64,000 bases of DNA, from assembly GCA_026182355.1 (NCBI GenBank), contig JAPFBL010001929.1:124001-188000 (forward strand), read 5' to 3'. The position numbers and the translations under genes are program-made. Shown piece after piece: positions 1 through 64,000 of the stretch (positions are counted from its first letter, which is position 1; the number at the start of each line of letters is the position of its first letter). Below the pieces are notes generated by a model that saw nothing but the letters and a program-made list of their open reading frames with translations, did not search any database and was not told the origin of the DNA. This DNA comes from Hermatobates lingyangjiaoensis (lineage: Eukaryota > Arthropoda > Insecta > Hemiptera > Hermatobatidae).

Positions 1-61
1 TTCTCTAACTCAAATTTTTGAAAAATTTTAGTTAGTGTTTCTTTACTTTTTTGTGTTGCTC

Positions 62-268
62 TTATTTGATGCTGAACTCGTGAATATATATACATACATT
101 TATAAAAGATATGTCCGTACTGTTCTTGACAAGTTGTTTCTTAAGTGTCTCGAGTCTCCGAAAGTGTTTATTGAGTTCAGGATTCTTCAAATCATAAAGT
201 AGTTCACCATAGTTGTTTTCAATAGGTTTATTACTAATTATCGACATGTTTCGGTAATCGATCACCAT
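62..268 (-). pseudogene. PLE-A, start of Penelope-like ORF (broken)
   Basis: A 68-codon frame beginning with ATG inside the hammerhead-like motif at 238-279. Its end, with the pattern L-K-K-Q-L-V-K-N-x-T-D-I-x-F, resembles the N-terminal segment that precedes reverse transcriptase in Penelope-like elements, and a similar stretch follows the pLTR of PLE-B (near 1740-1810). After the stop at 62 a second frame stays open to the window edge, so I read this as one ORF broken by a frameshift. The arrangement endonuclease end, terminal repeat, next ORF start is the usual pLTR tandem of PLEs. The similarity is by eye, so the family call is moderate. Confidence 0.5.
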
Positions 269-279
269 CTTCAGGATAA
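238..279 (-). ncRNA. Hammerhead-like ribozyme motif A
   Basis: On the minus strand: stem I TTATC/GATAA (5 bp), core CTGAAGA, one extra U, stem II with GGTG/TACC, GAA, self-complementary stem III ACATGT, then C as the cleavage-site base. This fits the shortened-stem-III hammerheads reported from Penelope-like elements, which are thought to cleave as dimers. It sits between the endonuclease end and the next ORF start of PLE-A, where a pLTR ribozyme belongs. Activity is inferred from structure only. Confidence 0.7.
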
Positions 280-511
280 AACATTAAAATTAAGACTATA
301 AAATAAAATATTAATATCAAAACATCAAATTTGCTAGTTACAGATCATAATACTACAAGGAGGTACAAGGAGGATCATAATACTACATGGAGAGGCATAG
401 GGTTGGTTTGCAGGCTGTTGCCTGCAGGTTGTGTGGATTCTTCTTTTCACTAAAAAGGGGTTTAACATCACTGGTTGCTGGTAGTTCGTTTGTTACTGTC
501 TGGATTTTCGT

Positions 512-655
512 TTATTTCAATTCTTCTCTTAGGTTCCATGAAGAGTTCCCAAAAAGTTGTAACTGATTACAAAAGTTATTTCTCCGTTCATTAATTATAG
601 GGGATTTTTCTAAGATATGAAGTACTTCAAGTATTTTAAGTCGTTTTCTGTCATT
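512..655 (-). pseudogene. PLE-A, C-terminal end of GIY-YIG endonuclease
   Basis: The minus-strand frame reads NDRKRLKILEVLHILEKSP, then a P-x-I-N motif. This is the characteristic C-terminal helix of PLE GIY-YIG domains (R/K-x-K-I-L-E-x-L-x-I, then x-P-x-x-N). It ends at a stop and is followed downstream by the hammerhead-like motif A. Nothing upstream of residue 1 is recognisable because PLE-B begins in the opposite orientation near 700. Confidence 0.55.
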
Positions 656-706
656 TGCTCGGCAAATTATCTTTGTATTCTTGACTAGGTTTCTCTGTTT
701 ATTTTA

Positions 707-1345
707 GTGTTGTGTCTTTTATGTAAGTGTTCTTTGAGAGCTCCTGAGTTGAGATTTATTGTGAGTCGTCTGGATAAAGTGGTTACAGTTCAACCTATAT
801 ACGAGGAATTGAGGAAATCGCGGTTTCGACCTCAATATGTTGGTGTAATGGCTGGAAAGCTAAGGTGCACAGCGATCAAAACAGGTTTCGACCTCAATAA
901 CTTTTACAAAACTAAGAGAACTAAGGACCTCCTAAATTCAAACAGACCTCCACTCACCACATATGATCTGCAACGTAGTCACCTGGTGTACCAATACATA
1001 TGCACTACAGGGAGCTGTGCAACCCTGCCATAAAGGTACATTGGTATGACTACGATCAGACTATCGAGACGCCTGACCATGCACCATGCCACGGGGACCC
1101 CTAAAAATCACTCAGCGGAGGTCCATGGCACGGCACTTACGAGACAGACATTAGTTGAGGGGACTACTTATTTTAGATTGTAATAGTGATGCAAAGAAAT
1201 TGTGTATCCTCGAAGCTCTTTACATCAAGGATGAAGGTGCAAATATGAATATTCAAAATAGTGATTTTTCTATCATTTCTAGCTTAAAAACAATAGATAA
1301 TAGATTTAAATTTGTTAAGGGAGTGGAAGTTAGCAGGTAGTTGAG
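707..1345 (+). pseudogene. PLE-B, GIY-YIG endonuclease region
   Basis: Two frames separated by a stop and a frameshift carry a PLE endonuclease. HLVYQYICTTGSC is followed, out of frame, by YIGMTTIRLSRRLTMH, then LVEGTT and KKLCILEALYIKDEGANMN. The first two are the GIY-YIG core with its arginine helix, and the last is the C-terminal LEALYI...N helix. The same blocks recur in PLE-C at 16640-16850, which supports a family relationship. The frame is broken near 1030 and 1160, so no functional protein is expected. Confidence 0.75.
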
Positions 1346-1559
1346 TTGATTCTCTATGGCCGGGTCATATTTTATGACTCTGACTATACATTCGCTAACG
1401 GCTACTCCTTTCCCACTCACTCCACCTCTTCCCTCCCCCCCCCCCCTCCCCAGCCAATCCCACCATCCATGCCTTCAGTTGTCAATGGAACTTAGACCTA
1501 ATAGTAATTGTAATTTTCTTTGTTTAGTTTATTTATTTAATTGATGTTTATTTATGTAT

Positions 1560-1599
1560 TAAACCTGATGATGACATATGAATGTTGAAAGCTTGTTTA
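1560..1599 (+). ncRNA. Hammerhead-like ribozyme motif B
   Basis: Stem I TAAAC/GTTTA (5 bp), core CTGATGA at 1565-1571, one extra U, stem II GACAT/ATGTT, GAA, stem III AGCT (self-complementary), U17, then the 3' half of stem I. It lies about 220 bp after the PLE-B endonuclease stop and before a segment resembling the next ORF start, so it occupies the pLTR. Its 3' half is contained in a tandem duplication. Confidence 0.7.
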
Positions 1600-1652
1600 T
1601 TAGTGTAAGGTGAATGAATGTTGAAAGCTTGTTTATTAGTGTAAGGTGAATA
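1581..1652 (+). repeat. 36-bp tandem duplication in PLE-B terminal region
   Basis: Two copies of a 36-bp unit, 1581-1616 and 1617-1652, appear identical. The unit starts inside stem II of motif B and includes GAA, stem III and the downstream stem I half. The second copy lacks the CTGATGA core, so only one copy can form the full motif. Confidence 0.85.
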
Positions 1653-1689
1653 TACCTTTAGATCATGTTATAAAATTTCTTTCGTTCAT

Positions 1690-1985
1690 TGGACCTATTT
1701 ACTTGGAAATGTCGTTCATTACCTACTACAATAAGGAAAATAGCCAGGAGGCTAGAATCTGTTAACAAAAAGGTCGTGATGCAGAAACTGCGATCATTTT
1801 CAATAAAATATGCTTGAGAGAAGATCTGCTGCCAATATATACCAATAATATTTATACATATAGGAGTTCGTTAATTTTTATTTAAATCAAACTTTGGTTT
1901 TTAAAAAGCGAAACATTTTATTATAAGTTTGATTATCAAGAACTGACTGGTCTTGATGAATTTGTTCCTGTTTCTACTTCGTGGT
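1690..1985 (+). pseudogene. PLE-B, next ORF start (decayed)
   Basis: Frames here read AETAIIFNKICLREDLLPIYTN and related pieces, resembling the PLE N-terminal pattern at 17200-17270 (RKIVNAESAIKFN) and at 62-268. Several frameshifts break it. It supports a tandem order of endonuclease, pLTR, ORF start. The call rests on similarity between copies in this window only. Confidence 0.45.
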
Positions 1986-2007
1986 CGATACATATATTAA
2001 TATATAT

Positions 2008-2205
2008 ATAGATATCAATGATCAAAGCTCAATATGAAATAGGAAAAAAGGACTAAGTCTTTGTCGGAGTCAAAAACCCAACTGGTTTTGTCTGACCAAG
2101 ACCGCTTGTTACGTTTAGAAGATCTTAGTTTTTTTTCCCCCATTTCTTATTGTGGTTTGATCATTGATTGTTATTTCACGTGTGTATGTGAAATCTTGTA
2201 TATAT
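2008..2205. repeat. Decayed inverted-pair element, family D
   Basis: The right part (2070-2205) matches the right arm of the palindrome at 17294-17477 and its downstream sequence, including ACCGCTTGTTACG, GATCTTAG and TTGTGGTTTGATCATTGA. The left part is a degraded, partly deleted inverted copy. The core reads CTGACCA and one base of stem III is lost, so the hammerhead-like fold is no longer complete. Confidence 0.6.
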
Positions 2206-3529
2206 AGATATGTATATTAAACGATGAAAAGAAAAGAACACGGTGAAACAGCAACAATGTTCTATATTACAACCACATCTTCATCAGAAGAAGAAAACTC
2301 TGCTGCATAGACAAACAGCATGGCCTGCTGATATCAGTATAGTTTATTTAAAAAGACTTAAGACGATAATCAGTCTTTATTACATCTTGAGTGCACTCAC
2401 TATCCGAATGGCACTAATCGACTTGACTTTATTACCATCTCAGAGCAAACCAAAGTCCAACTAGATTGGCTTGATTCCCTCTGGAACAATGCATTCCCCA
2501 AAGGCCAACCTCCCAATTAACTTGACAACGCCACTGCACAATCTTTACCTAGTTATAAACTTTACAACTTTTAACAAACCCATTCATACATTTAATGTAT
2601 CTGTGATTATCATTTAAATTATTATAAACTTTTTAATCTCGTAAATTTTCGTATCTACCTACTTGCAGGACAATTCCTTAGGGTATGCTATTGAAAGTGA
2701 TCTCACCCGTTCATCCATATTTCATTCTGCAACTTATTCGATTACCTATTGTCGATTCAATATTTTTTACTTATCAGAAATATTTTTTAAAGATTTTTTT
2801 CTTTATTTTTAATTTATTGTATTTTGTTGTTATCATCGTCTCAATCTTTTTTGTCTCTTGGTCATATTTCTTATAATGATAGAAATAATAATTAATTTTT
2901 CTAATATCAGTCAGTTTTATGGTGAAAAAAAACATACGCTGTAAGATGGTTTATAATAATTTAAATGATAGTAATAAACCTCTGTGGTAATAAGACTATT
3001 AACAGTGTTCTAGGGACATACTGGAGGCAATAACATAATCTAACAATAGAAACTGTATATTATGAAATTATCTCGAGAAATTTAGACCCAAAAATTAAGT
3101 TTTTTTAACTCCGCATGTTGAAACCTGAGTTGTTCATATGTAGAGTTCAAAGGCCTGCTGGGTGGTAAAAACATGTGTATGTCAGTATTAAACTGAGATA
3201 GATCCTCGTAAGGGGCACAGCTATTAAATTAGGTAGAAAATCCAGCAACAGAAGTATAAATAGGGCAAAACGAAAGTAAAGTATAGTTAGATAGGTTCGA
3301 CAGGTGTTCCATGGCACGATTATAGACATCCCGGTCCATCAAGACCGTATTTGTTATACTTCAGGGGTAGGTGTTGCTATTAAGGGTTTGAGAGGTGATG
3401 GGTAATTCGATACATATCAAATTGGAAAATAGGTTGTGTTAAATGTTAGTTAATACCTGGAATCTATTGACATGTGAGTTGTGTTCTTTCTATCTATTAT
3501 TATTTCTCTGGAAATTTATTAGGATGCAG
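2206..3529. other. No gene recognised
   Basis: AT-rich sequence with short open frames on both strands. A frame near 2290-2470 is open for about 70 codons but matches nothing I know. No splice-bounded coding block or terminal repeats seen. Confidence 0.5.
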
Positions 3530-3829
3530 TAGTCATCCTACGAGAGAACACGCAAAGTTCAAAGATTGTCCCTTTCTGACACCACATCATATTCAATAAC
3601 ATTGAGAGTCTTATGTTTTGCCTAACTCAAGTGTAAGTAGAGTGGGTTTTTTAACGAGCACATGACGTCGTACAAGCTTAGGGCGGACATCTAAACGTTC
3701 TCATTTAGTGTCGATGTACACAAATTTTTTTCGCCTACCGCGTGAATCTACCCAGGAGCTACAGTGATTATCGAACCACTAGTCTCCAGTCCTGAGGAGA
3801 GCACGAGGGTCATTGGGCTACCCTGGACC
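3530..3829 (-). mobile_element. tRNA-derived SINE
   Basis: Reverse-oriented copy of the window's main SINE. The head is at the right (GGTCC...GGTTCGATAAT-like B box), then the body with the GTACGACGTC block, and a tail region with the ACGAGAGAACACG block at the left. The head is diverged and the CCTAA tail is not clear. Confidence 0.65.
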
Positions 3830-3905
3830 TATATTATTCATTAAATATGATGCAACGAATAAAATAATTGATGTTTAACATCCTTTAATAACCATAGTAT
3901 TCTTT

Positions 3906-4168
3906 GACGATCCCCACCAGACCCTCGATTAATTCACGTGAGAGGTAAATAAATCTGAGGACGTCGTCCCTTGGATAGGACGTTAAGCCGTCGGTCCCGA
4001 GCCTATACGCTGTCAGGTACTAGTTAAAAGGCCCCTACTCGAAATGCACTTGAGTTAAACAAAATTTATGACTCCCAATGTAGAATCTAGAAACATCGAT
4101 CAAACAAAAAGCAGGTAAACGGCTGATGTTATCTCCCGCTATGGGATCGGTTTAAAATAAAAAAAAAG
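3906..4168 (+). mobile_element. tRNA-derived SINE, 5'-truncated
   Basis: Begins within the B box (GATCCCCACC) and continues through the body (CCTCGATTAATTCACG, GTCGGTCCCGAGCC, GTCAGGTACTAG) to the tail ACCGATCAAACAAAAAGC-like block, GGGATCGGTTTAAA and an A-rich end. This is the tail type I call 'a'. Confidence 0.8.
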
Positions 4169-4649
4169 AAATAAGAATAGACAAGTTCTATAACTAGTTT
4201 GACGAGCTCTGACATCGTCTAAGAAAACAATTTCTTTTTAATTTGAACTTTGTTATGCACTAAAATTTAAATTAACCAGAGTATTATTTATAGTTTCTAA
4301 CTAAATCTTACCGTCTTTATGACTAACCACGAGTATTTGACTTAATGAGTACTTCACGAAAAAAATTGTGACAAATAGAGATAAATTACAATAGAGATAC
4401 AGATACAAAAATCAAGTTCTCTAAATAATGAATAGAAAATTATTCCATTTGTCTTAAATGGCCCCAGGTATTCTTTTACAAGTAGGTCGTTTCAGGAGAA
4501 GACTGATAAGGGCATAGCACGCAAAGCCTAAAACTTCTATCTTTCCCGGATAGCAGCCATCTATTTCATTTTAAATTATATTTTAAATTGTCCTCATAAT
4601 TTAACATCTATTATTCAACACAGTTTAAAAATTACATTAATATATATAC

Positions 4650-5072
4650 CAATGCTTCTCAAATGGTGCACCCTGGAAGGTAGCCAGGTGTGCCCCAAGA
4701 TAACGGAAGATTAAATGTATATTTATATTTTAAAAATATGCATCATTTTCTTTTATTTTAGAAACACTAATGGTTTTCAAGTCTGAGTCAAGTCACCGCC
4801 ACTTGATATCTTGAACTGGAAGGTAAAAGTCTTTAATTTTTAATCAGCAATGGATTATAAATATTTTTTCTTTTCCTTTCTTTGGAGATTTAAATCATTT
4901 CTTACTGATCTCTCATTCTGTTTCTCTTAAAAGAAACTATTAATTTTAATATCCTATCAGTTTTCTATTTTCAAATTACAAATAAATCTTCTTTATTAAA
5001 ATCAGTAATACACCCCAAAGCTTTATTTTTTTCATAGGTGCACCCTGAAGTAAAAAAGTTTCAGATGCGCTG
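4650..5072. mobile_element. hAT-like MITE
   Basis: Imperfect terminal inverted repeats (CAATGCTTCTCAAATGGTGC left; the reverse complement of the right end begins CAGCGCATCTGAAAC) and an internal GGTGCACC pair. Flanks 4642-4649 and 5073-5080 match at 6 of 8 positions, consistent with an old 8-bp duplication. No transposase frame. Confidence 0.55.
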
Positions 5073-7756
5073 ATATAAGCTATTTTATCGAGGTTTGGTC
5101 CCACGTCAAATAATTCTCAAAATAACATCTTTAAACTAACGTTTCGTCTATTTTTCTAGACATCTTCAAAGCTATATTAATTCAAAACTAATTAAAATTA
5201 CATTATATTACAATATTTTTTGTATTGATGTATCCATGAAGATGTTTACAAATATAGATGAAATATTCGCTTATAGGTGTTTTTTTTTTTAGAATTGTTT
5301 GAAAAACTTGAAAAAAATTGAGCTCCATTCAAATTCAAATTGGTGTCCATTTTGATGTTTTTCGATGATGATGATGTGTGTGTATCAGTACTGCCACTGA
5401 AAATTTGTCAGTATCGAAAGAATCATATTATGAAATTTCCTAGATTCACGTAAATATCCCAAGATACCTAACAAACATAACAAACAAGATACATACAAAA
5501 AAAATTTGGTATTATTTAGTAACCGGAAAGATATGTTTTTGTAATAAAATACGTAAAACGTATGACTAGAATTGATTCTGTAAGCTTGTGGAGTCAATAA
5601 AGTATAACTGGTAGTCTCTCGTTTTACAATAAATATTCCTGGACAATTGTTGGTGTTGATTTTTGATAATTCATTTGAAATAAAAAAAATGTTAGTGTAC
5701 CTAATGAAGTCTCGTTTATTATCATTGTTTTCAATCATTCTAAAAAGCCATTCTACCGGGATTATCCTACTAGTAAATCAATTACGGTATTCTTAATTAA
5801 CTAATGGTGTCGTTAATTACTTCTTGAAAAAATGCATCTAGATAATTTTTTATATCCTACCTACTTGTAAATTGGTATCATATAAGGTCGAAATAGATAA
5901 AAAAATAAAAACAACATTAATTGCAAACTGTTTATTTAAAAATTTTAATAATAATAAATAATGGCCTTACAGAAAATTTGAAGTTATTTTTATTGGGAAC
6001 AAAGTCCCTGCTTGGCAACATGAGGGAGCTAGACCTTTGACCTTTACCACTGATTAAGGTCTATCAGGTGGACTTGATAACTGGTACTCACTTAGGTGAA
6101 GCCTGGTTCCGGGTTAAAGGGCACTTCCCTTCTAGGAGACGAAGAAATCCTTATGGATACTACGATAGTCCTAAAATTGACGACTCTTAGTGGACATGAA
6201 CAACCTGTTTGGGCCCATTATAGTTGGTGCTGATATTAACAATTTCTTATGGTTATAATTTCAGAGACGTTATAAAAACACGATAAATAGTAAAGCCAGG
6301 TAATAAATAAGCTATAAGTATTTCTTCATAGATCATATTGATTTTATGAGTGTTTTTTATTAATTAGTTTTCTGATTATTTGAAATGAAATGGGAAAAGT
6401 TGAATTCATAGAGAAAATTATGATTTAGTTCCAAAAATAGAAATCTAACTAAAGTATCGAATATTTAAGTTTTCAAATATTTTCTTAATATTTAAAGATA
6501 TCTTTTATTCTAAATCATGCTTCCTTAAGTACCATTTCTTTTTCTTGTATGTTATGTTTTCAAATGAAGAATATATTTTTAGATAAAAATGAAATCAAAA
6601 TATTACTTAAGTGTTTAATTGGTTTTAATGTGTTTTTGATGATTTAGACAATTTTGCCGAATGAGTAGTTAATATGTTAGATGTATGATATGTAAAATTA
6701 AGTAAACCGTTATCAAGAAGCACTCAATTATAGGTCAGGTTTGCAGATAAACCTTAAACAGCCATTATGGCCATATAGGCATCCTATGACCTTCTGTATT
6801 CCTTATAGTAAATTAGAAGGAGCAAAAGTTTACTCTAAGCTATGGCAAAGTTCTATATAAACGATAATACTATTTGAAAAACGTTTGGTTTGACAAAGCA
6901 TTGTTTAAACAAAACGTAATACTGATAAAAACGTTTAAACAAAAGTCTTTCGCAATTCTAAATTACTCTTGGGAAGAAAGGAGAGATCGCTTTGAAAGCG
7001 TTTCCTTTAAACAAGTGTTTGCTTAACGCAAGTCTCTTGGTTATAATCAAATCGTTCCGACACTTCTAGAGTTTCCTTCTTCCTGCGTGTCGCTGATGAT
7101 TATTCTAGAATAGTAACAGTCAGTTTTTTCTTTTCATGAATACTGTATTTTACTGTAATATTACTTTATGCGAGATAATATGAAAACATATAAAGTGAGT
7201 TTCAGGTAAAACATGTCATACAAAATAGAAATTGATTTACGTGGATGTGAATTAACATTAAAAATAGTTTTTAATTTACCTGCTTATTTTTGAGAGTTTT
7301 ATTTCTAGCTCTTTCAGTGGAAATGACAAGTTTGCTGCATTTTTTGATCCTTTTCAAACTCATTCAAACTTCAATGTAAAAGTCTTCACATGGATAGCAA
7401 GGGTTTAGGAGCGAACCATACAGTGAATGAGACCTGATTCCCTATCTGCGAGCTTGCCTTGCCACTAGGCAAAGCGCGTAGTCTTTTCTTGACTACTTGG
7501 GAGAAAAGTTAGATAGTGGGCTAGTAGTCAACTAACTCATTGTCTCACCGGATAGATTACTTGAACCCTGCTACCAGAGTGCGCGAGAGTTCGATGTGAA
7601 ACCGCACTTTAAAAACTATCGGTATCACGTGAACTGGCACTTCAATGACTCAGCCCGTCCTATCATGTTTGCCTCGTGGTGTCTGTATTTCCTAACCCAA
7701 GGCTAGTTAAACATCAGTGATTCTCTCCAACTTGTAGATTAGTTTCTCTTGCTGAA
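5073..7756. other. No gene recognised
   Basis: AT-rich, with short frames only. A moderately GC-rich patch at 5990-6240 and another at 7390-7700 may be old repeats, but I cannot assign them. Confidence 0.5.
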
Positions 7757-8062
7757 GGGACCAGGTTAGCTTAGTGGTTAAGGCGCTCGTCTCTGAACTA
7801 GTGGATTCGTGGTTCGATACCCACTCTGGCACTCGATTTATTCACTTGAGAAGTGAATAAATCTGTGCGTTTTGTCTCTCGGAGAGGACCTTAAACCGTC
7901 GGTCCCGAGTCTATACGATGTCAGGTACTCGTTAAAGATCCCTACTCTAAATATAATTGAGTTAGGCAAAATCACCGATGTAGAATTACCGATCAAACCA
8001 AAAGACCGTAAGGAATGATGTTTTTAACCCTCTAAGGGATCGGTTTAAACAATAAAAAAAAA
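7757..8062 (+). mobile_element. tRNA-derived SINE, near full length
   Basis: The head GGGACCAGGTTAGCTTAGTG holds an A box, and GGTTCGATACC is the B box. The CTCGATTTATTCAC body, GTCAGGTACTCGTTAAAG block and tail 'a' (GGGATCGGTTTAAAC plus AATAAAAAAAAA) follow in order. The pol III-type boxes are intact enough to define the family. Confidence 0.85.
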
Positions 8063-8286
8063 GTTTCCCTCCTGTGGTTTGAAAAATATTTGTTCTCCCG
8101 TGTTGTGTGGATAGCATGGTGAACTAATCCACTGTAGTATTTAGCAGGCAGACATGGATTAGTTTATATCGAGACTTCGCTAGTATACTCGTACTTGTCT
8201 TGTCCTCGACTGATTCCTCACTCCGCATATGACACGGTATTCCCCTTAAGAGTCACAGGGTAGCCCTAAACCTGCTACACTGGCTA

Positions 8287-8450
8287 ATAGATAACTAGCA
8301 AATGTACCCGTCTTTGACGGAATCAAAAATTCTATTATACTTGGTATTCCAACATATCAATTATAGTATTATACTAATACTATAATTAGAAATTATAGAA
8401 TAGTAGAAAACACCATTATTAGTAGTGTTAAACAAATGCCTCTGTATACA
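8287..8450 (+). repeat. Interspersed repeat 'actagcaaa', copy 1
   Basis: Shares a long block with 45684-45830, beginning ACTAGCAAATGTACCCG, then TTTGACGGAATCAAAAATTC and TATACTTGGTATTC. No coding potential is seen. It may be the end of a retroelement, but no protein is available to prove it. Confidence 0.7.
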
Positions 8451-9226
8451 CTACATTAGCTGTCTGTCCTTCAGGTTCATGGAAGAACAATCAGTTGAAA
8501 CCTCTGACTATTGAGCAAGTAAACTACAGTTGACCATGTGAGAAAAACTTGGTTTCGCTAACTTGAATTCCTGCGTTAGATAAAGTCTCCCTTTGCGACT
8601 TAGTTAACGTCATTGCGAAATAGACTCTGAGGGGACCTTGCAATCATTTGAATGGAAACAGACAGTGGTTCGGAAGACTCCCCAATACCACATCCAGTCA
8701 TTATGTCCGCCTCTATGCCATATCTGTGTAGAGCACGAACTCAGAGTCGTGTCCCGTTGCACAGTTTTTGGGTCACTCATGTTTCGTAACATGAAATTTG
8801 TTACTGCTATAAATTGCAGCATCATTGGTGCTCCTACTTTAAGTTTTTACTCATGAGCAGGCAGTCCAGGAGAAATAAATTCAGAGTCAAGAAATTCAAT
8901 TAGATAATGAACTGCTTCTTCATCACTAATCCAATCTCTTTACTGACTTGTAAGTTCTTTCCTCGGCTTCATATAGCGTAAGAACTTGTTTGTTGATTTC
9001 TCATGCCTGTTCATATTAAGGGCTGAGAATTGCTCGTTTACAAAACATTTATTCTCAATAGATAGTACATCCTTAACTCTGTGAAACACCATTTCAATGA
9101 TGTCAAATACGCAATATATTCATGTGCTCAATTGAAATTAAAATCAACTAACAATACCTACTTGCCACACCTGTGTATTTCAAAACAAACTTGTCTGTGA
9201 AGTTAGGAAAATACAGCTAAAAGCCC
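8451..9226. other. No gene recognised
   Basis: Contains a moderately GC-rich stretch (8500-8850) with overlapping frames of about 70 codons on both strands, neither matching a family I know. It may be a decayed LINE but I cannot support that. Confidence 0.4.
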
Positions 9227-9600
9227 CATAACTTCGCTTCTGTACTGAATTAATAATTCATTTAGAGCCCATATTTTAAGTTAGGCACACACAAATCCAG
9301 TGTCAATGTTTCAGCTCGCTATGTCTTATGGTGGCTGAGTTTACTTGTGACAAACATTTTTGCGTTAAACGTCCATAACTTCACTTCTACGTTGAATTTC
9401 CAATCAATTCATAGCCTATATTTTAAGTTAGACCTACACAAATCTACTGTAAAAGTTTCAGCTTTATATGTCTTATGGTAGCTGAGTTTACCTGTGACAA
9501 AGTTTTGCGGACAAACCGACAAACCGACAAACCGACAAACCGACAGAAATTTTTCTAAGGGTAGATTCGGTTTCTCCAATGTATGAAACGTAAAGAAAAC
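9227..9600. repeat. Diverged ~145-bp tandem duplication plus 8-bp repeat
   Basis: Two related units start near 9227 and 9372 (CATAACTTCGC / CATAACTTCAC) and share TTTCAGCT, TGTCTTATGG and TGAGTTTAC blocks. They end in a run of (ACAAACCG)n at about 9512-9543. The layout resembles the 3' end of a retroelement with a short tandem tail, but no ORF confirms this. Confidence 0.6.
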
Positions 9601-9817
9601 TTGAAATGAGTCAGTTCTAAGCAATGTACAGACAAAATCATTATTTTATTTATAAAGATTGAGCACGTAAAGTATTTACATGCATATTTTTTATACAAAC
9701 AACGTATTTAGAACAAGTAATTTTCTTATTCAAATAAACTGTCGTAATGAATCACACTGAAAAATCACTGCTGGGACTCTGAAAGTGCTTTTCATCCGCA
9801 ACAACAGTTGATATTAC

Positions 9818-9852
9818 CTGAAGAAGAACACAATGAGTTCGAAACGAAAGTC
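9818..9852 (+). ncRNA. Hammerhead-like core with hairpin stem III (incomplete)
   Basis: CTGAAGA, extra A, stem II GAAC/GTTC, GAA, then ACGAAAGT, which could fold as a 2-bp stem III with a GAAA tetraloop, then C. I find no complementary flanks for stem I, so the motif is incomplete or decayed. Confidence 0.3.
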
Positions 9853-9919
9853 TGAATAAAACATTTGCATTTGGAAACCATTTGTATTTTTTCTAGCACG
9901 AATAAATATGATAATATTA

Positions 9920-10140
9920 AATAAAAACGAATTAAAACGAAGGTACCACACAGATAGACAAAGGAATAACTCACTTCTATGTTTCGACGTCGTCGCCATC
10001 AGGAGGCGAAGAGTACCGCAGGTAGACAAGGTGGAGACTCTTCGTCTTCTGATGACGACGATCGTCGATATATACAAGTGAGTTATTCCTTTCTTTATCT
10101 GTGTCCTACCTTAGTTTCAAATCGTTTTTATTTAAAAGTT
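9920..10140. repeat. Inverted pair IP1, hammerhead-like ends
   Basis: Arms 9920-10003 and 10044-10140 are inverted relative to each other (AGGAATAACTCACTT against AAGTGAGTTATTCCT, plus flanking blocks). The centre contains CTGATGA, CGACGATCGTCG on the + side and CTGATGG, CGACGACGTCG on the minus side. The GAA element is lost on the + side, so neither arm is a complete motif. The short Arg-rich and Asp-rich frame here is a by-product of the arms. Confidence 0.65.
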
Positions 10141-10790
10141 CGCTGGACCGTTTCATTTAATTATCATAATATTAATGTATAACAGATAAATTAATGATAT
10201 ATATCTGTTTTATATATCAGTTTGTGACCGATTCCACAAACGTCTGTTTCACAAACGACATTTGGATAAAGGTATTTAAAGTGAAAATCTTTTAATATTA
10301 GAGTCAGAAATAAATATCAACTCTTAATGCTGGTAAAATAACGGAATGGGTTAACACTGAAGTCAATAAACTTCAGTTTATTGAAGTTAAGCAATACCAG
10401 ACTTAAGTCAAACAGAAATATGAAAGTAAACGTTTGTGGAAGTGTTGAAACATTCAACCCTTTAAAGTCAAGTGACTTAAGTTTTAGCTTAAATGTCAAT
10501 ATTTATACCATCAACTCTATTGTAAATACGAAACATCCTAACACATAACGTCATAGTAACTTTAGCAGCATTTCCTTTATTTCTTCAGTAATTAATTGTT
10601 TCATGAGGAGTAGAATTAATAAATATAATAATATTTACATTCTGGTCATTAACAAAGAGAGAGAAATTTTCAATGTATTATTGATTGCTGCTTTTTACGA
10701 TGTAACAAATTTAACATTTACAATTACGTTTATAAATTTATTACTTTCCGATACACTATAACTCCTTACAACCGAAAATAACCACTTATT

Positions 10791-10970
10791 ATTTTATTGT
10801 TTAAACTGATCCCCTAGAGAGTTAAAAACGTCAGCCCTTTACGGTCTTTTTGTTTGATCCGTGATTCTATATTGGGAGTCTTAAATTTTTCCTAACTCAA
10901 GTGCATTTAGAGTAGGGATATCTTTAAAGAGTACCTGACATCGTACAGGCTCGGGACCGACGGACAATTT
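10791..10970 (-). mobile_element. tRNA-derived SINE, headless fragment
   Basis: Reverse-oriented tail 'a' (AAACTGATCCCC, ACGGTCTTTTTGTTTGATCC) and body up to GTACAGGCTCGGGACCGACG. The tRNA head is missing. Confidence 0.8.
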
Positions 10971-11387
10971 CTTGGCAACACTGATTGAGAAGGTAATTGA
11001 CTGTAAACAACATCAATTTTTCCTGAAGTTAGTTAACCAAGAATAGCCTAGAAGAATGTAAAGTCCACGCTTTTGAAATTTTCTGCTTCTTCTAAACAAG
11101 AAACCTATTTATACAAGTTAGCAAATATTATTAATACTATACTAATGTTTCGGTTTCACATCGACCATTTTCAAGGTTATTTTTACACAATTTAAATTAT
11201 ACACACTACATAACAATAACAACATAACAATGATACATCATCATCATGTTGGTGTATAAGAATAAAAATCTTGGAGAATTGATATATCTAGTCCCAAACT
11301 CTTGCAAGCCAGAAGTCAGAAGATGGGAAAAGTTAACCCGAAAAAGTAGTGAAATTAGAAATAGGCATAGGTTTTAACAAAACTTGT

Positions 11388-11515
11388 ATATATATATATA
11401 AAACTAAGAAAAAGACAATTGGGTTTTTGATGCTGATGAATACCGCTTGTCACGGTTGAAATATCTTAGTCTTTTTTTACCATTTCATACTGTGGTTTGA
11501 TCATAGATATATTAT
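11388..11515 (+). repeat. Family D terminal segment, single arm
   Basis: After a short (TA)n tract comes a single copy of the family D arm: GGGTTTTTGATG, CTGATGA, stem II ACCG/CGGT, GAA, ATATCT, then TTAGTC and TGTGGTTTGATCAT. Stem I and stem III each carry changes relative to 17398-17440, so it is a decayed motif. Confidence 0.6.
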
Positions 11516-12989
11516 AACTAAATTTAAAGGTACCGTAAAATAATTTTATTTTTTTATTTTTTCTGTATGCTAATAATTCTTTAATTGTTGGTGACTCGAG
11601 CGTTTCGAAGTAGATGCACACATGCCAACGGCAGATAGTTGGATATAAATATTAACGAAAACAAAAACATGAAAAACCTTTTTTCTGTCAGGTTCTAATT
11701 GCTTCTTCAATTCTCGAATTTTGTAAGCCATTAAATTTTTTATTTTCAAACTCGTAAAAAAAAAAAACGTTTTTAGATCTAGAGCTCTTTTTAATATTTT
11801 AAGAGGTAAGCAAGAGTGCAATAGATTTCTCCCCGTTGACAGGCTACCCGGTATAGAAGGGGGTGGCAACCCCCATTAAAGCCTGTCAGGGGGTTGCTTC
11901 TTCCCTCTGCTATTCCATGCCTTATTAATTTCCAACAACCCTCCCATTAAAACCTGTTACGGTAATAATTCACTTAAAAATATTTTGAAACAATTTTAAA
12001 CTTGCAAAAAAAAAGAAGGATTTTTTAAAGTATGCTATACTTTGGTAAAGTTTTGAGCTCTTAATTTCTTATATTCAGTATGAACAAATGAGAATTAAAG
12101 TTACTACTTTACAATGCTTAATTAAGTCAAGTTTTGAATACTTTTGAACCTGTTTAACCACGAATTAACACCTTGTTTTCACTGTTTAGCAAATTTGAGG
12201 GCTACATTATAATATATCATTTGTTTGAACACGACTTTCTTTGAGATTTTGAAAAATCTACATACTAATGTACCATATTTATTTGCTATTTAAAAAAAAT
12301 TATCATATATTTTTATGAAAAATTACGTCACAGATAAGAAGTGAATCGTTTGGGGTTAAAAGTCTTTTCTTTTCCTTCGTTTGACACTCACACGCACAAA
12401 CACAAGTACACTGTCACGATCATCTGCCATCTCTTGACTTTATTGCAAAAATTCGATTGCAACGAATATATAAAACACCCTCACTAAAAATACAGTGTTG
12501 ACAATATTTTAATAATAAAGGACTAATTTTGAACATTAATAATATTCAAAATTTATTTTACAAAAAAAAAATACAAAATAATGGGATATTCAAAATATGT
12601 GATATAATTATCTGTTTCAAGAAACTAGATAACGTTACTTTCTTACATTATGCTGTGTTACAACAGAAAGTTAAAAATATACTAAATGAAATGTTATCAT
12701 AACCAATTTATTGTATATTTTTCTGACACAAAAATTACATAATCTGTTTTGCAAAAACTAAATAAAACACTTTCTGGTATAATATACTATTACCAGTAAC
12801 TGACACACAACATATAAATTAAATAAAACTGTTTAACACATTGTGCTCTTACAAAGAAATAACTAAAACAGTTCCTTCAGTGTTGGTAATACACGAAAAC
12901 CTGAAATTCTAACTCTCATTTAAATTTTATCTTCTGATTCCTCAAGATAAGATGTTTCCTCCTCGTTATCTATCTCCCTAATGGATCTA
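11516..12989. other. No gene recognised
   Basis: Very AT-rich. Short frames only, no repeats shared with the rest of the window noticed. Confidence 0.5.
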
Positions 12990-13214
12990 TATTGTTGTCC
13001 TAAATATTGCCTAACTCTAGTGTATTTAGAACAGGGATTTTTGACGAGTACCTGATATCGTACAGGATCAGGACCGACGACTTAATGTTCTCTCCGATTG
13101 ACGGCGTGTTAATTTTTTAACTCCTGTGAGAAAAAAAAGTGATTGTTTGATTTAGATTGAAACAGGTTCTACTAACCAAGAGGTGAGCATGCAGCAACTG
13201 GGCTACCTTGGCCC
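12990..13214 (-). mobile_element. tRNA-derived SINE, diverged
   Basis: Reverse copy: GCCTAACTCTAGTGTATTTAG, GAGTACCTGATATCGTACAG and the head GGGCTACCTTGGCCC at the right. The B box region is poorly preserved. Confidence 0.65.
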
Positions 13215-13344
13215 AGAGTGCCTTAGAGTTTAGTAAAAACTGATTTCTTGTTTTCATGTTATATAACTTCAATGATGTTCTTTCTGAAAAAGCAGGGTGT
13301 TCGGGTACCTGCTTTTCCAAATCCATTTTTTTAAAGTGGATTTA

Positions 13345-13868
13345 TATTTTTAAGAAGGCGTGTATTCAGATTGTTCAAAATAAGTGTGTCCGCCTTATAG
13401 CCAGGGCTCCTTGGTACGCCCGTAATGTTGATATTCACCATAATTTGCAAATGGAATCCATATATAGTTACATCACTTGACTTACTACCAATGAAGACAA
13501 CAAACTATCTACTCATCCAAACCTCCTGGTACAAACTCTAAATCCTGCCACCAACCTTCCTCAACCTCACTGAACTACTTCATTCACTAACTATCTGACT
13601 ACTTTTCCAACTCATGACTAAAAACATTGAAAACCATGACCTCAACAAGACCACATGACCGCGAATACGACTGTACAGACGAACTTAATATCTGACATGA
13701 ATTACTGACATTCCAAGTTATGGTAGCACAGTAAGCAAGCAGTAGAAGGCCTCCGGCCTGGAACTGCTGTTACGACGTGCACTATAGTGCGCGGATATAT
13801 TCGTTGGTCGTTGGTTGTTGATATTTTGAAATATAAATGCGGTAACACAGTCCGTAATAAAAAAAAAG
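13345..13868 (+). pseudogene. LINE (Jockey/R1-type) 3' end
   Basis: The frame reads IQIVQNKCVRLIARAPWYARN, then a DIHHNLQMESIYSYIT-like stretch. This is the pattern found at the C-terminus of Jockey-type reverse transcriptases (QNK-x-LR-x-I-x-x-APWYxxN-x-x-x-H-x-D/NL). A stop follows and further frames (THPN.LVQTL) continue it. About 300 bp of 3' sequence ends in TAATAAAAAAAAAG, taken as the poly-A end. 5'-truncated, hence inactive. Confidence 0.65.
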
Positions 13869-14246
13869 ATAATTTCTATTTAGACTTGTAATATCTTATG
13901 CTGAACATTACTCGTTGCATTGGTTGCCCTTTATGACTATTGTGTTGAACTATCCCTTCTCAGTACAGGAGCTCTTACTACTCCATTCCGTGCCCTTCAT
14001 AGTGGCTGGACACCATTGCATTAACCCATGGCAATTTATATAACAGAGATTTCGTAGTTCTTTCTTTAATGGTGTTAATTAGTACATTCGTTACTGAGTT
14101 TAAAAGGCATTAAAAACAAAAACAAAAATAAAAACAAAGTGAAATGGTTTAATTGATTACTTGTGCAATCTGTTATAGTGTGTATTTACTTCTACTGGGG
14201 GATTTCAAAAATTTTGTCTGCACAAAAAAAAAATTTAATATAAAAA

Positions 14247-14290
14247 CTAACAACGCGTTTCGAACACTTAGTGTTCTTCTTCAGGTTTAG
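14247..14290 (-). ncRNA. Hammerhead-like ribozyme motif E
   Basis: Minus strand: stem I CTA(A)AC/GTTAG (5 bp with one bulged A), core CTGAAGA, extra A, stem II GAACAC/GTGTTC, GAA, stem III ACGCGT (self-complementary), U17. All conserved core bases are present. Confidence 0.7.
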
Positions 14291-14874
14291 ATCTAATTAT
14301 ATATATATATTATATATATATATATAATATATATATTACTCGTATAATATATTGTTTGTCTTTGCATTTCATTTTTTTATTATCACTTACCCTTTGTTAT
14401 CCTTTATTATTTAATTACTTTATTAAATAATTTTATTTTTTAATTATTTCATTTTTTATTATTTCATTACTTTATTTACTTAACATTATTATTTGTATTC
14501 TTAATTTTATTTTATTTTATCATGGCTTAGTCCGTACTTTTTATATATTTCAATTCCCCTGTTCAACCCTCATTTTTTCTTTTCTTTATTTATTGTTTCT
14601 TCATATTCCACTAATTTAATTTAATTATAAATTGATTCTCCTGTCTATCTTATTTTCTGTGACCGGGCGCACATGCGGCGTTGGTCTTCAACTATCTCTG
14701 AACCAGTGCGCTTGGTTTTCCTCTCTTATCCCTTCTGAGGAGACTGTAAGTGTATGTGCTTTTATGTGGGTTTTAAGAACATCAAAGTGAATTATTTGAA
14801 ATTGAGTACAATATATTGTAATTGACTTTCTTGTTCTTAAAACTCTTAGAATGGATAGGTTTTTTTTTTAGGTA

Positions 14875-14913
14875 AACCTGAAGAAGAACACTCAATGTTC
14901 GAAACGCATTGTT
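14875..14913 (+). ncRNA. Hammerhead-like ribozyme motif F
   Basis: Same family as motif E. Stem I AAC/GTT (3 bp), core CTGAAGA, extra A, stem II GAACA/TGTTC, GAA, stem III ACGCAT, U17. Stem III has one change from ACGCGT, so it is no longer self-complementary. Confidence 0.55.
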
Positions 14914-15311
14914 AGTTTTCATATTAAACTTTTTCTTTTGTATGGAGATGTATTTTTTTGAAATCCCCTTAATATAAAATGATTTCGTTTGTGATTTAAG
15001 AGAATATTGCTTTACGGGGGAGGCATGTACTAACAGTGACCTGGCTAAGTGAGTTCTTATCAATATGACCACTTAGACTAATTGAAATGTTGTCTCATAA
15101 ATATTGAATGATAATTAAGGGGACTTGACAAGGAGGCTGGCTGCTAACCACTGGGTAAACAAGATAAGGAATAAATCCTATTGCTTGCACCAGACGGATT
15201 TATCTCTTGAAACAGACGCCACAGTGCACCCACCGACACTGCCCGACTTCACCAGCCAGTCTTGTTTCTAACTTATTCCACCCAAAGGAGTTGTGCAACG
15301 CCTAACCTATA

Positions 15312-16233
15312 CGAGGTGTGTAAATAAAGTAGTGAGACTGATTTTTTTTAAATTTTCTATTCAAATATAATTACAATGTGATATTGTCACCTTCAAAATA
15401 GTTCTCTTCGGAAGCCACACAGCGCTGGAGACGGTCCTTCCAATCATTGTAGCATTGCTGGAACTCGGATTCTGGAATGGCCTTCAGCTGGTCGGTTACA
15501 CCAGTTTGTATGTTTTGTAGTGTCCCGAAATGAGTTCCCTTGAGGTGATTTTTCAATCTCGGAAGAGGAAAAAGTCACAAGGACTCAAGTCTGGTGAATA
15601 AGGAGGCTGAGGATCAACAGGAATGTTTTTACTGGCCAAAAACTGAGATCCTTTTGGTCTTGGGAAAGGTTTTTCGGAACCATTTTCGCACAAATTTTTC
15701 TCATCTCCAATTCATTGGTCAAAATGTGATGAACGGAGGTGTGATTCAAATTCAACTGTTCCCCGATCATTCTGACTGTCAAGCGTCGATCTGAACGCAC
15801 AAGGTTCCTTACTCTGTTGACATTTTCATCGGTGTTTGCACTTGAAGGCCTTCCGCTTCGTGGTTCATCTTCAATCGACTCTCTTCCTTCTGAAAATTCC
15901 TTAAACCACCGAAAAACCTGTGCCCTTGATAAAACACGTTCTCCATAGGCCTCCTGAAGTTTTTCAAAAGTTTCGGTTGCATTATGTCCAAGTCTGAAGC
16001 AAAATTTGATTGCACACCGCTGCTCAACTTTGAGGTCACTCATTTTTAAAACGCTCAAGAAAAAACCATTTCACGAAAACCAACGCTACGGACAAACAAA
16101 TGACTGTGGCGAGTTCAGATTCATACTGGAGGCGCATCACACGTGCACCTGACGCTACTCAAGGCCACGCGTCTCCAGCGTTGCCAGATCGAAAACGACG
16201 TTGCCAGTCTCACTACTTTATTTACACACCTCG
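15312..16233 (-). mobile_element. mariner element, internally deleted
   Basis: Perfect 29-bp terminal inverted repeats (15312-15340 and 16205-16233) flanked by TA at 15310-15311 and 16234-16235. Length is 922 bp against roughly 1.3 kb for complete mariners. The transposase gene on the minus strand has lost its middle. Perfect termini next to a damaged gene suggest movement by a transposase supplied elsewhere, or a recent deletion. Confidence 0.93.
15371..16043 (-). pseudogene. mariner transposase, deleted and frameshifted
   Basis: Starts at ATG 16043. The N-terminal DNA-binding region is intact: a first helix-turn-helix, FRWFKEF, then SGRPSS and a second helix-turn-helix around HTSVHHIL. After about 120 residues (SQDQK) the sequence jumps into the end of the catalytic domain: in other frames YSPDLSPCDFFLF (third catalytic Asp) and LKNHLKG...WKDRLQRCV. 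The region holding the first two catalytic Asp residues is deleted. There is a one-base loss near 15556 and a frame change at the deletion junction. Cannot be active. Confidence 0.9.
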
Positions 16234-16639
16234 TAAATCAGAGAATTCAATTTTTTTCCATTTGACCACTCACTTTTAACTCTGATTTTTTTTGCTACCC
16301 AAAAAAATATATTGAAATATAAATAGTAGTTTCACTTCATTATAAATATCAAAAATAAATATCAAAGCTATGTTTTAACCATTACTTTAATATAGTAATT
16401 ATAACATTACAATTATAATGCATTATAACAATAATATTCAGGGCATTTATTTGGTGTTTTTAATATCTTTGTTATTTTAATTGCTTGTTATTATGACAAA
16501 TATCAGGCTGAGTTCCGGTATAGTTCTGGTTATATAAATTATTTTTCATATATAAATTAGCTACCATATATTATCAGTATTTAATTTTTGTAGTTATCAA
16601 ATCAATTACAGATGTATATATATATATATATTTTCCTGC

Positions 16640-16850
16640 ACCAAGGAACCATGCAGAAGAGGCACATGGTATTCCCCTGTCTAGGCAGAACCTGGTTGAG
16701 GGTACTACCATCCTACATGTTAATAGCGATTTCAATAGACTTAAAATCTTAGAAGCTCTGTACATTAAAGACTTGTTACCTAGTTTAAATGTACAAAGTA
16801 ATGACTTCAATGTAATTCCTAGTTTTAAGAATATATATAATTTTTTTTAA
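16640..16850 (+). pseudogene. PLE-C, GIY-YIG endonuclease end
   Basis: A + frame reads EEAHGIPLSRQNLVEGTTI, then LKILEALYIKDLLPSLNVQ, matching the same blocks of PLE-B (EVHGTALTRQTLVEGTT; ILEALYIKD). It is preceded by a (TA)n tract at about 16616-16632, where the copy appears truncated. Ends at a stop near 16850. Confidence 0.7.
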
Positions 16851-17040
16851 ATTAGTAAGAAAAGAGGGCGATGACCGAGTTAGGTTGAGTTGAAGGGCCA
16901 TGAGTTTTTTGTTGACCTGCACTCACCCCTACTCCATCCCCACCACCAACTTTCACTTCGACAGAAAGCAGTTTTCAGTTGGCATTTAAACGCCAAAGTA
17001 GTTTGTAATATGTATATTTAGTTAATATAAGTAGTTTAAG

Positions 17041-17075
17041 AACCCGATGATGACCCATGGGGCCGAAAGCTTGTT
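17041..17075 (+). ncRNA. Hammerhead-like motif C (decayed core)
   Basis: Stem I AAC/GTT, core CCGATGA (U4 changed to C), extra U, stem II GACCC/GGGCC with one mismatch, GAA, stem III AGCT, U17. It lies about 190 bp after the PLE-C endonuclease, the same spacing as motif B after PLE-B. The core change predicts loss of activity. Confidence 0.5.
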
Positions 17076-17156
17076 ATCTTAGTTTAATCTAGTGTAGTGT
17101 TTAATTAAATATAGTTATCCCCAGTGAAGTGTTTATTTAGTGTTTCAGCCTTCTGA

Positions 17157-17275
17157 ATGTCGTATGCTAGTTTGCTTTGGCAATTACCACCTTCTCAAAA
17201 GAAAATTGTAAGGAAAATAGAAGCTATAAGTAGGAAGATCGTGAATGCAGAATCTGCTATCAAATTCAATATATA
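17157..17275 (+). pseudogene. PLE-C, next ORF start
   Basis: The frame SYASLLWQLPPSQKKIVRKI followed by EAISRKIVNAESAIKFN runs into a (TA)n tract and stops. It parallels the decayed segment after motif B and completes the endonuclease, pLTR, ORF start order. Confidence 0.45.
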
Positions 17276-17331
17276 TATATACATATATATATATATCAAT
17301 GATCAAACCACAATAAGAAATGGGAAAACAA

Positions 17332-17374
17332 GACTAAGATCTTTCAACCGTAACAAGTGGTCTTCGTCAGAGTC
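17332..17374 (-). ncRNA. Hammerhead-like ribozyme motif D1
   Basis: Minus-strand arm of IP3: stem I GACT/AGTC, core CTGACGA, extra A, stem II GACC/GGTT-type hairpin, GAA, stem III AGATCT, U17. The stem II loop side differs from D2 by one base. Confidence 0.65.
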
Positions 17375-17397
17375 AAAACCCATCTAGTTGGGTTTTT

Positions 17398-17440
17398 GAC
17401 TCTGACGAAGACCGCTTGTTACGGTTGAAAGATCTTAGTC
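17398..17440 (+). ncRNA. Hammerhead-like ribozyme motif D2
   Basis: Plus-strand arm of IP3: stem I GACT/AGTC (4 bp), core CTGACGA at 17402-17408, extra A, stem II GACCG/CGGTT, GAA at 17427-17429, stem III AGATCT (self-complementary), U17. Confidence 0.7.
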
Positions 17441-17569
17441 TTGTTTTCCCATTTCTTATTGTGGTTTGATCATTGATTGTTATTTCACGTGTTTATGTGA
17501 AATCTTATTATATATATATATATATAACTGAAAAAAACAATACATAAAGAACGAGAACACTTGCTACTG

Positions 17570-17605
17570 GATCAATATTTCCAACCGAAGTTCGTCTTCA
17601 GGAAG
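17570..17605 (-). ncRNA. Hammerhead-like motif I (partial)
   Basis: Minus strand: core CTGAAGA, extra C, GAAC with an imperfect partner GGTTG, GAA, stem III ATAT, U17, GATCC. Stem I pairs only 2 bp. Related to motif H in stem III and spacing. Confidence 0.4.
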
Positions 17606-17695
17606 AGAGTAGAAGGGAAGAAGAAGAGGTACGTGTGTACATGGCGCGGGTGAGTCGCTTTCCACCCTGTCCGGTTTTGACTGTTTGGTAATTTC

Positions 17696-17728
<33 letters not shown>

Positions 17729-17932
17729 AAATTTTTGGTGATTTACAAGACCGTGGATTTACCTCAACCTGTTGAAATCTAAATTTTCCATATTTTCCGG
17801 TTATTACTTTAATTTGATGGACAGGCGCTTTGCATCAGCTGAGATACTGCGTCGTTCTGTACATGAAAAGGATTGTGTGTTTCAATCTGCTTTGTTACTA
17901 CTTTTATTTCTAGTTTACATAAACATGGCACT

Positions 17933-18271
17933 GTTAGGTTGGGTTAGGTTGTTGTGGTCATCCCACGAAAGAACGCATTTAGGCCAAAGATTGCCTCCTG
18001 TGTGATACCAAACAATTAACATTCTACTTTGGAAGTGTTAAATTTTGCTTAACTCAAGTGTATTTAGAGTAGGAATCTTTGACGAGTTTTTGACTTCGTA
18101 CAGGCTTGGAACAGCTTAATCTCCTCTCCGAGGGACGATGTACTCAGATTCATTTAATTTCCCGCGTGAATAAATCGAAGGCCAGAGTGGGTCTACTGGT
18201 TTACTGGTAATAAAACCCTGAATCTACCAGATCAGAGATGTGCACGCAAGCCACTCGGCTACCTTGGCACC
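17933..18271 (-). mobile_element. tRNA-derived SINE, CCTAA-tailed
   Basis: Reverse copy with tail type 'b' at the left: TTAGGTTGGGTTAGGTTG, the CCCACGAAAGAACGC block and GTGTGATACC. Then the shared body (CTTAACTCAAGTGTATTTAG, GTCCC-type block, GCGTGAATAAATCGA) and a diverged head with an insertion at the B box. Confidence 0.8.
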
Positions 18272-18656
18272 TCAGTAATAGTATAGTTAGCATCACTAAT
18301 GTTTTATTATTAATTCAAATACATATTCTAAAAGAGTGGTTTTAGAAATGTATATGTTTTGGTAACAATTACCTCTCTTTAAGAAAAAATTGAAATATAC
18401 ACTGATCTTATTAGTAATTTTATGACTGTGTTATGAGAGTAGAATATTGACTAGTGAATGAATGAGTGCAAACGGAACATTTGTAGAAATCTTGAGTTGA
18501 GTTTAAATATTTCTTCATTAATCACTATAATAATCACTATAACTCACTTGTCGGACACAGATTTCAATACAGCCTTACTCGTCTATTTTGACTATGCTTT
18601 TCAATGATTTATTTAACAATGATAATATTTCAAGTTATAAAATTAAAGACATCCAA

Positions 18657-18945
18657 GGGGCCAGTTTAGTTCAGTGTTTAACGTACTCGCCTTTGGGCTG
18701 GTAGTCGAGGGTACGATCGCCCACCTGGCCCTCGATTGATTCACAGGGCAGGTGTATCAATTGAGGTTCCGAGCCTGTACGATGTCAGGTACTCGTTAAA
18801 GATCCCTACTCGAAATTTACTTCAGTTAGGAAAAAATTCAGGACTCCGAATGTAGGATCTGCAGAAACACCGATCAAACAAAAAGCCGGTAAACGGCTGA
18901 TGTTATCATCCGCTAGGGGATCAGTTAAACAATAAAAAAAAAAAA
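18657..18945 (+). mobile_element. tRNA-derived SINE, tail type 'a'
   Basis: Head GGGGCCAGTTTAGTTCAGTG, TACTCGCC, B box region GTACGATCGCCC, CCTCGATTGATTCAC, GTCAGGTACTCG, then AAAAAGCCGGTAAACGGC, GGGGATCAGTTAAAC and poly-A. Confidence 0.85.
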
Positions 18946-19470
18946 GATAACCAATTTTATTAATATGCATAGCTGCTTAATTATGAAACAAAGAGGTAAA
19001 TTAAATGAAATAAAAAGTATAATTGAGCAAATAATAACGAATGGATAAATGAGCAGTGTGTTATTAAGAAATATAACTGCTATCGTTAGTTCCATAAGCG
19101 AGAAGTTAAAGGCATTTCGAATGCGATGATAGTGATGGTATTAATAAATAACTGCATTGTTGTTTCCATAATCGCGTTGGCAAAGACATTCTTAACTATT
19201 AAGAAGATTGAAGATCTCACTTATTGAGATTCGGATATGTTACATCATAAGATGTAACTTTTAATTATACTTTCATCAGAATTAGTAAAGTGGTTATAAC
19301 TAAAATAATTCAATTAATTTAAATGATGGTGCATTATGTTTGATTGTTGCTTTTCTTATAGCAAAGTTGAAAGCATATCATTCCACATTTTATTTTTTAA
19401 ATGTGGAATACATATATTTAAAAAAAAAACAATATTTTATATTTGACTAATAGTCTAATAGACTAATAGT

Positions 19471-19740
19471 GGGTCAGGTTAGCTCAGTGGTTAACATACT
19501 CGCCTCTGAACTGATAGGACCGGGGTTCGATCCCACCTGGCCCTCGATTTATTCACGCGGGAGGTGAATAAATCGAGCCTATACGATGTCAGGTACTTGT
19601 TAAAGATCTCTACTCTAAATACACTTGAGTTAGGCAAAATTTAGGACTCCCACTGTAGAATCAATCTTCATTGTGTGGTATCACAAAGGGCTAATGCTCG
19701 GTTTAAGTGTGGGACTATCATTGCAACCTAACCTAACCTT
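19471..19740 (+). mobile_element. tRNA-derived SINE, CCTAA-tailed
   Basis: Clean head GGGTCAGGTTAGCTCAGTGG (A box) and GGGGTTCGATCCC (B box). The body is shared with the other copies up to GGACTCCCACTG, then tail 'b': GTGGTATCACAAAGGGC, GTGGGACTATCA and GCAACCTAACCTAACC. The best example of the second tail type. Confidence 0.9.
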
Positions 19741-20609
19741 ATTTTTGACTACGAATATATATTATAATTGAAGAGCAATCTAACAAATACCTGAAGTCGA
19801 TGGCTGAATGGTATAGAGGTCATACTTGTATGTCCACTTGTAAATGAATTCAGCTTTATCACATCTATGTCACAACAGTTTGCGTCTCGATGTGCATTCT
19901 TCAACAGTGTTAATGTTTAATGTTAATGGCGTTAATGTTCCCTTTTGTGTTTTTATTAAAACATTAACCGTGGTTCATCTTCTTGAAATAAATAAAAATA
20001 ACATAGATCTTTTAAACTCGACAAATCTGTTTCTTTGTCCAAGCGCCTCAATTTAAGGTTTATATCTACTTCAAATTACCTGCGGTCTATTATTTTCCGA
20101 CATTCAGTTTTTTCTTTTTGTAAATTTTAATAAAATTCCTATCTTGCTATTGTGTGTGACAAATAAATACAACAAATTGTTCTTTTAATATTATTGTCAA
20201 AAACTGTAAGAAAAATAAGTACAGAAACACTTCAAGTGGGTACAAGTATGTGCGGAACAATGAAAATATAAATACAAATGTATTTTTCTACACATAGTAT
20301 GATTGGAATAAATTATTTCTAACTTTTTTGGTTACAAAGATATATACATAGAGAATGTCTGGATTCTTTCCAGGTCAATATAATGAGATTGTGAAACCCT
20401 AGATGACGTCACTGGAAGGAATGTTTTTCGATCAAAAGTTCTTCGACTTTTCAAAAGTTATTTAATTTTTAAACATTTTACTATTTACATTTTTCATTTT
20501 TATTTTATCACTAGTAACTTTTACAGATTGAGACGTAGCTGACAAAGTTATCCATTTAGAACTATTCAAGATGTCATAATGATACCTGTATGGCTTAATA
20601 GTGACATAC
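19741..20609. other. No gene recognised
   Basis: AT-rich sequence with one 70-codon frame (19844-20056) that matches nothing I know and has no splice or repeat context. Confidence 0.4.
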
Positions 20610-20616
20610 AGAGAGG

Positions 20617-20678
<62 letters not shown>

Positions 20679-20775
20679 GTGAGAGAGAGCCAGAGGGAGC
20701 TAGCGGGAAGGACAGAATGAGAGAGAGTGAGCGAGAGAGGCAGAATGAGAGAGAGATCGAGAGACAGACTGAGAG
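20610..20775 (+). repeat. (GA)n microsatellite and degenerate flank
   Basis: An almost pure GA run to about 20675, then degenerating GA-rich sequence. The Arg-Glu frame through it is a translation of the repeat, not a gene. Confidence 0.95.
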
Positions 20776-21449
20776 AGATTGCTTAGTTTAATTAGTTGAT
20801 AAAAATGAGAAAAAAACAGTACTTTTTATATATGAATACTGTTTTTTAATAATATGTATATGAACTTTTTTCTATGTATATGAGGTATTACATAGGCACT
20901 ACTTAATCAGAAAATTTTCTAAAAAATGAGACCTTTCCAATTAAAGTTGGTTATTCTTTCTTCATTTCTGAGGTACAAGCGGGTACCTAGACAACACATA
21001 TTTTATATTGATATTTATATTTTATTATAATTCATGTTCGATTTTTTTACGTATGCCTGTTCTTATTTGCGATTTTACAACGTGAATTCCATTATAGTTA
21101 AGGTTATATGCGGTTTTAAGCTAATGTAAATGTGTATGCCTTAGCAATTTCTCGGCTCACATACGCTCTATATGATATAACGGATAGATAACAGAATCTA
21201 TCGTTTATATACAGTTTGGATACTATTTGAGGAATAGATTTCACGTAAGTAGCCTGAAACACGCAACTGGAGCCAACTCTGTATTTGTCTGAAGTCAATA
21301 TTCATAAGAATAAAAAAAAACAAACAATATTTTATTTATTTGCCTATTTCTATTATGGAATGTGGGTTTGAGGATCTGCTAGAAACCTGCACTTGTGACA
21401 CTGATTCCTTAAGGGAATATTGTGTCTCCATAGATAACGCATTGGTAGT
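20776..21449. other. No gene recognised
   Basis: AT-rich intergenic or intronic sequence with short frames only. Confidence 0.5.
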
Positions 21450-21672
21450 CATGTGCTTTGCCTAATTCAAGCGTATTTAGAGTAACTATCTTTAACAAGT
21501 TCCAGGCATCGTATAGGCTTGAAACCGACGACATAACATCATCTCTGAGGGAAGAAATACTCAGATTTTTTCATTTCACATATGAAGAAATTGAAGGACA
21601 GAGAGAGAATCGAACCCTGATCTACTAGTACAGAAGCGAGTAGGCAAGTGACTGCACTACCATGACACCAGC
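21450..21672 (-). mobile_element. tRNA-derived SINE, diverged
   Basis: Reverse copy: GCCTAATTCAAGCGTATTTAG, body block near 21500, AGAATCGAACCCTGAT (B box) and a diverged head ending near ACCATGACACC. Confidence 0.7.
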
Positions 21673-22384
21673 TCATCTCTTCCTTCATATGTTCTATCCA
21701 GCTCCGTCTATATTTTCCTTTGAACTAAGAAAGATAGCATTCTTGCTTGGAAAAGTAGCTCAGCCTCTTGCGAATCAAACAAACAAATCTGTTTGTTCAG
21801 TTGTTTCAGATGTTGAAAACGTATAAGGCAAATAAAATGAATTTTCTGAAGTTGACATACTCTATTAGTACTTCGTATCAGGAATGTAACTATTGTACAT
21901 AACTTACTTCTATTTTGTACTTTTAATAATCTGTTATATATATATATAGGTGTATAATGTAATCGGGATTCGGTCAATTTTTCAGGATCAAAATCAAACT
22001 CTCAATGCCGACGTTTCGGTTTTATTTAAAACCTTTTTCATAGGCCTACAAACAAAGGATGACAAAAAATCATATATAAACATCAACATATAACTAACAT
22101 CAAAATGGAATATTACAGTTGTGAAAAAACAAAAATATATATACAAGTAGAAGTAATAGAAAAGCAATAAACATTTTTATGAACTTACAGAAGTCAGAAT
22201 TTTTGAATTAGAAAAATGATGAAATTTACATTATATAAAATGAAGTAACAATAGATAGTTAGTGAACTAACATCTTAACTGGTCAAAAACTTGGACCAGA
22301 CTAACTGATTACAATTACATGTAAACCGAACACTGTTCACTCAAAGAACACAAAAGGAACTAAGGAAATTAAATTTCACTAAAA

Positions 22385-23104
22385 TCAACTTAACACTCCT
22401 GAATAAATAGTGTTCAAATTGGTAATGTCACTTCTATGATTAACTGAACTTAGATCTTTTTTAATATATAGCATTTCGAGGGTCTTTCTTCTTTGCTCAT
22501 CTTGTTCTTTATCTACTATAATTGCTTCTTCAAAATCGAACATGTGACCTTCGTTTAAGGCATGGAATGCTAAAGCAGTGGCGTTACTTTTATTAGTTCT
22601 TATTGAATAAGAATGTTGATAAGTCTTTCTTTTAAAAAAACGACTTGTTTCTCCGTAATAACGCTTGTCGCAGTCTTTACATTTGATCGCATAAATGAGG
22701 TTACTTTGTAACTCCTTTGGTATTTTTTGTTTCAAATTTGAAAATAAAGACTTGACTTTTCTTTTGTTATAAAATGCCAATGTAACTTCAGGTACATTTC
22801 GTTTGAAAACTTTTCTAATTGATTGTGATAAGCCCTCAACATACAGAAATTTGAAATACTTTTTATTTAAAACTTCAAGTTCAGCATGATTTTTATTGGA
22901 ATGTTCTGGTTGTTCTCTTGTATATTTAAACCAATAACGTTCAATTAAGTTGTTTGGATAACAATTTTTCTGCAACAATGACTTTACCCTTTTCTTATTT
23001 TCTTTTAGAAAACATGGACTACTAATTTCAACAACCTTCTTAACTAAATTTTGAACGCAATTCAATTTTTGGTTTATAGAATGAGAGGAGTGATAGTTCA
23101 GTAT
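22385..23104 (-). CDS. PLE-D left copy: RT thumb plus GIY-YIG endonuclease (5'-truncated)
   Basis: Open from the palindrome centre with no start codon, about 240 codons. N-terminal part: HSINQKLNCVQNLVKKVVEI, then YPNNLI, typical of the end of PLE reverse transcriptase. Then a linker, the endonuclease LIYAIKCKDCDKRYYGETSR with an H near TYQHSYSI, the S-N-A-T-A-L-A-x-H zone, and the LEMLYIKKDLSSVNHRSDI C-terminal helix. In PLEs this nuclease cuts the target DNA for reverse transcription. The catalytic RT core is missing, so it is a remnant, but the frame is uninterrupted. Confidence 0.9.
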   Translation of the reverse strand: MLNYHSSHSINQKLNCVQNLVKKVVEISSPCFLKENKKRVKSLLQKNCYPNNLIERYWFKYTREQPEHSNKNHAELEVLNKKYFKFLYVEGLSQSIRKVFKRNVPEVTLAFYNKRKVKSLFSNLKQKIPKELQSNLIYAIKCKDCDKRYYGETSRFFKRKTYQHSYSIRTNKSNATALAFHALNEGHMFDFEEAIIVDKEQDEQRRKTLEMLYIKKDLSSVNHRSDITNLNTIYSGVLS

Positions 23105-23108
23105 TCTT

Positions 23109-23829
23109 ATACTGAACTATCACTCCTCTCATTCTATAAACCAAAAATTGAATTGCGTTCAAAATTTAGTTAAGAAGGTTGTTGAAATTAGTAGTCCATG
23201 TTTTCTAAAAGAAAATAAGAAAAGGGTAAAGTCATTGTTGCAGAAAAATTGTTATCCAAACAACTTAATTGAACGTTATTGGTTTAAATATACAAGAGAA
23301 CAACCAGAACATTCCAATAAAAATCATGCTGAACTTGAAGTTTTAAATAAAAAGTATTTCAAATTTCTGTATGTTGAGGGCTTATCACAATCAATTAGAA
23401 AAGTTTTCAAACGAAATGTACCTGAAGTTACATTGGCATTTTATAACAAAAGAAAAGTCAAGTCTTTATTTTCAAATTTGAAACAAAAAATACCAAAGGA
23501 GTTACAAAGTAACCTCATTTATGCGATCAAATGTAAAGACTGCGACAAGCGTTATTACGGAGAAACAAGTCGTTTTTTTAAAAGAAAGACTTTATCAACA
23601 TTCTTATTCAATAAGAACTAATAAAAGTAACGCCACTGCTTTAGCATTCCATGCCTTAAACGAAGGTCACATGTTCGATTTTGAAGAAGCAATTATAGTA
23701 GATAAAGAACAAGATGAGCAAAGAAGAAAGACCCTCGAAATGCTATATATTAAAAAAGATCTAAGTTCAGTTAATCATAGAAGTGACATTACCAATTTGA
23801 ACACTATTTATTCAGGAGTGTTAAGTTGA
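23109..23829 (+). pseudogene. PLE-D right copy, one-base frameshift
   Basis: Same protein as the left copy, read outward on the + strand. It is identical as far as the arginine-lysine stretch after the GIY-YIG core; then a single extra T (GACTTTATC against GACTTATC in the left copy) shifts the frame. The remaining ~100 residues continue in the next frame. The left copy lacks this lesion, so the insertion happened after, or during, formation of the palindrome. Confidence 0.92.
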
Positions 23830-24300
23830 TTTTAGTGAAATTTAATTTCCTTAGTTCCTTTTGTGTTCTTTGAGTGAACAGTGTTCGGTTTACATGTAAT
23901 TGTAATCAGTTAGTCTGGTCCAAGTTTTTGACCAGTTAAGATGTTAGTTCACTAACTATCTATTGTTACTTCATTTTATATAATGTAAATTTCATCATTT
24001 TTCTAATTCAAAAATTCTGACTTCTGTAAGTTCATAAAAATGTTTATTGCTTTTCTATTACTTCTACTTGTATATATATTTTTGTTTTTTCACAACTGTA
24101 ATATTCCATTTTGATGTTAGTTATATGTTGATGTTTATATATGATTTTTTGTCATCCTTTGTTTGTAGGCCTATGAAAAAGGTTTTAAATAAAACCGAAA
24201 CGTCGGCATTGAGAGTTTGATTTTGATCCTGGAAAATTGACCGAATCCCGATTACATTATACACCTATTCTATCCAACGGTTGATATATTATTGAATTTG

Positions 24301-24346
<46 letters not shown>

Positions 24347-24396
24347 GTTTCACGATGAATCACAAACACAGAACTAAGGAACAAACTCTCTTACTG

Positions 24397-24429
24397 TCAC
24401 TAATTTTCTGTTGAACCGTCATCAGGAAA
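24397..24429 (-). ncRNA. Hammerhead-like motif J1
   Basis: Minus strand: TTTC, CTGATGA, extra C, GGTT/AAC stem II, GAA, AATT, A17, GTGA. The core is complete, but stem I pairs poorly (T-T mismatch). Confidence 0.45.
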
Positions 24430-24536
24430 GTTGAGAAAGGGATACCAAGCGCACTTGTGAAGCGACGGTTGGAGACGGTTGGATGGTTGGTCTCCAACCG
24501 TCGCTTCACAAGTGCCCTTGGTATCCCTATCTCAAC

Positions 24537-24569
24537 TTTCCTGATGACGGTTCAACCAAAAATTAGAGA
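24537..24569 (+). ncRNA. Hammerhead-like motif J2
   Basis: Plus strand: stem I TTTC/GAGA (one T-G pair), CTGATGA, extra C, GGT/ACC stem II, AAA in place of GAA, AATT, A17. G12 is changed to A, while stem I is better than in J1; the two arms have different lesions. Confidence 0.45.
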
Positions 24570-24663
24570 CAGTAAGTGTGTTTGTTCCTTAGTTCTGTGA
24601 CTATAAAACTTTCAATTACACAAAGCACGACACAGAAAAAAGAATAAAATGAACACTTACAGA

Positions 24664-24699
24664 ATTCAATATTTCGAACTGTTGTTCGTCATCTGGAGT
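24664..24699 (-). ncRNA. Hammerhead-like motif H' (decayed)
   Basis: Minus strand: ACTC, CAGATGA (U4 changed to A), extra C, GAAC/GTTC, GAA, ATAT, U17, GAAT. Same family as motif H, with core and stem I changes. Confidence 0.45.
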
Positions 24700-24995
24700 A
24701 GACTAGAAGAGAGGACGAAGTGAGAGAGATCTCCCCACGTCGAAGAACGGAGCGCGAATGTGTCGCTCTTGACACTGAGCACTGAGCCCTGGTGTTTGCC
24801 GTGTCGGTTACCAGCCGTTGCGTCTACAACGTCCTTGGTCTCCATTTCTCTTTTCTCCTGAAGACGGATTGAGTTTGTAAGTGTTCTCCGAAAATTTGAG
24901 TTTGTAAGTGTGTTTCTTTACTTTGTGTGCTACCTATCTTCAATTTTGAAATATATATATAAATATTGATAAAAGTATCGACCTTGGAATAGAAA

Positions 24996-25287
24996 CAAAA
25001 CTAAGGTTTTTCGGGACTCGGTTAGTTCTTCAAGTTCAAATTAAACTCTCATTGCCAACGTTTCGGTTTTTTTTTTTTTAAACCAAACTGTTCAGTGTCA
25101 TGTTCATTCAGACTGCAGTTGTTGTTAAAATCTACATACTATTTCTCTTTGTAAAATAATTTTAATGTAATACTTAGTTTTTCTGTTTCCAAAGTTATAC
25201 TTCTGCCTATGAAACCGAAACGTTGGCAATGAGAGTTTAATTTGAACCTGAAGAACTGACCGAGTCCCGATAAACTTTAGTTTTGTA
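24996..25287. repeat. Inverted pair IP6, PLE-D-type ends
   Basis: Arms 24996-25071 and 25211-25287 are inverted copies of a terminal segment related to PLE-D: AAACCGAAACGTTGGC, AATGAGAGTTTAA, GAACTGACCGAGTCCCG, against the PLE-D end AACCGAAACGTCGGC, GACCGAATCCCG. The flanks TGCC/GGCA and ACGT stem III are present, but the core is reduced to TATGA, as in PLE-D itself, and stem II is shortened. Confidence 0.75.
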
Positions 25288-25641
25288 TATATATATATAT
25301 ATACATATATACTTAAAATAAACTGTGATACATAGACTGAAACATAACAAAGACTCACTTTTCAGTCTATGTGTTACACTTTATTTTAAGTGTAATCTGT
25401 CCTGCCGAACCGTTTTTGCTTATCATGGTATCTATATATATATATGTTATGAAGGGGAACCACAGGTATATATATATACATTTTTTTAATGATTCGCACT
25501 CCGTCCTTCGACGTGGGGAGATCTCTCTCACTTCGTCCTCTCTTCTATTCTACTCTATATGATGAACAACAGTTCGAAATTTGAATTCTGTAAGTGTTCT
25601 TTTTATTCTTTTTTATGTGTCGTGCTTTGTGTAATTTAAAG

Positions 25642-25643
<2 letters not shown>

Positions 25644-25681
<38 letters not shown>
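25644..25681 (+). repeat. (TA)n microsatellite
   Basis: A nearly pure TA tract between the right arm of IP7 and the third copy of the same terminal segment. Confidence 0.95.
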
Positions 25682-25683
<2 letters not shown>

Positions 25684-25698
25684 CGATGATGAGTATAT

Positions 25699-25734
25699 AT
25701 TCCTGATGACGAACAACAGTTCGAAATATTGAAT
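25699..25734 (+). ncRNA. Hammerhead-like ribozyme motif H
   Basis: Stem I ATTC/GAAT (4 bp), CTGATGA at 25703-25709, extra C, stem II GAAC/GTTC with AACA loop, GAA, stem III ATAT, U17. At 36 nt it is the most compact complete copy in the window, followed by the GTCGTGCTTTGTGTAATTTA end and (TA)n. Confidence 0.72.
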
Positions 25735-25935
25735 TCTGTAAGTTTTCCTTGTATTCTCTTTTCTGTGTCGTGCTTTGTGTAATTTAAATTTTTATATATA
25801 TATATATATATATATAAATTAATAATCAACAATAACTCTTGATATAATATATGAAATAACTATATATATAAATTATACATTTAACTATATATATGAATTA
25901 AACACTACAATAAACAATTATATATTAATTAAAAT

Positions 25936-25967
25936 GCTCTAAGGCCTTTCGTTACATCATCAGAGAG
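25936..25967 (-). ncRNA. Hammerhead-like motif L1 (stem II shortened)
   Basis: Minus strand: stem I CTCT/AGAG, CTGATGA, TGTAAC, GAA, stem III AGGCCT, U17. Stem II has lost about three bases compared with L2 and can hardly form. Confidence 0.45.
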
Positions 25968-26122
25968 TAAATGAAACTTTTAATGACGTTCTGTGAACAC
26001 TATTACGTACAGGCCCTATCGAGGCGTCTCACCTCGATATATTAGATTATATATTAGATAGATATATTAGAATATATGTATTAGAAAATATATTAGATTA
26101 TATTTTTTGTTTGTTTCGTTTA

Positions 26123-26158
26123 GCTCTCTGATGATGTTGTAACGAAAGACCTTAGGGC
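26123..26158 (+). ncRNA. Hammerhead-like ribozyme motif L2
   Basis: Stem I GCTCT/AGGGC (5 bp, one T-G), CTGATGA at 26128-26134, extra U, stem II GTT/AAC, GAA, AGACCT (one change from self-complementary AGGCCT seen in L1), U17. Confidence 0.55.
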
Positions 26159-26266
26159 ATTTTAATTAATATATAATTGTTAATTGTGGTGTTTAATTCA
26201 TATATATTTATATATATAGTTAAATGTAGAAAAATAAATAGAGAAATTAAAAGCACACACTTACAG

Positions 26267-26300
26267 TCTCTGATTTTCGGTTTGAATTGTCTTCAGGAGA
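26267..26300 (-). ncRNA. Hammerhead-like motif K (decayed)
   Basis: Minus strand: stem I TCTC/GAGA, CTGAAGA, CAATTCAAACC in place of a good stem II, GAA, AATC, A17. The downstream block AAGCACACTGG resembles the GC-richer patch inside IP2 and IP5. Confidence 0.4.
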
Positions 26301-26904
26301 GATAAGAGAGAGACACTAAAGCACACTGGTTCAGAGACGGTTAGCAGACCTCAACCAGAACCCGCCTAAAGTCGAGGTTTCAGGAGAGCTGATCAGCTTG
26401 TCCAGGCTTAATCGGCTACTGGTTCTCCTTAATTATTTTGAAAGAACTATCGAAGGTTCTATAGCTGGGAATACTAGAATTAGAATTTGATTGAATATTC
26501 CATAAGGACTGATTATTGTTAATATATAGAGCCTCAAGAATTTGGAGATGGTTATTATTTTTTTCAAACCTACAATCGTATTAACAGTTTAGTAAGAATA
26601 GTTTTGTGTACCTGCTTTGTATGGTCTCAGGAGCACCTACTCCTAAGATGGGGGGGTGAGACGCCTCGATAGGGCCTGTGCGTAACAGTGTTCACAGAAC
26701 GTCATTAATCTTATTGTCAGTTTTCCTGTAATTCGACGAATACTAGAGTTCTCTGATTCTCGTTTCTTTTATAATTATCATCATTAATGATTCATTATAT
26801 TCATATTTTCCATATAGTAGTTAAAATATATTTTTTCTTCATGCAAGGCCACACTTGTAGGCTCTATGCCTTTACGTGCTCTATCCAAGTTGAATGGTAT
26901 GCCT

Positions 26905-27030
26905 CATTTATGATTCGATACCCATTAACTATTGGTGAGCCGCATTGGAAAGTCCGTCAACGATATGTGGTATCACCCATGCAAGTAGTAACCATTCCCA
27001 ATGTTGCTTTACTTTAGTGATCTACTGGTA
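26905..27030 (-). mobile_element. 5S rRNA-derived SINE
   Basis: On the minus strand 27030-26968 follows the internal promoter half of 5S rRNA: AAGTAAAGCAACATTGGGAA then GGTTACTACTTGCATGGGTG, against GTTAAGCAACGTCGGGCGCG and GGTTAGTACTTGGATGGGTG in 5S. A non-5S body follows (to about 26905) that recurs at 57270-57330, 57850-57925 and 58424-58500. This fits a SINE3-type element. Confidence 0.75.
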
Positions 27031-27574
27031 ACAGGTGTAATCAATATGGATCCGACCGTTGTCAATGAAATCTAAATGCGTATGTTTAATGTATTTTTAT
27101 TTTCAGAGCCTATTGCTTATTGATTCACAAGTATTTACAAAGAAATTATCTGTTAATGGAACCGTGTCTTTCTAAATGCTTATCTGGCCTTTGATGTACC
27201 GCTGATAAAGTACTCCCAGAGTTAGCACCTTTCGAATCATTCTATTCCCCAGTTCTTTTTTGAGGGTACGTGCTTATCAGCTCTATGGTAATCAAGGATA
27301 TAATGAATTTGGCTCCAGTGAAGATAACTTAGATAAGAAACTTGAGAACCTGATATTAAATAACAGTGGTGTCTAAGTATTATTAGTGTTGGCCACAAAC
27401 AAGAGCATGATTGCATACTCGTATATCATTCCCTCGCCGCATGTATCATGAGAATTAAATTATGAATGAAATATGATACACAGTTTCCAAGGAAAACCAA
27501 TTAATTAAGTTTTACTAAAAATATTCTTATATATATTATTAACTTATTTTTTTTTAAAAAAAAGTTTTGTTGAT
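27031..27574. other. No gene recognised
   Basis: AT-rich, no long frames or repeats noticed apart from a poly-T/A stretch near 27545. Confidence 0.5.
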
Positions 27575-28035
27575 CTGAGATACAAAGTATCTATAAAGTA
27601 TATTTTTCTACAAAAGTATCTATAAACTATACTTTCATAGAAAAGTATCTAAAAACTTTACTTTTCTATAAAAAAATCTATAAGTATCCTTTTATAGAAA
27701 AGTATCTATAAAGTCCACTTTTATAGAAAAGTATCTATAAACTATACTTTATAGAAAAGTATCTAAAAACTATACTTTTATAGAAAAGTATCTAAAAACT
27801 CTACTTTTCTATAAAAAAATCTATAAGTATCCTTTTATAGAAAAGTATCTATAAAGTCCACTTTTATAGAAAAGTATCTAAAAACTCTACTTTTCTATAA
27901 AAAAATCTATAAGTATCCTTTTATAGAAAAGTATCTATAAAGTCCACTTTTATAGAAAAGTATCTATAAACTATACTTTTATAGAAAAGTACCTAAAAAG
28001 TCTACTTTTCTATAAAAATATCTATAAAGTATCCT
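27575..28035. repeat. 28-29-bp minisatellite with higher-order units
   Basis: About 16 units built on AGTATCTATAAA...CTTTTATAGAAA. Unit variants alternate, and a block containing CTTTTCTATAAAAAAATC recurs at 27661, 27804 and 27890 (steps of 143 and 86, i.e. 5 and 3 units), which shows higher-order amplification. TATAGAAAAGTA and TACTTTTCTATA are reverse complements, so each strand can fold repeatedly. Confidence 0.92.
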
Positions 28036-28705
28036 TGGATTATAACATTTAAATTATTTATCTTTTCCGAATGTAGTCTTGCTTTAATTAATTATTTTTA
28101 AATATTTGGTATGAAGCGAAAGTGATGAATCAACATGTCTAAGTTATTGGGGTTGGTGAATAGTTGAGTCTGAGGTTCAGTCATGTATTTAACGATATAT
28201 TTTGCACTTTGAACTATGATTGTAAGAGTGTTCAGTTATAGTTCTTTGTCTGTTTTTGTTATTCGCTGCTACAATCTAAATTATTTTGTTTCTTTGCGTC
28301 CTTTCTCTTTCACAATCACTTTTCAATCTATTTTTTTCCTTTGTCAATATTTTCAATTGTTTTTCTTGACAGGAATGTTTTGTAATATGTAAATCAATGT
28401 TTTAATCTGATAAAGATTTTGCAGCCAATCGATTTATAGAGAAGGCAATGGTAATACTGGCACAATTACAATCGCTATTATTTCTCTCCTCTTTCTGTAA
28501 CCTTGAATCTATTGTTAGTACTTTGTTGTGACTACCATTTGTTGATAATCTGTTGTTTGATTCCCATCAAATGTCATATTTGATATTATTAAACATGTGT
28601 TTGATATTTTGAATATACCAAGCATATTGTTGATTTTGATGCCGCTTCGGGAAAAGACTTAGATGGGCTTCAAACAATCTAAGAGACAATAGACAAACCC
28701 TTCTA
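28036..28705. other. No gene recognised
   Basis: AT-rich, short frames only. Confidence 0.5.
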
Positions 28706-29188
28706 CAGTGGCGTAGTAACTAGTTTTGCCGTCAGGGGCGCTTGTAAGATTTGTTTAACCGTTATTAATTCCAGACTTTTATCTTATTTAAGTATGTATT
28801 CGTATCCATATACAGTCGTCATCAAAGGAAATCAAATTAACGAACAAAGAGGTATAATTCAAATCATAAAGAAAATGTTAAATTAACTGGCTGCACAAGC
28901 AAATATAAGAAATTGTTAATCCTTTTAAAAAAAAAGTTTTGAAAAAATTAAAATAAATTTATTTTTGGTTTGCAAGTATTATAGTTGGAAAATTCATTTA
29001 AAAACTGTATAGAGGCATAAAACATAAAAACATTTAAAATCTTGGAAACTGATTTTAGTATCAAATTTCAGATTTTTGGTTTGTTTTTATTATTTTAATT
29101 TTTTCTATTTTGACCCCTCAAAATGCGCCCCCTGACACGTGCCGACCGGGGCGGACCACCCCTCCCGCCTATCCTTGCTGTGCCACTC
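28706..29188. mobile_element. Possible hAT-like non-autonomous element
   Basis: Ends CAGTGGCGTAGTAAC and, inverted, GAGTGGCACAGCAAG. Flanks 28698-28705 and 29189-29196 match at 6 of 8. The right end is GC-rich (GCGCCCCCTGACACG) and the interior is AT-rich with no ORF. Confidence 0.45.
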
Positions 29189-29486
29189 CCTTTGTATTTT
29201 AATATTATTAGAATCTCGTGATATATGTTTCTCATTGAATGTGTGTCTGTTGAAACCCTATTTCTACAAACTTTTACCTTCAGTGTTATTCTTGGGGGGG
29301 CTGAAAGTTTGGCTCATTTGTTATTTGACACCCATTTTAGTAATTAGCGTGTCACATTAAGTTACAACTCAAGCCTATTATATCAATGCTCCTTGAATCA
29401 AATCAATATTTTTTGACGGCGTTACCGATAGTCTACATTACAGAGGTAGCCGTACAGTAGATACTACTAATGCTTCGTACACCAAG

Positions 29487-29539
<53 letters not shown>
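29487..29539 (+). repeat. (CT)n microsatellite
   Basis: A CT run with one interruption (CTCC) near 29500. Confidence 0.97.
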
Positions 29540-29542
<3 letters not shown>

Positions 29543-29639
29543 ACAATATTTTAAACGTTACTGCTATTTATACAATTATAATTATAGGTAATATTTTCTT
29601 TTTTTGGCAAGGAGGTGAAATGCATAGATAAACTGGACT

Positions 29640-31000
29640 ACCAACTAAAACACCCTTTTCTTCTAGGACACTAGCCTGGCACTGTTTCCCACATTACCTC
29701 AGGCTAGGCCATTCATTCCCTTATGTAAGATATTCTTAGTTTAGCATTAGTTACTTTAGCTCTCTAGAGGTCTCTTTTTGGTGGTAAGGATATTTTTGCC
29801 TAGCCAGTCTACCATTTTCTATACATCAGCACTCTGTATCATTTTAGCTATAACAGTTTCTGGTAAGAATACACCAGTTCTGTTCACCAAATCATTCCTC
29901 TGGCTATTCTATTTTCGGCATGAAAAGAATGTCTGCTCCACATCGTCTACTGCTGAGCAATGTAGGCACTCGGATGTCTGGCGCTTTCCTGTCATGTATA
30001 GGTCGGCGCAGAAGTACCCATGTCCGCTGAGTAATTGTGTCAGGTAATACCTCCTGCAAGTATCTCCTGCAAGTGGTCGTCCTCTCAACTGCCTCCAGAC
30101 TCTCTGCCAGGGCTCCTGGGCCTTGCCGCAGTCAAGGTCTTTGTTCTGCTCATCAGGAGATCCATTTTACTTCAGGACATCCTGAGGCAAGAGTTGTTTG
30201 ATTTGTACTAACAGATGGTTTGAGGAATCCCCATTGCTTCCATCTTCCTTTTTCCCTAACATGGAAACAAACTTGTTGAGGCACTCAAGCTTGACATTTC
30301 TGTGAAGAAACTCATTTAGAGCATAACGAGGTGTTTCTATGATAAGCCGAAGAGGTTTGTATAGAAACGCGTAAATAACCTCATCACTTACCCAGTGGAT
30401 TAGCCCCGCTTTTAAAGGTCTCTTGAATAGAGTCGGTAAGGTTTTGAGTCTATTTCTGACCATATAGTAATCTCCGTTGTGAAGTACATTTGACTTAAAG
30501 TCCTTTTAAACCTCACCTAGTCAAGAAAGACCGATTTGGTTAGACTACCGAGTCAGTCAACTCCATTAGAACTAGATAATGTTTGAAGAGAGTTCCTGTC
30601 TCACTGCTAGACCCCTGAATTTGGATATGGTTAAATAGAACGTGTCAGGTACTCTTGCTGTTATTCACATAAGAACTGCTCTGCTGGATAGTAGGTTGTC
30701 TTTCACATACTCTCAATAGGGCCTTTCAACTTCCTATCCCTCATACAGCTGAGTCTTCCTATCCCCATCGTGTTATGAGTGTTAAAGTCTCCCCGCACGA
30801 TCATGGACGTCCAATGAACTTTTTCAAAGTTTTCTGACTTATAACAGTGTTCGGTATGTAGAAACCGACAAATGACACAGTGGCTTCCCACTTTCTTGTA
30901 TTTGTATAATGGTGTTTTCCAACTTAACCTCTAAGTTAACTGTACGGCTTTATATGGTATGTCCGACCTGATAGCTATTCGATACCTCAATGACTCAAAG
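29640..31000 (-). pseudogene. R1-type LINE, decayed and internally deleted
   Basis: Minus-strand pieces in several frames: SDIPYKAVQL and SMIVRGDFNTHNTMG (apurinic-type endonuclease, GDFNxHN motif) at about 30980-30750. Further left are YLTQLLSGHGYFCADLYMTG and a CLHCSAVDDVEQTFFSC stretch (30060-29900), the cysteine-bearing C-terminus of R1/I-type LINE reverse transcriptases. The catalytic RT region between them is absent or unrecognisable. A 98-codon frame at 30167-30463 lies between and is not identified. The BEL element inserted just to its right. Confidence 0.6.
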
Positions 31001-31070
31001 ATCAGACTTTCTAGCAGTTATAAATACCTTTTAACATTTGGATTATAAAACGATAATGGTTACTAATAAT

Positions 31071-31075
31071 ACAAG
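31071..31075 (+). repeat. 5-bp target-site duplication, left
   Basis: ACAAG immediately before the left LTR, repeated at 37035-37039 after the right LTR. Confidence 0.95.
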
Positions 31076-31214
31076 TGTTGGGTTTTGGTACTGGTGACCT
31101 TGTAACGGGGACTGTAGAGTGGGGGTATATGCCCCAATACTTTGTGAGTCTAGTCTGCGACAGACCATACACTGGAGTGTTTCGTTGTGTTACATTATAT
31201 TCTCTACACAAACA
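31076..31214 (+). repeat. BEL 5' LTR
   Basis: 139 bp, TGTTGGG...AAACA. Identical by eye to 36896-37034. Short for the superfamily. Confidence 0.95.
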
Positions 31215-31220
31215 TTTATT

Positions 31221-31255
31221 TGGTCCTCCGGACCGGACATTTATTTGGTCCTCCA
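31221..31255 (+). promoter_or_regulatory. BEL primer-binding region, duplicated
   Basis: TGGTCCTCCGGACCGG begins 7 bp after the LTR, the position of a primer-binding site (TGG pairing with a tRNA CCA end). A second TGGTCCTCC starts at 31246 as part of a 25-bp tandem duplication (ACATTTATTTGGTCCTCC twice). I cannot say which tRNA primes. Confidence 0.55.
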
Positions 31256-31523
31256 AACCGCGATGAATCAGTGACCGCGATATCGACATATCCGCCGGTT
31301 TACGTTTCAATTTGATTGACATTCGAGTTGGCAGTGTTATACAGTCTGGACTTCCAGTAACGGGACACCTAGTGTATCACCACTTCAAAACGGCAGAACC
31401 TTTGGATTCCTTTTTACTTGCTCATAATTATTTTATTATTGTTTTATATCTTATATATGTGTTTGTATATATTCAATTTAGGATTAAATTGAGGATTTGT
31501 CTGAATTTTAACAATAGTTCACG

Positions 31524-32606
31524 ATGGTTGGTGGCAAGACGGAACAAAAAATTCTTATTCGAAAGAGGGAGTTAATGAAAGATAAGCTAACGCGTTTAGA
31601 GTCATTCTTAAATTCACTCGACACGGATGAAGGTGTGCCTGAGTTAAAGGTACGATTATCTAAAATTATTCCTTTGTGGGATGAATTTGACGAAATACAA
31701 ACATCCATAGAATTATTAGACGGTGATGCTGCACTCGAGAGAGCAGGAGAAAACTATAAGGAGCGAAATGAATTTGAAACTTTTTATTCGAAGACAGTTT
31801 CTGCTATTGAAAACTACATCAAGGTCAACGATAGTCCAGATAATACTAAAGATAATATTAAACAAGATTCTCGAAAGGGTGACGACAGTCTTTCTAGGGT
31901 CAGTTTGCCTCTTATTCATATACCCGAGTTTGATGGTGATTATGAAAAATGGCTCACGTTCCGTGATACTTACATAGCTCTAATTCACGATAATAACAGC
32001 CTGTCCCCAATACAAAAATTTCATTATTTAAGATCTTCCCTCAAGAAGGACGCGTGGAATGCTATTGCTAATATAGAAACTTCTTCCGCAAATTATGAGG
32101 TCGCATGGAGCATACTCACCGATCGTTTTGAGAACATCAAGCTCATTACGAATAAGCATATTAAATCCCTTTTGGACTTGCCTCGTGTAGAAAGGGAGAG
32201 CGCGACTGCCCTACGCTCTTTACACGACGGTCTCATAAATCACCTGAATGCCTTAAAAACACTAGGCCAACCAATTCAACATTGGGACGCAATATTGATT
32301 CACATTATAACATCTAAGCTGGACTCCAAAACGCTGTGTGAATGGGAATCTCAGTCCTCACCCAAGGAGCTTCCCGTCTTGGAGACATTTATAAGCTTTT
32401 TGAATGAACGATTCCAAGTCTTAGAATCCATAGAGTCCAGTAAACCCGGCTCTACAAGAACAGCATACTCTACTTCCTCTAAGACCCCAATTAGTTACAA
32501 GTCCGAGTACAAACCTAGGTCTTCTGCCTCATATCTATCTTTCAATAAGAACAAATGTCCGCTTTGCGAACAAATGTTCGCAAGATCACCCATTGTTCCA
32601 GTGTAA
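31524..32606 (+). CDS. BEL gag-like protein (capsid region)
   Basis: 360 codons from ATG. The N-terminal third is helical and charged (KRELMKDKLTRLESFLNS). Then comes the conserved BEL/Pao gag core, IPEFDGDYEKWLTFRDTYIA, followed by KFHYLRSSLKKDAWNAI and AWSILTDRFEN, expected to build the virus-like particle. The frame ends at the first zinc knuckle: CPLC is present, then the frame departs and stops after 14 more residues. The missing partner residues (HPLFQC) lie in the +1-shifted frame of pol. The break is a small indel or an unusual frameshift site. Confidence 0.93.
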   Translation: MVGGKTEQKILIRKRELMKDKLTRLESFLNSLDTDEGVPELKVRLSKIIPLWDEFDEIQTSIELLDGDAALERAGENYKERNEFETFYSKTVSAIENYIKVNDSPDNTKDNIKQDSRKGDDSLSRVSLPLIHIPEFDGDYEKWLTFRDTYIALIHDNNSLSPIQKFHYLRSSLKKDAWNAIANIETSSANYEVAWSILTDRFENIKLITNKHIKSLLDLPRVERESATALRSLHDGLINHLNALKTLGQPIQHWDAILIHIITSKLDSKTLCEWESQSSPKELPVLETFISFLNERFQVLESIESSKPGSTRTAYSTSSKTPISYKSEYKPRSSASYLSFNKNKCPLCEQMFARSPIVPV

Positions 32607-35600
32607 AACATTCCGAGAACTAGATGTTAAAGAACGCCTGAAACGAGTGCAAAATCTTAAAATTTGTACTAACTGTCTTCGTTCTATGAGTCATACAACT
32701 CAGCAGTGTGGCTATGGTCATTGCAAGCACTGTGATAAAAGGCACAATTCATTGCTGTGCTTAAAGAATAGCAATAATTCTGAGAGCCATGTGCAAACTG
32801 CCACAGCTACTATAACAACTAATCTCACCAGTAGTAGTACTGTGCATCCTACTAACGTCGTTTTATCTACTGCATTGGTGTCAATTTTGGATAATCATGG
32901 ACAGATACATCATGCCAGGGCTCTTCTAGACAGTGGTTCGCAGTCCTCGTACATGACAGAATCGCTTGCTCAAAAACTTCGACTTAAGCGCAAACACACG
33001 AATATATCTATCTTAGGTATCAGCAAATCAGTATCTAGGGTGTCATTTGTAGTCAATGCCGTTCTGAAATCAAGATTTGGTAACTACCATCAAAACGCTG
33101 ACTTCTTCATACTGCCTAATCTTACTCAAAACCTCCCTATTCGACCTTTAAATATAAATAAAATGACATTACCTCAGGGTATTAATTACGCAGACCCTAA
33201 TTTCCATATTCCTAGTAGGGTCGACATCCTTATTGGCGGAGATATCTTTTGGGATATATTAGAGATCGGTAAAATCAAACTTATTGATCAAGGACTTATT
33301 ATCCAAAATACATCTTTTGGTTGGATTGTAGCAGGTTCCGAAAATTCAACTCCATCGAATGATAAGTCTTCACTGGTCCATTATTCCATGTGTCATCATT
33401 TAAGCTCTGTCTCTCTCGAAGAGATTATGGAGAAATTTCATTCAATTGAAGAAGTTCCAGAAATAGGTGACTTAACTTCCGAAGAAGCCGCTTGCGAGGA
33501 GCATTTTAAAAACACGTATCGACGTGATGTGAATGGTAGATTTATTATTCAACTTCCTTTTAAACAAAACCGTAACTCTCTGGGTGACTCGCGTGGCAAT
33601 GCTCTTAAGCGTTTCAACAATATGGAGCAACGATTCTCATACAATCAGCATTTGAAATTACAATACAGCAAGTTTATGGCCGAGTACCTGGAGATTGTTC
33701 CAGAAGGCGAGTTAGACGTGGCCTCAGAGTCTTCAGTATATTACCTTCCTCACCACGCAATTTTCAAACCCACAAGTTCGACAACGAAGACCCGAGTTGT
33801 CTTCGACGCAAGTTGTAAATCCTTTTCTGGTGTTTCACTCAACGATATTCTAATGGATGGTCCTATACAACAACAAGATTTGATCTCCATTATTCTTAGA
33901 TTCAGATTTCATAAGTATGTCATAACAGCTGACATTGAAAAGATGTTCAGACAAATTATAATGGATAAATCCTGTGTGGACATGCAGAGGATTGTTTGGC
34001 GCGAAGAAGTAAATTTGCCGTTAATGACTTACAGATTAACTACTCTTACTTACGGTACGAAACCAGCAAGTTATTTGGCTACAAGATGTCTAACACAATT
34101 AGCGATTGAAGATGGTCATCTTCACCCCAAGGCAGCTTCTGTGTTATTGCGCGACTTTTACATAGATGATCTGCTCACTGGGTCTGACACGATTGAAGAA
34201 GCTATCGCTCTACAGGGTGAACTCATACGCCTACTTAGCAGAGGTGGATTTCAACTTCGAAAGTGGAACGCCAATGATGACAGAATTATTTCACACCTTC
34301 CTCAGGATATGATAGAAGATAGACACGAATTATGTTCAGATCAACTTAATATAAATAGAACCTTAGGTTTGTTATGGTGTTCCGATTCTGATGATTTATA
34401 CTATTCCATAAGCGCATCTCTATTGGATAATAGTATTACAAAGCGTGCAGTTCTTTCCAGAATTGCTAGAATATTTGATCCTATGGGCTTGCTTGGTCCT
34501 GTAATTCTTAAGGCCAAATTGTTCATGAAAGCTCTATGGGAGCGCAAGATAAATTGGGACGAGGATCTCCCTCCTGATCTCCTAATTGAATGGCGCAAGT
34601 TCAGTCATGATTTACCCAAGTTGAATGAACTTAGGTTACCACGTTTGGTCACATCGTCAAATCATTGCAATAATATGGAAATTCACGGTTTTTGTGATGC
34701 CTCCCAGTCAGGCTATGGGGCAGCATTGTATATTAAATCTTCAAACTTTCAGGAATCATCAATTCATCTTCTTTGCTCAAAATCTAGAATAGCACCGTCG
34801 AAAAAACATACAATACCAAGGTTAGAATTGCAAGCAGCGCTTCTATTATCTACTCTTCTCTCACATACGCTTAAAGCTTTACTTGTTAAGTTCAATAAAG
34901 TCTATTTATGGAGCGATTCGCAGGTTTCCTTGGCTTGGATTAGAGGTTCAGCTATGCAATATAAATCCTTTGTAGCAAACAGAATTGCAAAAATACAAAC
35001 TCTCAATTCTGCCATTAATGCAGATTTTGAATGGCGTTATGTCGCAAGTTCAGACAACCCAGCTGATCACATTTCGCGAGGACTGGCCGCCAGTGAGATC
35101 ATGAATTGCCAATTGTGGTGGCATGGCCCACAATGGTTAGTCCAATCATCTTCAACCTATCCTGGCTCAGATGTTGAGTGTCCATCTGATATTCCAGAAA
35201 AAAGAAAGACATATTTAACCGCGATGGTCTCTACTAATAAAAGTAATATTTTCTTTGACAACATATTGGCACGATATTCCAGCCTCACTAAGCTTCTGCG
35301 TTCAGTTGCTATTTGGAGACGATACATTGGTTATTTATGCCATTCTCAGTATAATAGGAGCCAGTATTTTACCGCTTCAGAACTTAATGACATTCTACTT
35401 ATACTTATTAAAAGAGCACAGTACGACAACTTTGCAAAGGATATAGATAATCTTAAGGAAAACAAGCCTGTTGATAAGAAGGGTAGACTTAACGACTTGA
35501 ATCCTTACCTCGACAGTGACGGTTTATTACGTGTTGGTGGTCGCATTTCTAAGGCTGATTTACCTGAAGATACTAAACATCAATTCATTTTATCAAAGGA

Positions 35601-36756
35601 TCATTCCCTTACGACCCTTATAATTCGTCATGAGCATTACAGAAATCTGCATATGGGCCCTAGGGGACTATTGGCAATTGTAAGGCAGAAATACTGGATA
35701 TTAAACGGTTTAAATGCCGTCAAGAAAGTTTGGAGAAACTGTTTAGTTTGCTTTCGGGCTAGTCCAAAGGTTGGTGAGCAACTGATGGGCGAGCTTCCTC
35801 TTGCCAGACTCCAAGCTGGAAGAGCATTTCTTCACACTGGCATCGATTATTGCGGACCAGTTTACATTCGTGCAAGCAAACGGCGAGGGTCATCGCTCGA
35901 TAAAGCTTATATTGCAATTTTTATATGCCTAGCTTCGCGTGCGGTTCACATCGAACTCGTGAGTGGACTCTCTACAAAGGCGTTTCTCGATGCATTTCAG
36001 AGGTTTATTTCGAGACGAGGTTTATGTTCTCGTATTTATACAGACAATGCCACCAACTTTGTTGGCGCGAACCGTGAATTACGTGAATTATACAAAATGT
36101 TCAAGTCAGACGAATTCAAACATAGAGTAAATAATTATCTAGCCGACCAGCAAATAACTTGGAGCTTCAGCCCTCCCCGCGCTCCCAATTTTGGGGGGAG
36201 TTGGGAACGAGCTGTAAGGTCCTGCAAATTTCACTTGAAACGGGTAGTTGCCAACGCTCACTTAACTTTTGAAGACATGTCCACCGTTCTGTGTACCATA
36301 GAAGCGTGCCTTAATTCCCGACCCATCACACCCTTATCCCACGATCCCACTGATCTATCCTCTTTAACACCTGGCCACTTTTTAATAGGACAACCTCTTA
36401 CCACATACCCAGAGATTGATGTGTCCGATATTCCCACCAATCGTCTGACGCATTGGCAGCGCTGTAAACAAATTAGGCAGCACTTTTGGTCTCGCTGGCA
36501 GCAAGATTACCTCACCTCTTTGCAACAAAGGCCAAAATGGAACACCAAACAACGTTCCCTTCAGATTGGGGATATGGTTCTGATCAAGGAGGATAACGTG
36601 TCACCTCTCAACTGGCCTTTAGGTAGAGTGGTACAACTACACCCTGGAAAAGACAATTTGGTTCGTGTGGCCACAATCTTTACACGTGACGGAGAGAAGA
36701 AGAGAGCTATCTCCAAGCTATGCTTTCTCCCCATGGCAGCAAACTTACAGGACTAA
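32593..36756 (+). CDS. BEL pol polyprotein (protease, RT, RNase H, integrase)
   Basis: About 1,387 codons open without a stop; no own ATG at the start (the frame begins within the zinc-knuckle region shared with gag). Order: CxxC...H knuckles (residues 1-60); aspartic protease LLDSGSQSSYM near 113; RT with TADIEKMFRQI and FYIDDLLTGSD near 520; RNase H FCDASQSGYGAALY near 700 and LWSDSQVSLAWIR; integrase zinc site (HEHYRNLHMGP...CLVC), then catalytic D in HTGIDYCGP near 1080, D in YTDNATNFVGA near 1150 and E in GGSWERAVR near 1203. The C-terminal domain ends in DMVLIKEDN...WPLGRV. All catalytic residues I can check are present. Expression would need the gag frame break to be bypassed. Confidence 0.95.
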   Translation: MFQCKTFRELDVKERLKRVQNLKICTNCLRSMSHTTQQCGYGHCKHCDKRHNSLLCLKNSNNSESHVQTATATITTNLTSSSTVHPTNVVLSTALVSILDNHGQIHHARALLDSGSQSSYMTESLAQKLRLKRKHTNISILGISKSVSRVSFVVNAVLKSRFGNYHQNADFFILPNLTQNLPIRPLNINKMTLPQGINYADPNFHIPSRVDILIGGDIFWDILEIGKIKLIDQGLIIQNTSFGWIVAGSENSTPSNDKSSLVHYSMCHHLSSVSLEEIMEKFHSIEEVPEIGDLTSEEAACEEHFKNTYRRDVNGRFIIQLPFKQNRNSLGDSRGNALKRFNNMEQRFSYNQHLKLQYSKFMAEYLEIVPEGELDVASESSVYYLPHHAIFKPTSSTTKTRVVFDASCKSFSGVSLNDILMDGPIQQQDLISIILRFRFHKYVITADIEKMFRQIIMDKSCVDMQRIVWREEVNLPLMTYRLTTLTYGTKPASYLATRCLTQLAIEDGHLHPKAASVLLRDFYIDDLLTGSDTIEEAIALQGELIRLLSRGGFQLRKWNANDDRIISHLPQDMIEDRHELCSDQLNINRTLGLLWCSDSDDLYYSISASLLDNSITKRAVLSRIARIFDPMGLLGPVILKAKLFMKALWERKINWDEDLPPDLLIEWRKFSHDLPKLNELRLPRLVTSSNHCNNMEIHGFCDASQSGYGAALYIKSSNFQESSIHLLCSKSRIAPSKKHTIPRLELQAALLLSTLLSHTLKALLVKFNKVYLWSDSQVSLAWIRGSAMQYKSFVANRIAKIQTLNSAINADFEWRYVASSDNPADHISRGLAASEIMNCQLWWHGPQWLVQSSSTYPGSDVECPSDIPEKRKTYLTAMVSTNKSNIFFDNILARYSSLTKLLRSVAIWRRYIGYLCHSQYNRSQYFTASELNDILLILIKRAQYDNFAKDIDNLKENKPVDKKGRLNDLNPYLDSDGLLRVGGRISKADLPEDTKHQFILSKDHSLTTLIIRHEHYRNLHMGPRGLLAIVRQKYWILNGLNAVKKVWRNCLVCFRASPKVGEQLMGELPLARLQAGRAFLHTGIDYCGPVYIRASKRRGSSLDKAYIAIFICLASRAVHIELVSGLSTKAFLDAFQRFISRRGLCSRIYTDNATNFVGANRELRELYKMFKSDEFKHRVNNYLADQQITWSFSPPRAPNFGGSWERAVRSCKFHLKRVVANAHLTFEDMSTVLCTIEACLNSRPITPLSHDPTDLSSLTPGHFLIGQPLTTYPEIDVSDIPTNRLTHWQRCKQIRQHFWSRWQQDYLTSLQQRPKWNTKQRSLQIGDMVLIKEDNVSPLNWPLGRVVQLHPGKDNLVRVATIFTRDGEKKRAISKLCFLPMAANLQD

Positions 36757-36882
36757 TGGACAATAACTTCCTAATTATGAAGGATCTGGACATTAGCATA
36801 TTTTAAATTTATTGTTAATTTGTGAAATTTTTGTAAATTTGTTTATTGTAAATTTTTGACTAGTTTGAAAGCAACAGCTTTC

Positions 36883-36895
36883 AAAGGGGGGAGGA
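36883..36895 (+). promoter_or_regulatory. BEL polypurine tract
   Basis: AAAGGGGGGAGGA directly abuts the 3' LTR, the expected site for plus-strand priming. Confidence 0.93.
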
Positions 36896-37034
36896 TGTTG
36901 GGTTTTGGTACTGGTGACCTTGTAACGGGGACTGTAGAGTGGGGGTATATGCCCCAATACTTTGTGAGTCTAGTCTGCGACAGACCATACACTGGAGTGT
37001 TTCGTTGTGTTACATTATATTCTCTACACAAACA
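36896..37034 (+). repeat. BEL 3' LTR
   Basis: 139 bp, identical by eye to the 5' LTR. Followed by ACAAG. Confidence 0.95.
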
Positions 37035-37039
37035 ACAAG

Positions 37040-38053
37040 TATACGACTAGATTATGGTGACCATTATAGTCACCCATTATATCTCAGATATTTTTCTGTT
37101 TTTTTAGCATGCGTAGGCAAAACTTTGGGACTGTCCATACTGGGGAGTCTGAATCGTCAAACACTCTTGTATTTTAGTTAGTAATGGTTAGTTACTAATG
37201 GCAATACATTAGTAATTAGTTTCAATGTGTCCAGTAGCAATCTGCCTGAGCTTCGCTTAAGCACAAACAAATATACTAATAGTAATACGTAATACGTAAT
37301 ATACTTATGAATAATGTATACCATGAATTACACTTGTATGTACTACAGTCATATCAATCAGAAGTGAAGTAAAAAGATATGCATCATAATCAGATGTTAA
37401 AGTGAACAAGAAGCGATATATAAAACTGCTACGTGAAAGTACCTGCATCACTGTCAGGTGAAAGTCCAAAAGTAAGCACATGAACAGTTTTAACTTTCAA
37501 CTTTTTTTCTTTTTTCTTTTTTGAATATACGGCGTTATTTCAAAAGTTTTCAGGAATATATTTGCAGCTGGTTAGTTAGTATAAACTACTGCCTAGGCAT
37601 TTTGTCACATAGAGAAGAAAGCGTCTTTTTTATATTTTCTCATCTCGACTACATATCTATTTAACTCTTTTTCTTTTCTATCGGGGTTTGATCCAGCTTC
37701 ATATTTTGTATTGTTTCAGGTCTAGGTATTGTGTTTTTTGAAGCTAGACCAAATCTCGATAAAAAAAATAGTGTTATATTTTCATAGATTTTTTACATTT
37801 TTCAATATTTCGTCAAAACAAAACGAAGTATATTTAAAATAAAATTGAAAAGAATCCAATTTCAAATCAGCAATTAGATTTTTGTATAAAATTATCAGTT
37901 TTTTAATATTTAATGTAGACAAATATGTTTTCATGTATCTACATAGCGTTTTTGTTATTCTTTTTTTTTCAACTAAAATGTTTTAACTTTTCTGGACTAA
38001 CTTATATTTGTCAGGAGTCTGTTTTTAATAGTTAATTGTTTTTCTGTTCGCAG
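37040..38053 (+). other. Upstream intron, no repeats recognised
   Basis: AT-rich intronic sequence before the first NELL-like exon; ends in a pyrimidine-rich tract and TTCGCAG acceptor. The preceding exon is not found in the window. Confidence 0.6.
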
Positions 38054-38258
38054 GGCTAACAAGGGAGTTGAGAGTGCCTGAACCGTCCTACCTGGAGGCC
38101 GTATCATTGCTAAAACAGTCCCGAGAGTTCACAGTGTCGGCCTGGCTACGCCAAGAACGATCCAATTCAGGGTCTTTAGTCTCCTTCAGCGCTGGACCCT
38201 GGCGTTATCTGGAACTCCAGTCTTCCGGCCGAAGAGACGAACTTCGACTACACTATAG
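38054..38258 (+). CDS. NELL-like gene, exon (thrombospondin-N / laminin-G-like domain, part 1)
   Basis: 205 bp between a CAG acceptor (pyrimidine-rich tract) and a GTACAT donor. Begins with 2 bases of a split codon and ends with 2 bases (AG) of the next, so the reading phase is fixed by its neighbours. The translation contains LLKQSREFTVSAWLRQERSN, then WRYLELQSSGRRDELRLHY. The YLELxSSGxRxExRLHYR string is characteristic of the TSPN domain of the secreted NELL1/NELL2 glycoproteins, which bind heparin and receptors outside the cell. GC-rich against AT-rich introns. Signal-peptide exon not in window. Confidence 0.93.
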
Positions 38259-38479
38259 GTACATCTCAGACCAGCATGGGTCTTGAATTTGTATTGTTGA
38301 AATAAATATATAGTGTGTGTAGTAAGTGTGTGTTGTTTAAAAATGAATGTAGTTTGGCCACACTCTCAAGAGTGAGTTTGAGTGAGAGACGTATGAATAT
38401 GATGTGGAAAGGAAAAGATCAAAACTGCATAACATTGTTAAATTTTAATAAATTGATTTTAAAAGTCGATCTGGCCACT

Positions 38480-38782
38480 AGTCGGTTAAAATCGATCACC
38501 CTTTACGGAATTTTTTTTTTTGGAGCATTCCTACTTGGAAGTGTTGACGGTTAAATCAAGCGCCTAACTCAAGTTGTATTTAGGTAAGGATACTATTTAT
38601 CCGAGGTACCTAAATATCGCACAGGTCTCGTCCGGATCTAAAGCTTAACGTCCTCTCCGAGGGACGATGTGCTCATATTTATTCACTTCCCGCGTGAATT
38701 ATTCGAGGGCAAGGTGGGTATCGAACCCTGGACCCACCAATGCAGAGACGTTTATGTTAACCACGGAGCTAACCTGACCCCT
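38480..38782 (-). mobile_element. tRNA-derived SINE
   Basis: Reverse copy in the first intron: remnants of tail 'a' (CCCTTTACGGAATTTTT), CGCCTAACTCAAGTTGTATTT, body, TATCGAACCCTGG (B box) and GGAGCTAACCTGACCCC (head). Confidence 0.8.
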
Positions 38783-39140
38783 TCAAAAACATAAAGTATA
38801 CAACTATCTACTCTACAGTTTAATGATAAAAACCTTTAAAAAGATTTATTTCACAACTATTACAGGTCTGCTACAGTCAAGTAAACAAAATATCAGTATT
38901 TTATAAAAAATAGAATAACTTTAAATTTGCCTCCATATGAGATTAATTTTATCTTAAATACCTGCTATTGAAATAGATTGGAAAAGAGAAAAAAAAACAA
39001 ACTTTTAACATCGCTTGGTGTAAATTTTCAAGTAAATTGACTGTAATATTTGTGTAATCAAGGTTGAGTCTTTGGTGCTCAACTACAAGTGTGTTAATAT
39101 TCGAATCAAAGTGGTAGACAGTTACTGTTATTGTGTTTGA

Positions 39141-39385
39141 GGAAGCCATGTTAGCCTAGTGGTAATGTGATTGGAGGTGGTTTCAGATACTCGCCTCCGG
39201 ACTATTTGTTTGGGTTCATACCTCGATTTATTCCGAGGTGAATAAATATAAGCACGGTGTCCTTCGTTCCCGAGCCTGTACGATGTCAGGTACTCGTTAA
39301 AGATCCCTGCTTAAATTTATACATTTGAGTTGGATAAAATGTAGGATTTCCAATATAAAATGTTCATTTTGTGGTATCACAATAC
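39141..39385 (+). mobile_element. tRNA-derived SINE
   Basis: GGAAGCCATGTTAGCCTAGTG head with an insertion between the boxes, CCTCGATTTATTC, GTCAGGTACTCGTTAAAG, and the start of tail 'b' (GTGGTATCACAA) without the CCTAA end. Confidence 0.75.
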
Positions 39386-39608
39386 CCTTTGTAATTTATA
39401 GAAACTATTTAACCATATAAGATAATTTCAAACTGATTAATTCTCTTAAAAATTGTTATAAGTTAATTATAATTATAAGTAAGATTTTATAAGCAGGTAT
39501 TTATATATCGTTATCTTCTCTTGCTAAAAGGAATTCCATAGTTTGTTAAAAGTTTAACGTAATTTATATGAATGAAGCACAAGCTATCTGCTATTTTAAA
39601 ACTTATAG

Positions 39609-39700
39609 ATTAGGTTAGGTTAGGTTAGTTGTAGTGGCAGTCCCACGGAGTACTAAACATTCTACATTGGGAGTCCTAAATTTGGCCTAACAGAAGTGTA
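39609..39700 (-). mobile_element. SINE 3' end, CCTAA-tailed fragment
   Basis: TTAGGTTAGGTTAGGTTAG, then GTGGCAGTCCCACG, and the ACATTGGGAGTCC block: only the 3' end of a reverse SINE copy. Three exact TTAGG units. Confidence 0.75.
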
Positions 39701-39949
39701 ATTTTTAAAAATCTAAGATCTTTGATAGGATTTGATTTTCCATATTTAACACTACACGCAAGAACCCTGCCTGTTAAACTATGTATACCTGCCCTTCGTA
39801 ATAAATAAAAGGAGATTTATGTTTTTTGCTGTATGACGAGATTATTATTTTTCTTTTCATCGAGTGTGAGAAAAAAATCGGTCTCCGTAAAAAGATTAAT
39901 ATGGACCAGATATAATTGAATTTCGAACAATGTTCGATATCGTACCTGT

Positions 39950-40588
39950 TAGGGTGCGTCGGTTTTTAAAAACCGGTTTTTTGGAAAATGTATGAAATTA
40001 GAAAATCGGTTTTTTAGTATAAAATATCGGTTTTCAATGTATGAATAACACTTAAAAAAAATTTGAAAATGACAAATGTAGCCAAATGTACCAGATTGAT
40101 GAAAACACTGTTGCAAGAGGTTCAGTTCTTGGAATCATATCGGTCTGATTTAATAATATGGTTATTATAATGTGGTTATAAAATAATATGGTTATTATAA
40201 AAATATGAAAATATATTGTTTTTATTTATTCGAACCCTTTGTTGAATAACTCGTTTCACTATTATAAAAATATTTACATCCTTATATGCGAAATTTATGC
40301 ATAAACAACGAATAACTGTTTTTAAAGTTATTTAATCCTGGTCAACTATCATTTCTTTGTTCTACTAAATTGCATAAATAAATGTTGCTATCAAAAAAGT
40401 TGAACAGTAAATAATTTCAGTCAAAAACTACTTTTAATAACTCTAAATTTTCTATTAAAATTTTTTGTTCGAATTACAGAATATTCGAGCAAAAAAAATT
40501 TTTTTTTTTAAAATTCGAAACCGGTTTTCTGGAAAAATTGCTATTCGAAAACCGGTTTTCTAAAATGTCAGTTTTTGTATAAACCCTA
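39950..40588. mobile_element. hAT-type MITE with AACCGGTT repeats
   Basis: 639 bp, ends TAGGGT...ACCCTA, flanked by an exact 8-bp duplication GTACCTGT (39942-39949 and 40589-40596). Both ends carry several AAAACCGGTTTT or ATCGGTTTT subterminal motifs. No ORF. The exact duplication makes the ends reliable. Confidence 0.88.
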
Positions 40589-40596
40589 GTACCTGT

Positions 40597-42160
40597 GATT
40601 ATTGAAAGAGAAAGCTATTCACAGATTATATTTAGATCACTAGTACGTCATCGCTGAAATTCAAAAGAAACTAGAACAAACGGATTTAGAAATCCAATTT
40701 CCTTAAGGTGTATTATACTGAGAACGGTAAGCCATGGTCGATAGTACTTCATAATCGGATTTTCTTCTAAATCTGGTCGATTCAATCCGAATGTACGCCA
40801 CAAAACTTCACGACTTTAACTTTCCTTTTAGAAACATTCATTCAAAGTGACTTTATTCTTTTTACTTCAGTGTCAGTTAAGTATAGTCATCATAGTAAAC
40901 ATTAATTTTGGGATATTGATTTACAAGTTTTGATGTCTTTCAGTAGATTTTTCAAGATTTTTGGATGTTTTCCGTGCATCTTATGTGTGGGTGGATTTTT
41001 ATTCAAAAAGTTTGTAGATACTCAACAGGTCACAGAATTTGATATATAATTTTGATATTATGCCCAAAAATAACTCATAGTGAAGATCTGGAGTCCCAAA
41101 ACTTTTTATCACGATAACCACTTCCCAAAATGTTTTTCTTCTTATTAACCCTTAAAAAAAATTTAATCAAAGCAACATATATTTTCACATTGATGACAGC
41201 AACTTATATTTTTTCTATATTAGATGACCTGCATAGAAATCCAATAAAAGCATTTTCATTCCCAAAGATGATTAAATTCTTGAATGACTGTATGATGCAG
41301 ATAAGTTACAGATTTATGGCAGTTTCTCTGGGATTGTTATATTATATTTATTATAACGGCTGAAATACAATAATTATCTTTTAAAATGCAGCAAGCATGA
41401 TATTGATGAAACTATCTGACCTGTCAATTAACTACTATAGAATAACACAAGTATACACATATACAACATACTTCTTTTATTAAAATATATGACATTAAAG
41501 AAAAGAATGCCCTTGGTGAGCAGCAAAAAGAGTGTTGATATTACATTCGACTTCAGAGAGTTTTTATCATAAAAACCACTTTTTTACAATTGCAGTCTAT
41601 TCCACTGTTTTGTCAAAATTCTATTTGCATGTGAAAAACCTGCTTCAGCCATTACCTACTACTTATCAACATCCTTTTGAATCTTGTTTGCGTTTTAACT
41701 ATTTGTATGTTTGTGTTTTTATTAACCCAACTATGAATACTAGGTATTTATTGAGCCTTCTTTCGCCACTATAAACTTATCGATTTCTAGTATATTAACC
41801 TACAGCCTTGCCCCTCCCATCGACCCCTGGTGTAGATGATTTGAATAGTTTTTGAGGCTATTGCCACATGTGATGTTTGCTTGATTTTTCATTATTAATT
41901 TAATAAGAAAACATATTTTTTTATCCTAAACCACTAACTCTAGAGAATTAAAATTTTACATTTCTTATAAAACAGGAAATATTATAACTTTTTACTAACA
42001 TTTTATGAACTCTCCAAGGGTTAAAGTGCACAAAATATGTTATTTGTTACATGAAAGTCTAGGCTGATTGCTAATATTCAAAGGTGCTGTGTTCACTACA
42101 AAAGGCACCCATGCTCTCAGATAGACGACAGTTACTATAATGTGATTTGACCGTTGACAG
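40597..42160 (+). other. Intron sequence, mostly unassigned
   Basis: AT-rich. 41915-41990 (CTAAACCACTAACTCTAGAG, then AACAGGAAATATT) is a fragment of the interspersed family at 46334-47955. The acceptor before the next exon (TTGACCGTTGACAG) has a poor pyrimidine tract. Confidence 0.5.
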
Positions 42161-42386
42161 GGCGGCGGGGGAGGGGAGAGTGCGTGTGGAGACGTTTCCT
42201 TACCGCCTGGCAGACGACTCCTGGCACCGCGTCGCGCTCTCCGTCTCAGGACCTCGCCTCGCTGTTCACGTCGACTGTCGGCCTCTCTACTCTCGTCTCC
42301 TGCCCCACACTCTCGACACCAACTTCTCCCTGCCGCAGCTCTCTCTCTGGGTTGGCCAGCGCAACAACAGACACTCCCTCTTCAAG
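42161..42386 (+). CDS. NELL-like gene, exon (thrombospondin-N / laminin-G-like domain, part 2)
   Basis: 226 bp; the first base completes the AG|G arginine codon from the previous exon, followed by 75 codons and a phase-0 GTAACC donor. It reads ETFPYRLADDSWHRVALSVS, then LAVHVDCRPLYSRLL and LSLWVGQRNNRHSLFK. The ADDxWHxxxLxxS, HVDCxxxY and WxGQRNxxHxxFK strings are those of the NELL TSPN domain, including its conserved cysteine. Strikingly GC-rich and rich in G/C-ending codons compared with its introns. A mariner remnant begins 56 bp after the donor. Confidence 0.94.
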
Positions 42387-42441
42387 GTAACCATATTTTC
42401 AACATCAATTTTGCATGAAACAGCAATTTAATTAATTATTA

Positions 42442-42982
42442 GGGTGTGCATAATCATTGTCGCTTTTCCCAAAAATTTTATTTGACAAACACTTTTATTC
42501 TGGAACATATTCACCATCTAATTCAATTACCACTTCCCATTTGCTTGGTAGGCTGTCGATTCCACGAGTGAAGAAATTGCACTTCTTAGAGTAATACACT
42601 CTTTAATGGTAGTCACTGAGTCATCGAAACTATCGTAGACTATGTTTTTCCAAACCAATTTTTCATTAACGTGATAGTCTGTAGGCTCTTCTTAGGAGAA
42701 TATGGCAGTTGAGGGAGAAGGTCCCATCCTTTTGTCGGTAACAGATTTGACAACTCGACCTTCGACATGTGTTCTATATGATTGTGCTGCACTCTAACCT
42801 CTCTCTTCAGTGGTAGAGCATACTACGACGGATATGTAGATAATTTTTGATACGCAATCTGAAAAAGAGGATAATTTGAATAAATAAAAAACTTAAACAA
42901 AACCATATGTTATTTTTTTTGAAATTTTACTAATTCTTTTAAAATTTATTGAAAAAAAGGCCGCAATAATTATGCACTCACG
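42442..42982 (-). mobile_element. Second mariner-like element, decayed
   Basis: Ends GGGTGTGCATAATCATTG and the inverted CGTGAGTGCATAATTATTG flanked by TA. Minus-strand remnants: PQLPYSPKKSLQTI (the YSPD region with the Asp lost), SFDDSVTTIKE, and a C-terminal KWEVVIELDGEYV. About 540 bp, so most of the gene is deleted. A different lineage from the element at 15312-16233. Confidence 0.8.
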
Positions 42983-44369
42983 TAATAATTTTCTACAGCA
43001 AAATCGAGTACGACATTTTCTATATAACAACAGCGTTATTGCTCAATTAATTTAAATTATTTAACTCTATACAACTGAATTATGACTTCTCTTTACTTTG
43101 TAGCAGTCTCAACAGTAAAACCAGTAGTAGTAGTGGTAGTAGAAGTAGCAAAAGTAGTAGTAGTAGTAATATTACCATTAGAAGTTTCAATAATAGTTTT
43201 TATCCTTATGGTTGGTCTTGTAGTAGTAATTGTTGTTCAGAGTTGGGATGATAATATTGTTGCAAGATGTTGATGAAGACATTCTACCTTTTGATATTTT
43301 TACAATAATTCCAAAAAATGAGAAATAACCGAAATGATTCTATATAGGGATTGTTAAGATCTGATGTTCCTGTCCCTTGATGAATAACAAGTTTAAGCCT
43401 TTGAATAGCTTTTCTGCTAAATCATTCTTAAGGACTACTGCCTAAGCAGAATTGCATAAAGCCATACTTTCGTAGTTTGTTAACATTCATTTATTTCCTT
43501 TCCATTTCGTTAACACATTATTGTGCACAGCTTCTTTTCGTAAATGACCCTTAAGGGGCTCTTTGATGTGGGCTGTATTGACGCTTATGAGAATCAGAAA
43601 CGAATGATACCATCCTTTCAGATCGTTTGTTATCATTTGTTATTTTCTTTCCTTTTGGAAAACACTCCATTGTGCATACCTCTTCTTGCTGAATGGTTTG
43701 AATGATTTTTTGCCATTCTTAGTTTATTTAAGACATAAAATTTTATTTATTGTTTAAATTAGAATATTTTTAGATTTTAGTTAAATAATTAATAATTTCA
43801 TTTAAAAACTAGTACATTTTATTTGACATTGTTTCAATAGTTCTTTATTTTGTTGCTTCATTATCATAAATATAAACCCATACATTAAAGTATAGTTTAT
43901 TGATTTAATTATAATTTTTATATAAACAGTAATTTTAAAACAATTAAGGGAAACGAATCCAAAAATTACGAAAAATAATGGAAAATAATTGTACTTTTTT
44001 TAAATTTTTTTTCTTTGTCAATAAAGAAAAATTAATCAAGATTTCTACATTCATACGTAAAATATTATATTCATATTAAGTCAAATGTAAATTTCAATGT
44101 TGTTTCTATTCTTTTTAATATTTTATTATTACAAGTTTGAAGCTTTTGATCAAGATTTGGTTTCATTCAGGGATAGAAATAATAACTCATTTCAAAACAA
44201 ATTGTCTAAAGTACTACATTGCACTCTGTTAACTCATTTTTAGGAAACAATGTGATATAACCTCCCAAGAATCAGATTAAATAGTGCAAAATAATTCCTT
44301 AAATATTTTTTTTATGAATCGAAGAAGATCACATTTAAATCGAAAGGTTGAAAGTGTTCCATACATTAA
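42983..44369 (+). other. Intron sequence, no gene recognised
   Basis: AT-rich. Contains a TAG/GTA trinucleotide-rich stretch at about 43110-43230 (its Val-rich frame is a repeat translation). Confidence 0.5.
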
Positions 44370-45290
44370 TAAACAACATCTGGTTTGGCCTACACTCAAC
44401 TTTACTATAAATTAACTTAATACCAATCTTAATACCAATATAATATATAATGTCTCATTTAAGCATAATGAGATGTTTAAGTCTCAATGGGAGATGTTTA
44501 TTAGTCTTTCATTCCTGATGTAGTACAGATAGTGATTGATCCACTTATCAGTATATACGCTTATTTTTATATATAACACCACTGATCCAAATAATCTCAT
44601 TAGTATAACTGCAGGAGTAATAACATTTCTGAAAAGCCAAATTGAAAATTTTCTGATATGTAATAATTTCCTACAAAAGGAGGAGTTTATCTGACCTCCT
44701 TCTACATTGAAAACTTAAGACAAATTTTCCTACTTGAAACTTGAAAATATTCCTGAAAAATGTTAGAAGCATCTAAGAACAAATGTCATTTTAAGATCAC
44801 TTTTAATTTCAAAATTTTTAAAAAAAATCAGTTTTCTTTCCCTTTGTCAAGAATCATAAAAATCCATTTTTGTCTGATGCAGTGTTATCTTCCCCTGCGT
44901 ACTGTTCTCTGTTATAAAGTTGCTGTACATGTATACTGAGGAACCATATATTTGTAATTAGAAAGTTTGTCATAATCAAATCAAATTTAAAGCCGGCTTT
45001 TCAGTATAATTTAAAACTAATATAGCTGGTAGCCTGAAATTTTTGAAAATAATAGATATGTACTATTAGACTGGAATAGTAAAAAACAGGATATTTGTCA
45101 ACAACATATTGAGAAAGAGTCCATTCTGCACACTTCAATATTATTCAAGGTTAATATGATATATAAACAACAAAATTTACATCTGGTATTAACCTTTGTT
45201 CGGGAGGGTACATATAGATTGATTAGAGCATTTTGGTTGATACAACTATCATACCATGGAAAGCATCAGAAATTGTGTATTTGTTTAACG
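44370..45290 (-). repeat. Interspersed family E, copy 0 (reverse)
   Basis: On the minus strand it follows copy 2 (54735-55757) block by block: AATCAATCTATAC-type, ATTCTAGTCTAATAG, AACAGAG, TTTGACAAAGGGAAAGAAAA, GTAGAAGGAGGTCAGAT, then CACTATCTGTACTAC, CATTCC, ATTTAAGCATAATGAGA and AGTGTAGGCCA. Non-coding. Confidence 0.75.
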
Positions 45291-45539
45291 TTGATGTTTT
45301 ACATGTAAGAATGTTATTCTTTCACATCTCATATTGAGTTCTTAAATTATTTAAAAACTTTTCATTAAATAAATGAAAAAACTACAAGTATAACAAGTAA
45401 ACCATTAGGTCAGGGTCAATGTTCAGTTTTTATAGCTTTATTGCTCTTTACCGTAATTGAAATTTCATGAATATCTATGTACTTATAAAACTCTGTTATC
45501 CGCGTTTATATGTTTGCACATGCTCTATATTGAATAATA

Positions 45540-45610
45540 AGTTTGAAGTTTGGTGGGCATCGAACCCACTTCCTTGGTATAGCAGATCCAATGCACCTCG
45601 AGGGCTTTCG
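45540..45610 (-). repeat. tRNA-like fragment
   Basis: Minus strand has GGAAGTGGGTTCGATGCCC, a good B box, with weak sequence toward an A box (TTGGATCTGCTATACC). Not a foldable tRNA; likely an old tRNA-derived SINE head of another family. Confidence 0.4.
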
Positions 45611-45683
45611 TACAGCTAGCTTTCAAAACCTTATATAAATAACGTCAAAATATTAAATAATAGTTTTTCGACATAAATTATAA

Positions 45684-45830
45684 CAAACTAGCAAACGTAC
45701 CCGTTTTTGACGGAATCAAAAATTCTATTATACTTGGTATTCGAAAATGCCATTAGAAATTATACAATATTAGAAAATATCCTTATTAGTACAGTGTTAA
45801 GCAAATGTTATAAATGTTATAAAACTGACT
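45684..45830 (+). repeat. Interspersed repeat 'actagcaaa', copy 2
   Basis: ACTAGCAAACGTACCCG, TTTGACGGAATCAAAAATTC and following sequence match 8287-8450. Confidence 0.7.
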
Positions 45831-46333
45831 AAGTTATGAAATATTTTTTTTTAAATAATAAATAAAAATACTCAGTATTCTAGAGTGAACTAAAAACGGG
45901 AACAAACTTGGAACTGTTTTGAAATTATCTACCTTTATGAAAGCTAGTACCTTTCTTATGAAGATAAAGTACTTTTCTTATGAAGGGATATTACAGAGAA
46001 AGAAAAAAGTTTATTTTCTAAATGTATTTTTATGACGCTTAAAGTTTGCGATTTATAAGGGATTCTAAAGTTTTAGATATACGAACCACCCATGCACATC
46101 TATACATCATGAATAAAAAGAAACCAACCATCTATTCAGGAATATGAAAACAAATAAACTACCACCATCTCATAACCGGTTTGTATTATTACCATTATTC
46201 TTTACTTAAAGTAAAGTTAAAATAGATTCCAGGGACTTCAAAGCACGAACATTACTGTAATCAAAGAATAGATAATTTTTTTTATGAAAAACTATACATT
46301 ACATTTTCAATAAACTTAATTTTTACAACTTTT

Positions 46334-47955
46334 TACTTTACTATAAGTAAAGTATAGTGATCGTGAAAAAATTCGATCTCGAGATTTTGACGGAATTACA
46401 TGTTTTGAGGTACCAGAAGTCGTTTTATGACGTTTTTACGATGATGTCTGTGTGTGTGTGGGTGGGTGGGTGGGTGGGTGCGTGTGTTAGCATTGCTTGT
46501 TACCACGCTACGGTCCAGAATCTTTGATGGATCAAGTTGATATTTTACACAAAAATGGGCCCCATTTAGACGAAGATCCCTATTGTTTGGGAAGAATTAT
46601 GCATGATGGGAAAGTCACTTTTTTGCCAAAAACCGTTTTTTTTTAAAACATTTTTTTCTCCTAAACTGATAACCCTAGAGTTTTGAAATTTTGACATTAT
46701 CTTTAAGGTTACAAATAGAACAAACGAAAAATATATCCAGAATTTTAAAACAACAGGAAATATTTTTTTTTTAATAAAATGTAAAAATTTTGACTTATAA
46801 TTCAATCTCAAACCTTGTGAGAGCGATACAAGCCATACTGTTTGACGGACAAGAATGAAACTATGCCTACAAATAGAACATTATATGGCAAATGAGTTGA
46901 GATATTTTTTTTTGAAATTACTTTCGCTATAGGGGCGTTACAGTACGATTTGTGTTTTCAGAAAATGATTTTTTGACGCTAAACGGCTCGTTAAAAAATT
47001 ATGAAAATTTGACCAAAAATGGAACAAAAAATTAGCAATTCATAAAAAAAAAATCATGAAGTTTCAATTACGGGAAAGCGCAATAACGATATAAAAACTG
47101 TTTGTTTATTCTAGACTAAGAGATCACCTGCTATACTTGTCGAATTTTTTGTATTTTTTTACATTGTTTACATTGACTTAGAAATTTTTTGAGGGAATCA
47201 ACTGACATAAAATTGATGTTTCTAATGGAAAAATGAAAATATATTATTGACTTATAAGAGATGTAAGAGGAATAATATTGTGGAGGTAAATGATAACACT
47301 CATTAAAAAAAAATTCGTATATATGTTATTTGACAAAGGGGAAGGAAAATGATCTTATTAAATACTAAGAAGCCATAAAATTCCCAGTATAATAATTCTG
47401 TTAAAAACCAAAAATGTAAAAGATAATTCAAAATTGAAATCTTTCGTTTAGAGATTAATAACTGTAATTATCGTACATCTTTAATTAACAAATCACCTTA
47501 AAACAACATTTTCTTCGCTGTTTAAGAAGTTTTTCAGAGAAAAAAAGAGTATTTTACTGTTTCAAATTTCAAAATTTTACATTAACATTCAATGTAGAAG
47601 GATGTCAAGTAAACGATGTAAGAAATCTACTGGCCATTTGAACAATAGCCATGTTCTCTTGTAGGATACTATTTCGTTTCAAGAAATGTTTACTTTGGTT
47701 TTTCAAAAATGTTATTACTGCTGTAGTTATACTAATGGAATTATTTGTAAATAATAAATTATTTGTGATGTACAAAAATAAGCTTATAAATTGATATGTC
47801 CTTCAATCACTATCTGTACTACCTCAGGAATGACAGGCTAATAATTATATCCCCTTTAGATGTTTACGTTATGCTTAAATGAGACGTTATGTTTTATATA
47901 CTCAAGAAATTTGACATTAAGTTACTTATAGTAAAGTAGAGTGTAGGCCACTCCA
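46334..47955 (+). repeat. Interspersed family E, copy 1
   Basis: Starts with TACTTTACTATAAGTAA (46334-46350), whose exact complement lies at 47922-47938. Between them are blocks shared with copy 2: TTGACGGAATTA, ACCACGCTACGGTCCAGAAT, GGGAAGAATTATGCATGA, GACGCTAAACGGCTC, TATACTTGTCGAATTTTT. A (TG)n/(GGGT)n patch at 46450-46480 is private to this copy. It lacks a ~450-bp segment present in copy 2. No protein-coding frame; conserved end GTGTAGGCCACTCCAGATTT. Confidence 0.85.
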
Positions 47956-47960
47956 GATTT

Positions 47961-48268
47961 TTAGGTTAGGCTGCAGTGACAGTCCCACGAGAGAACACAT
48001 ATAGGCCAAACTTTGGCCCTTTATGATACTACACAATAAACATTTTACATTGGGAGTCCTAGCTCAAAAGTATTTTGAGTATCTAACGATTATCTAACAA
48101 ATGTATAGACGCGGGATCGACGGCTTAACGTCCTCTCCGAAGGACGACGTGTTCACATTTTTTCACCTTCCGCGTGAATACGAGTAAATCGAAAGTAAAA
48201 GTGGGTATAAAACTCCGGATCTACCAGTCTAGATGTGGGCACGTAAGCCAGTGGGCTTATTCTGGCCT
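47961..48268 (-). mobile_element. tRNA-derived SINE, CCTAA-tailed
   Basis: Reverse copy: TTAGGTTAGG, GACAGTCCCACGAGAGAACAC, CATTGGGAGTCC, body, and a diverged head at the right (CCAGTGGGCTTATTCTGGCC). Inserted at the end of family E copy 1. Confidence 0.82.
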
Positions 48269-48422
48269 TATAAATTTAGTTTATTCCATTTAATAAATTA
48301 AAAAGAAGTTAGTTAACGAACATGGATGCAACATCTCAGTGAGAGATCCTGGGTGTTCTTGTTAAACGTTTTATTTTTAATTCATTACTGCGCAGTCTGT
48401 TTTTAGATATTTAATCAAATTA

Positions 48423-48526
48423 GGGGATTTCAAAAATTAAGTCTGCACACAAATAAAAGTGTTCGAAACGCATTGTTAGTTTTCATATTAAACTTTTTGT
48501 GTGTACACGTAATTTTTGAAATCCCC
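48423..48526. mobile_element. 104-bp derivative of the IP2 element
   Basis: Inverted ends GGGGATTTCAAAAATTA / TAATTTTTGAAATCCCC as in IP2, enclosing only GTGTTCGAAACGCATTGTTAG (the 3' half of an E/F-type motif) and TTTTCATATTAAAC. Foldback-like, deleted through the ribozyme core. Confidence 0.75.
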
Positions 48527-49975
48527 AATATGATTTCTTTTTATATTCATATCTTTATTTCTTGTTATAATAATTTTATTTCCATTTGTTCTGTCCCTAA
48601 TTGGCAATTCTCATATTGATTTGATAATTTAACCTTTCAGATGTTCCTACGCCAAAACTTAAAAATAATTTGAATTTTCGAAATGTGATAATACAGAATA
48701 ACCTTCATTAACTGGAAGTTCTTAGAGACTTGTTCGCTTTTCTATTCTCGATGCATGATATGTATCACTTTGAATTTCTCCTAACTGCATTAATAGTTGT
48801 CATTTCGAATGTAGATCTCATGTGTTTCTCAACAGAGTGCTGTTTGCATAGGTTTCTAGATGTTGAAGTACATTTAGAAATAGTTTTAATAAAATTTAAA
48901 ACATTAAAAAAGGTTTTGGGTACATGTGTTCATACCACGTTTCGGGTCATCATAAATGTTTCTATCGTGTGTAGTAAATATAATTGTAGAATATAAAAAC
49001 AGTATCCTAAGAAACAAAGTGAGAACCAGTATATGTTACATATTTTGGATAACATTCTTATAAATAAGGATAAGCACCTTATATTTTAATGAGGAAAATA
49101 AGTTTATTCGATAAAAATATCAATATTGAAATATTGGAATTTGGTTAGGGTTAAATAGAATTCCGAGAAGAAGAAAAATATTTATTGGTAATTGTGGTCA
49201 AGAAAACAATACATTAATATTGAAATAATTATTTAATAATATTGATTTCTTGATCAGGCCACAACAATAAACTAGAAGGCTGCATGTAATCTGTGTGCAT
49301 CTGGTGGACAACACTGGTTTACGAGAAATTGTGTAAACAAATGAATCACCCAGCAATCAAACTCACCTGAAGTATGAACTTATTCTTTGGGGAACGATTT
49401 TTCTTCAACTGAAGAATTTATTCGCTAGTTTGGTGAGTTTGCTATCAAAATAAAAAAAAAAACATGTGTTGATTGGCTGCTGTTAGTGAAGAGGACATTT
49501 AGATTAGTGATATATCTTGTCATCATTGTTTAATCCATTCAAGAAATAGGAGACGACGAAACATTTAAAAAGAATGGCTAGTTTATAAATATACTAGGCT
49601 ACCCGTGACCCTTTGTGTCACTCAGAAATTATAGCAATGGTGATTGTAATAAGTTCACTCAGCATACTTGACATGAATAATTTTAATTGTTCCTTGTTAT
49701 TAAGGCACGGAGATAGATTCTTATATGACCCAAGCTTTTCATATTGTATTGTTAACATGATTCAAGATATATACACAGTAAGTATATTTAGCGAGATAAA
49801 AATCATTTAAAAGTAAAAAAAAACAATTATTTTATGAAATAATTAACTAAAACATTAATTAAAGTTCTATACACAATCAAATAGTCTAAGGTGGTGCAAT
49901 CAGTTGTTATGTGCTATTTACTCATTTCAGGGTAATGAGCTAATGAATAGTCTCCACTATAAAAATGTATTAGTA
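48527..49975 (+). other. Intron sequence, no gene recognised
   Basis: AT-rich; frames of 65-88 codons at 48730-48996 and 49613-49810 match nothing I know. Confidence 0.45.
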
Positions 49976-50018
49976 TAAACAACGCGTTTCGAACACGTAG
50001 TGTTCTTCTTCAGGCTTA
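49976..50018 (-). ncRNA. Hammerhead-like ribozyme motif G
   Basis: Minus strand: stem I TAAGC/GTTTA (5 bp, one G-T), CTGAAGA, extra A, stem II GAACAC/GTGTTC, GAA, stem III ACGCGT, U17. Same family as E/F, but stem I differs in sequence while staying paired. A single copy; no inverted partner found. Confidence 0.7.
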
Positions 50019-50515
50019 ACTAAGAAAAATACAATGTCATCAGACAGTTATCTATAGTATAAAGTCAATGGTACAAAATAAAATAGAGAAGAGAGTACAT
50101 ACCCAGGCTGAGTGTATGTATTCTTATATTTGTGTTCGTATTTCGTTATAATTCTCTGTTATATTTTCAAAACGTCTTCTACACTTAGTGTTAGAGCGAA
50201 TGTAAAGACCCTGCCTAACCTTTTGGGAAAAATAACAAAGAAGTGTACCTGCTTTCCGATATGAAACAGATGTGCATTCCATACCCTCACCCACTTCCAT
50301 CCTATTCCCAGTCAGTTGTACCACAGACATTCACTATTAGGTATGTACTCACTTCCTTATTTTATTTTGCACCATTTACTTTATACTATATAATTAATTG
50401 CTTTCAAGAATTGGACAATAAACTGAATATCAAATAAATACTAATATATTTTTTTATATAAAATAATATAAGAGTCGTTAGCACTCTCATTTTTTTTTCG
50501 TTAACTGTTGTTAGT

Positions 50516-50842
50516 GGGGGCAAGAATAACTCAGTAACTAAGCTGAATTACCCTGGACTGCTAGAACCGGGGTTCTATACCCACTCTAGCCATAGATTTA
50601 TTCACGCGGGAGGTGAAAAAAGTCTGATCGTCCTTCTGGAAGGACATTAAGCCGTCGGTTCCAAGCCCGTACTCCTCTCAGTGTCAGGTACTCGTTAAAG
50701 ATCTCTACTCTAAATATATTAGAGTTAACTAAAATTTAGGACTCCCAATGTGGAATATTCCTCGTATTGTATCACAAAGAGCCAATCTTTTTGGACTATG
50801 TGTTTTCCTTCATGGGAAGACTACAGCAACCTAACCTAACCT
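50516..50842 (+). mobile_element. tRNA-derived SINE, CCTAA-tailed
   Basis: GGGGGCAAGAATAACTCAGTA, GGGGTTCTATACCC, TTTATTCACGCGGGAGGTGA, GTCAGGTACTCGTTAAAG, GGACTCCCAATGTGGAAT, TGTATCACAAAGAGCC and CAACCTAACCTAACC. Confidence 0.85.
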
Positions 50843-52641
50843 GACTATAATTGTCAAAGTAGAAGAAAAAAATCAACAGATAAGTACTGATGATGGACTG
50901 AAAATGTTGAAAACACATGAATACCTTAAAAACAGCATTAAAGAGAGGAATAGTGCTAAGTAAGAAAAATCTAAAAAATTCAGGTATCTAAAACATACAA
51001 AAAGGATAAGAAGTGAAACAAAATCAAAATAATTATTTAATAAGAAACATGTAATTAATAAGAGTAAAGTGAACATTTATTATTGATGATAAATACTGAA
51101 AGTAGGATTAGACATAGCTCCCAGGAGACAAATTCCTTGAAGTTGTTAGAGAAAAAAGGTGTTTGCATGATGTAGAAGCTCTTAAAGATATGCTCTGATG
51201 ACAATGGGTGGAGAACATGGATATGAGTTTATTTATCTTTTCTGTTATTTTACATGAATAACATGGTTATAATATACATAAACATTAATCAAGCTGGTTA
51301 CTGTCAAGTCATTAACAGAGGAACAAAAAATTGATTGGAAGTCAATACATAGCATAAAGAAGATTTAATGAACATGATTGTGACAGTAATGACTAAGTGT
51401 ATTCTGGTGTAATGAGAAAGCCGGTTCTATTGGCTTTGTGTCATCAAAGAGCAGAGGAAGCGAGTCTCTACTGGCGGTTTATTGTATTTGGTCACGGTTT
51501 CTATGTAGACAGCCCTAGAGGGCTAGGAGGCCTGTCTGCCCCCGAATGAAACATCGATCTTCTGCTCATTGATAACATTCTCTCTCTCTTTTCTGCTTAG
51601 ACTTCCGTCTCACTCTCCTAGGTCGTCACGTCAAGTCGTTCTCAATAGATAACCTACTCCCTTTTTAGTTTAACTTGCCCTTTTATGAGGTTATCAATCA
51701 AGATAAACCTTTTTATAAAAGACTAAAAACAAAATCATTTTCTCCTACCTTTTAATAAATAAAATTGCCTGGTATAATAAAATAGCTAGGATAAAAATAA
51801 TGGGTTTAGTTTTTACGTTAATGGATCTTTTTATCAAATGGAAAAAAAAAGCTTACCTTTTGTATCAATTTTCATTTTGTTTTAAAAATAATATATTCAC
51901 CAGTGACCGCTAATTGTGAATTATTATATTTGTTTAAATATTATTAATTTTGCAATTGCGATATACTTACATAAGTTTATTGCCAACTAAACTAATTTAT
52001 TGTTTCGCATTGAGCATTCGAAAGGTGCCCAAGTCATTTCACTAGAAGGTATGAGAGGTTATAAATGTGGGCTACTTATAGGCTTTAATACCTTTTAATG
52101 GTGCTTTAGGGGAGGAAGCTGTGCCTGATTTATATTTTTGCACCCATTTTAGTAATAAGTGAACCGAACTACCAGGTTGATACATCGTCGTCTCCTATAA
52201 TTTACCTCAATCAAGTTTAGTAGAGATGGCATCTTTTATGAGTACCTGATATCCTGTCTTGATTATGACTTTGCCGGTACATGATGGATTTTCGAACTCC
52301 TTATGAAAATGTAGCTGGCAATCATGAGGATTCGAACAATGTACAAAAGGCAAGTACGCTACTTTCTCATTTTCAATATAGTTGACGTAATTTATTAGTA
52401 TAATGTATATAATAACTGTATTATAATGAAGTAACGTTAAAAAAATCAGTGAAGTTGACAGTTGATTATTTCTAAAAAGATGTGTGCTTATAGGAAAGTT
52501 GAGTATCAACCGTCCAGAATTTTAATGTTTTTTTTTCAACGATCCAAACCTGATTGAGGCATTTTAGTTATTCCATATTACGAGTCACAGTGGAGGTTGA
52601 AAAAAAGCACAGCTTTTGAAGTACTCTGCTATCATCAAACA
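50843..52641 (+). other. Intron sequence, no gene recognised
   Basis: AT-rich except 51410-51580 (GC-richer, unassigned). No splice-bounded coding block seen. Confidence 0.45.
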
Positions 52642-52951
52642 TTTTTTTTTATTTAAACCGATCCCATGGCGGGTGATAATGTCAGCCGTTTACCGGCTTT
52701 TTGTTTGATCGGTGATTGCACAGATTCTATATTGGGAGTCCTAAATTTTTCTTAACTCTAGTGTATTTCGAGTAGGGATCTTTAACGAGTACCTGACATT
52801 GTACAGGCTGGGATCGACGGCTTAACATCCACTCCGAATGTACTCAGATTTAGTCACCTCCCGCGTGAATAAATCGAGTTCCAGGTGGGGATCGAACCCC
52901 GGACTACCAGCCCAGAGGCGAGTACGTTAACCACTGAGCTAACCTGGCCCC
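52642..52951 (-). mobile_element. tRNA-derived SINE, full length, tail 'a'
   Basis: The most complete copy. On the minus strand: GGGGCCAGGTTAGCTCAGTG, TACTCGCCTCTGGGC, GGGGTTCGATCCCCACC, CTCGATTTATTCACGCGG, GTCAGGTACTCGTTAAAG, AGGACTCCCAATATAGAATC, CACCGATCAAACAAAAAGCC, GGTAAACGGCTGAC, CCATGGGATCGGTTTAAAT and an A-run. Confidence 0.93.
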
Positions 52952-53527
52952 ACTATGGCCATCTTAAAAATACGATTTATCTTTTGTTTGTTTGAGATTC
53001 AAGAAATAAAAGACTTGCAAGAAACTGTGAAAAGGAGGAGATAGAAACTAACAGCATGATTTAATTTTTCTCGGATTGAAATTAATGTATGCTTAGAAAT
53101 CTCAGACTTTTTATGTCTGTTTAATTCGTTAAACTCAACTTGGAAATCCAGTTTGTAATGCCTTTAAGTATTTTATAAAGAATGTGTTTTAATTCTAATG
53201 TAACATTATGCTTTGTATAAAGAGATGAAAGTGACAAAAAAATAATAACTTGATATAGTCGTGATAACTATATAGTCTTGATATAGTTATGCATACAGCA
53301 GTGTTTATATTTGGCATTTTCAATTAGTAGTTTTCATATTCTGGGATGGTATTTCATAGTGTTAATATTTGGGGTACACCAATACACCATATTGAAGTAT
53401 TGAAGTCACCATCTGGTAATACTCATATTTTATGATACCATTTAGTAGTGCTCATATTATCTTTGTCATTTAGTAGTTTTCATATTTAGCAGTGCATTGT
53501 CATTTCATTTATTGATTTAGCAGTCCA

Positions 53528-53625
53528 TTGAACTCGTCCATTGTCAAAATTGAAATGACACTATTGTACATAGCTTGCTCTTGACAATGGATGTATTTCA
53601 AAAGTAGTCGAGACATTAGTTAACT
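53528..53625 (+). repeat. 95-bp foldback repeat, copy 1
   Basis: CTCGTCCATTGTCAAAATTG...GCTCTTGACAATGGATG; CCATTGTCAA and TTGACAATGG are internal inverted repeats about 40 bp apart. Followed by TTTCAAAAGTAGTCGAGACA. Recurs at 57959 and, inverted, at 58257. Confidence 0.85.
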
Positions 53626-53669
53626 TAGGAGTTAATTTCAATTATTTATTTCAATTATTATTAATTATT

Positions 53670-53671
<2 letters not shown>

Positions 53672-53700
<29 letters not shown>
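53672..53700 (+). repeat. (TTA)n microsatellite
   Basis: Run of ATT/TTA units inside an AT-rich block. Confidence 0.9.
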
Positions 53701-53702
<2 letters not shown>

Positions 53703-53802
53703 AATTTCAATTATGGTATTTCAAGACAATAATTTTTAAAAAACATTGTTAGTACTATGACTCGAAGATGATCACATCGATTGTTTTAGATATACATTTT
53801 TT

Positions 53803-55757
53803 TACTTTATTATAAGTAAAGTATAGTGATCCTGAAAAAATTCGATCTTGAAATTTTGACGGAATTATATGTTTTGAGGTCCCAAAAGTTGTTTTATGAA
53901 GTTTAGCATTGCTTACCACGCTATGGTCCAGAATCTTGGCTGGATCAGGTTGATATTTTACACAAAATTGGGCCTCATAGGGAAGAAGATCCCTATTGAT
54001 TGGGAAGAATTATGCATGACGGGAAAGTCACTTTTTTTGCCAAAAACCAGTTTTGAGAAAACATTTTTTTCTCCTAAACTGCTAACTCTAGAGTTATGAA
54101 ATTTGGGTATTATCTTTATGGTTACAAATAAAGTAAACGAAAAATATATTCAAAATTTAAAACAAAGGGAAATGTTTTTTATTCAATAAAATGCAAAAAT
54201 TTTGACTTATAATTCAATCTCAAACCTTGTGAGAGCGATCCAAGCCATACTGTTTGACGGATCAAAATGAAACTATGCCAAAAATAGAACATTATGTGGA
54301 GAATGAGTTGAGATATTTTTTTTTAAAATTACATTCGGCAAAGGTGCGTTAAAGTACGATTTCTGTTTTCAGAAAATGTTTTTTTGACGCTAAACGGCTC
54401 ATTAAAAAATCATGAAAATGTGTCCAAAAATGGAACACAAAATTAGCAATTTAAAAAAAAATTCTTGAAATTTCAATTACGGCAAGGAGTAATAAAGCTA
54501 TATAAACTGTTTCTTTATCCTAAACTATAAGATTACCTGCTATACTTGTCGAATTTTTATATTTTTTTTACATTGTTTACATTAACTTAGAATTTTTTCA
54601 GTGAATTCACCGATATAATATAATGTTTAGAGGTATAATGAAATTGTTTTAATGATTTAAAAACTTATATGTGATGTAAGAAGAATTATCTCTGTAATGA
54701 AACATATAATCTCTGATCCTTTTTATAGTATAATGGGTTTGTCTAACAATCAATTGTTCTAATCAATCTATACGTTACACAATTCTACAAAGCTTAGTAT
54801 CAGATATTGATTTTGTTTACGTTTATGAATAACATTATTATTGGGTAATATTGAAATTTTTGGAATGAACTTTTACGTCCTATAGAAGGGTTTCTATATT
54901 TTTGTCTAATTTCCAGTTTTTTCACTATTCTAGTCTAATAGTTTATACCATTATTTTTAAAAATTTGAAGCTTTCAGCTTTTAAATTTAAAATTATACAG
55001 AAAAGTCGGATTTGAACTTGATTTAAGAATGCAAAAGTGGTTAATTACCAATATATTTATTCTCACTATATACATTTACAGCAAACTTATAACAGAGTAG
55101 AGCACATGGGGAAAAAAAAGTTCCCTCAGATTAAATTTGTATTTTATAATTTTTGACAAAGGGAAAGAAAAGTGAGTTTTTAAAAAACTGTAGCATGCCA
55201 TGAAATTCACAGTATACTAATTTGATAAAAGTACAAAAATTTAGAACATTATTCAGAATTAAAAAAATTCTTTTAAAAATAATAAATGAAATTATCCTAC
55301 ATCTTAAATTAAAAATTATCTGAAAACGACATTATTTCTTGCATGTTTTTGACATTTCAGACAAAAACTTGGTAATGTTTTTAAAATACTTAAAATATTT
55401 TCAAGTCTAAATGGAAAAATTTGTCTTAAGTATTAAATGTAGAAGGAGGTCAGATAATCTATGTAAGAGATCCACGGGCTATTGGAGCAAAAGCCATGCT
55501 CTTTTGTAGGAAATTATTTCGTATAAGCATTTTTCAATTTGACTTTTGATAATGTCATTACTGCTATAGTTATACTAATGATTGTATATCCATTATTTCT
55601 GTGACATACAAAAAAGGATCTATCACTATCTGCACTACCTCAGGAATGAAAGACTAATAAACATCTCCCATTTAGACGATTATATTATGCTTAAATGAGA
55701 CATTATATATTATGTACCCAAGAAGTTTTGTATTAAGTTTACTTATAGTAGGCCACT
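53803..55757 (+). repeat. Interspersed family E, copy 2 (longest)
   Basis: About 1.95 kb. Begins TACTTTATTATAAGTAA and ends ACTTATAGTAGGCCACTCC. Shares the blocks listed for copy 1 and, in addition, the middle ~450 bp that copy 1 lacks but copy 0 has. No frame longer than about 70 codons, so it looks like a non-coding, non-autonomous element. Confidence 0.82.
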
Positions 55758-56032
55758 CCAGATTTTTTTGAAATGGAGCTTATTTTTTGCAATATAGAGT
55801 TTTTTACATTTAACAATGCTAGTGTATTATTCATATTATTTGGCAGACTATATAATAGTTTTCATATAGTGTCATGTCATTGAGTTATTCATTTATAACA
55901 ATGACATTTACTAGTTTTTATATTCTTTTATGTTGTTTAGGAGTGTTAATATCTGACATGTCTATTTATTAACTTAAACACTCTCTGATATCATTAACTT
56001 ATTGCTGCTATCAGTTACTCATTGTTGCATTG

Positions 56033-56614
56033 ATCTAAACCAGTGATGGTCAACCTATTGAGTTGGGCTTATCAACATTTTGAAAAATCGAAACATAATT
56101 TTCGTGGCGTGTCACCCATCTCAAAAAAAAAAATATAAAATTTATAATTTTTGTATTATTTGTTAAAGCCATTTAAAATACAAATCCCAAAATTATGACA
56201 CCAATGATTTACATTTACAGACTGGTTTTACGAATTTCATTGGCACTAAACGTAGAAAATCAAGTTATATATATATATATATAAATTTACTTGATACATT
56301 TTTATATTAATGTCAATATTGTTCAAATCAAAATTGTTCGGCATTTTTCAAAAAAGTCTTAAAAAATGCGGAACGACTTTCGGTGAAACATCGGCATTAT
56401 TAATCAAGAGTTAATTCTTTGGAACAAATCCTTAAAAAACCTATTGTGAATTGTAAGTAATAATATTGTTATTATTAACAAACTCTGACTGTTAAGAGAG
56501 ACAAATATTTGAATTTTTAAAATTTGGTATCTTTGAAGATGCGTGTCACCAAAAAATGACGTTGCGTGTCAGCAGTGACACGCGTGTCATAGGTTTGCCA
56601 TTGCTGATCTAGAC
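56033..56614. mobile_element. hAT-like MITE (element 56041-56606)
   Basis: Ends CAGTGATGGTCAACCTAT and inverted CAGCAATGGCAAACCTAT, with flanks ATCTAAAC and ATCTAGAC (7 of 8). Interior is AT-rich with several GTGTCA motifs near both ends (GGCGTGTCACCC, GCGTGTCACC). No ORF. Confidence 0.82.
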
Positions 56615-57269
56615 ATTGGAGGCACTAAATTGAATCTATAGTAATCAGTGTTGAATTACTATGGCCAGTTAGATGTTTTGGTCTTGTTGGTGCTCAGTTA
56701 TTTTCGACTGAAAGATCTGTTTCAATGTTCTTGTTATATAGTTAATTGATAAGTTATAATATGCGTGTGTGTCATGTGACGTTCAAGATGAAATGTCGAT
56801 AGGTTACCAGACACGTTGAGCTCTCACATTTCCGGTCTCCTTTCAACTCAGACAGATAAGGCTTTGCTGGTATTGACGACACCCTCGAGAAGGGCGATGC
56901 GATGCGACTTTATTTGCAGGCTCGATATGGCTGGGAGGTGAAAAGGGCCACTGTTAGGATATCCCTTCATATAACACCAACAGCCCTTCTCCCTTTTACC
57001 CCTTCTTACTTCCTCGTATTCCTTACAAATTTCTCCTTTTTTTTTTCTAACATCATTTCTCTTCCTTAAAAGTTCTCCAATTTTTTTCCCCCTTTTCCTC
57101 TACATTCATGAGAAAATAACCTTATATAAAAGGTTATGGTACTCTCATAAACTCAACTCCTGTAATATATGAATTGAAACTCTGTCGTTTTGCAGATACT
57201 TTTTTATTCAACACCCAAATTTATAGACTTTACATCTTTTGTGCTATTCAAGAAGTGAAAGTATGGTTA

Positions 57270-57385
57270 TTCATGATTCAGTACCCATAAACCATGGGCG
57301 AGGAATAATACAAATGGTGCGACGTAACATGGTGTCACCCATCCATATACTAACCACGATCAGTGTTGGTTAACCAATGGTTACA
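57270..57385 (-). mobile_element. 5S rRNA-derived SINE
   Basis: On the minus strand the 5S internal-promoter half is recognisable (GGTTAGTATATGGATGGGTG against 5S GGTTAGTACTTGGATGGGTG), followed by the shared body CATGTTACGTCGCACC and ATGGGTACTGAATCA. Confidence 0.72.
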
Positions 57386-57849
57386 GCATACCAGAGGTTC
57401 TCAATGGGGGTGAAATTCACCCCAAGAGGTGAATTATGGGCTTCTATGGGGTGAATTGTGACGACAGTAAGTTTATAGAGTGAGGAAAGCTATTGTAGGT
57501 TTTTAACTATAGATTAAAATATACTATTTTGGTTGAATTAATATTTTATATATTCATCAATAATTGTAATTAGCATTTAATTTGTAATATTCAATTATAT
57601 ATATAATCAATGTAAAGTTGTAAAAGTGTATATAAACTTTGGAAAGAAGAGAGGAAGGGGGTGGGGGAATGGCATTGTGGGTAATGACGAGAGGGGTGAA
57701 TGGGGCTAGGAAGGCTGAGAACACCTGCCATATACCAAACAATAGTAGATTTAAACTTTACATCAATTCATGAAAAATTTACAATCTTACATAGAACGTT
57801 GTATGTCTACCAGTCAGGCTTTAAAGAAGTTTAGCAATATTGACCGAAT

Positions 57850-57925
57850 AACACTTTGATATGGTTGGTATTCCTTGCAATGTGGTGTACCCATGTTTTT
57901 TGGGTACTGAATCACCTCTCTACCT
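57850..57925 (+). repeat. 5S-SINE body fragment
   Basis: GTATTCCTTGCAATGTGGTG and TTGGGTACTGAATCA match the body part of 57270-57330 in the opposite orientation. The 5S part is missing. Confidence 0.55.
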
Positions 57926-57958
57926 TGTTACTCCCTTACAGTAATTAACAAAATTGTT

Positions 57959-58055
57959 TAAACTCGTCCATTGTCAAGATTGAAATGACGCTATTGTACA
58001 TAGTTTGCTCTTGACAATAGATGTGTTTCAAAAGTAGTCGAGACATGTAATGAAC
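57959..58055 (+). repeat. 95-bp foldback repeat, copy 2
   Basis: CTCGTCCATTGTCAAGATTG, TAGTTTGCTCTTGACAATAG and TTTCAAAAGTAGTCGAGACA. About 90 per cent identical to copy 1 by eye. Confidence 0.85.
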
Positions 58056-58256
58056 TTAGGAGGTCAGATGGTATATTTTGATAATAATTTTTTTATAAAT
58101 TGTTAGGACTATGGTCGATTGTTTAAAATATACATTTTTTTTAAATGAATCTTCTTTTTTTTAAAATATAGAGTTTCTTACATTTAACTGTGCTACTATT
58201 AACTGTTCTACATTTCTGATATGCACAAATTAATTGAAGTAGCCAAATCATTTTGT

Positions 58257-58345
58257 TTATGATCTTGACTACTTTGTGTTTGTTTCCATTGTCAAGAGCA
58301 AGCTATGTATAATAGCGTCATTTCCTCTAGACAATGGACGAGTTA
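58257..58345 (-). repeat. 95-bp foldback repeat, copy 3 (inverted)
   Basis: TTCCATTGTCAAGAGCAAGC then CTAGACAATGGACGAG: the reverse complement of copies 1 and 2, about 200 bp from copy 2. Confidence 0.8.
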
Positions 58346-58423
58346 ATTTTTTTTTTAACGCACATCATTGGTTTTATAATGATCAAGCTTTTATAAAAAA
58401 AAGAGGCAAAATTGTGACTAGTT

Positions 58424-58500
58424 TATGACTCAGTGCCCAAAAATCATGGGTATACCACATTGCAAGGGGGTATCATCCGTGGTTGGATGATACTAAGTAG
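58424..58500 (-). repeat. 5S-SINE body fragment
   Basis: GACTCAGTGCCCAAAAATCATG and GTATACCACATTGCAAGG match the 57850-57925 fragment inverted. Confidence 0.5.
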
Positions 58501-58584
58501 CATCCTTGCCAAGTCTGCTTGTAGAATCTAGAACATAACACTTGTTGGTTTTCTTTTGGCTACACTGTGTGCTTGCGGTTTCAG

Positions 58585-58740
58585 GGAGCCCTGCAGGACG
58601 TCAAGATCGTCGAAGGTCCTCACGGCTATTTGACCCAGTGTCCGCAGCTGGGTGTCGACTGTCCAACCTGCGGCCAGTTCTCTCAGCTTGAAGACACTGT
58701 TGCCACCCTACAGTCATCTCTTCTTCTTCTATCTAACAAA
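58585..58740 (+). CDS. NELL-like gene, exon (end of TSPN, cysteine segment, coiled coil start)
   Basis: 156 bp, exactly 52 codons, phase 0 at both ends, between TTTCAG and GTATGA. Continues ...HSLFK with GALQDVKIVEGPHGYLTQCP, then VDCPTCGQF. The F-K-G-x-x-Q-D-V string, G-Y/F-x-x-Q-C-P and C-P-T-C are hallmarks of NELL1/2 after the TSPN domain. The last 20 residues (LEDTVATLQSSLLLLSNK) have the leucine spacing of the coiled coil through which NELL proteins form trimers. von Willebrand C and EGF exons would follow beyond the window. Confidence 0.95.
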
Positions 58741-58965
58741 GTATGACTTTTTAAAACTCACATTCATTTTTTATTCTTTTGTATAGGTTGTAGAAAAATC
58801 TGTTAAGCAGATCACTTAAATGATAGTAATAACTTAAATGATATTCATTCAGGTTATGAACTTGGCAAGTTTAACTTAAAAAAAATTGATTGCGTTATTA
58901 CTATTATTATAAGGTTATTATACCGTTTTGTTAACAACCGTCATACCTCGACTATCGCTGGTGAA

Positions 58966-59010
58966 GTCGCCCGATCGGTTTTGCAATGGCTGCATCATCA
59001 ATAGGACTAA
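58966..59010 (-). ncRNA. Possible decayed hammerhead-like motif of PLE-E
   Basis: Minus strand: TTGATGA, then TGCA/TGCA hairpin, AAA, and the self-complementary CCGATCGG. It lies downstream of the PLE-E endonuclease as expected, but C3 and G12 are changed. Speculative. Confidence 0.25.
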
Positions 59011-59089
59011 ACCCATCTTCCAGAATCACGGATATAAATACCTATTTTAACACAATGTCACCACTACATGCCTTCATTTCCTACCTAAT

Positions 59090-59382
59090 AGTTTTTTTAA
59101 TCTGTTTTTTTTTCTTTTACAATTTAAGTCGTCTCTGTCCTGCCGACCCGTCGTCTTTTCATGTTTTCATTGTTTTAAATATTATGTCTGTCTGGTGCTT
59201 GATTTGTTCGTTTATTAGGTCGTCACTGTTTCTGTGTTTATATATTTCCATTTCTTCTATTATATTTAGTATTTTACCTTTTTGTCCTATTTTAATTAAT
59301 TCCATTGATTTTTTAATACTGCCGGGTTCAACTCCGTGTTTTTTTAAATGGTTAGCAAAATTTGATTTATTCGTGTTATTTA
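59090..59382 (-). pseudogene. PLE-E, C-terminal part of GIY-YIG endonuclease
   Basis: The minus frame reads NKSNFANHLKKHGVEPGSIK, then KILNIIEEMEIYKHRN and NEQIKHQTDIIF, ending at a stop. This is the H-helix and the I-x-E-x-x-E-I-Y...N-x-Q end of a PLE endonuclease. The first half of the domain is on the far side of the Copia element, at 63807-64000. Confidence 0.85.
59378..59382 (+). repeat. 5-bp target-site duplication of Copia
   Basis: ATTTA, repeated at 63807-63811. Confidence 0.93.
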
Positions 59383-59585
59383 TGTTGAGGGTCCGATATC
59401 AAATAATTTAACGAAAGGAGATTCTTGATGTCAGCTTTTATATTACACAGTTCAAAACAACACATTCAAAGCTACACATTTAGTCAACGTATACAGAAAC
59501 ACATGGTTCATTTACAGGTTGTGTAACACTGGTTTATTACAGGTTGTGCAGTCCCCTCAGGCATGTTTTTAAATGTCCCACAACA
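59383..59585 (-). repeat. Copia 3' LTR
   Basis: 203 bp. Contains an internal repeat of TTACAGGTTGTG and, on the minus strand, AATAAA. Confidence 0.95.
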
Positions 59586-59597
59586 CTCTCCCTCATT
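59586..59597 (-). promoter_or_regulatory. Copia polypurine tract
   Basis: AATGAGGGAGAG on the minus strand, abutting the 3' LTR. Confidence 0.85.
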
Positions 59598-59634
59598 TAA
59601 CAACATAAAAAAAAACTGAAAAACAAACAATGAT

Positions 59635-62600
59635 TTACATATCTACAAGTCCCAATCGGGAACACAAATCAGAATGTCGGGGCCTAGGCAGAGCTTTAGT
59701 TAAAATATCGGCAAGTTGGGCGGTTGATGGTACCTTTTGTACCTCCACTTCTCCATCCAGGACTTGCTCACGCACAAAGAAGTGTCTTAATTGTACATGC
59801 TTAGTACGCTTGTGATATTCTGGATTCTGAGCAAGTCTTAGTGCGGCTTCATTGTCAATGTGGAGTTTAGGAGTATTGATATGAGTCACCTCAAGCAACA
59901 GTCTCTTCACCCAGACCATTTCTTTGACAGCTTCACTCGCAGCCACTACCTCTGCTTCAGTAGTAGAGATTGCAACCGATGACTGTCTTTGACTGGCCCA
60001 TGAGATAGCACCACCAGAATACAGACAGAGTATACCAGATGTAGACCTGCCTGTCTTGCTGCTCCTCCATGGTCAGCATCACTGAAGCACTCAAGATTCC
60101 CATTATTATATTCAGACTTATAAAGAAACCATAGTCCACAGTTCCCTTAATGTAGCGAAGAATCCTTTTGATTTTGACCAATCATCGCGGTAGGATTCTC
60201 CAAAGATCTAGATGCAACTCCAACTGCATACGAGATGTCAGGTCGAGTACCAGTCATCAAATACATGAGTGACCCAACGGCTTGTCGGTAAGATGAAGCC
60301 CCAAGTTTACTGCTTGCACACGAGTCTTTGACAGGTTCCGAAGGGCAGTTGATAATGGGAGTTGAAATAGGGTTGCACTGGTCCATTCCAAGCTTTACGA
60401 GAATCCGTTTGGTATACGTGGACTGACTGATCTTCACAGATCCATCACAGCTGGTTTATTTCGAAACCAAGGTAGTATGAGGCAGGTTTGTAGGAAATTT
60501 TAAATTTTCCTTCAAATTACAAATGAATTTGTTGAGCATGACATTGTTACTGGATGCAACCAAACCGTCATCAACATAGAGAGCCACCAACAGTTTATCA
60601 GACCCCTTTATTTGAATAAAAAGGCAAGGGTCAGCTGAGCTTTGTTTGAAGCCCAAGTTTAACATGAAGGTACCAAACCTCTTATTCCAGCAACGTGGTG
60701 CCTGTTTCAACCCATATAAACTTTTGTTTAATCGACAGACACGGGGGAACCATCTTGATAGCCTTCAGGTTGTTGAATGTAGATCTCCTCATCCAGACTT
60801 CCATATAAGAAGGCGGTTGAAACGTCAAATTGTGTTAGACTTAGTTTTTCACTTGCTGCAACGCTGAGAATTGTTCTAATTGTACTAGCTTTAGCAACAG
60901 GACTGAAAGTTTGCTCATAATCAGTCCCTTTCTTTTGAACAAATCCTCTCACCACAAGTCTAGATTTGTAGCGCTCAATAGTGCCATCAGAATGATATTT
61001 TAATTTATAAATCCATTTACAAGGAATGGCTTTCTTACCCGCAGGTAGTTCTTGCAAGTCCCAGGTGTTGTTGTCTTGCAAGGAGCGAATCTCAGAGTCC
61101 ATTGCCTGTCTCCAAAGCTTTGACTGACGACTCTCAATAGCTTCCTCGTATGAAGTAGGTTCTTCAACATCTGAAATGTTTTCATTAATCATGACAAAAT
61201 CCGAATATCTTGCCGGCTTTTTAGTATGTTGCGATCCCGAAGAGCAGTCCTATTTTCGACAGATTCGTCTTCTGAAAGTGCTTCTCAAAAGCACGTTTTG
61301 GAGATGTTTCAGAAGGCTCGTTAGGTGTCTTGTCACATTCCTCTTTAGGTATATTATCACGTTGAACTCGAAGGGGAGTCTCTTCAAATGTAACGTCACG
61401 AGATCGTATAAGCTTGTTAGTGCTTTTACACCAAATCCGATACCCATCCGCTTCATATCCAATCAAAACACCTTTGACAGCCTTAGGATCCAACTTGTTA
61501 CGTTTTTCTTTAGGAACATGAGCGTAACATTTTGATCCGATTATTCTTAGGTGTTTCAGGCTAAGTTTTCGTCCTTCCCAAAGCTCAAATGGGGAGATAC
61601 GCGGTTGACTGGAGGTACCGGTCAGGTTCAATACGTACACAGCAGAATTTATCAGCTCTGCCCAGAGTGCTTGAGGCAATTCTTCATGAGCGTGCATCAT
61701 CGCTCTTGCAGTCTCCCTACTGTCCGGTTGTCCCTCTCTACGCAGCCATGTTGTTCAGGGGTGTAGGGCATAGTGAGCCTCTGTTTTACTCCATGTTTTT
61801 GTAAAATCTTCTTTACAGCGAGGTTATTGAATTCCCCTCCGTTATCGGAAAGAAGCTCTCTCACAGTGTACCCAGCAGTTTTTATTTCAGCTAAAACAGT
61901 TTTCAAAGTATTGATCACTTCAGATTTATGTTTTATGAAATAGACAAAGCGAAACCGTGTATAGTCGTCCTTGAAAAGAACGAAGTATTTGTATCCTGAA
62001 TAAGAAGGTACAAATGGTCCACAGACATCCGCATGTAACAGGTCACCCTGTTTCAGGATCTAACCCTTGTTCCAAAGGATTTTCTATGTGCCTTACCGTA
62101 GATACAGCCTTCACACAGTTCACTGTCAAGTGGAAGGTCTATACCAAGCTCTCTCTTAACCGTTTCCCTTACATGGCGTTTATTCTGATGTCCCATACGT
62201 TCATGATGAAGTTGAAGCAGGTTTTCATGACAAGTAGAATAGAGCGCGGGTGGTTGAGTTGTGACAATGTGAAGCTTATAAAGGCCTCCAAATCTATTTC
62301 TGGAACCAACCAGTTTGGTCTCACCATCAATGGTCAAGCAGCATTTCTCTCCCGTTGACTCGAACTTGCTACTCAGAATTTTATCTTGAATAGACAAAAC
62401 AGAGAATAAGTTTTTCTTTACATCAGGTACATACCACACATCACTCAATGTGATATTTTCTTGTCGCCCATCCACTAGAGCAACGATGTCCACTGAGCCC
62501 TTCCCAAAGGCTCTCATCAACTCTCCATTCGCTATTGCCACCATGTGATCCGTCGAGAATGGTTTGAAATCACGTATCATATCTTTCCAGCGGCAGACGT

Positions 62601-62685
62601 GGTTCGTGGCTCCGTTATCAACAAACCAGTCTTGTTGATTGCACTCAGCTGACAGTTTGCAGGAGGTGGTGGCCAACAACATCAT
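59635..62685 (-). pseudogene. Copia pol (protease, integrase, RT, RNase H), many frameshifts
   Basis: Minus-strand pieces in order: protease WFVDNGATNHVC (DNGA where Copia usually has DSGA) near 62620; pre-integrase HHERMGH...CEGC near 62190-62100; integrase FKDDYTRFRFVYF near 61970, LLSDNGGEFNN near 61850 and GCVERDNRTV near 61740; RT DNNTWDLQELP and TQFDVSTAFLYG near 61080-60790, then VALYVDDGLVASS near 60580; RNase H LHIDNEAALRLAQN near 59860 and KHVQLRHFFVREQV. At least seven frame breaks separate these pieces. Most catalytic residues survive in fragments. Confidence 0.93.
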
Positions 62686-62743
62686 GTTAACCCCCTTTCC
62701 ATGAGATTTTTGGGTAGATTTCTCTGTTTTTGGTGGTCTTCCA

Positions 62744-63505
62744 TCAGAAATCCACTTTTACAAAAATTATTTTATGTCCAGGAAGCTTGCAGTAGTTGCA
62801 CACTATCTTCTTGGATGGATGCTTTAGAGAACTGTTAATACTTTTCGATGACTTTGAATACTCAGTTACCAATAATTCATTGGCATTACTGCTCTCTGCT
62901 TTTCCAGACAGGGCCCTTTCATATGTGCATAGCTGAGTGGTCAAGTTTGCCAAGGACCTCTCAGACTTGGCTATCAGAGTCCAGCTAGACTTGAATGAAA
63001 AATAAGGCTCAGGCAGAGTCTCTAAAATTTTGCACATAAGGAGCAAATCAGGGAGTTCTCCATTATTCTCCTTCGACAACTCAATATTCAAAGCATTCCA
63101 AATATTCTTCAGTTTGGACGTTGTCCCATTAGTTATCAAAACCTTTTAACAAAAAAATTAAAAAAGTCAAATCTTTGTCCTCCCTGCAGCCTCAAATAAC
63201 CTTGTAATTCCAGCCAAAATCCCTAGAATTAGAAAAAGCATCACCAACTTCAAAGTGTCCTGTCATGTTATGTAATAATCAATAGACAATATATCTAACT
63301 TGGTAAAAGTTTCATAATTTTTTTCAAATGCCTTTACCACTGATGGACTTGCATCCTTTGAAGGATCTTCAGGTGCAACCACTCTCCCTTCCACAATATC
63401 CAGTGCACCAGGAGTACTTTTCAATAAAATTGTTACTTTATATTTCCAGGTAGACCAGTTTTTCTTTCCTTCAAGAAGGCCAATGTTTACTTTTGTCGCT
63501 TCCAT
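62744..63505 (-). pseudogene. Copia gag, broken
   Basis: Starts at ATG 63505 with GLLEGKKNWSTWKYKVTILL, the typical start of Copia gag (L-x-G-x-N-W-x-x-W). It stops after 80 codons, resumes in another frame to about 62744 (WNALNIELSKENNGELPDLL, LANLTTQLCTYE) and ends in a zinc knuckle CNYCKLPGHK whose last cysteine is shifted out of frame. Confidence 0.9.
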
Positions 63506-63589
63506 TGTTCAAAAATACAAACAAAACAAATTGCAACACGAGTCCAAGTTCAAACACACAACTTTGCTCAATTAACAATATTTAACGGC

Positions 63590-63603
63590 CTGGGCCCATA
63601 ACC
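63590..63603 (-). promoter_or_regulatory. Copia primer-binding site (initiator tRNA-Met, anticodon arm)
   Basis: The minus strand reads GGTTATGGGCCCAG directly after the 5' LTR. Its complement CTGGGCCCATAACC is the anticodon arm of initiator tRNA-Met, so priming is from an internally cut tRNA half, as known for Drosophila copia. Confidence 0.9.
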
Positions 63604-63806
63604 TGTTGAGGGTCCGATATCAAATAATTTAACGAAAGGAGATTCTTGATGTCAGCTTTTATTTTACACAGTTCAAAACAACACATTCAAAGCTACACAT
63701 TTAGTCAACGTATGCAGAAACACATGGTTCATTTACAGGTTGTGCAACACTGGTTTATTACAGGTTGTGCAGTCCCCTCAGGCATGTTTTTAAATGTCCC
63801 ACAACA
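63604..63806 (-). repeat. Copia 5' LTR
   Basis: 203 bp, 3 substitutions from the 3' LTR. Confidence 0.95.
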
Positions 63807-64000
63807 ATTTACATAATCATTAATATGTTCTTTAAATCTTTGTTTTAATGTTCTTCCAGTTTGCCCTATGTATATCTGTTTACAGTCTTTACACTTTAAT
63901 TTACATACACCGCTTTTATTATATATATTATTTTTACAATCCATTCCTCTATTTATTATTTGTTTTATTGTATTATTAGTTTTGAAACCTACCTTTACAT
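63807..64000 (-). pseudogene. PLE-E, first half of GIY-YIG endonuclease, runs off the window
   Basis: From the right edge the minus strand reads VGFKTNNTIKQIINRGM, then CKLKCKDCKQIYIGQTGRTL and KQRFKEHINDYVN. This is the PLE linker followed by the GIY-YIG core (cysteine pair, YIGQTGR, RFxEH). It is continued by 59090-59382 once the Copia insertion and its ATTTA duplication are removed. No stop within this part. Confidence 0.92.

What the first reader, a model, noticed from the sequence alone, without database searches (positions are those of the whole stretch)
9920..26228. Hammerhead-bearing ends occur as head-to-head inverted pairs with ribozymes facing outward
Eight loci (9920-10140, 14198-14968, 17294-17477, 21946-24268, 24367-24599, 24608-25642, 24996-25287, 25879-26228) are inverted pairs of PLE-type terminal segments. 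In each the left motif or remnant is on the minus strand and the right one on the plus strand, so the 3' ends lie outside and the truncated 5' sides meet in the middle. Unrelated families share the same topology, which points to a common mechanism, for example second-strand hairpin priming or template switching during PLE insertion, not chance. Read-through RNA would fold into a long hairpin with a ribozyme at its 3' shoulder.
Basis: partly seen in the sequence, partly recalled or inferred. Interest (0 to 1): 0.88.

Follow-up and report, generated by a model that had tools for sequence, protein, structure and literature searches.

The report
Head-to-head Penelope retroelement insertions
This stretch of animal-like DNA holds at least eleven mirror-image pairs of Penelope-type retroelement ends, all pointing outward; three are framed by duplicated flanking DNA, so each of those likely went in as one unit, probably because both cut strands of the target started copying the element's RNA, an arrangement already on record for Penelope elements.

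Summary
All eight loci are inverted pairs, left arm minus, right arm plus, ribozyme-side (3') ends outward. Three more hammerhead-type pairs (2016-2166, 5078-5324, 48413-48535) and one uncertain pair (50053-50390) share the geometry. The motif is the minimal Penelope-like (PLE) hammerhead: CTGANGA, one extra base, stem II, GAAA, short stem I. Pairs E, A2 and C lie between direct flanking words of 10, 13 and 17 bp, with a 32-34 nt 'tail' on one side only: single insertions. This is the published PLE signature (PMC3846280), so the kind is known. My addition is the reading: two-sided target-primed reverse transcription, each 3'-OH of a staggered cut priming a cDNA. It rests on one-sided tails in five pairs and on published extension of both target strands by a PLE protein (PMC11167929). 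Fold-back of one cDNA stays a strong rival, best for the 2.3-kb palindrome. A ribozyme on the shoulder of a hairpin RNA is not supported: folding buries it. Genome-wide counts could not be made (genome search did not complete).

The parts
9911..9920 (.). E: left target-site duplication ATAATATTAA
   Evidence: exact 10-mer, 3 plus-strand occurrences in 64 kb, two of them flank this pair
9921..10014 (-). E: left arm, PLE end with hammerhead remnant
   Evidence: 86% identical to the right arm; outer end set by the duplication
10037..10131 (+). E: right arm
10132..10165 (+). E: one-sided 34-nt tail
   Evidence: between right arm end and right duplication, absent on the left
10166..10175 (.). E: right target-site duplication
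2003..2015 (.). A2: left duplication TATATATAGATAT
   Evidence: only two occurrences in 64 kb, both flank this pair
2016..2085 (-). A2: left arm with an internal deletion over the ribozyme
2086..2166 (+). A2: right arm
2167..2198 (+). A2: 32-nt tail
   Evidence: aligned with the A1 tail
2199..2211 (.). A2: right duplication
5078..5192 (-). J: left arm with degenerate hammerhead
   Evidence: motif by eye
5215..5324 (+). J: right arm with degenerate hammerhead
   Evidence: motif by eye
14198..14293 (-). B1: left arm, intact PLE-type hammerhead descriptor
14869..14968 (+). B1: right arm, intact descriptor
17297..17385 (-). A1: left arm, intact descriptor
   Evidence: 97% to the right arm, descriptor hit at 17370
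17386..17475 (+). A1: right arm, intact descriptor
17476..17511 (+). A1: tail of about 36 nt with a 9-bp stem-loop; outer end uncertain by a few bases in a TA run
21932..21948 (.). C: left duplication TGTTATATATATATATA
   Evidence: only two occurrences in 64 kb, both flank this pair
21949..23104 (-). C: left arm, 1156 nt, 5'-truncated ORF with a weak GIY-YIG match, and PLE end
   Evidence: 2 differences from the right arm; PF01541 E=0.0013, below Pfam's cut-off
23105..23108 (.). C: 4-nt spacer TCTT at the palindrome centre
23109..24265 (+). C: right arm, 1157 nt
24266..24298 (+). C: 33-nt tail
   Evidence: aligned with the left tail of C2
24299..24315 (.). C: right duplication
24346..24366 (-). 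D1: possible 21-nt tail on the left side
   Evidence: by eye, between the left arm end and the TA run
24367..24476 (-). D1: left arm
24490..24599 (+). D1: right arm
24602..24759 (-). D2: left arm
25492..25648 (+). D2: right arm; a further direct copy lies at 25698-25796
24962..24992 (-). C2: tail on the left side, about 31 nt
   Evidence: aligned with the C tail
24993..25069 (-). C2: left arm
25212..25288 (+). C2: right arm
25871..26033 (-). F: left arm; its inner 54 nt recur at 26655-26708
26113..26221 (+). F: right arm, intact descriptor at 26128
48413..48453 (-). B2: short left arm
48454..48535 (+). B2: longer right arm, truncated inside stem II
50053..50103 (-). I: left arm, no ribozyme recognised
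50340..50390 (+). I: right arm, no ribozyme recognised

Best explanation
Each close pair is likely one head-to-head insertion of a Penelope-like element made by two-sided target-primed reverse transcription: a staggered cut would leave two 3'-OH ends, each would prime a cDNA inside the element RNA just 3' of the hammerhead, and the two cDNAs would then be joined at their 5' (truncated) sides. Shown here: inverted geometry in 12 of 12 pairs; a PLE-type hammerhead or remnant, on at least one arm, in 11 of 12; direct flanking words of 10, 13 and 17 bp around pairs E, A2 and C; a tail on one side only in A1, A2, C, E (32-36 nt) and C2 (about 31 nt). Inferred: that those words are target-site duplications; that the tail and tail-less ends are two RT start sites, one used by each target strand; that near-equal arms in short pairs (A1, D1, E, J, and A2 if its internal deletion is allowed for) reflect both cDNAs running to the same RNA 5' end; how the cDNAs are joined. 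The 2.3-kb palindrome C needs either one broken RNA copied twice or fold-back of one cDNA.
For: The flanking words enclose arm + arm + tail as one unit. The tail is one-sided in A1, A2, C, E (right) and C2 (left); if the second arm were a copy of the first cDNA it should carry the tail too, or stop short at a fixed base. The tail-less ends of A1 and A2 lie at the same base. Arms cluster by locus in four pairs: A1L-A1R 96.6% against 84.5-91.2% for A1 arms against other A copies; C 98.6% and C2 93.5% against 69-76% between C and C2; D1 93.6% against 64-75% for D1 arms against D4 and D6. B2 (41 against 82 nt) and F (163 against 109 nt) have unequal arms, as two cDNAs can have. Flanks are TA-rich. 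Literature: a purified PLE protein cleaves and extends both target strands and starts RT at two adjacent internal sites that bound the 'tail' (PMC11167929).
Against: C has arms of 1156 and 1157 nt with a 4-nt spacer; two independent truncations would seldom agree so well, and a 4-nt loop is what a DNA fold-back gives. D2 shows no tail on either side, D1 at most a 21-nt one, and tails could not be read in B1, B2, F, I and J, so the one-sided tail is seen in 5 of 12 pairs. B1's arms do not cluster together, nor do A2's (84.5% over 58 columns, against 85.1-91.2% to A1 arms). Informative flanking duplications were found for 3 of 11 pairs tested (J was not tested); in the score, which discounts TA, only E of the three passes the 95th percentile of the cross-locus null (7 against 6; C scores 4, and A2's word 4, below another A2 word at 5). 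No intact element of these families is at hand, so native junction sequence is unknown, and no RT domain was found.
Confidence: 0.5

Rival explanations
1. Fold-back second-strand synthesis: one cDNA primed at the target folds at its 3' end, primes itself, and copies back to near the target, giving a palindrome with outward 3' ends.
For: Near-equal arms with small spacers in C (4 nt), A1 (0), D1 (13), E (22) and J (22); C arms differ at 2 positions in about 1157. D2 has the same tail state (none) on both sides. Junction palindromes were earlier read as self-priming (PMC3846280), though on an antisense template.
Against: Should copy the tail to both sides; it is one-sided in the 5 pairs where a tail of 30 nt or more was seen. 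Does not give the unequal arms of B2 and F without later deletion.
Confidence: 0.3
2. Antisense-template self-priming, as proposed in 2013: an antisense PLE transcript primes itself at its 3' end, giving a head-to-head inverted repeat.
For: Gives the right polarity and palindromic junctions (PMC3846280).
Against: No transcript data here; does not by itself explain a one-sided tail that in another PLE lies between two RT start sites (PMC11167929).
Confidence: 0.08
3. Foldback or MITE-like DNA transposons that move as finished palindromes and happen to contain the motif.
For: Short palindromic units of about 150-235 bp at TA-rich sites; A1 and A2 share their centre within a few bases; A2's arms are no closer to each other than to A1's, as copies of one palindrome would be.
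Against: Flanking duplications vary (10, 13, 17 bp); ends are asymmetric because of the tail; A1 arms are closer to each other than to A2; C is truncated inside an ORF.
Confidence: 0.05
4. Some pairs are independent insertions that met by chance or by nesting.
For: B1 arms do not cluster and a D-type copy lies between them; D2 encloses C2 and another D-type copy.
Against: Does not explain E, A1, C, D1 and C2, nor why no one insertion shows a tail-to-tail pair.
Confidence: 0.06

Closest known systems
Penelope retrotransposons of the bdelloid rotifer Adineta vaga (PMC3846280; sections 6 and 11 and other passages seen)
   Same: Inverted pLTRs, most often head-to-head, palindromes at the inverted junction, 9- and 10-bp TSD around whole inserts, a 31-bp tail optional at one of the inverted pLTRs, AT-rich targets, and a few solo pLTR pairs with captured sequence between them.
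   Different: Typical insert there keeps a long direct element beside a short inverted pLTR; here most inserts are only two ends. Some inserts there have no TSD. Authors favoured antisense self-priming.
PAc, a Poseidon PLE of Anolis carolinensis (PMC11167929; parts 1 and 2 of 4 of the text and passages seen)
   Same: Hammerhead with one extra base between the CUGANGA core and stem II (read by eye from the RNA printed), roughly 100 nt upstream of two RT start sites that bound the tail; AT-rich cleavage.
   Different: Mainly biochemistry; what I saw does not discuss head-to-head inserts.
Inverted Penelope copies in Drosophila virilis introns (PMC1431729; passages seen)
   Same: Inverted Penelope pairs within 100 bp in introns, one predicted to form a hairpin RNA.
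   Different: No junction, TSD or tail analysis in the passages seen.
Metazoan retrozymes (PMC7761336; passages seen)
   Same: Small non-autonomous elements with type I hammerheads, perhaps mobilised by PLEs.
   Different: Sequence repeats bounded by hammerheads that give circular RNAs; not described there as inverted pairs with outward ends.

Membership tests
Penelope-like elements (PLE) | GIY-YIG endonuclease in the ORF (canonical PLEs) | tested here: inconclusive
   C arm ORF matches PF01541 at E=0.0013, 19.4 bits, below the curated 22.6, and hardly better than a likely chance match to another family (PF00423, E=0.0017) in the same scan; nothing at E<=0.001. No homologue in the protein search (its length limits exclude full-length PLEs), PDB sequences or viral contigs.
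Penelope-like elements (PLE) | Telomerase-like reverse transcriptase domain | not tested
   The longest copy found (C) is truncated before any RT; I did not scan the window's shorter frames for one.
Penelope-like elements (PLE) | Minimal type I hammerhead in the terminal segment | tested here: met
   12 descriptor hits, 10 with exactly one extra base, expectation 0.067 per class per 64 kb; stem I of 4 or more Watson-Crick pairs in 9 of 11 hits examined, 5.3% with random upstream sequence, 19 of 110 with another copy's (the hit at 50887 was left out). Rfam models do not list it. Cleavage not tested.
Penelope-like elements (PLE) | Optional tail of 30-40 bp at one 3' end | tested here: met
   About 36, 32, 34, 33 and 31 nt on one side of A1, A2, E, C, C2; D2 none, D1 perhaps 21 nt, five pairs not readable.
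Penelope-like elements (PLE) | TSD of variable length around inserts with an inverted pLTR | tested here: met
   10, 13 and 17 bp around E, A2, C; the 8 other pairs put to one search have no informative one; J not tested.
Penelope-like elements (PLE) | Direct-repeat pLTRs or partial tandem copies | tested here: inconclusive
   Only 25492-25648 and 25698-25796 are in direct order.
MITE / foldback DNA transposon | Symmetric termini and TSD of fixed length | tested here: not met
   One-sided tails and 10/13/17-bp duplications.
Retrozyme | Direct repeats of hammerhead units | tested here: not met
   Pairs are inverted; one direct pair seen.

The most novel reading that the evidence does not exclude
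PLE insertion is intrinsically two-sided: both 3'-OH ends of one staggered cut prime reverse transcription, one at the tail start site and one at the tail-less site, so that head-to-head inserts are the normal product and the short 'solo' pairs are complete insertion products from RNA 5' end to RT start site.
Probability: 0.4. Interest if true: 0.72.

Novelty: new member of a known kind. Interest (0 to 1): 0.42.

Why it matters
How Penelope-like elements integrate is unsettled in the papers I saw: the 2013 work inferred antisense self-priming, and the 2024 biochemistry leaves second-strand synthesis and later steps to be validated. A dense set of short head-to-head inserts, some with readable flanking duplications and one-sided tails, is good material for deciding between two-sided priming and fold-back, because the models predict different distributions of tails, arm lengths and junction loops. 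Long palindromes such as the 2.3-kb one could also be unstable DNA and a source of hairpin RNA.

Tried and rejected
Rfam hammerhead models: no hit at gathering nor at E<=10; several of the miRNA-type hits listed lie on the palindromes themselves. Protein homologues of the C ORF: none at E<=0.001 among 387 candidates, none in PDB sequences at E<=1, none in viral contigs. Assembly artefact: thought unlikely, since the palindromes end at element ends, three lie between duplications with a one-sided tail, and in 10 of 11 hammerhead-type pairs the arms differ by 3% or more; C is the exception and long reads would settle it. MITE reading: disfavoured (duplications and termini), though A2 alone would allow it. 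Ribozyme on the shoulder of a read-through hairpin: rejected for A1 and E by folding; other pairs were not folded. Inverted repeats at 5106-5302 and 57873-58467 were inspected: the first is pair J; the second shows no hammerhead and was left out. A 35-nt palindrome at 25308-25394 has no hammerhead and was left out. The flank-word score proved blunt at TA-rich sites, so exact-word uniqueness was added. Its high scores for B2 (7) and D2 (12) are not duplications at the arm ends: B2's word lies 48 nt away, D2's word is hammerhead sequence of neighbouring copies; D1's 8-mer lies almost wholly inside the arm. Papers on PLE hammerheads and phylogeny (PMC4209133, PMC5785218, PMC5850863, PMC8557442) are not held.
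Full report
Setting. The window is eukaryotic and animal-like: 34% GC, a BEL/Pao-type retroelement, a mariner-type transposase and Copia-type fragments (labels partly recalled). So everything below is from 64 kb plus papers.

The pairs. Self-comparison and gapped arm alignments confirm 8 of 8 listed loci as inverted pairs with left arm minus and right arm plus. The same kind of scan gives three more hammerhead-type pairs, A2 (2016-2166), B2 (48413-48535) and J (5078-5324), and one pair without a ribozyme that I could recognise, I (50053-50390). That makes 12 pairs, 11 with a hammerhead or a remnant on at least one arm (remnants judged by eye). All 12 are head-to-head. Under an even chance of head-to-head or tail-to-tail, 11 of 11 has probability 0.0005 (arithmetic). 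Same-family neighbours in other arrangements: 25492-25648 and 25698-25796 in direct order, and the right end of C against the left end of C2, tail-to-tail at 73% identity, which I read as two insertions. The other inverted repeats within 1.2 kb (SINE-like copies, mariner ends, a tandem array, 25308-25394, 57873-58467) are not hammerhead pairs. Motif copies without a close partner of their own lie at 274(-), 1565(+), 9818(+), 17601(-), 25703(+), 26275(-) and 50013(-), and D-type copies at 14640-14790(+) and 24770-24950(+); 11419-11508(+) is a family A copy whose left side is unclear. Four further hits of the looser pattern (44936, 50887, 34289, 10571) I take for chance.

The motif. A descriptor of CTGANGA, 0-2 extra bases, a stem of 3 or more pairs, then GAAA gives 12 hits in the window; 10 have exactly one extra base, against 0.067 per class in 60 first-order Markov windows. 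For 11 of these 12 (50887, with two extra bases and no stem I, was left out) the flanks form a stem I of 4 or more Watson-Crick pairs in 9 of 11; with random upstream sequence the rate is 5.3%, with the upstream sequence of another copy 19 of 110. Stem I differs between families (GACT/AGTC in A, AAAC/GTTT in B, ATTC/GAAT at 25703, TTATC/GATAA at 274), so pairing rather than sequence is kept. The one extra base is also present in the hammerhead of the anole element PAc, read by eye from the RNA printed in PMC11167929; there cleavage was seen only with protein added. Rfam models do not list it. Among the 11 pairs only A1 and B1 have an intact descriptor on both arms, and F on one; C and C2 have lost the core.

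One insertion per pair. E lies between two copies of ATAATATTAA, A2 between two copies of TATATATAGATAT, C between two copies of TGTTATATATATATATA; the last two words occur nowhere else in the window, the first once more on that strand. Between the right arm and the right copy lies an extension of 34, 32 and 33 nt that the left side lacks; A1 has about 36 nt, bounded by TA runs. C2 has the homologous extension on its left side. D2 has no such extension on either side, D1 perhaps 21 nt on its left, and B1, B2, F, I and J could not be read. Of 11 pairs put to the flank search (J not included), E, A2 and C are the ones with an informative duplication; A1, C2 and F have TA-run matches, B1 and I none, and the words for B2, D1 and D2 are not duplications at the arm ends. 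By the TA-discounting score only E of the three passes the 95th percentile of 110 cross-locus pairings (7 against 6); C scores 4, and A2's word (4) ranks below another A2 word (5). The case for A2 and C therefore rests on word uniqueness and position. Arms cluster by locus in A1, C, C2 and D1, but not in B1 or A2.

Known kind. PMC3846280 (sections 6 and 11 and other passages seen) describes this for Penelope in a rotifer: inverted pLTRs, most often head-to-head, palindromes at the junction, 9- and 10-bp TSD (some inserts without), a 31-bp tail optional at one of the inverted pLTRs, AT-rich targets. PMC1431729 (passages) reports inverted Penelope pairs in D. virilis introns, one predicted to form a hairpin RNA. 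PMC8969392 (passages) lists inverted pLTRs and short 3' extensions as PLE peculiarities. So this is a new set of members, not a new kind. The protein evidence is thin: a GIY-YIG match in C below Pfam's cut-off and hardly above a likely chance match in the same scan, and no homologue found.

Mechanism. The 2013 authors inferred self-priming on an antisense template. PMC11167929 (parts 1 and 2 of 4 and passages) later showed that a purified PLE protein cleaves and extends both target strands and starts RT at two adjacent sites that bound the tail. Put together with the present data: a staggered cut would leave two 3'-OH ends; each would prime an antisense cDNA; the left cDNA reads as a minus-strand arm and the right one as a plus-strand arm, with 3' ends outward and a duplication outside. 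A tail on one side and none on the other would then mean two different start sites, one per strand. Fold-back of a single cDNA should carry the tail to both sides. Near-equal short arms (A1, D1, E, J, and A2 with its deletion) fit two cDNAs that run to the same RNA 5' end; A1 and A2 share their centre within a few bases. Unequal arms (B2, F) fit two cDNAs of different length. Against this, C with 1156- and 1157-nt arms and a 4-nt spacer looks like fold-back, or one broken RNA copied twice; D2 shows no tail; and A2's arms do not cluster. I give two-sided priming 0.5 and fold-back 0.3. I saw no statement that links both-strand extension to head-to-head inserts in what I read; the paper searches were made, in an open-licence library only.

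Hairpin RNA. Predicted folds of read-through RNA are strong (A1 -172.4 kcal/mol, z -30.9; E -124.5 kcal/mol, z -15.7), but the hammerhead core of the sense arm pairs with the antisense arm. A ribozyme on the shoulder is therefore not what these two sequences predict.

Noticed in passing
31076-37034: BEL/Pao-type element with 139-bp direct repeats that are 100% identical and two long ORFs (31524-32606, 32593-36756), so likely a young insertion.
   Followed up: partly
15310-16235: Mariner-type element with 31-bp perfect terminal inverted repeats and a short ORF with transposase HTH domains.
   Followed up: partly
59383-63806: 203-bp direct repeats, 98.5% identical, around Copia-type coding fragments.
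   Followed up: no
24575-24585, 25590-25600, 26255-26270, 10078-10086: D- and E-type PLE ends carry GTAAGTG or GTGAGTT some 30 nt after the hammerhead, like a 5' splice site (by eye; consensus recalled).
   Followed up: no
57873-58046 and 58259-58467: Inverted repeat without hammerhead; a related copy at 53528-53631.
   Followed up: partly
27584-28036: Tandem array with a repeating TATAGAAAAGTATCTA-like motif.
   Followed up: no
3519-52951, many places: Abundant SINE-like repeat family, more than ten copies in the window on both strands (label recalled).
   Followed up: no
17476-17511: The A-family tail forms a 9-bp stem-loop in the predicted fold; the RT start region of the anole PLE is also described as a stem-loop (PMC11167929).
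   Followed up: no
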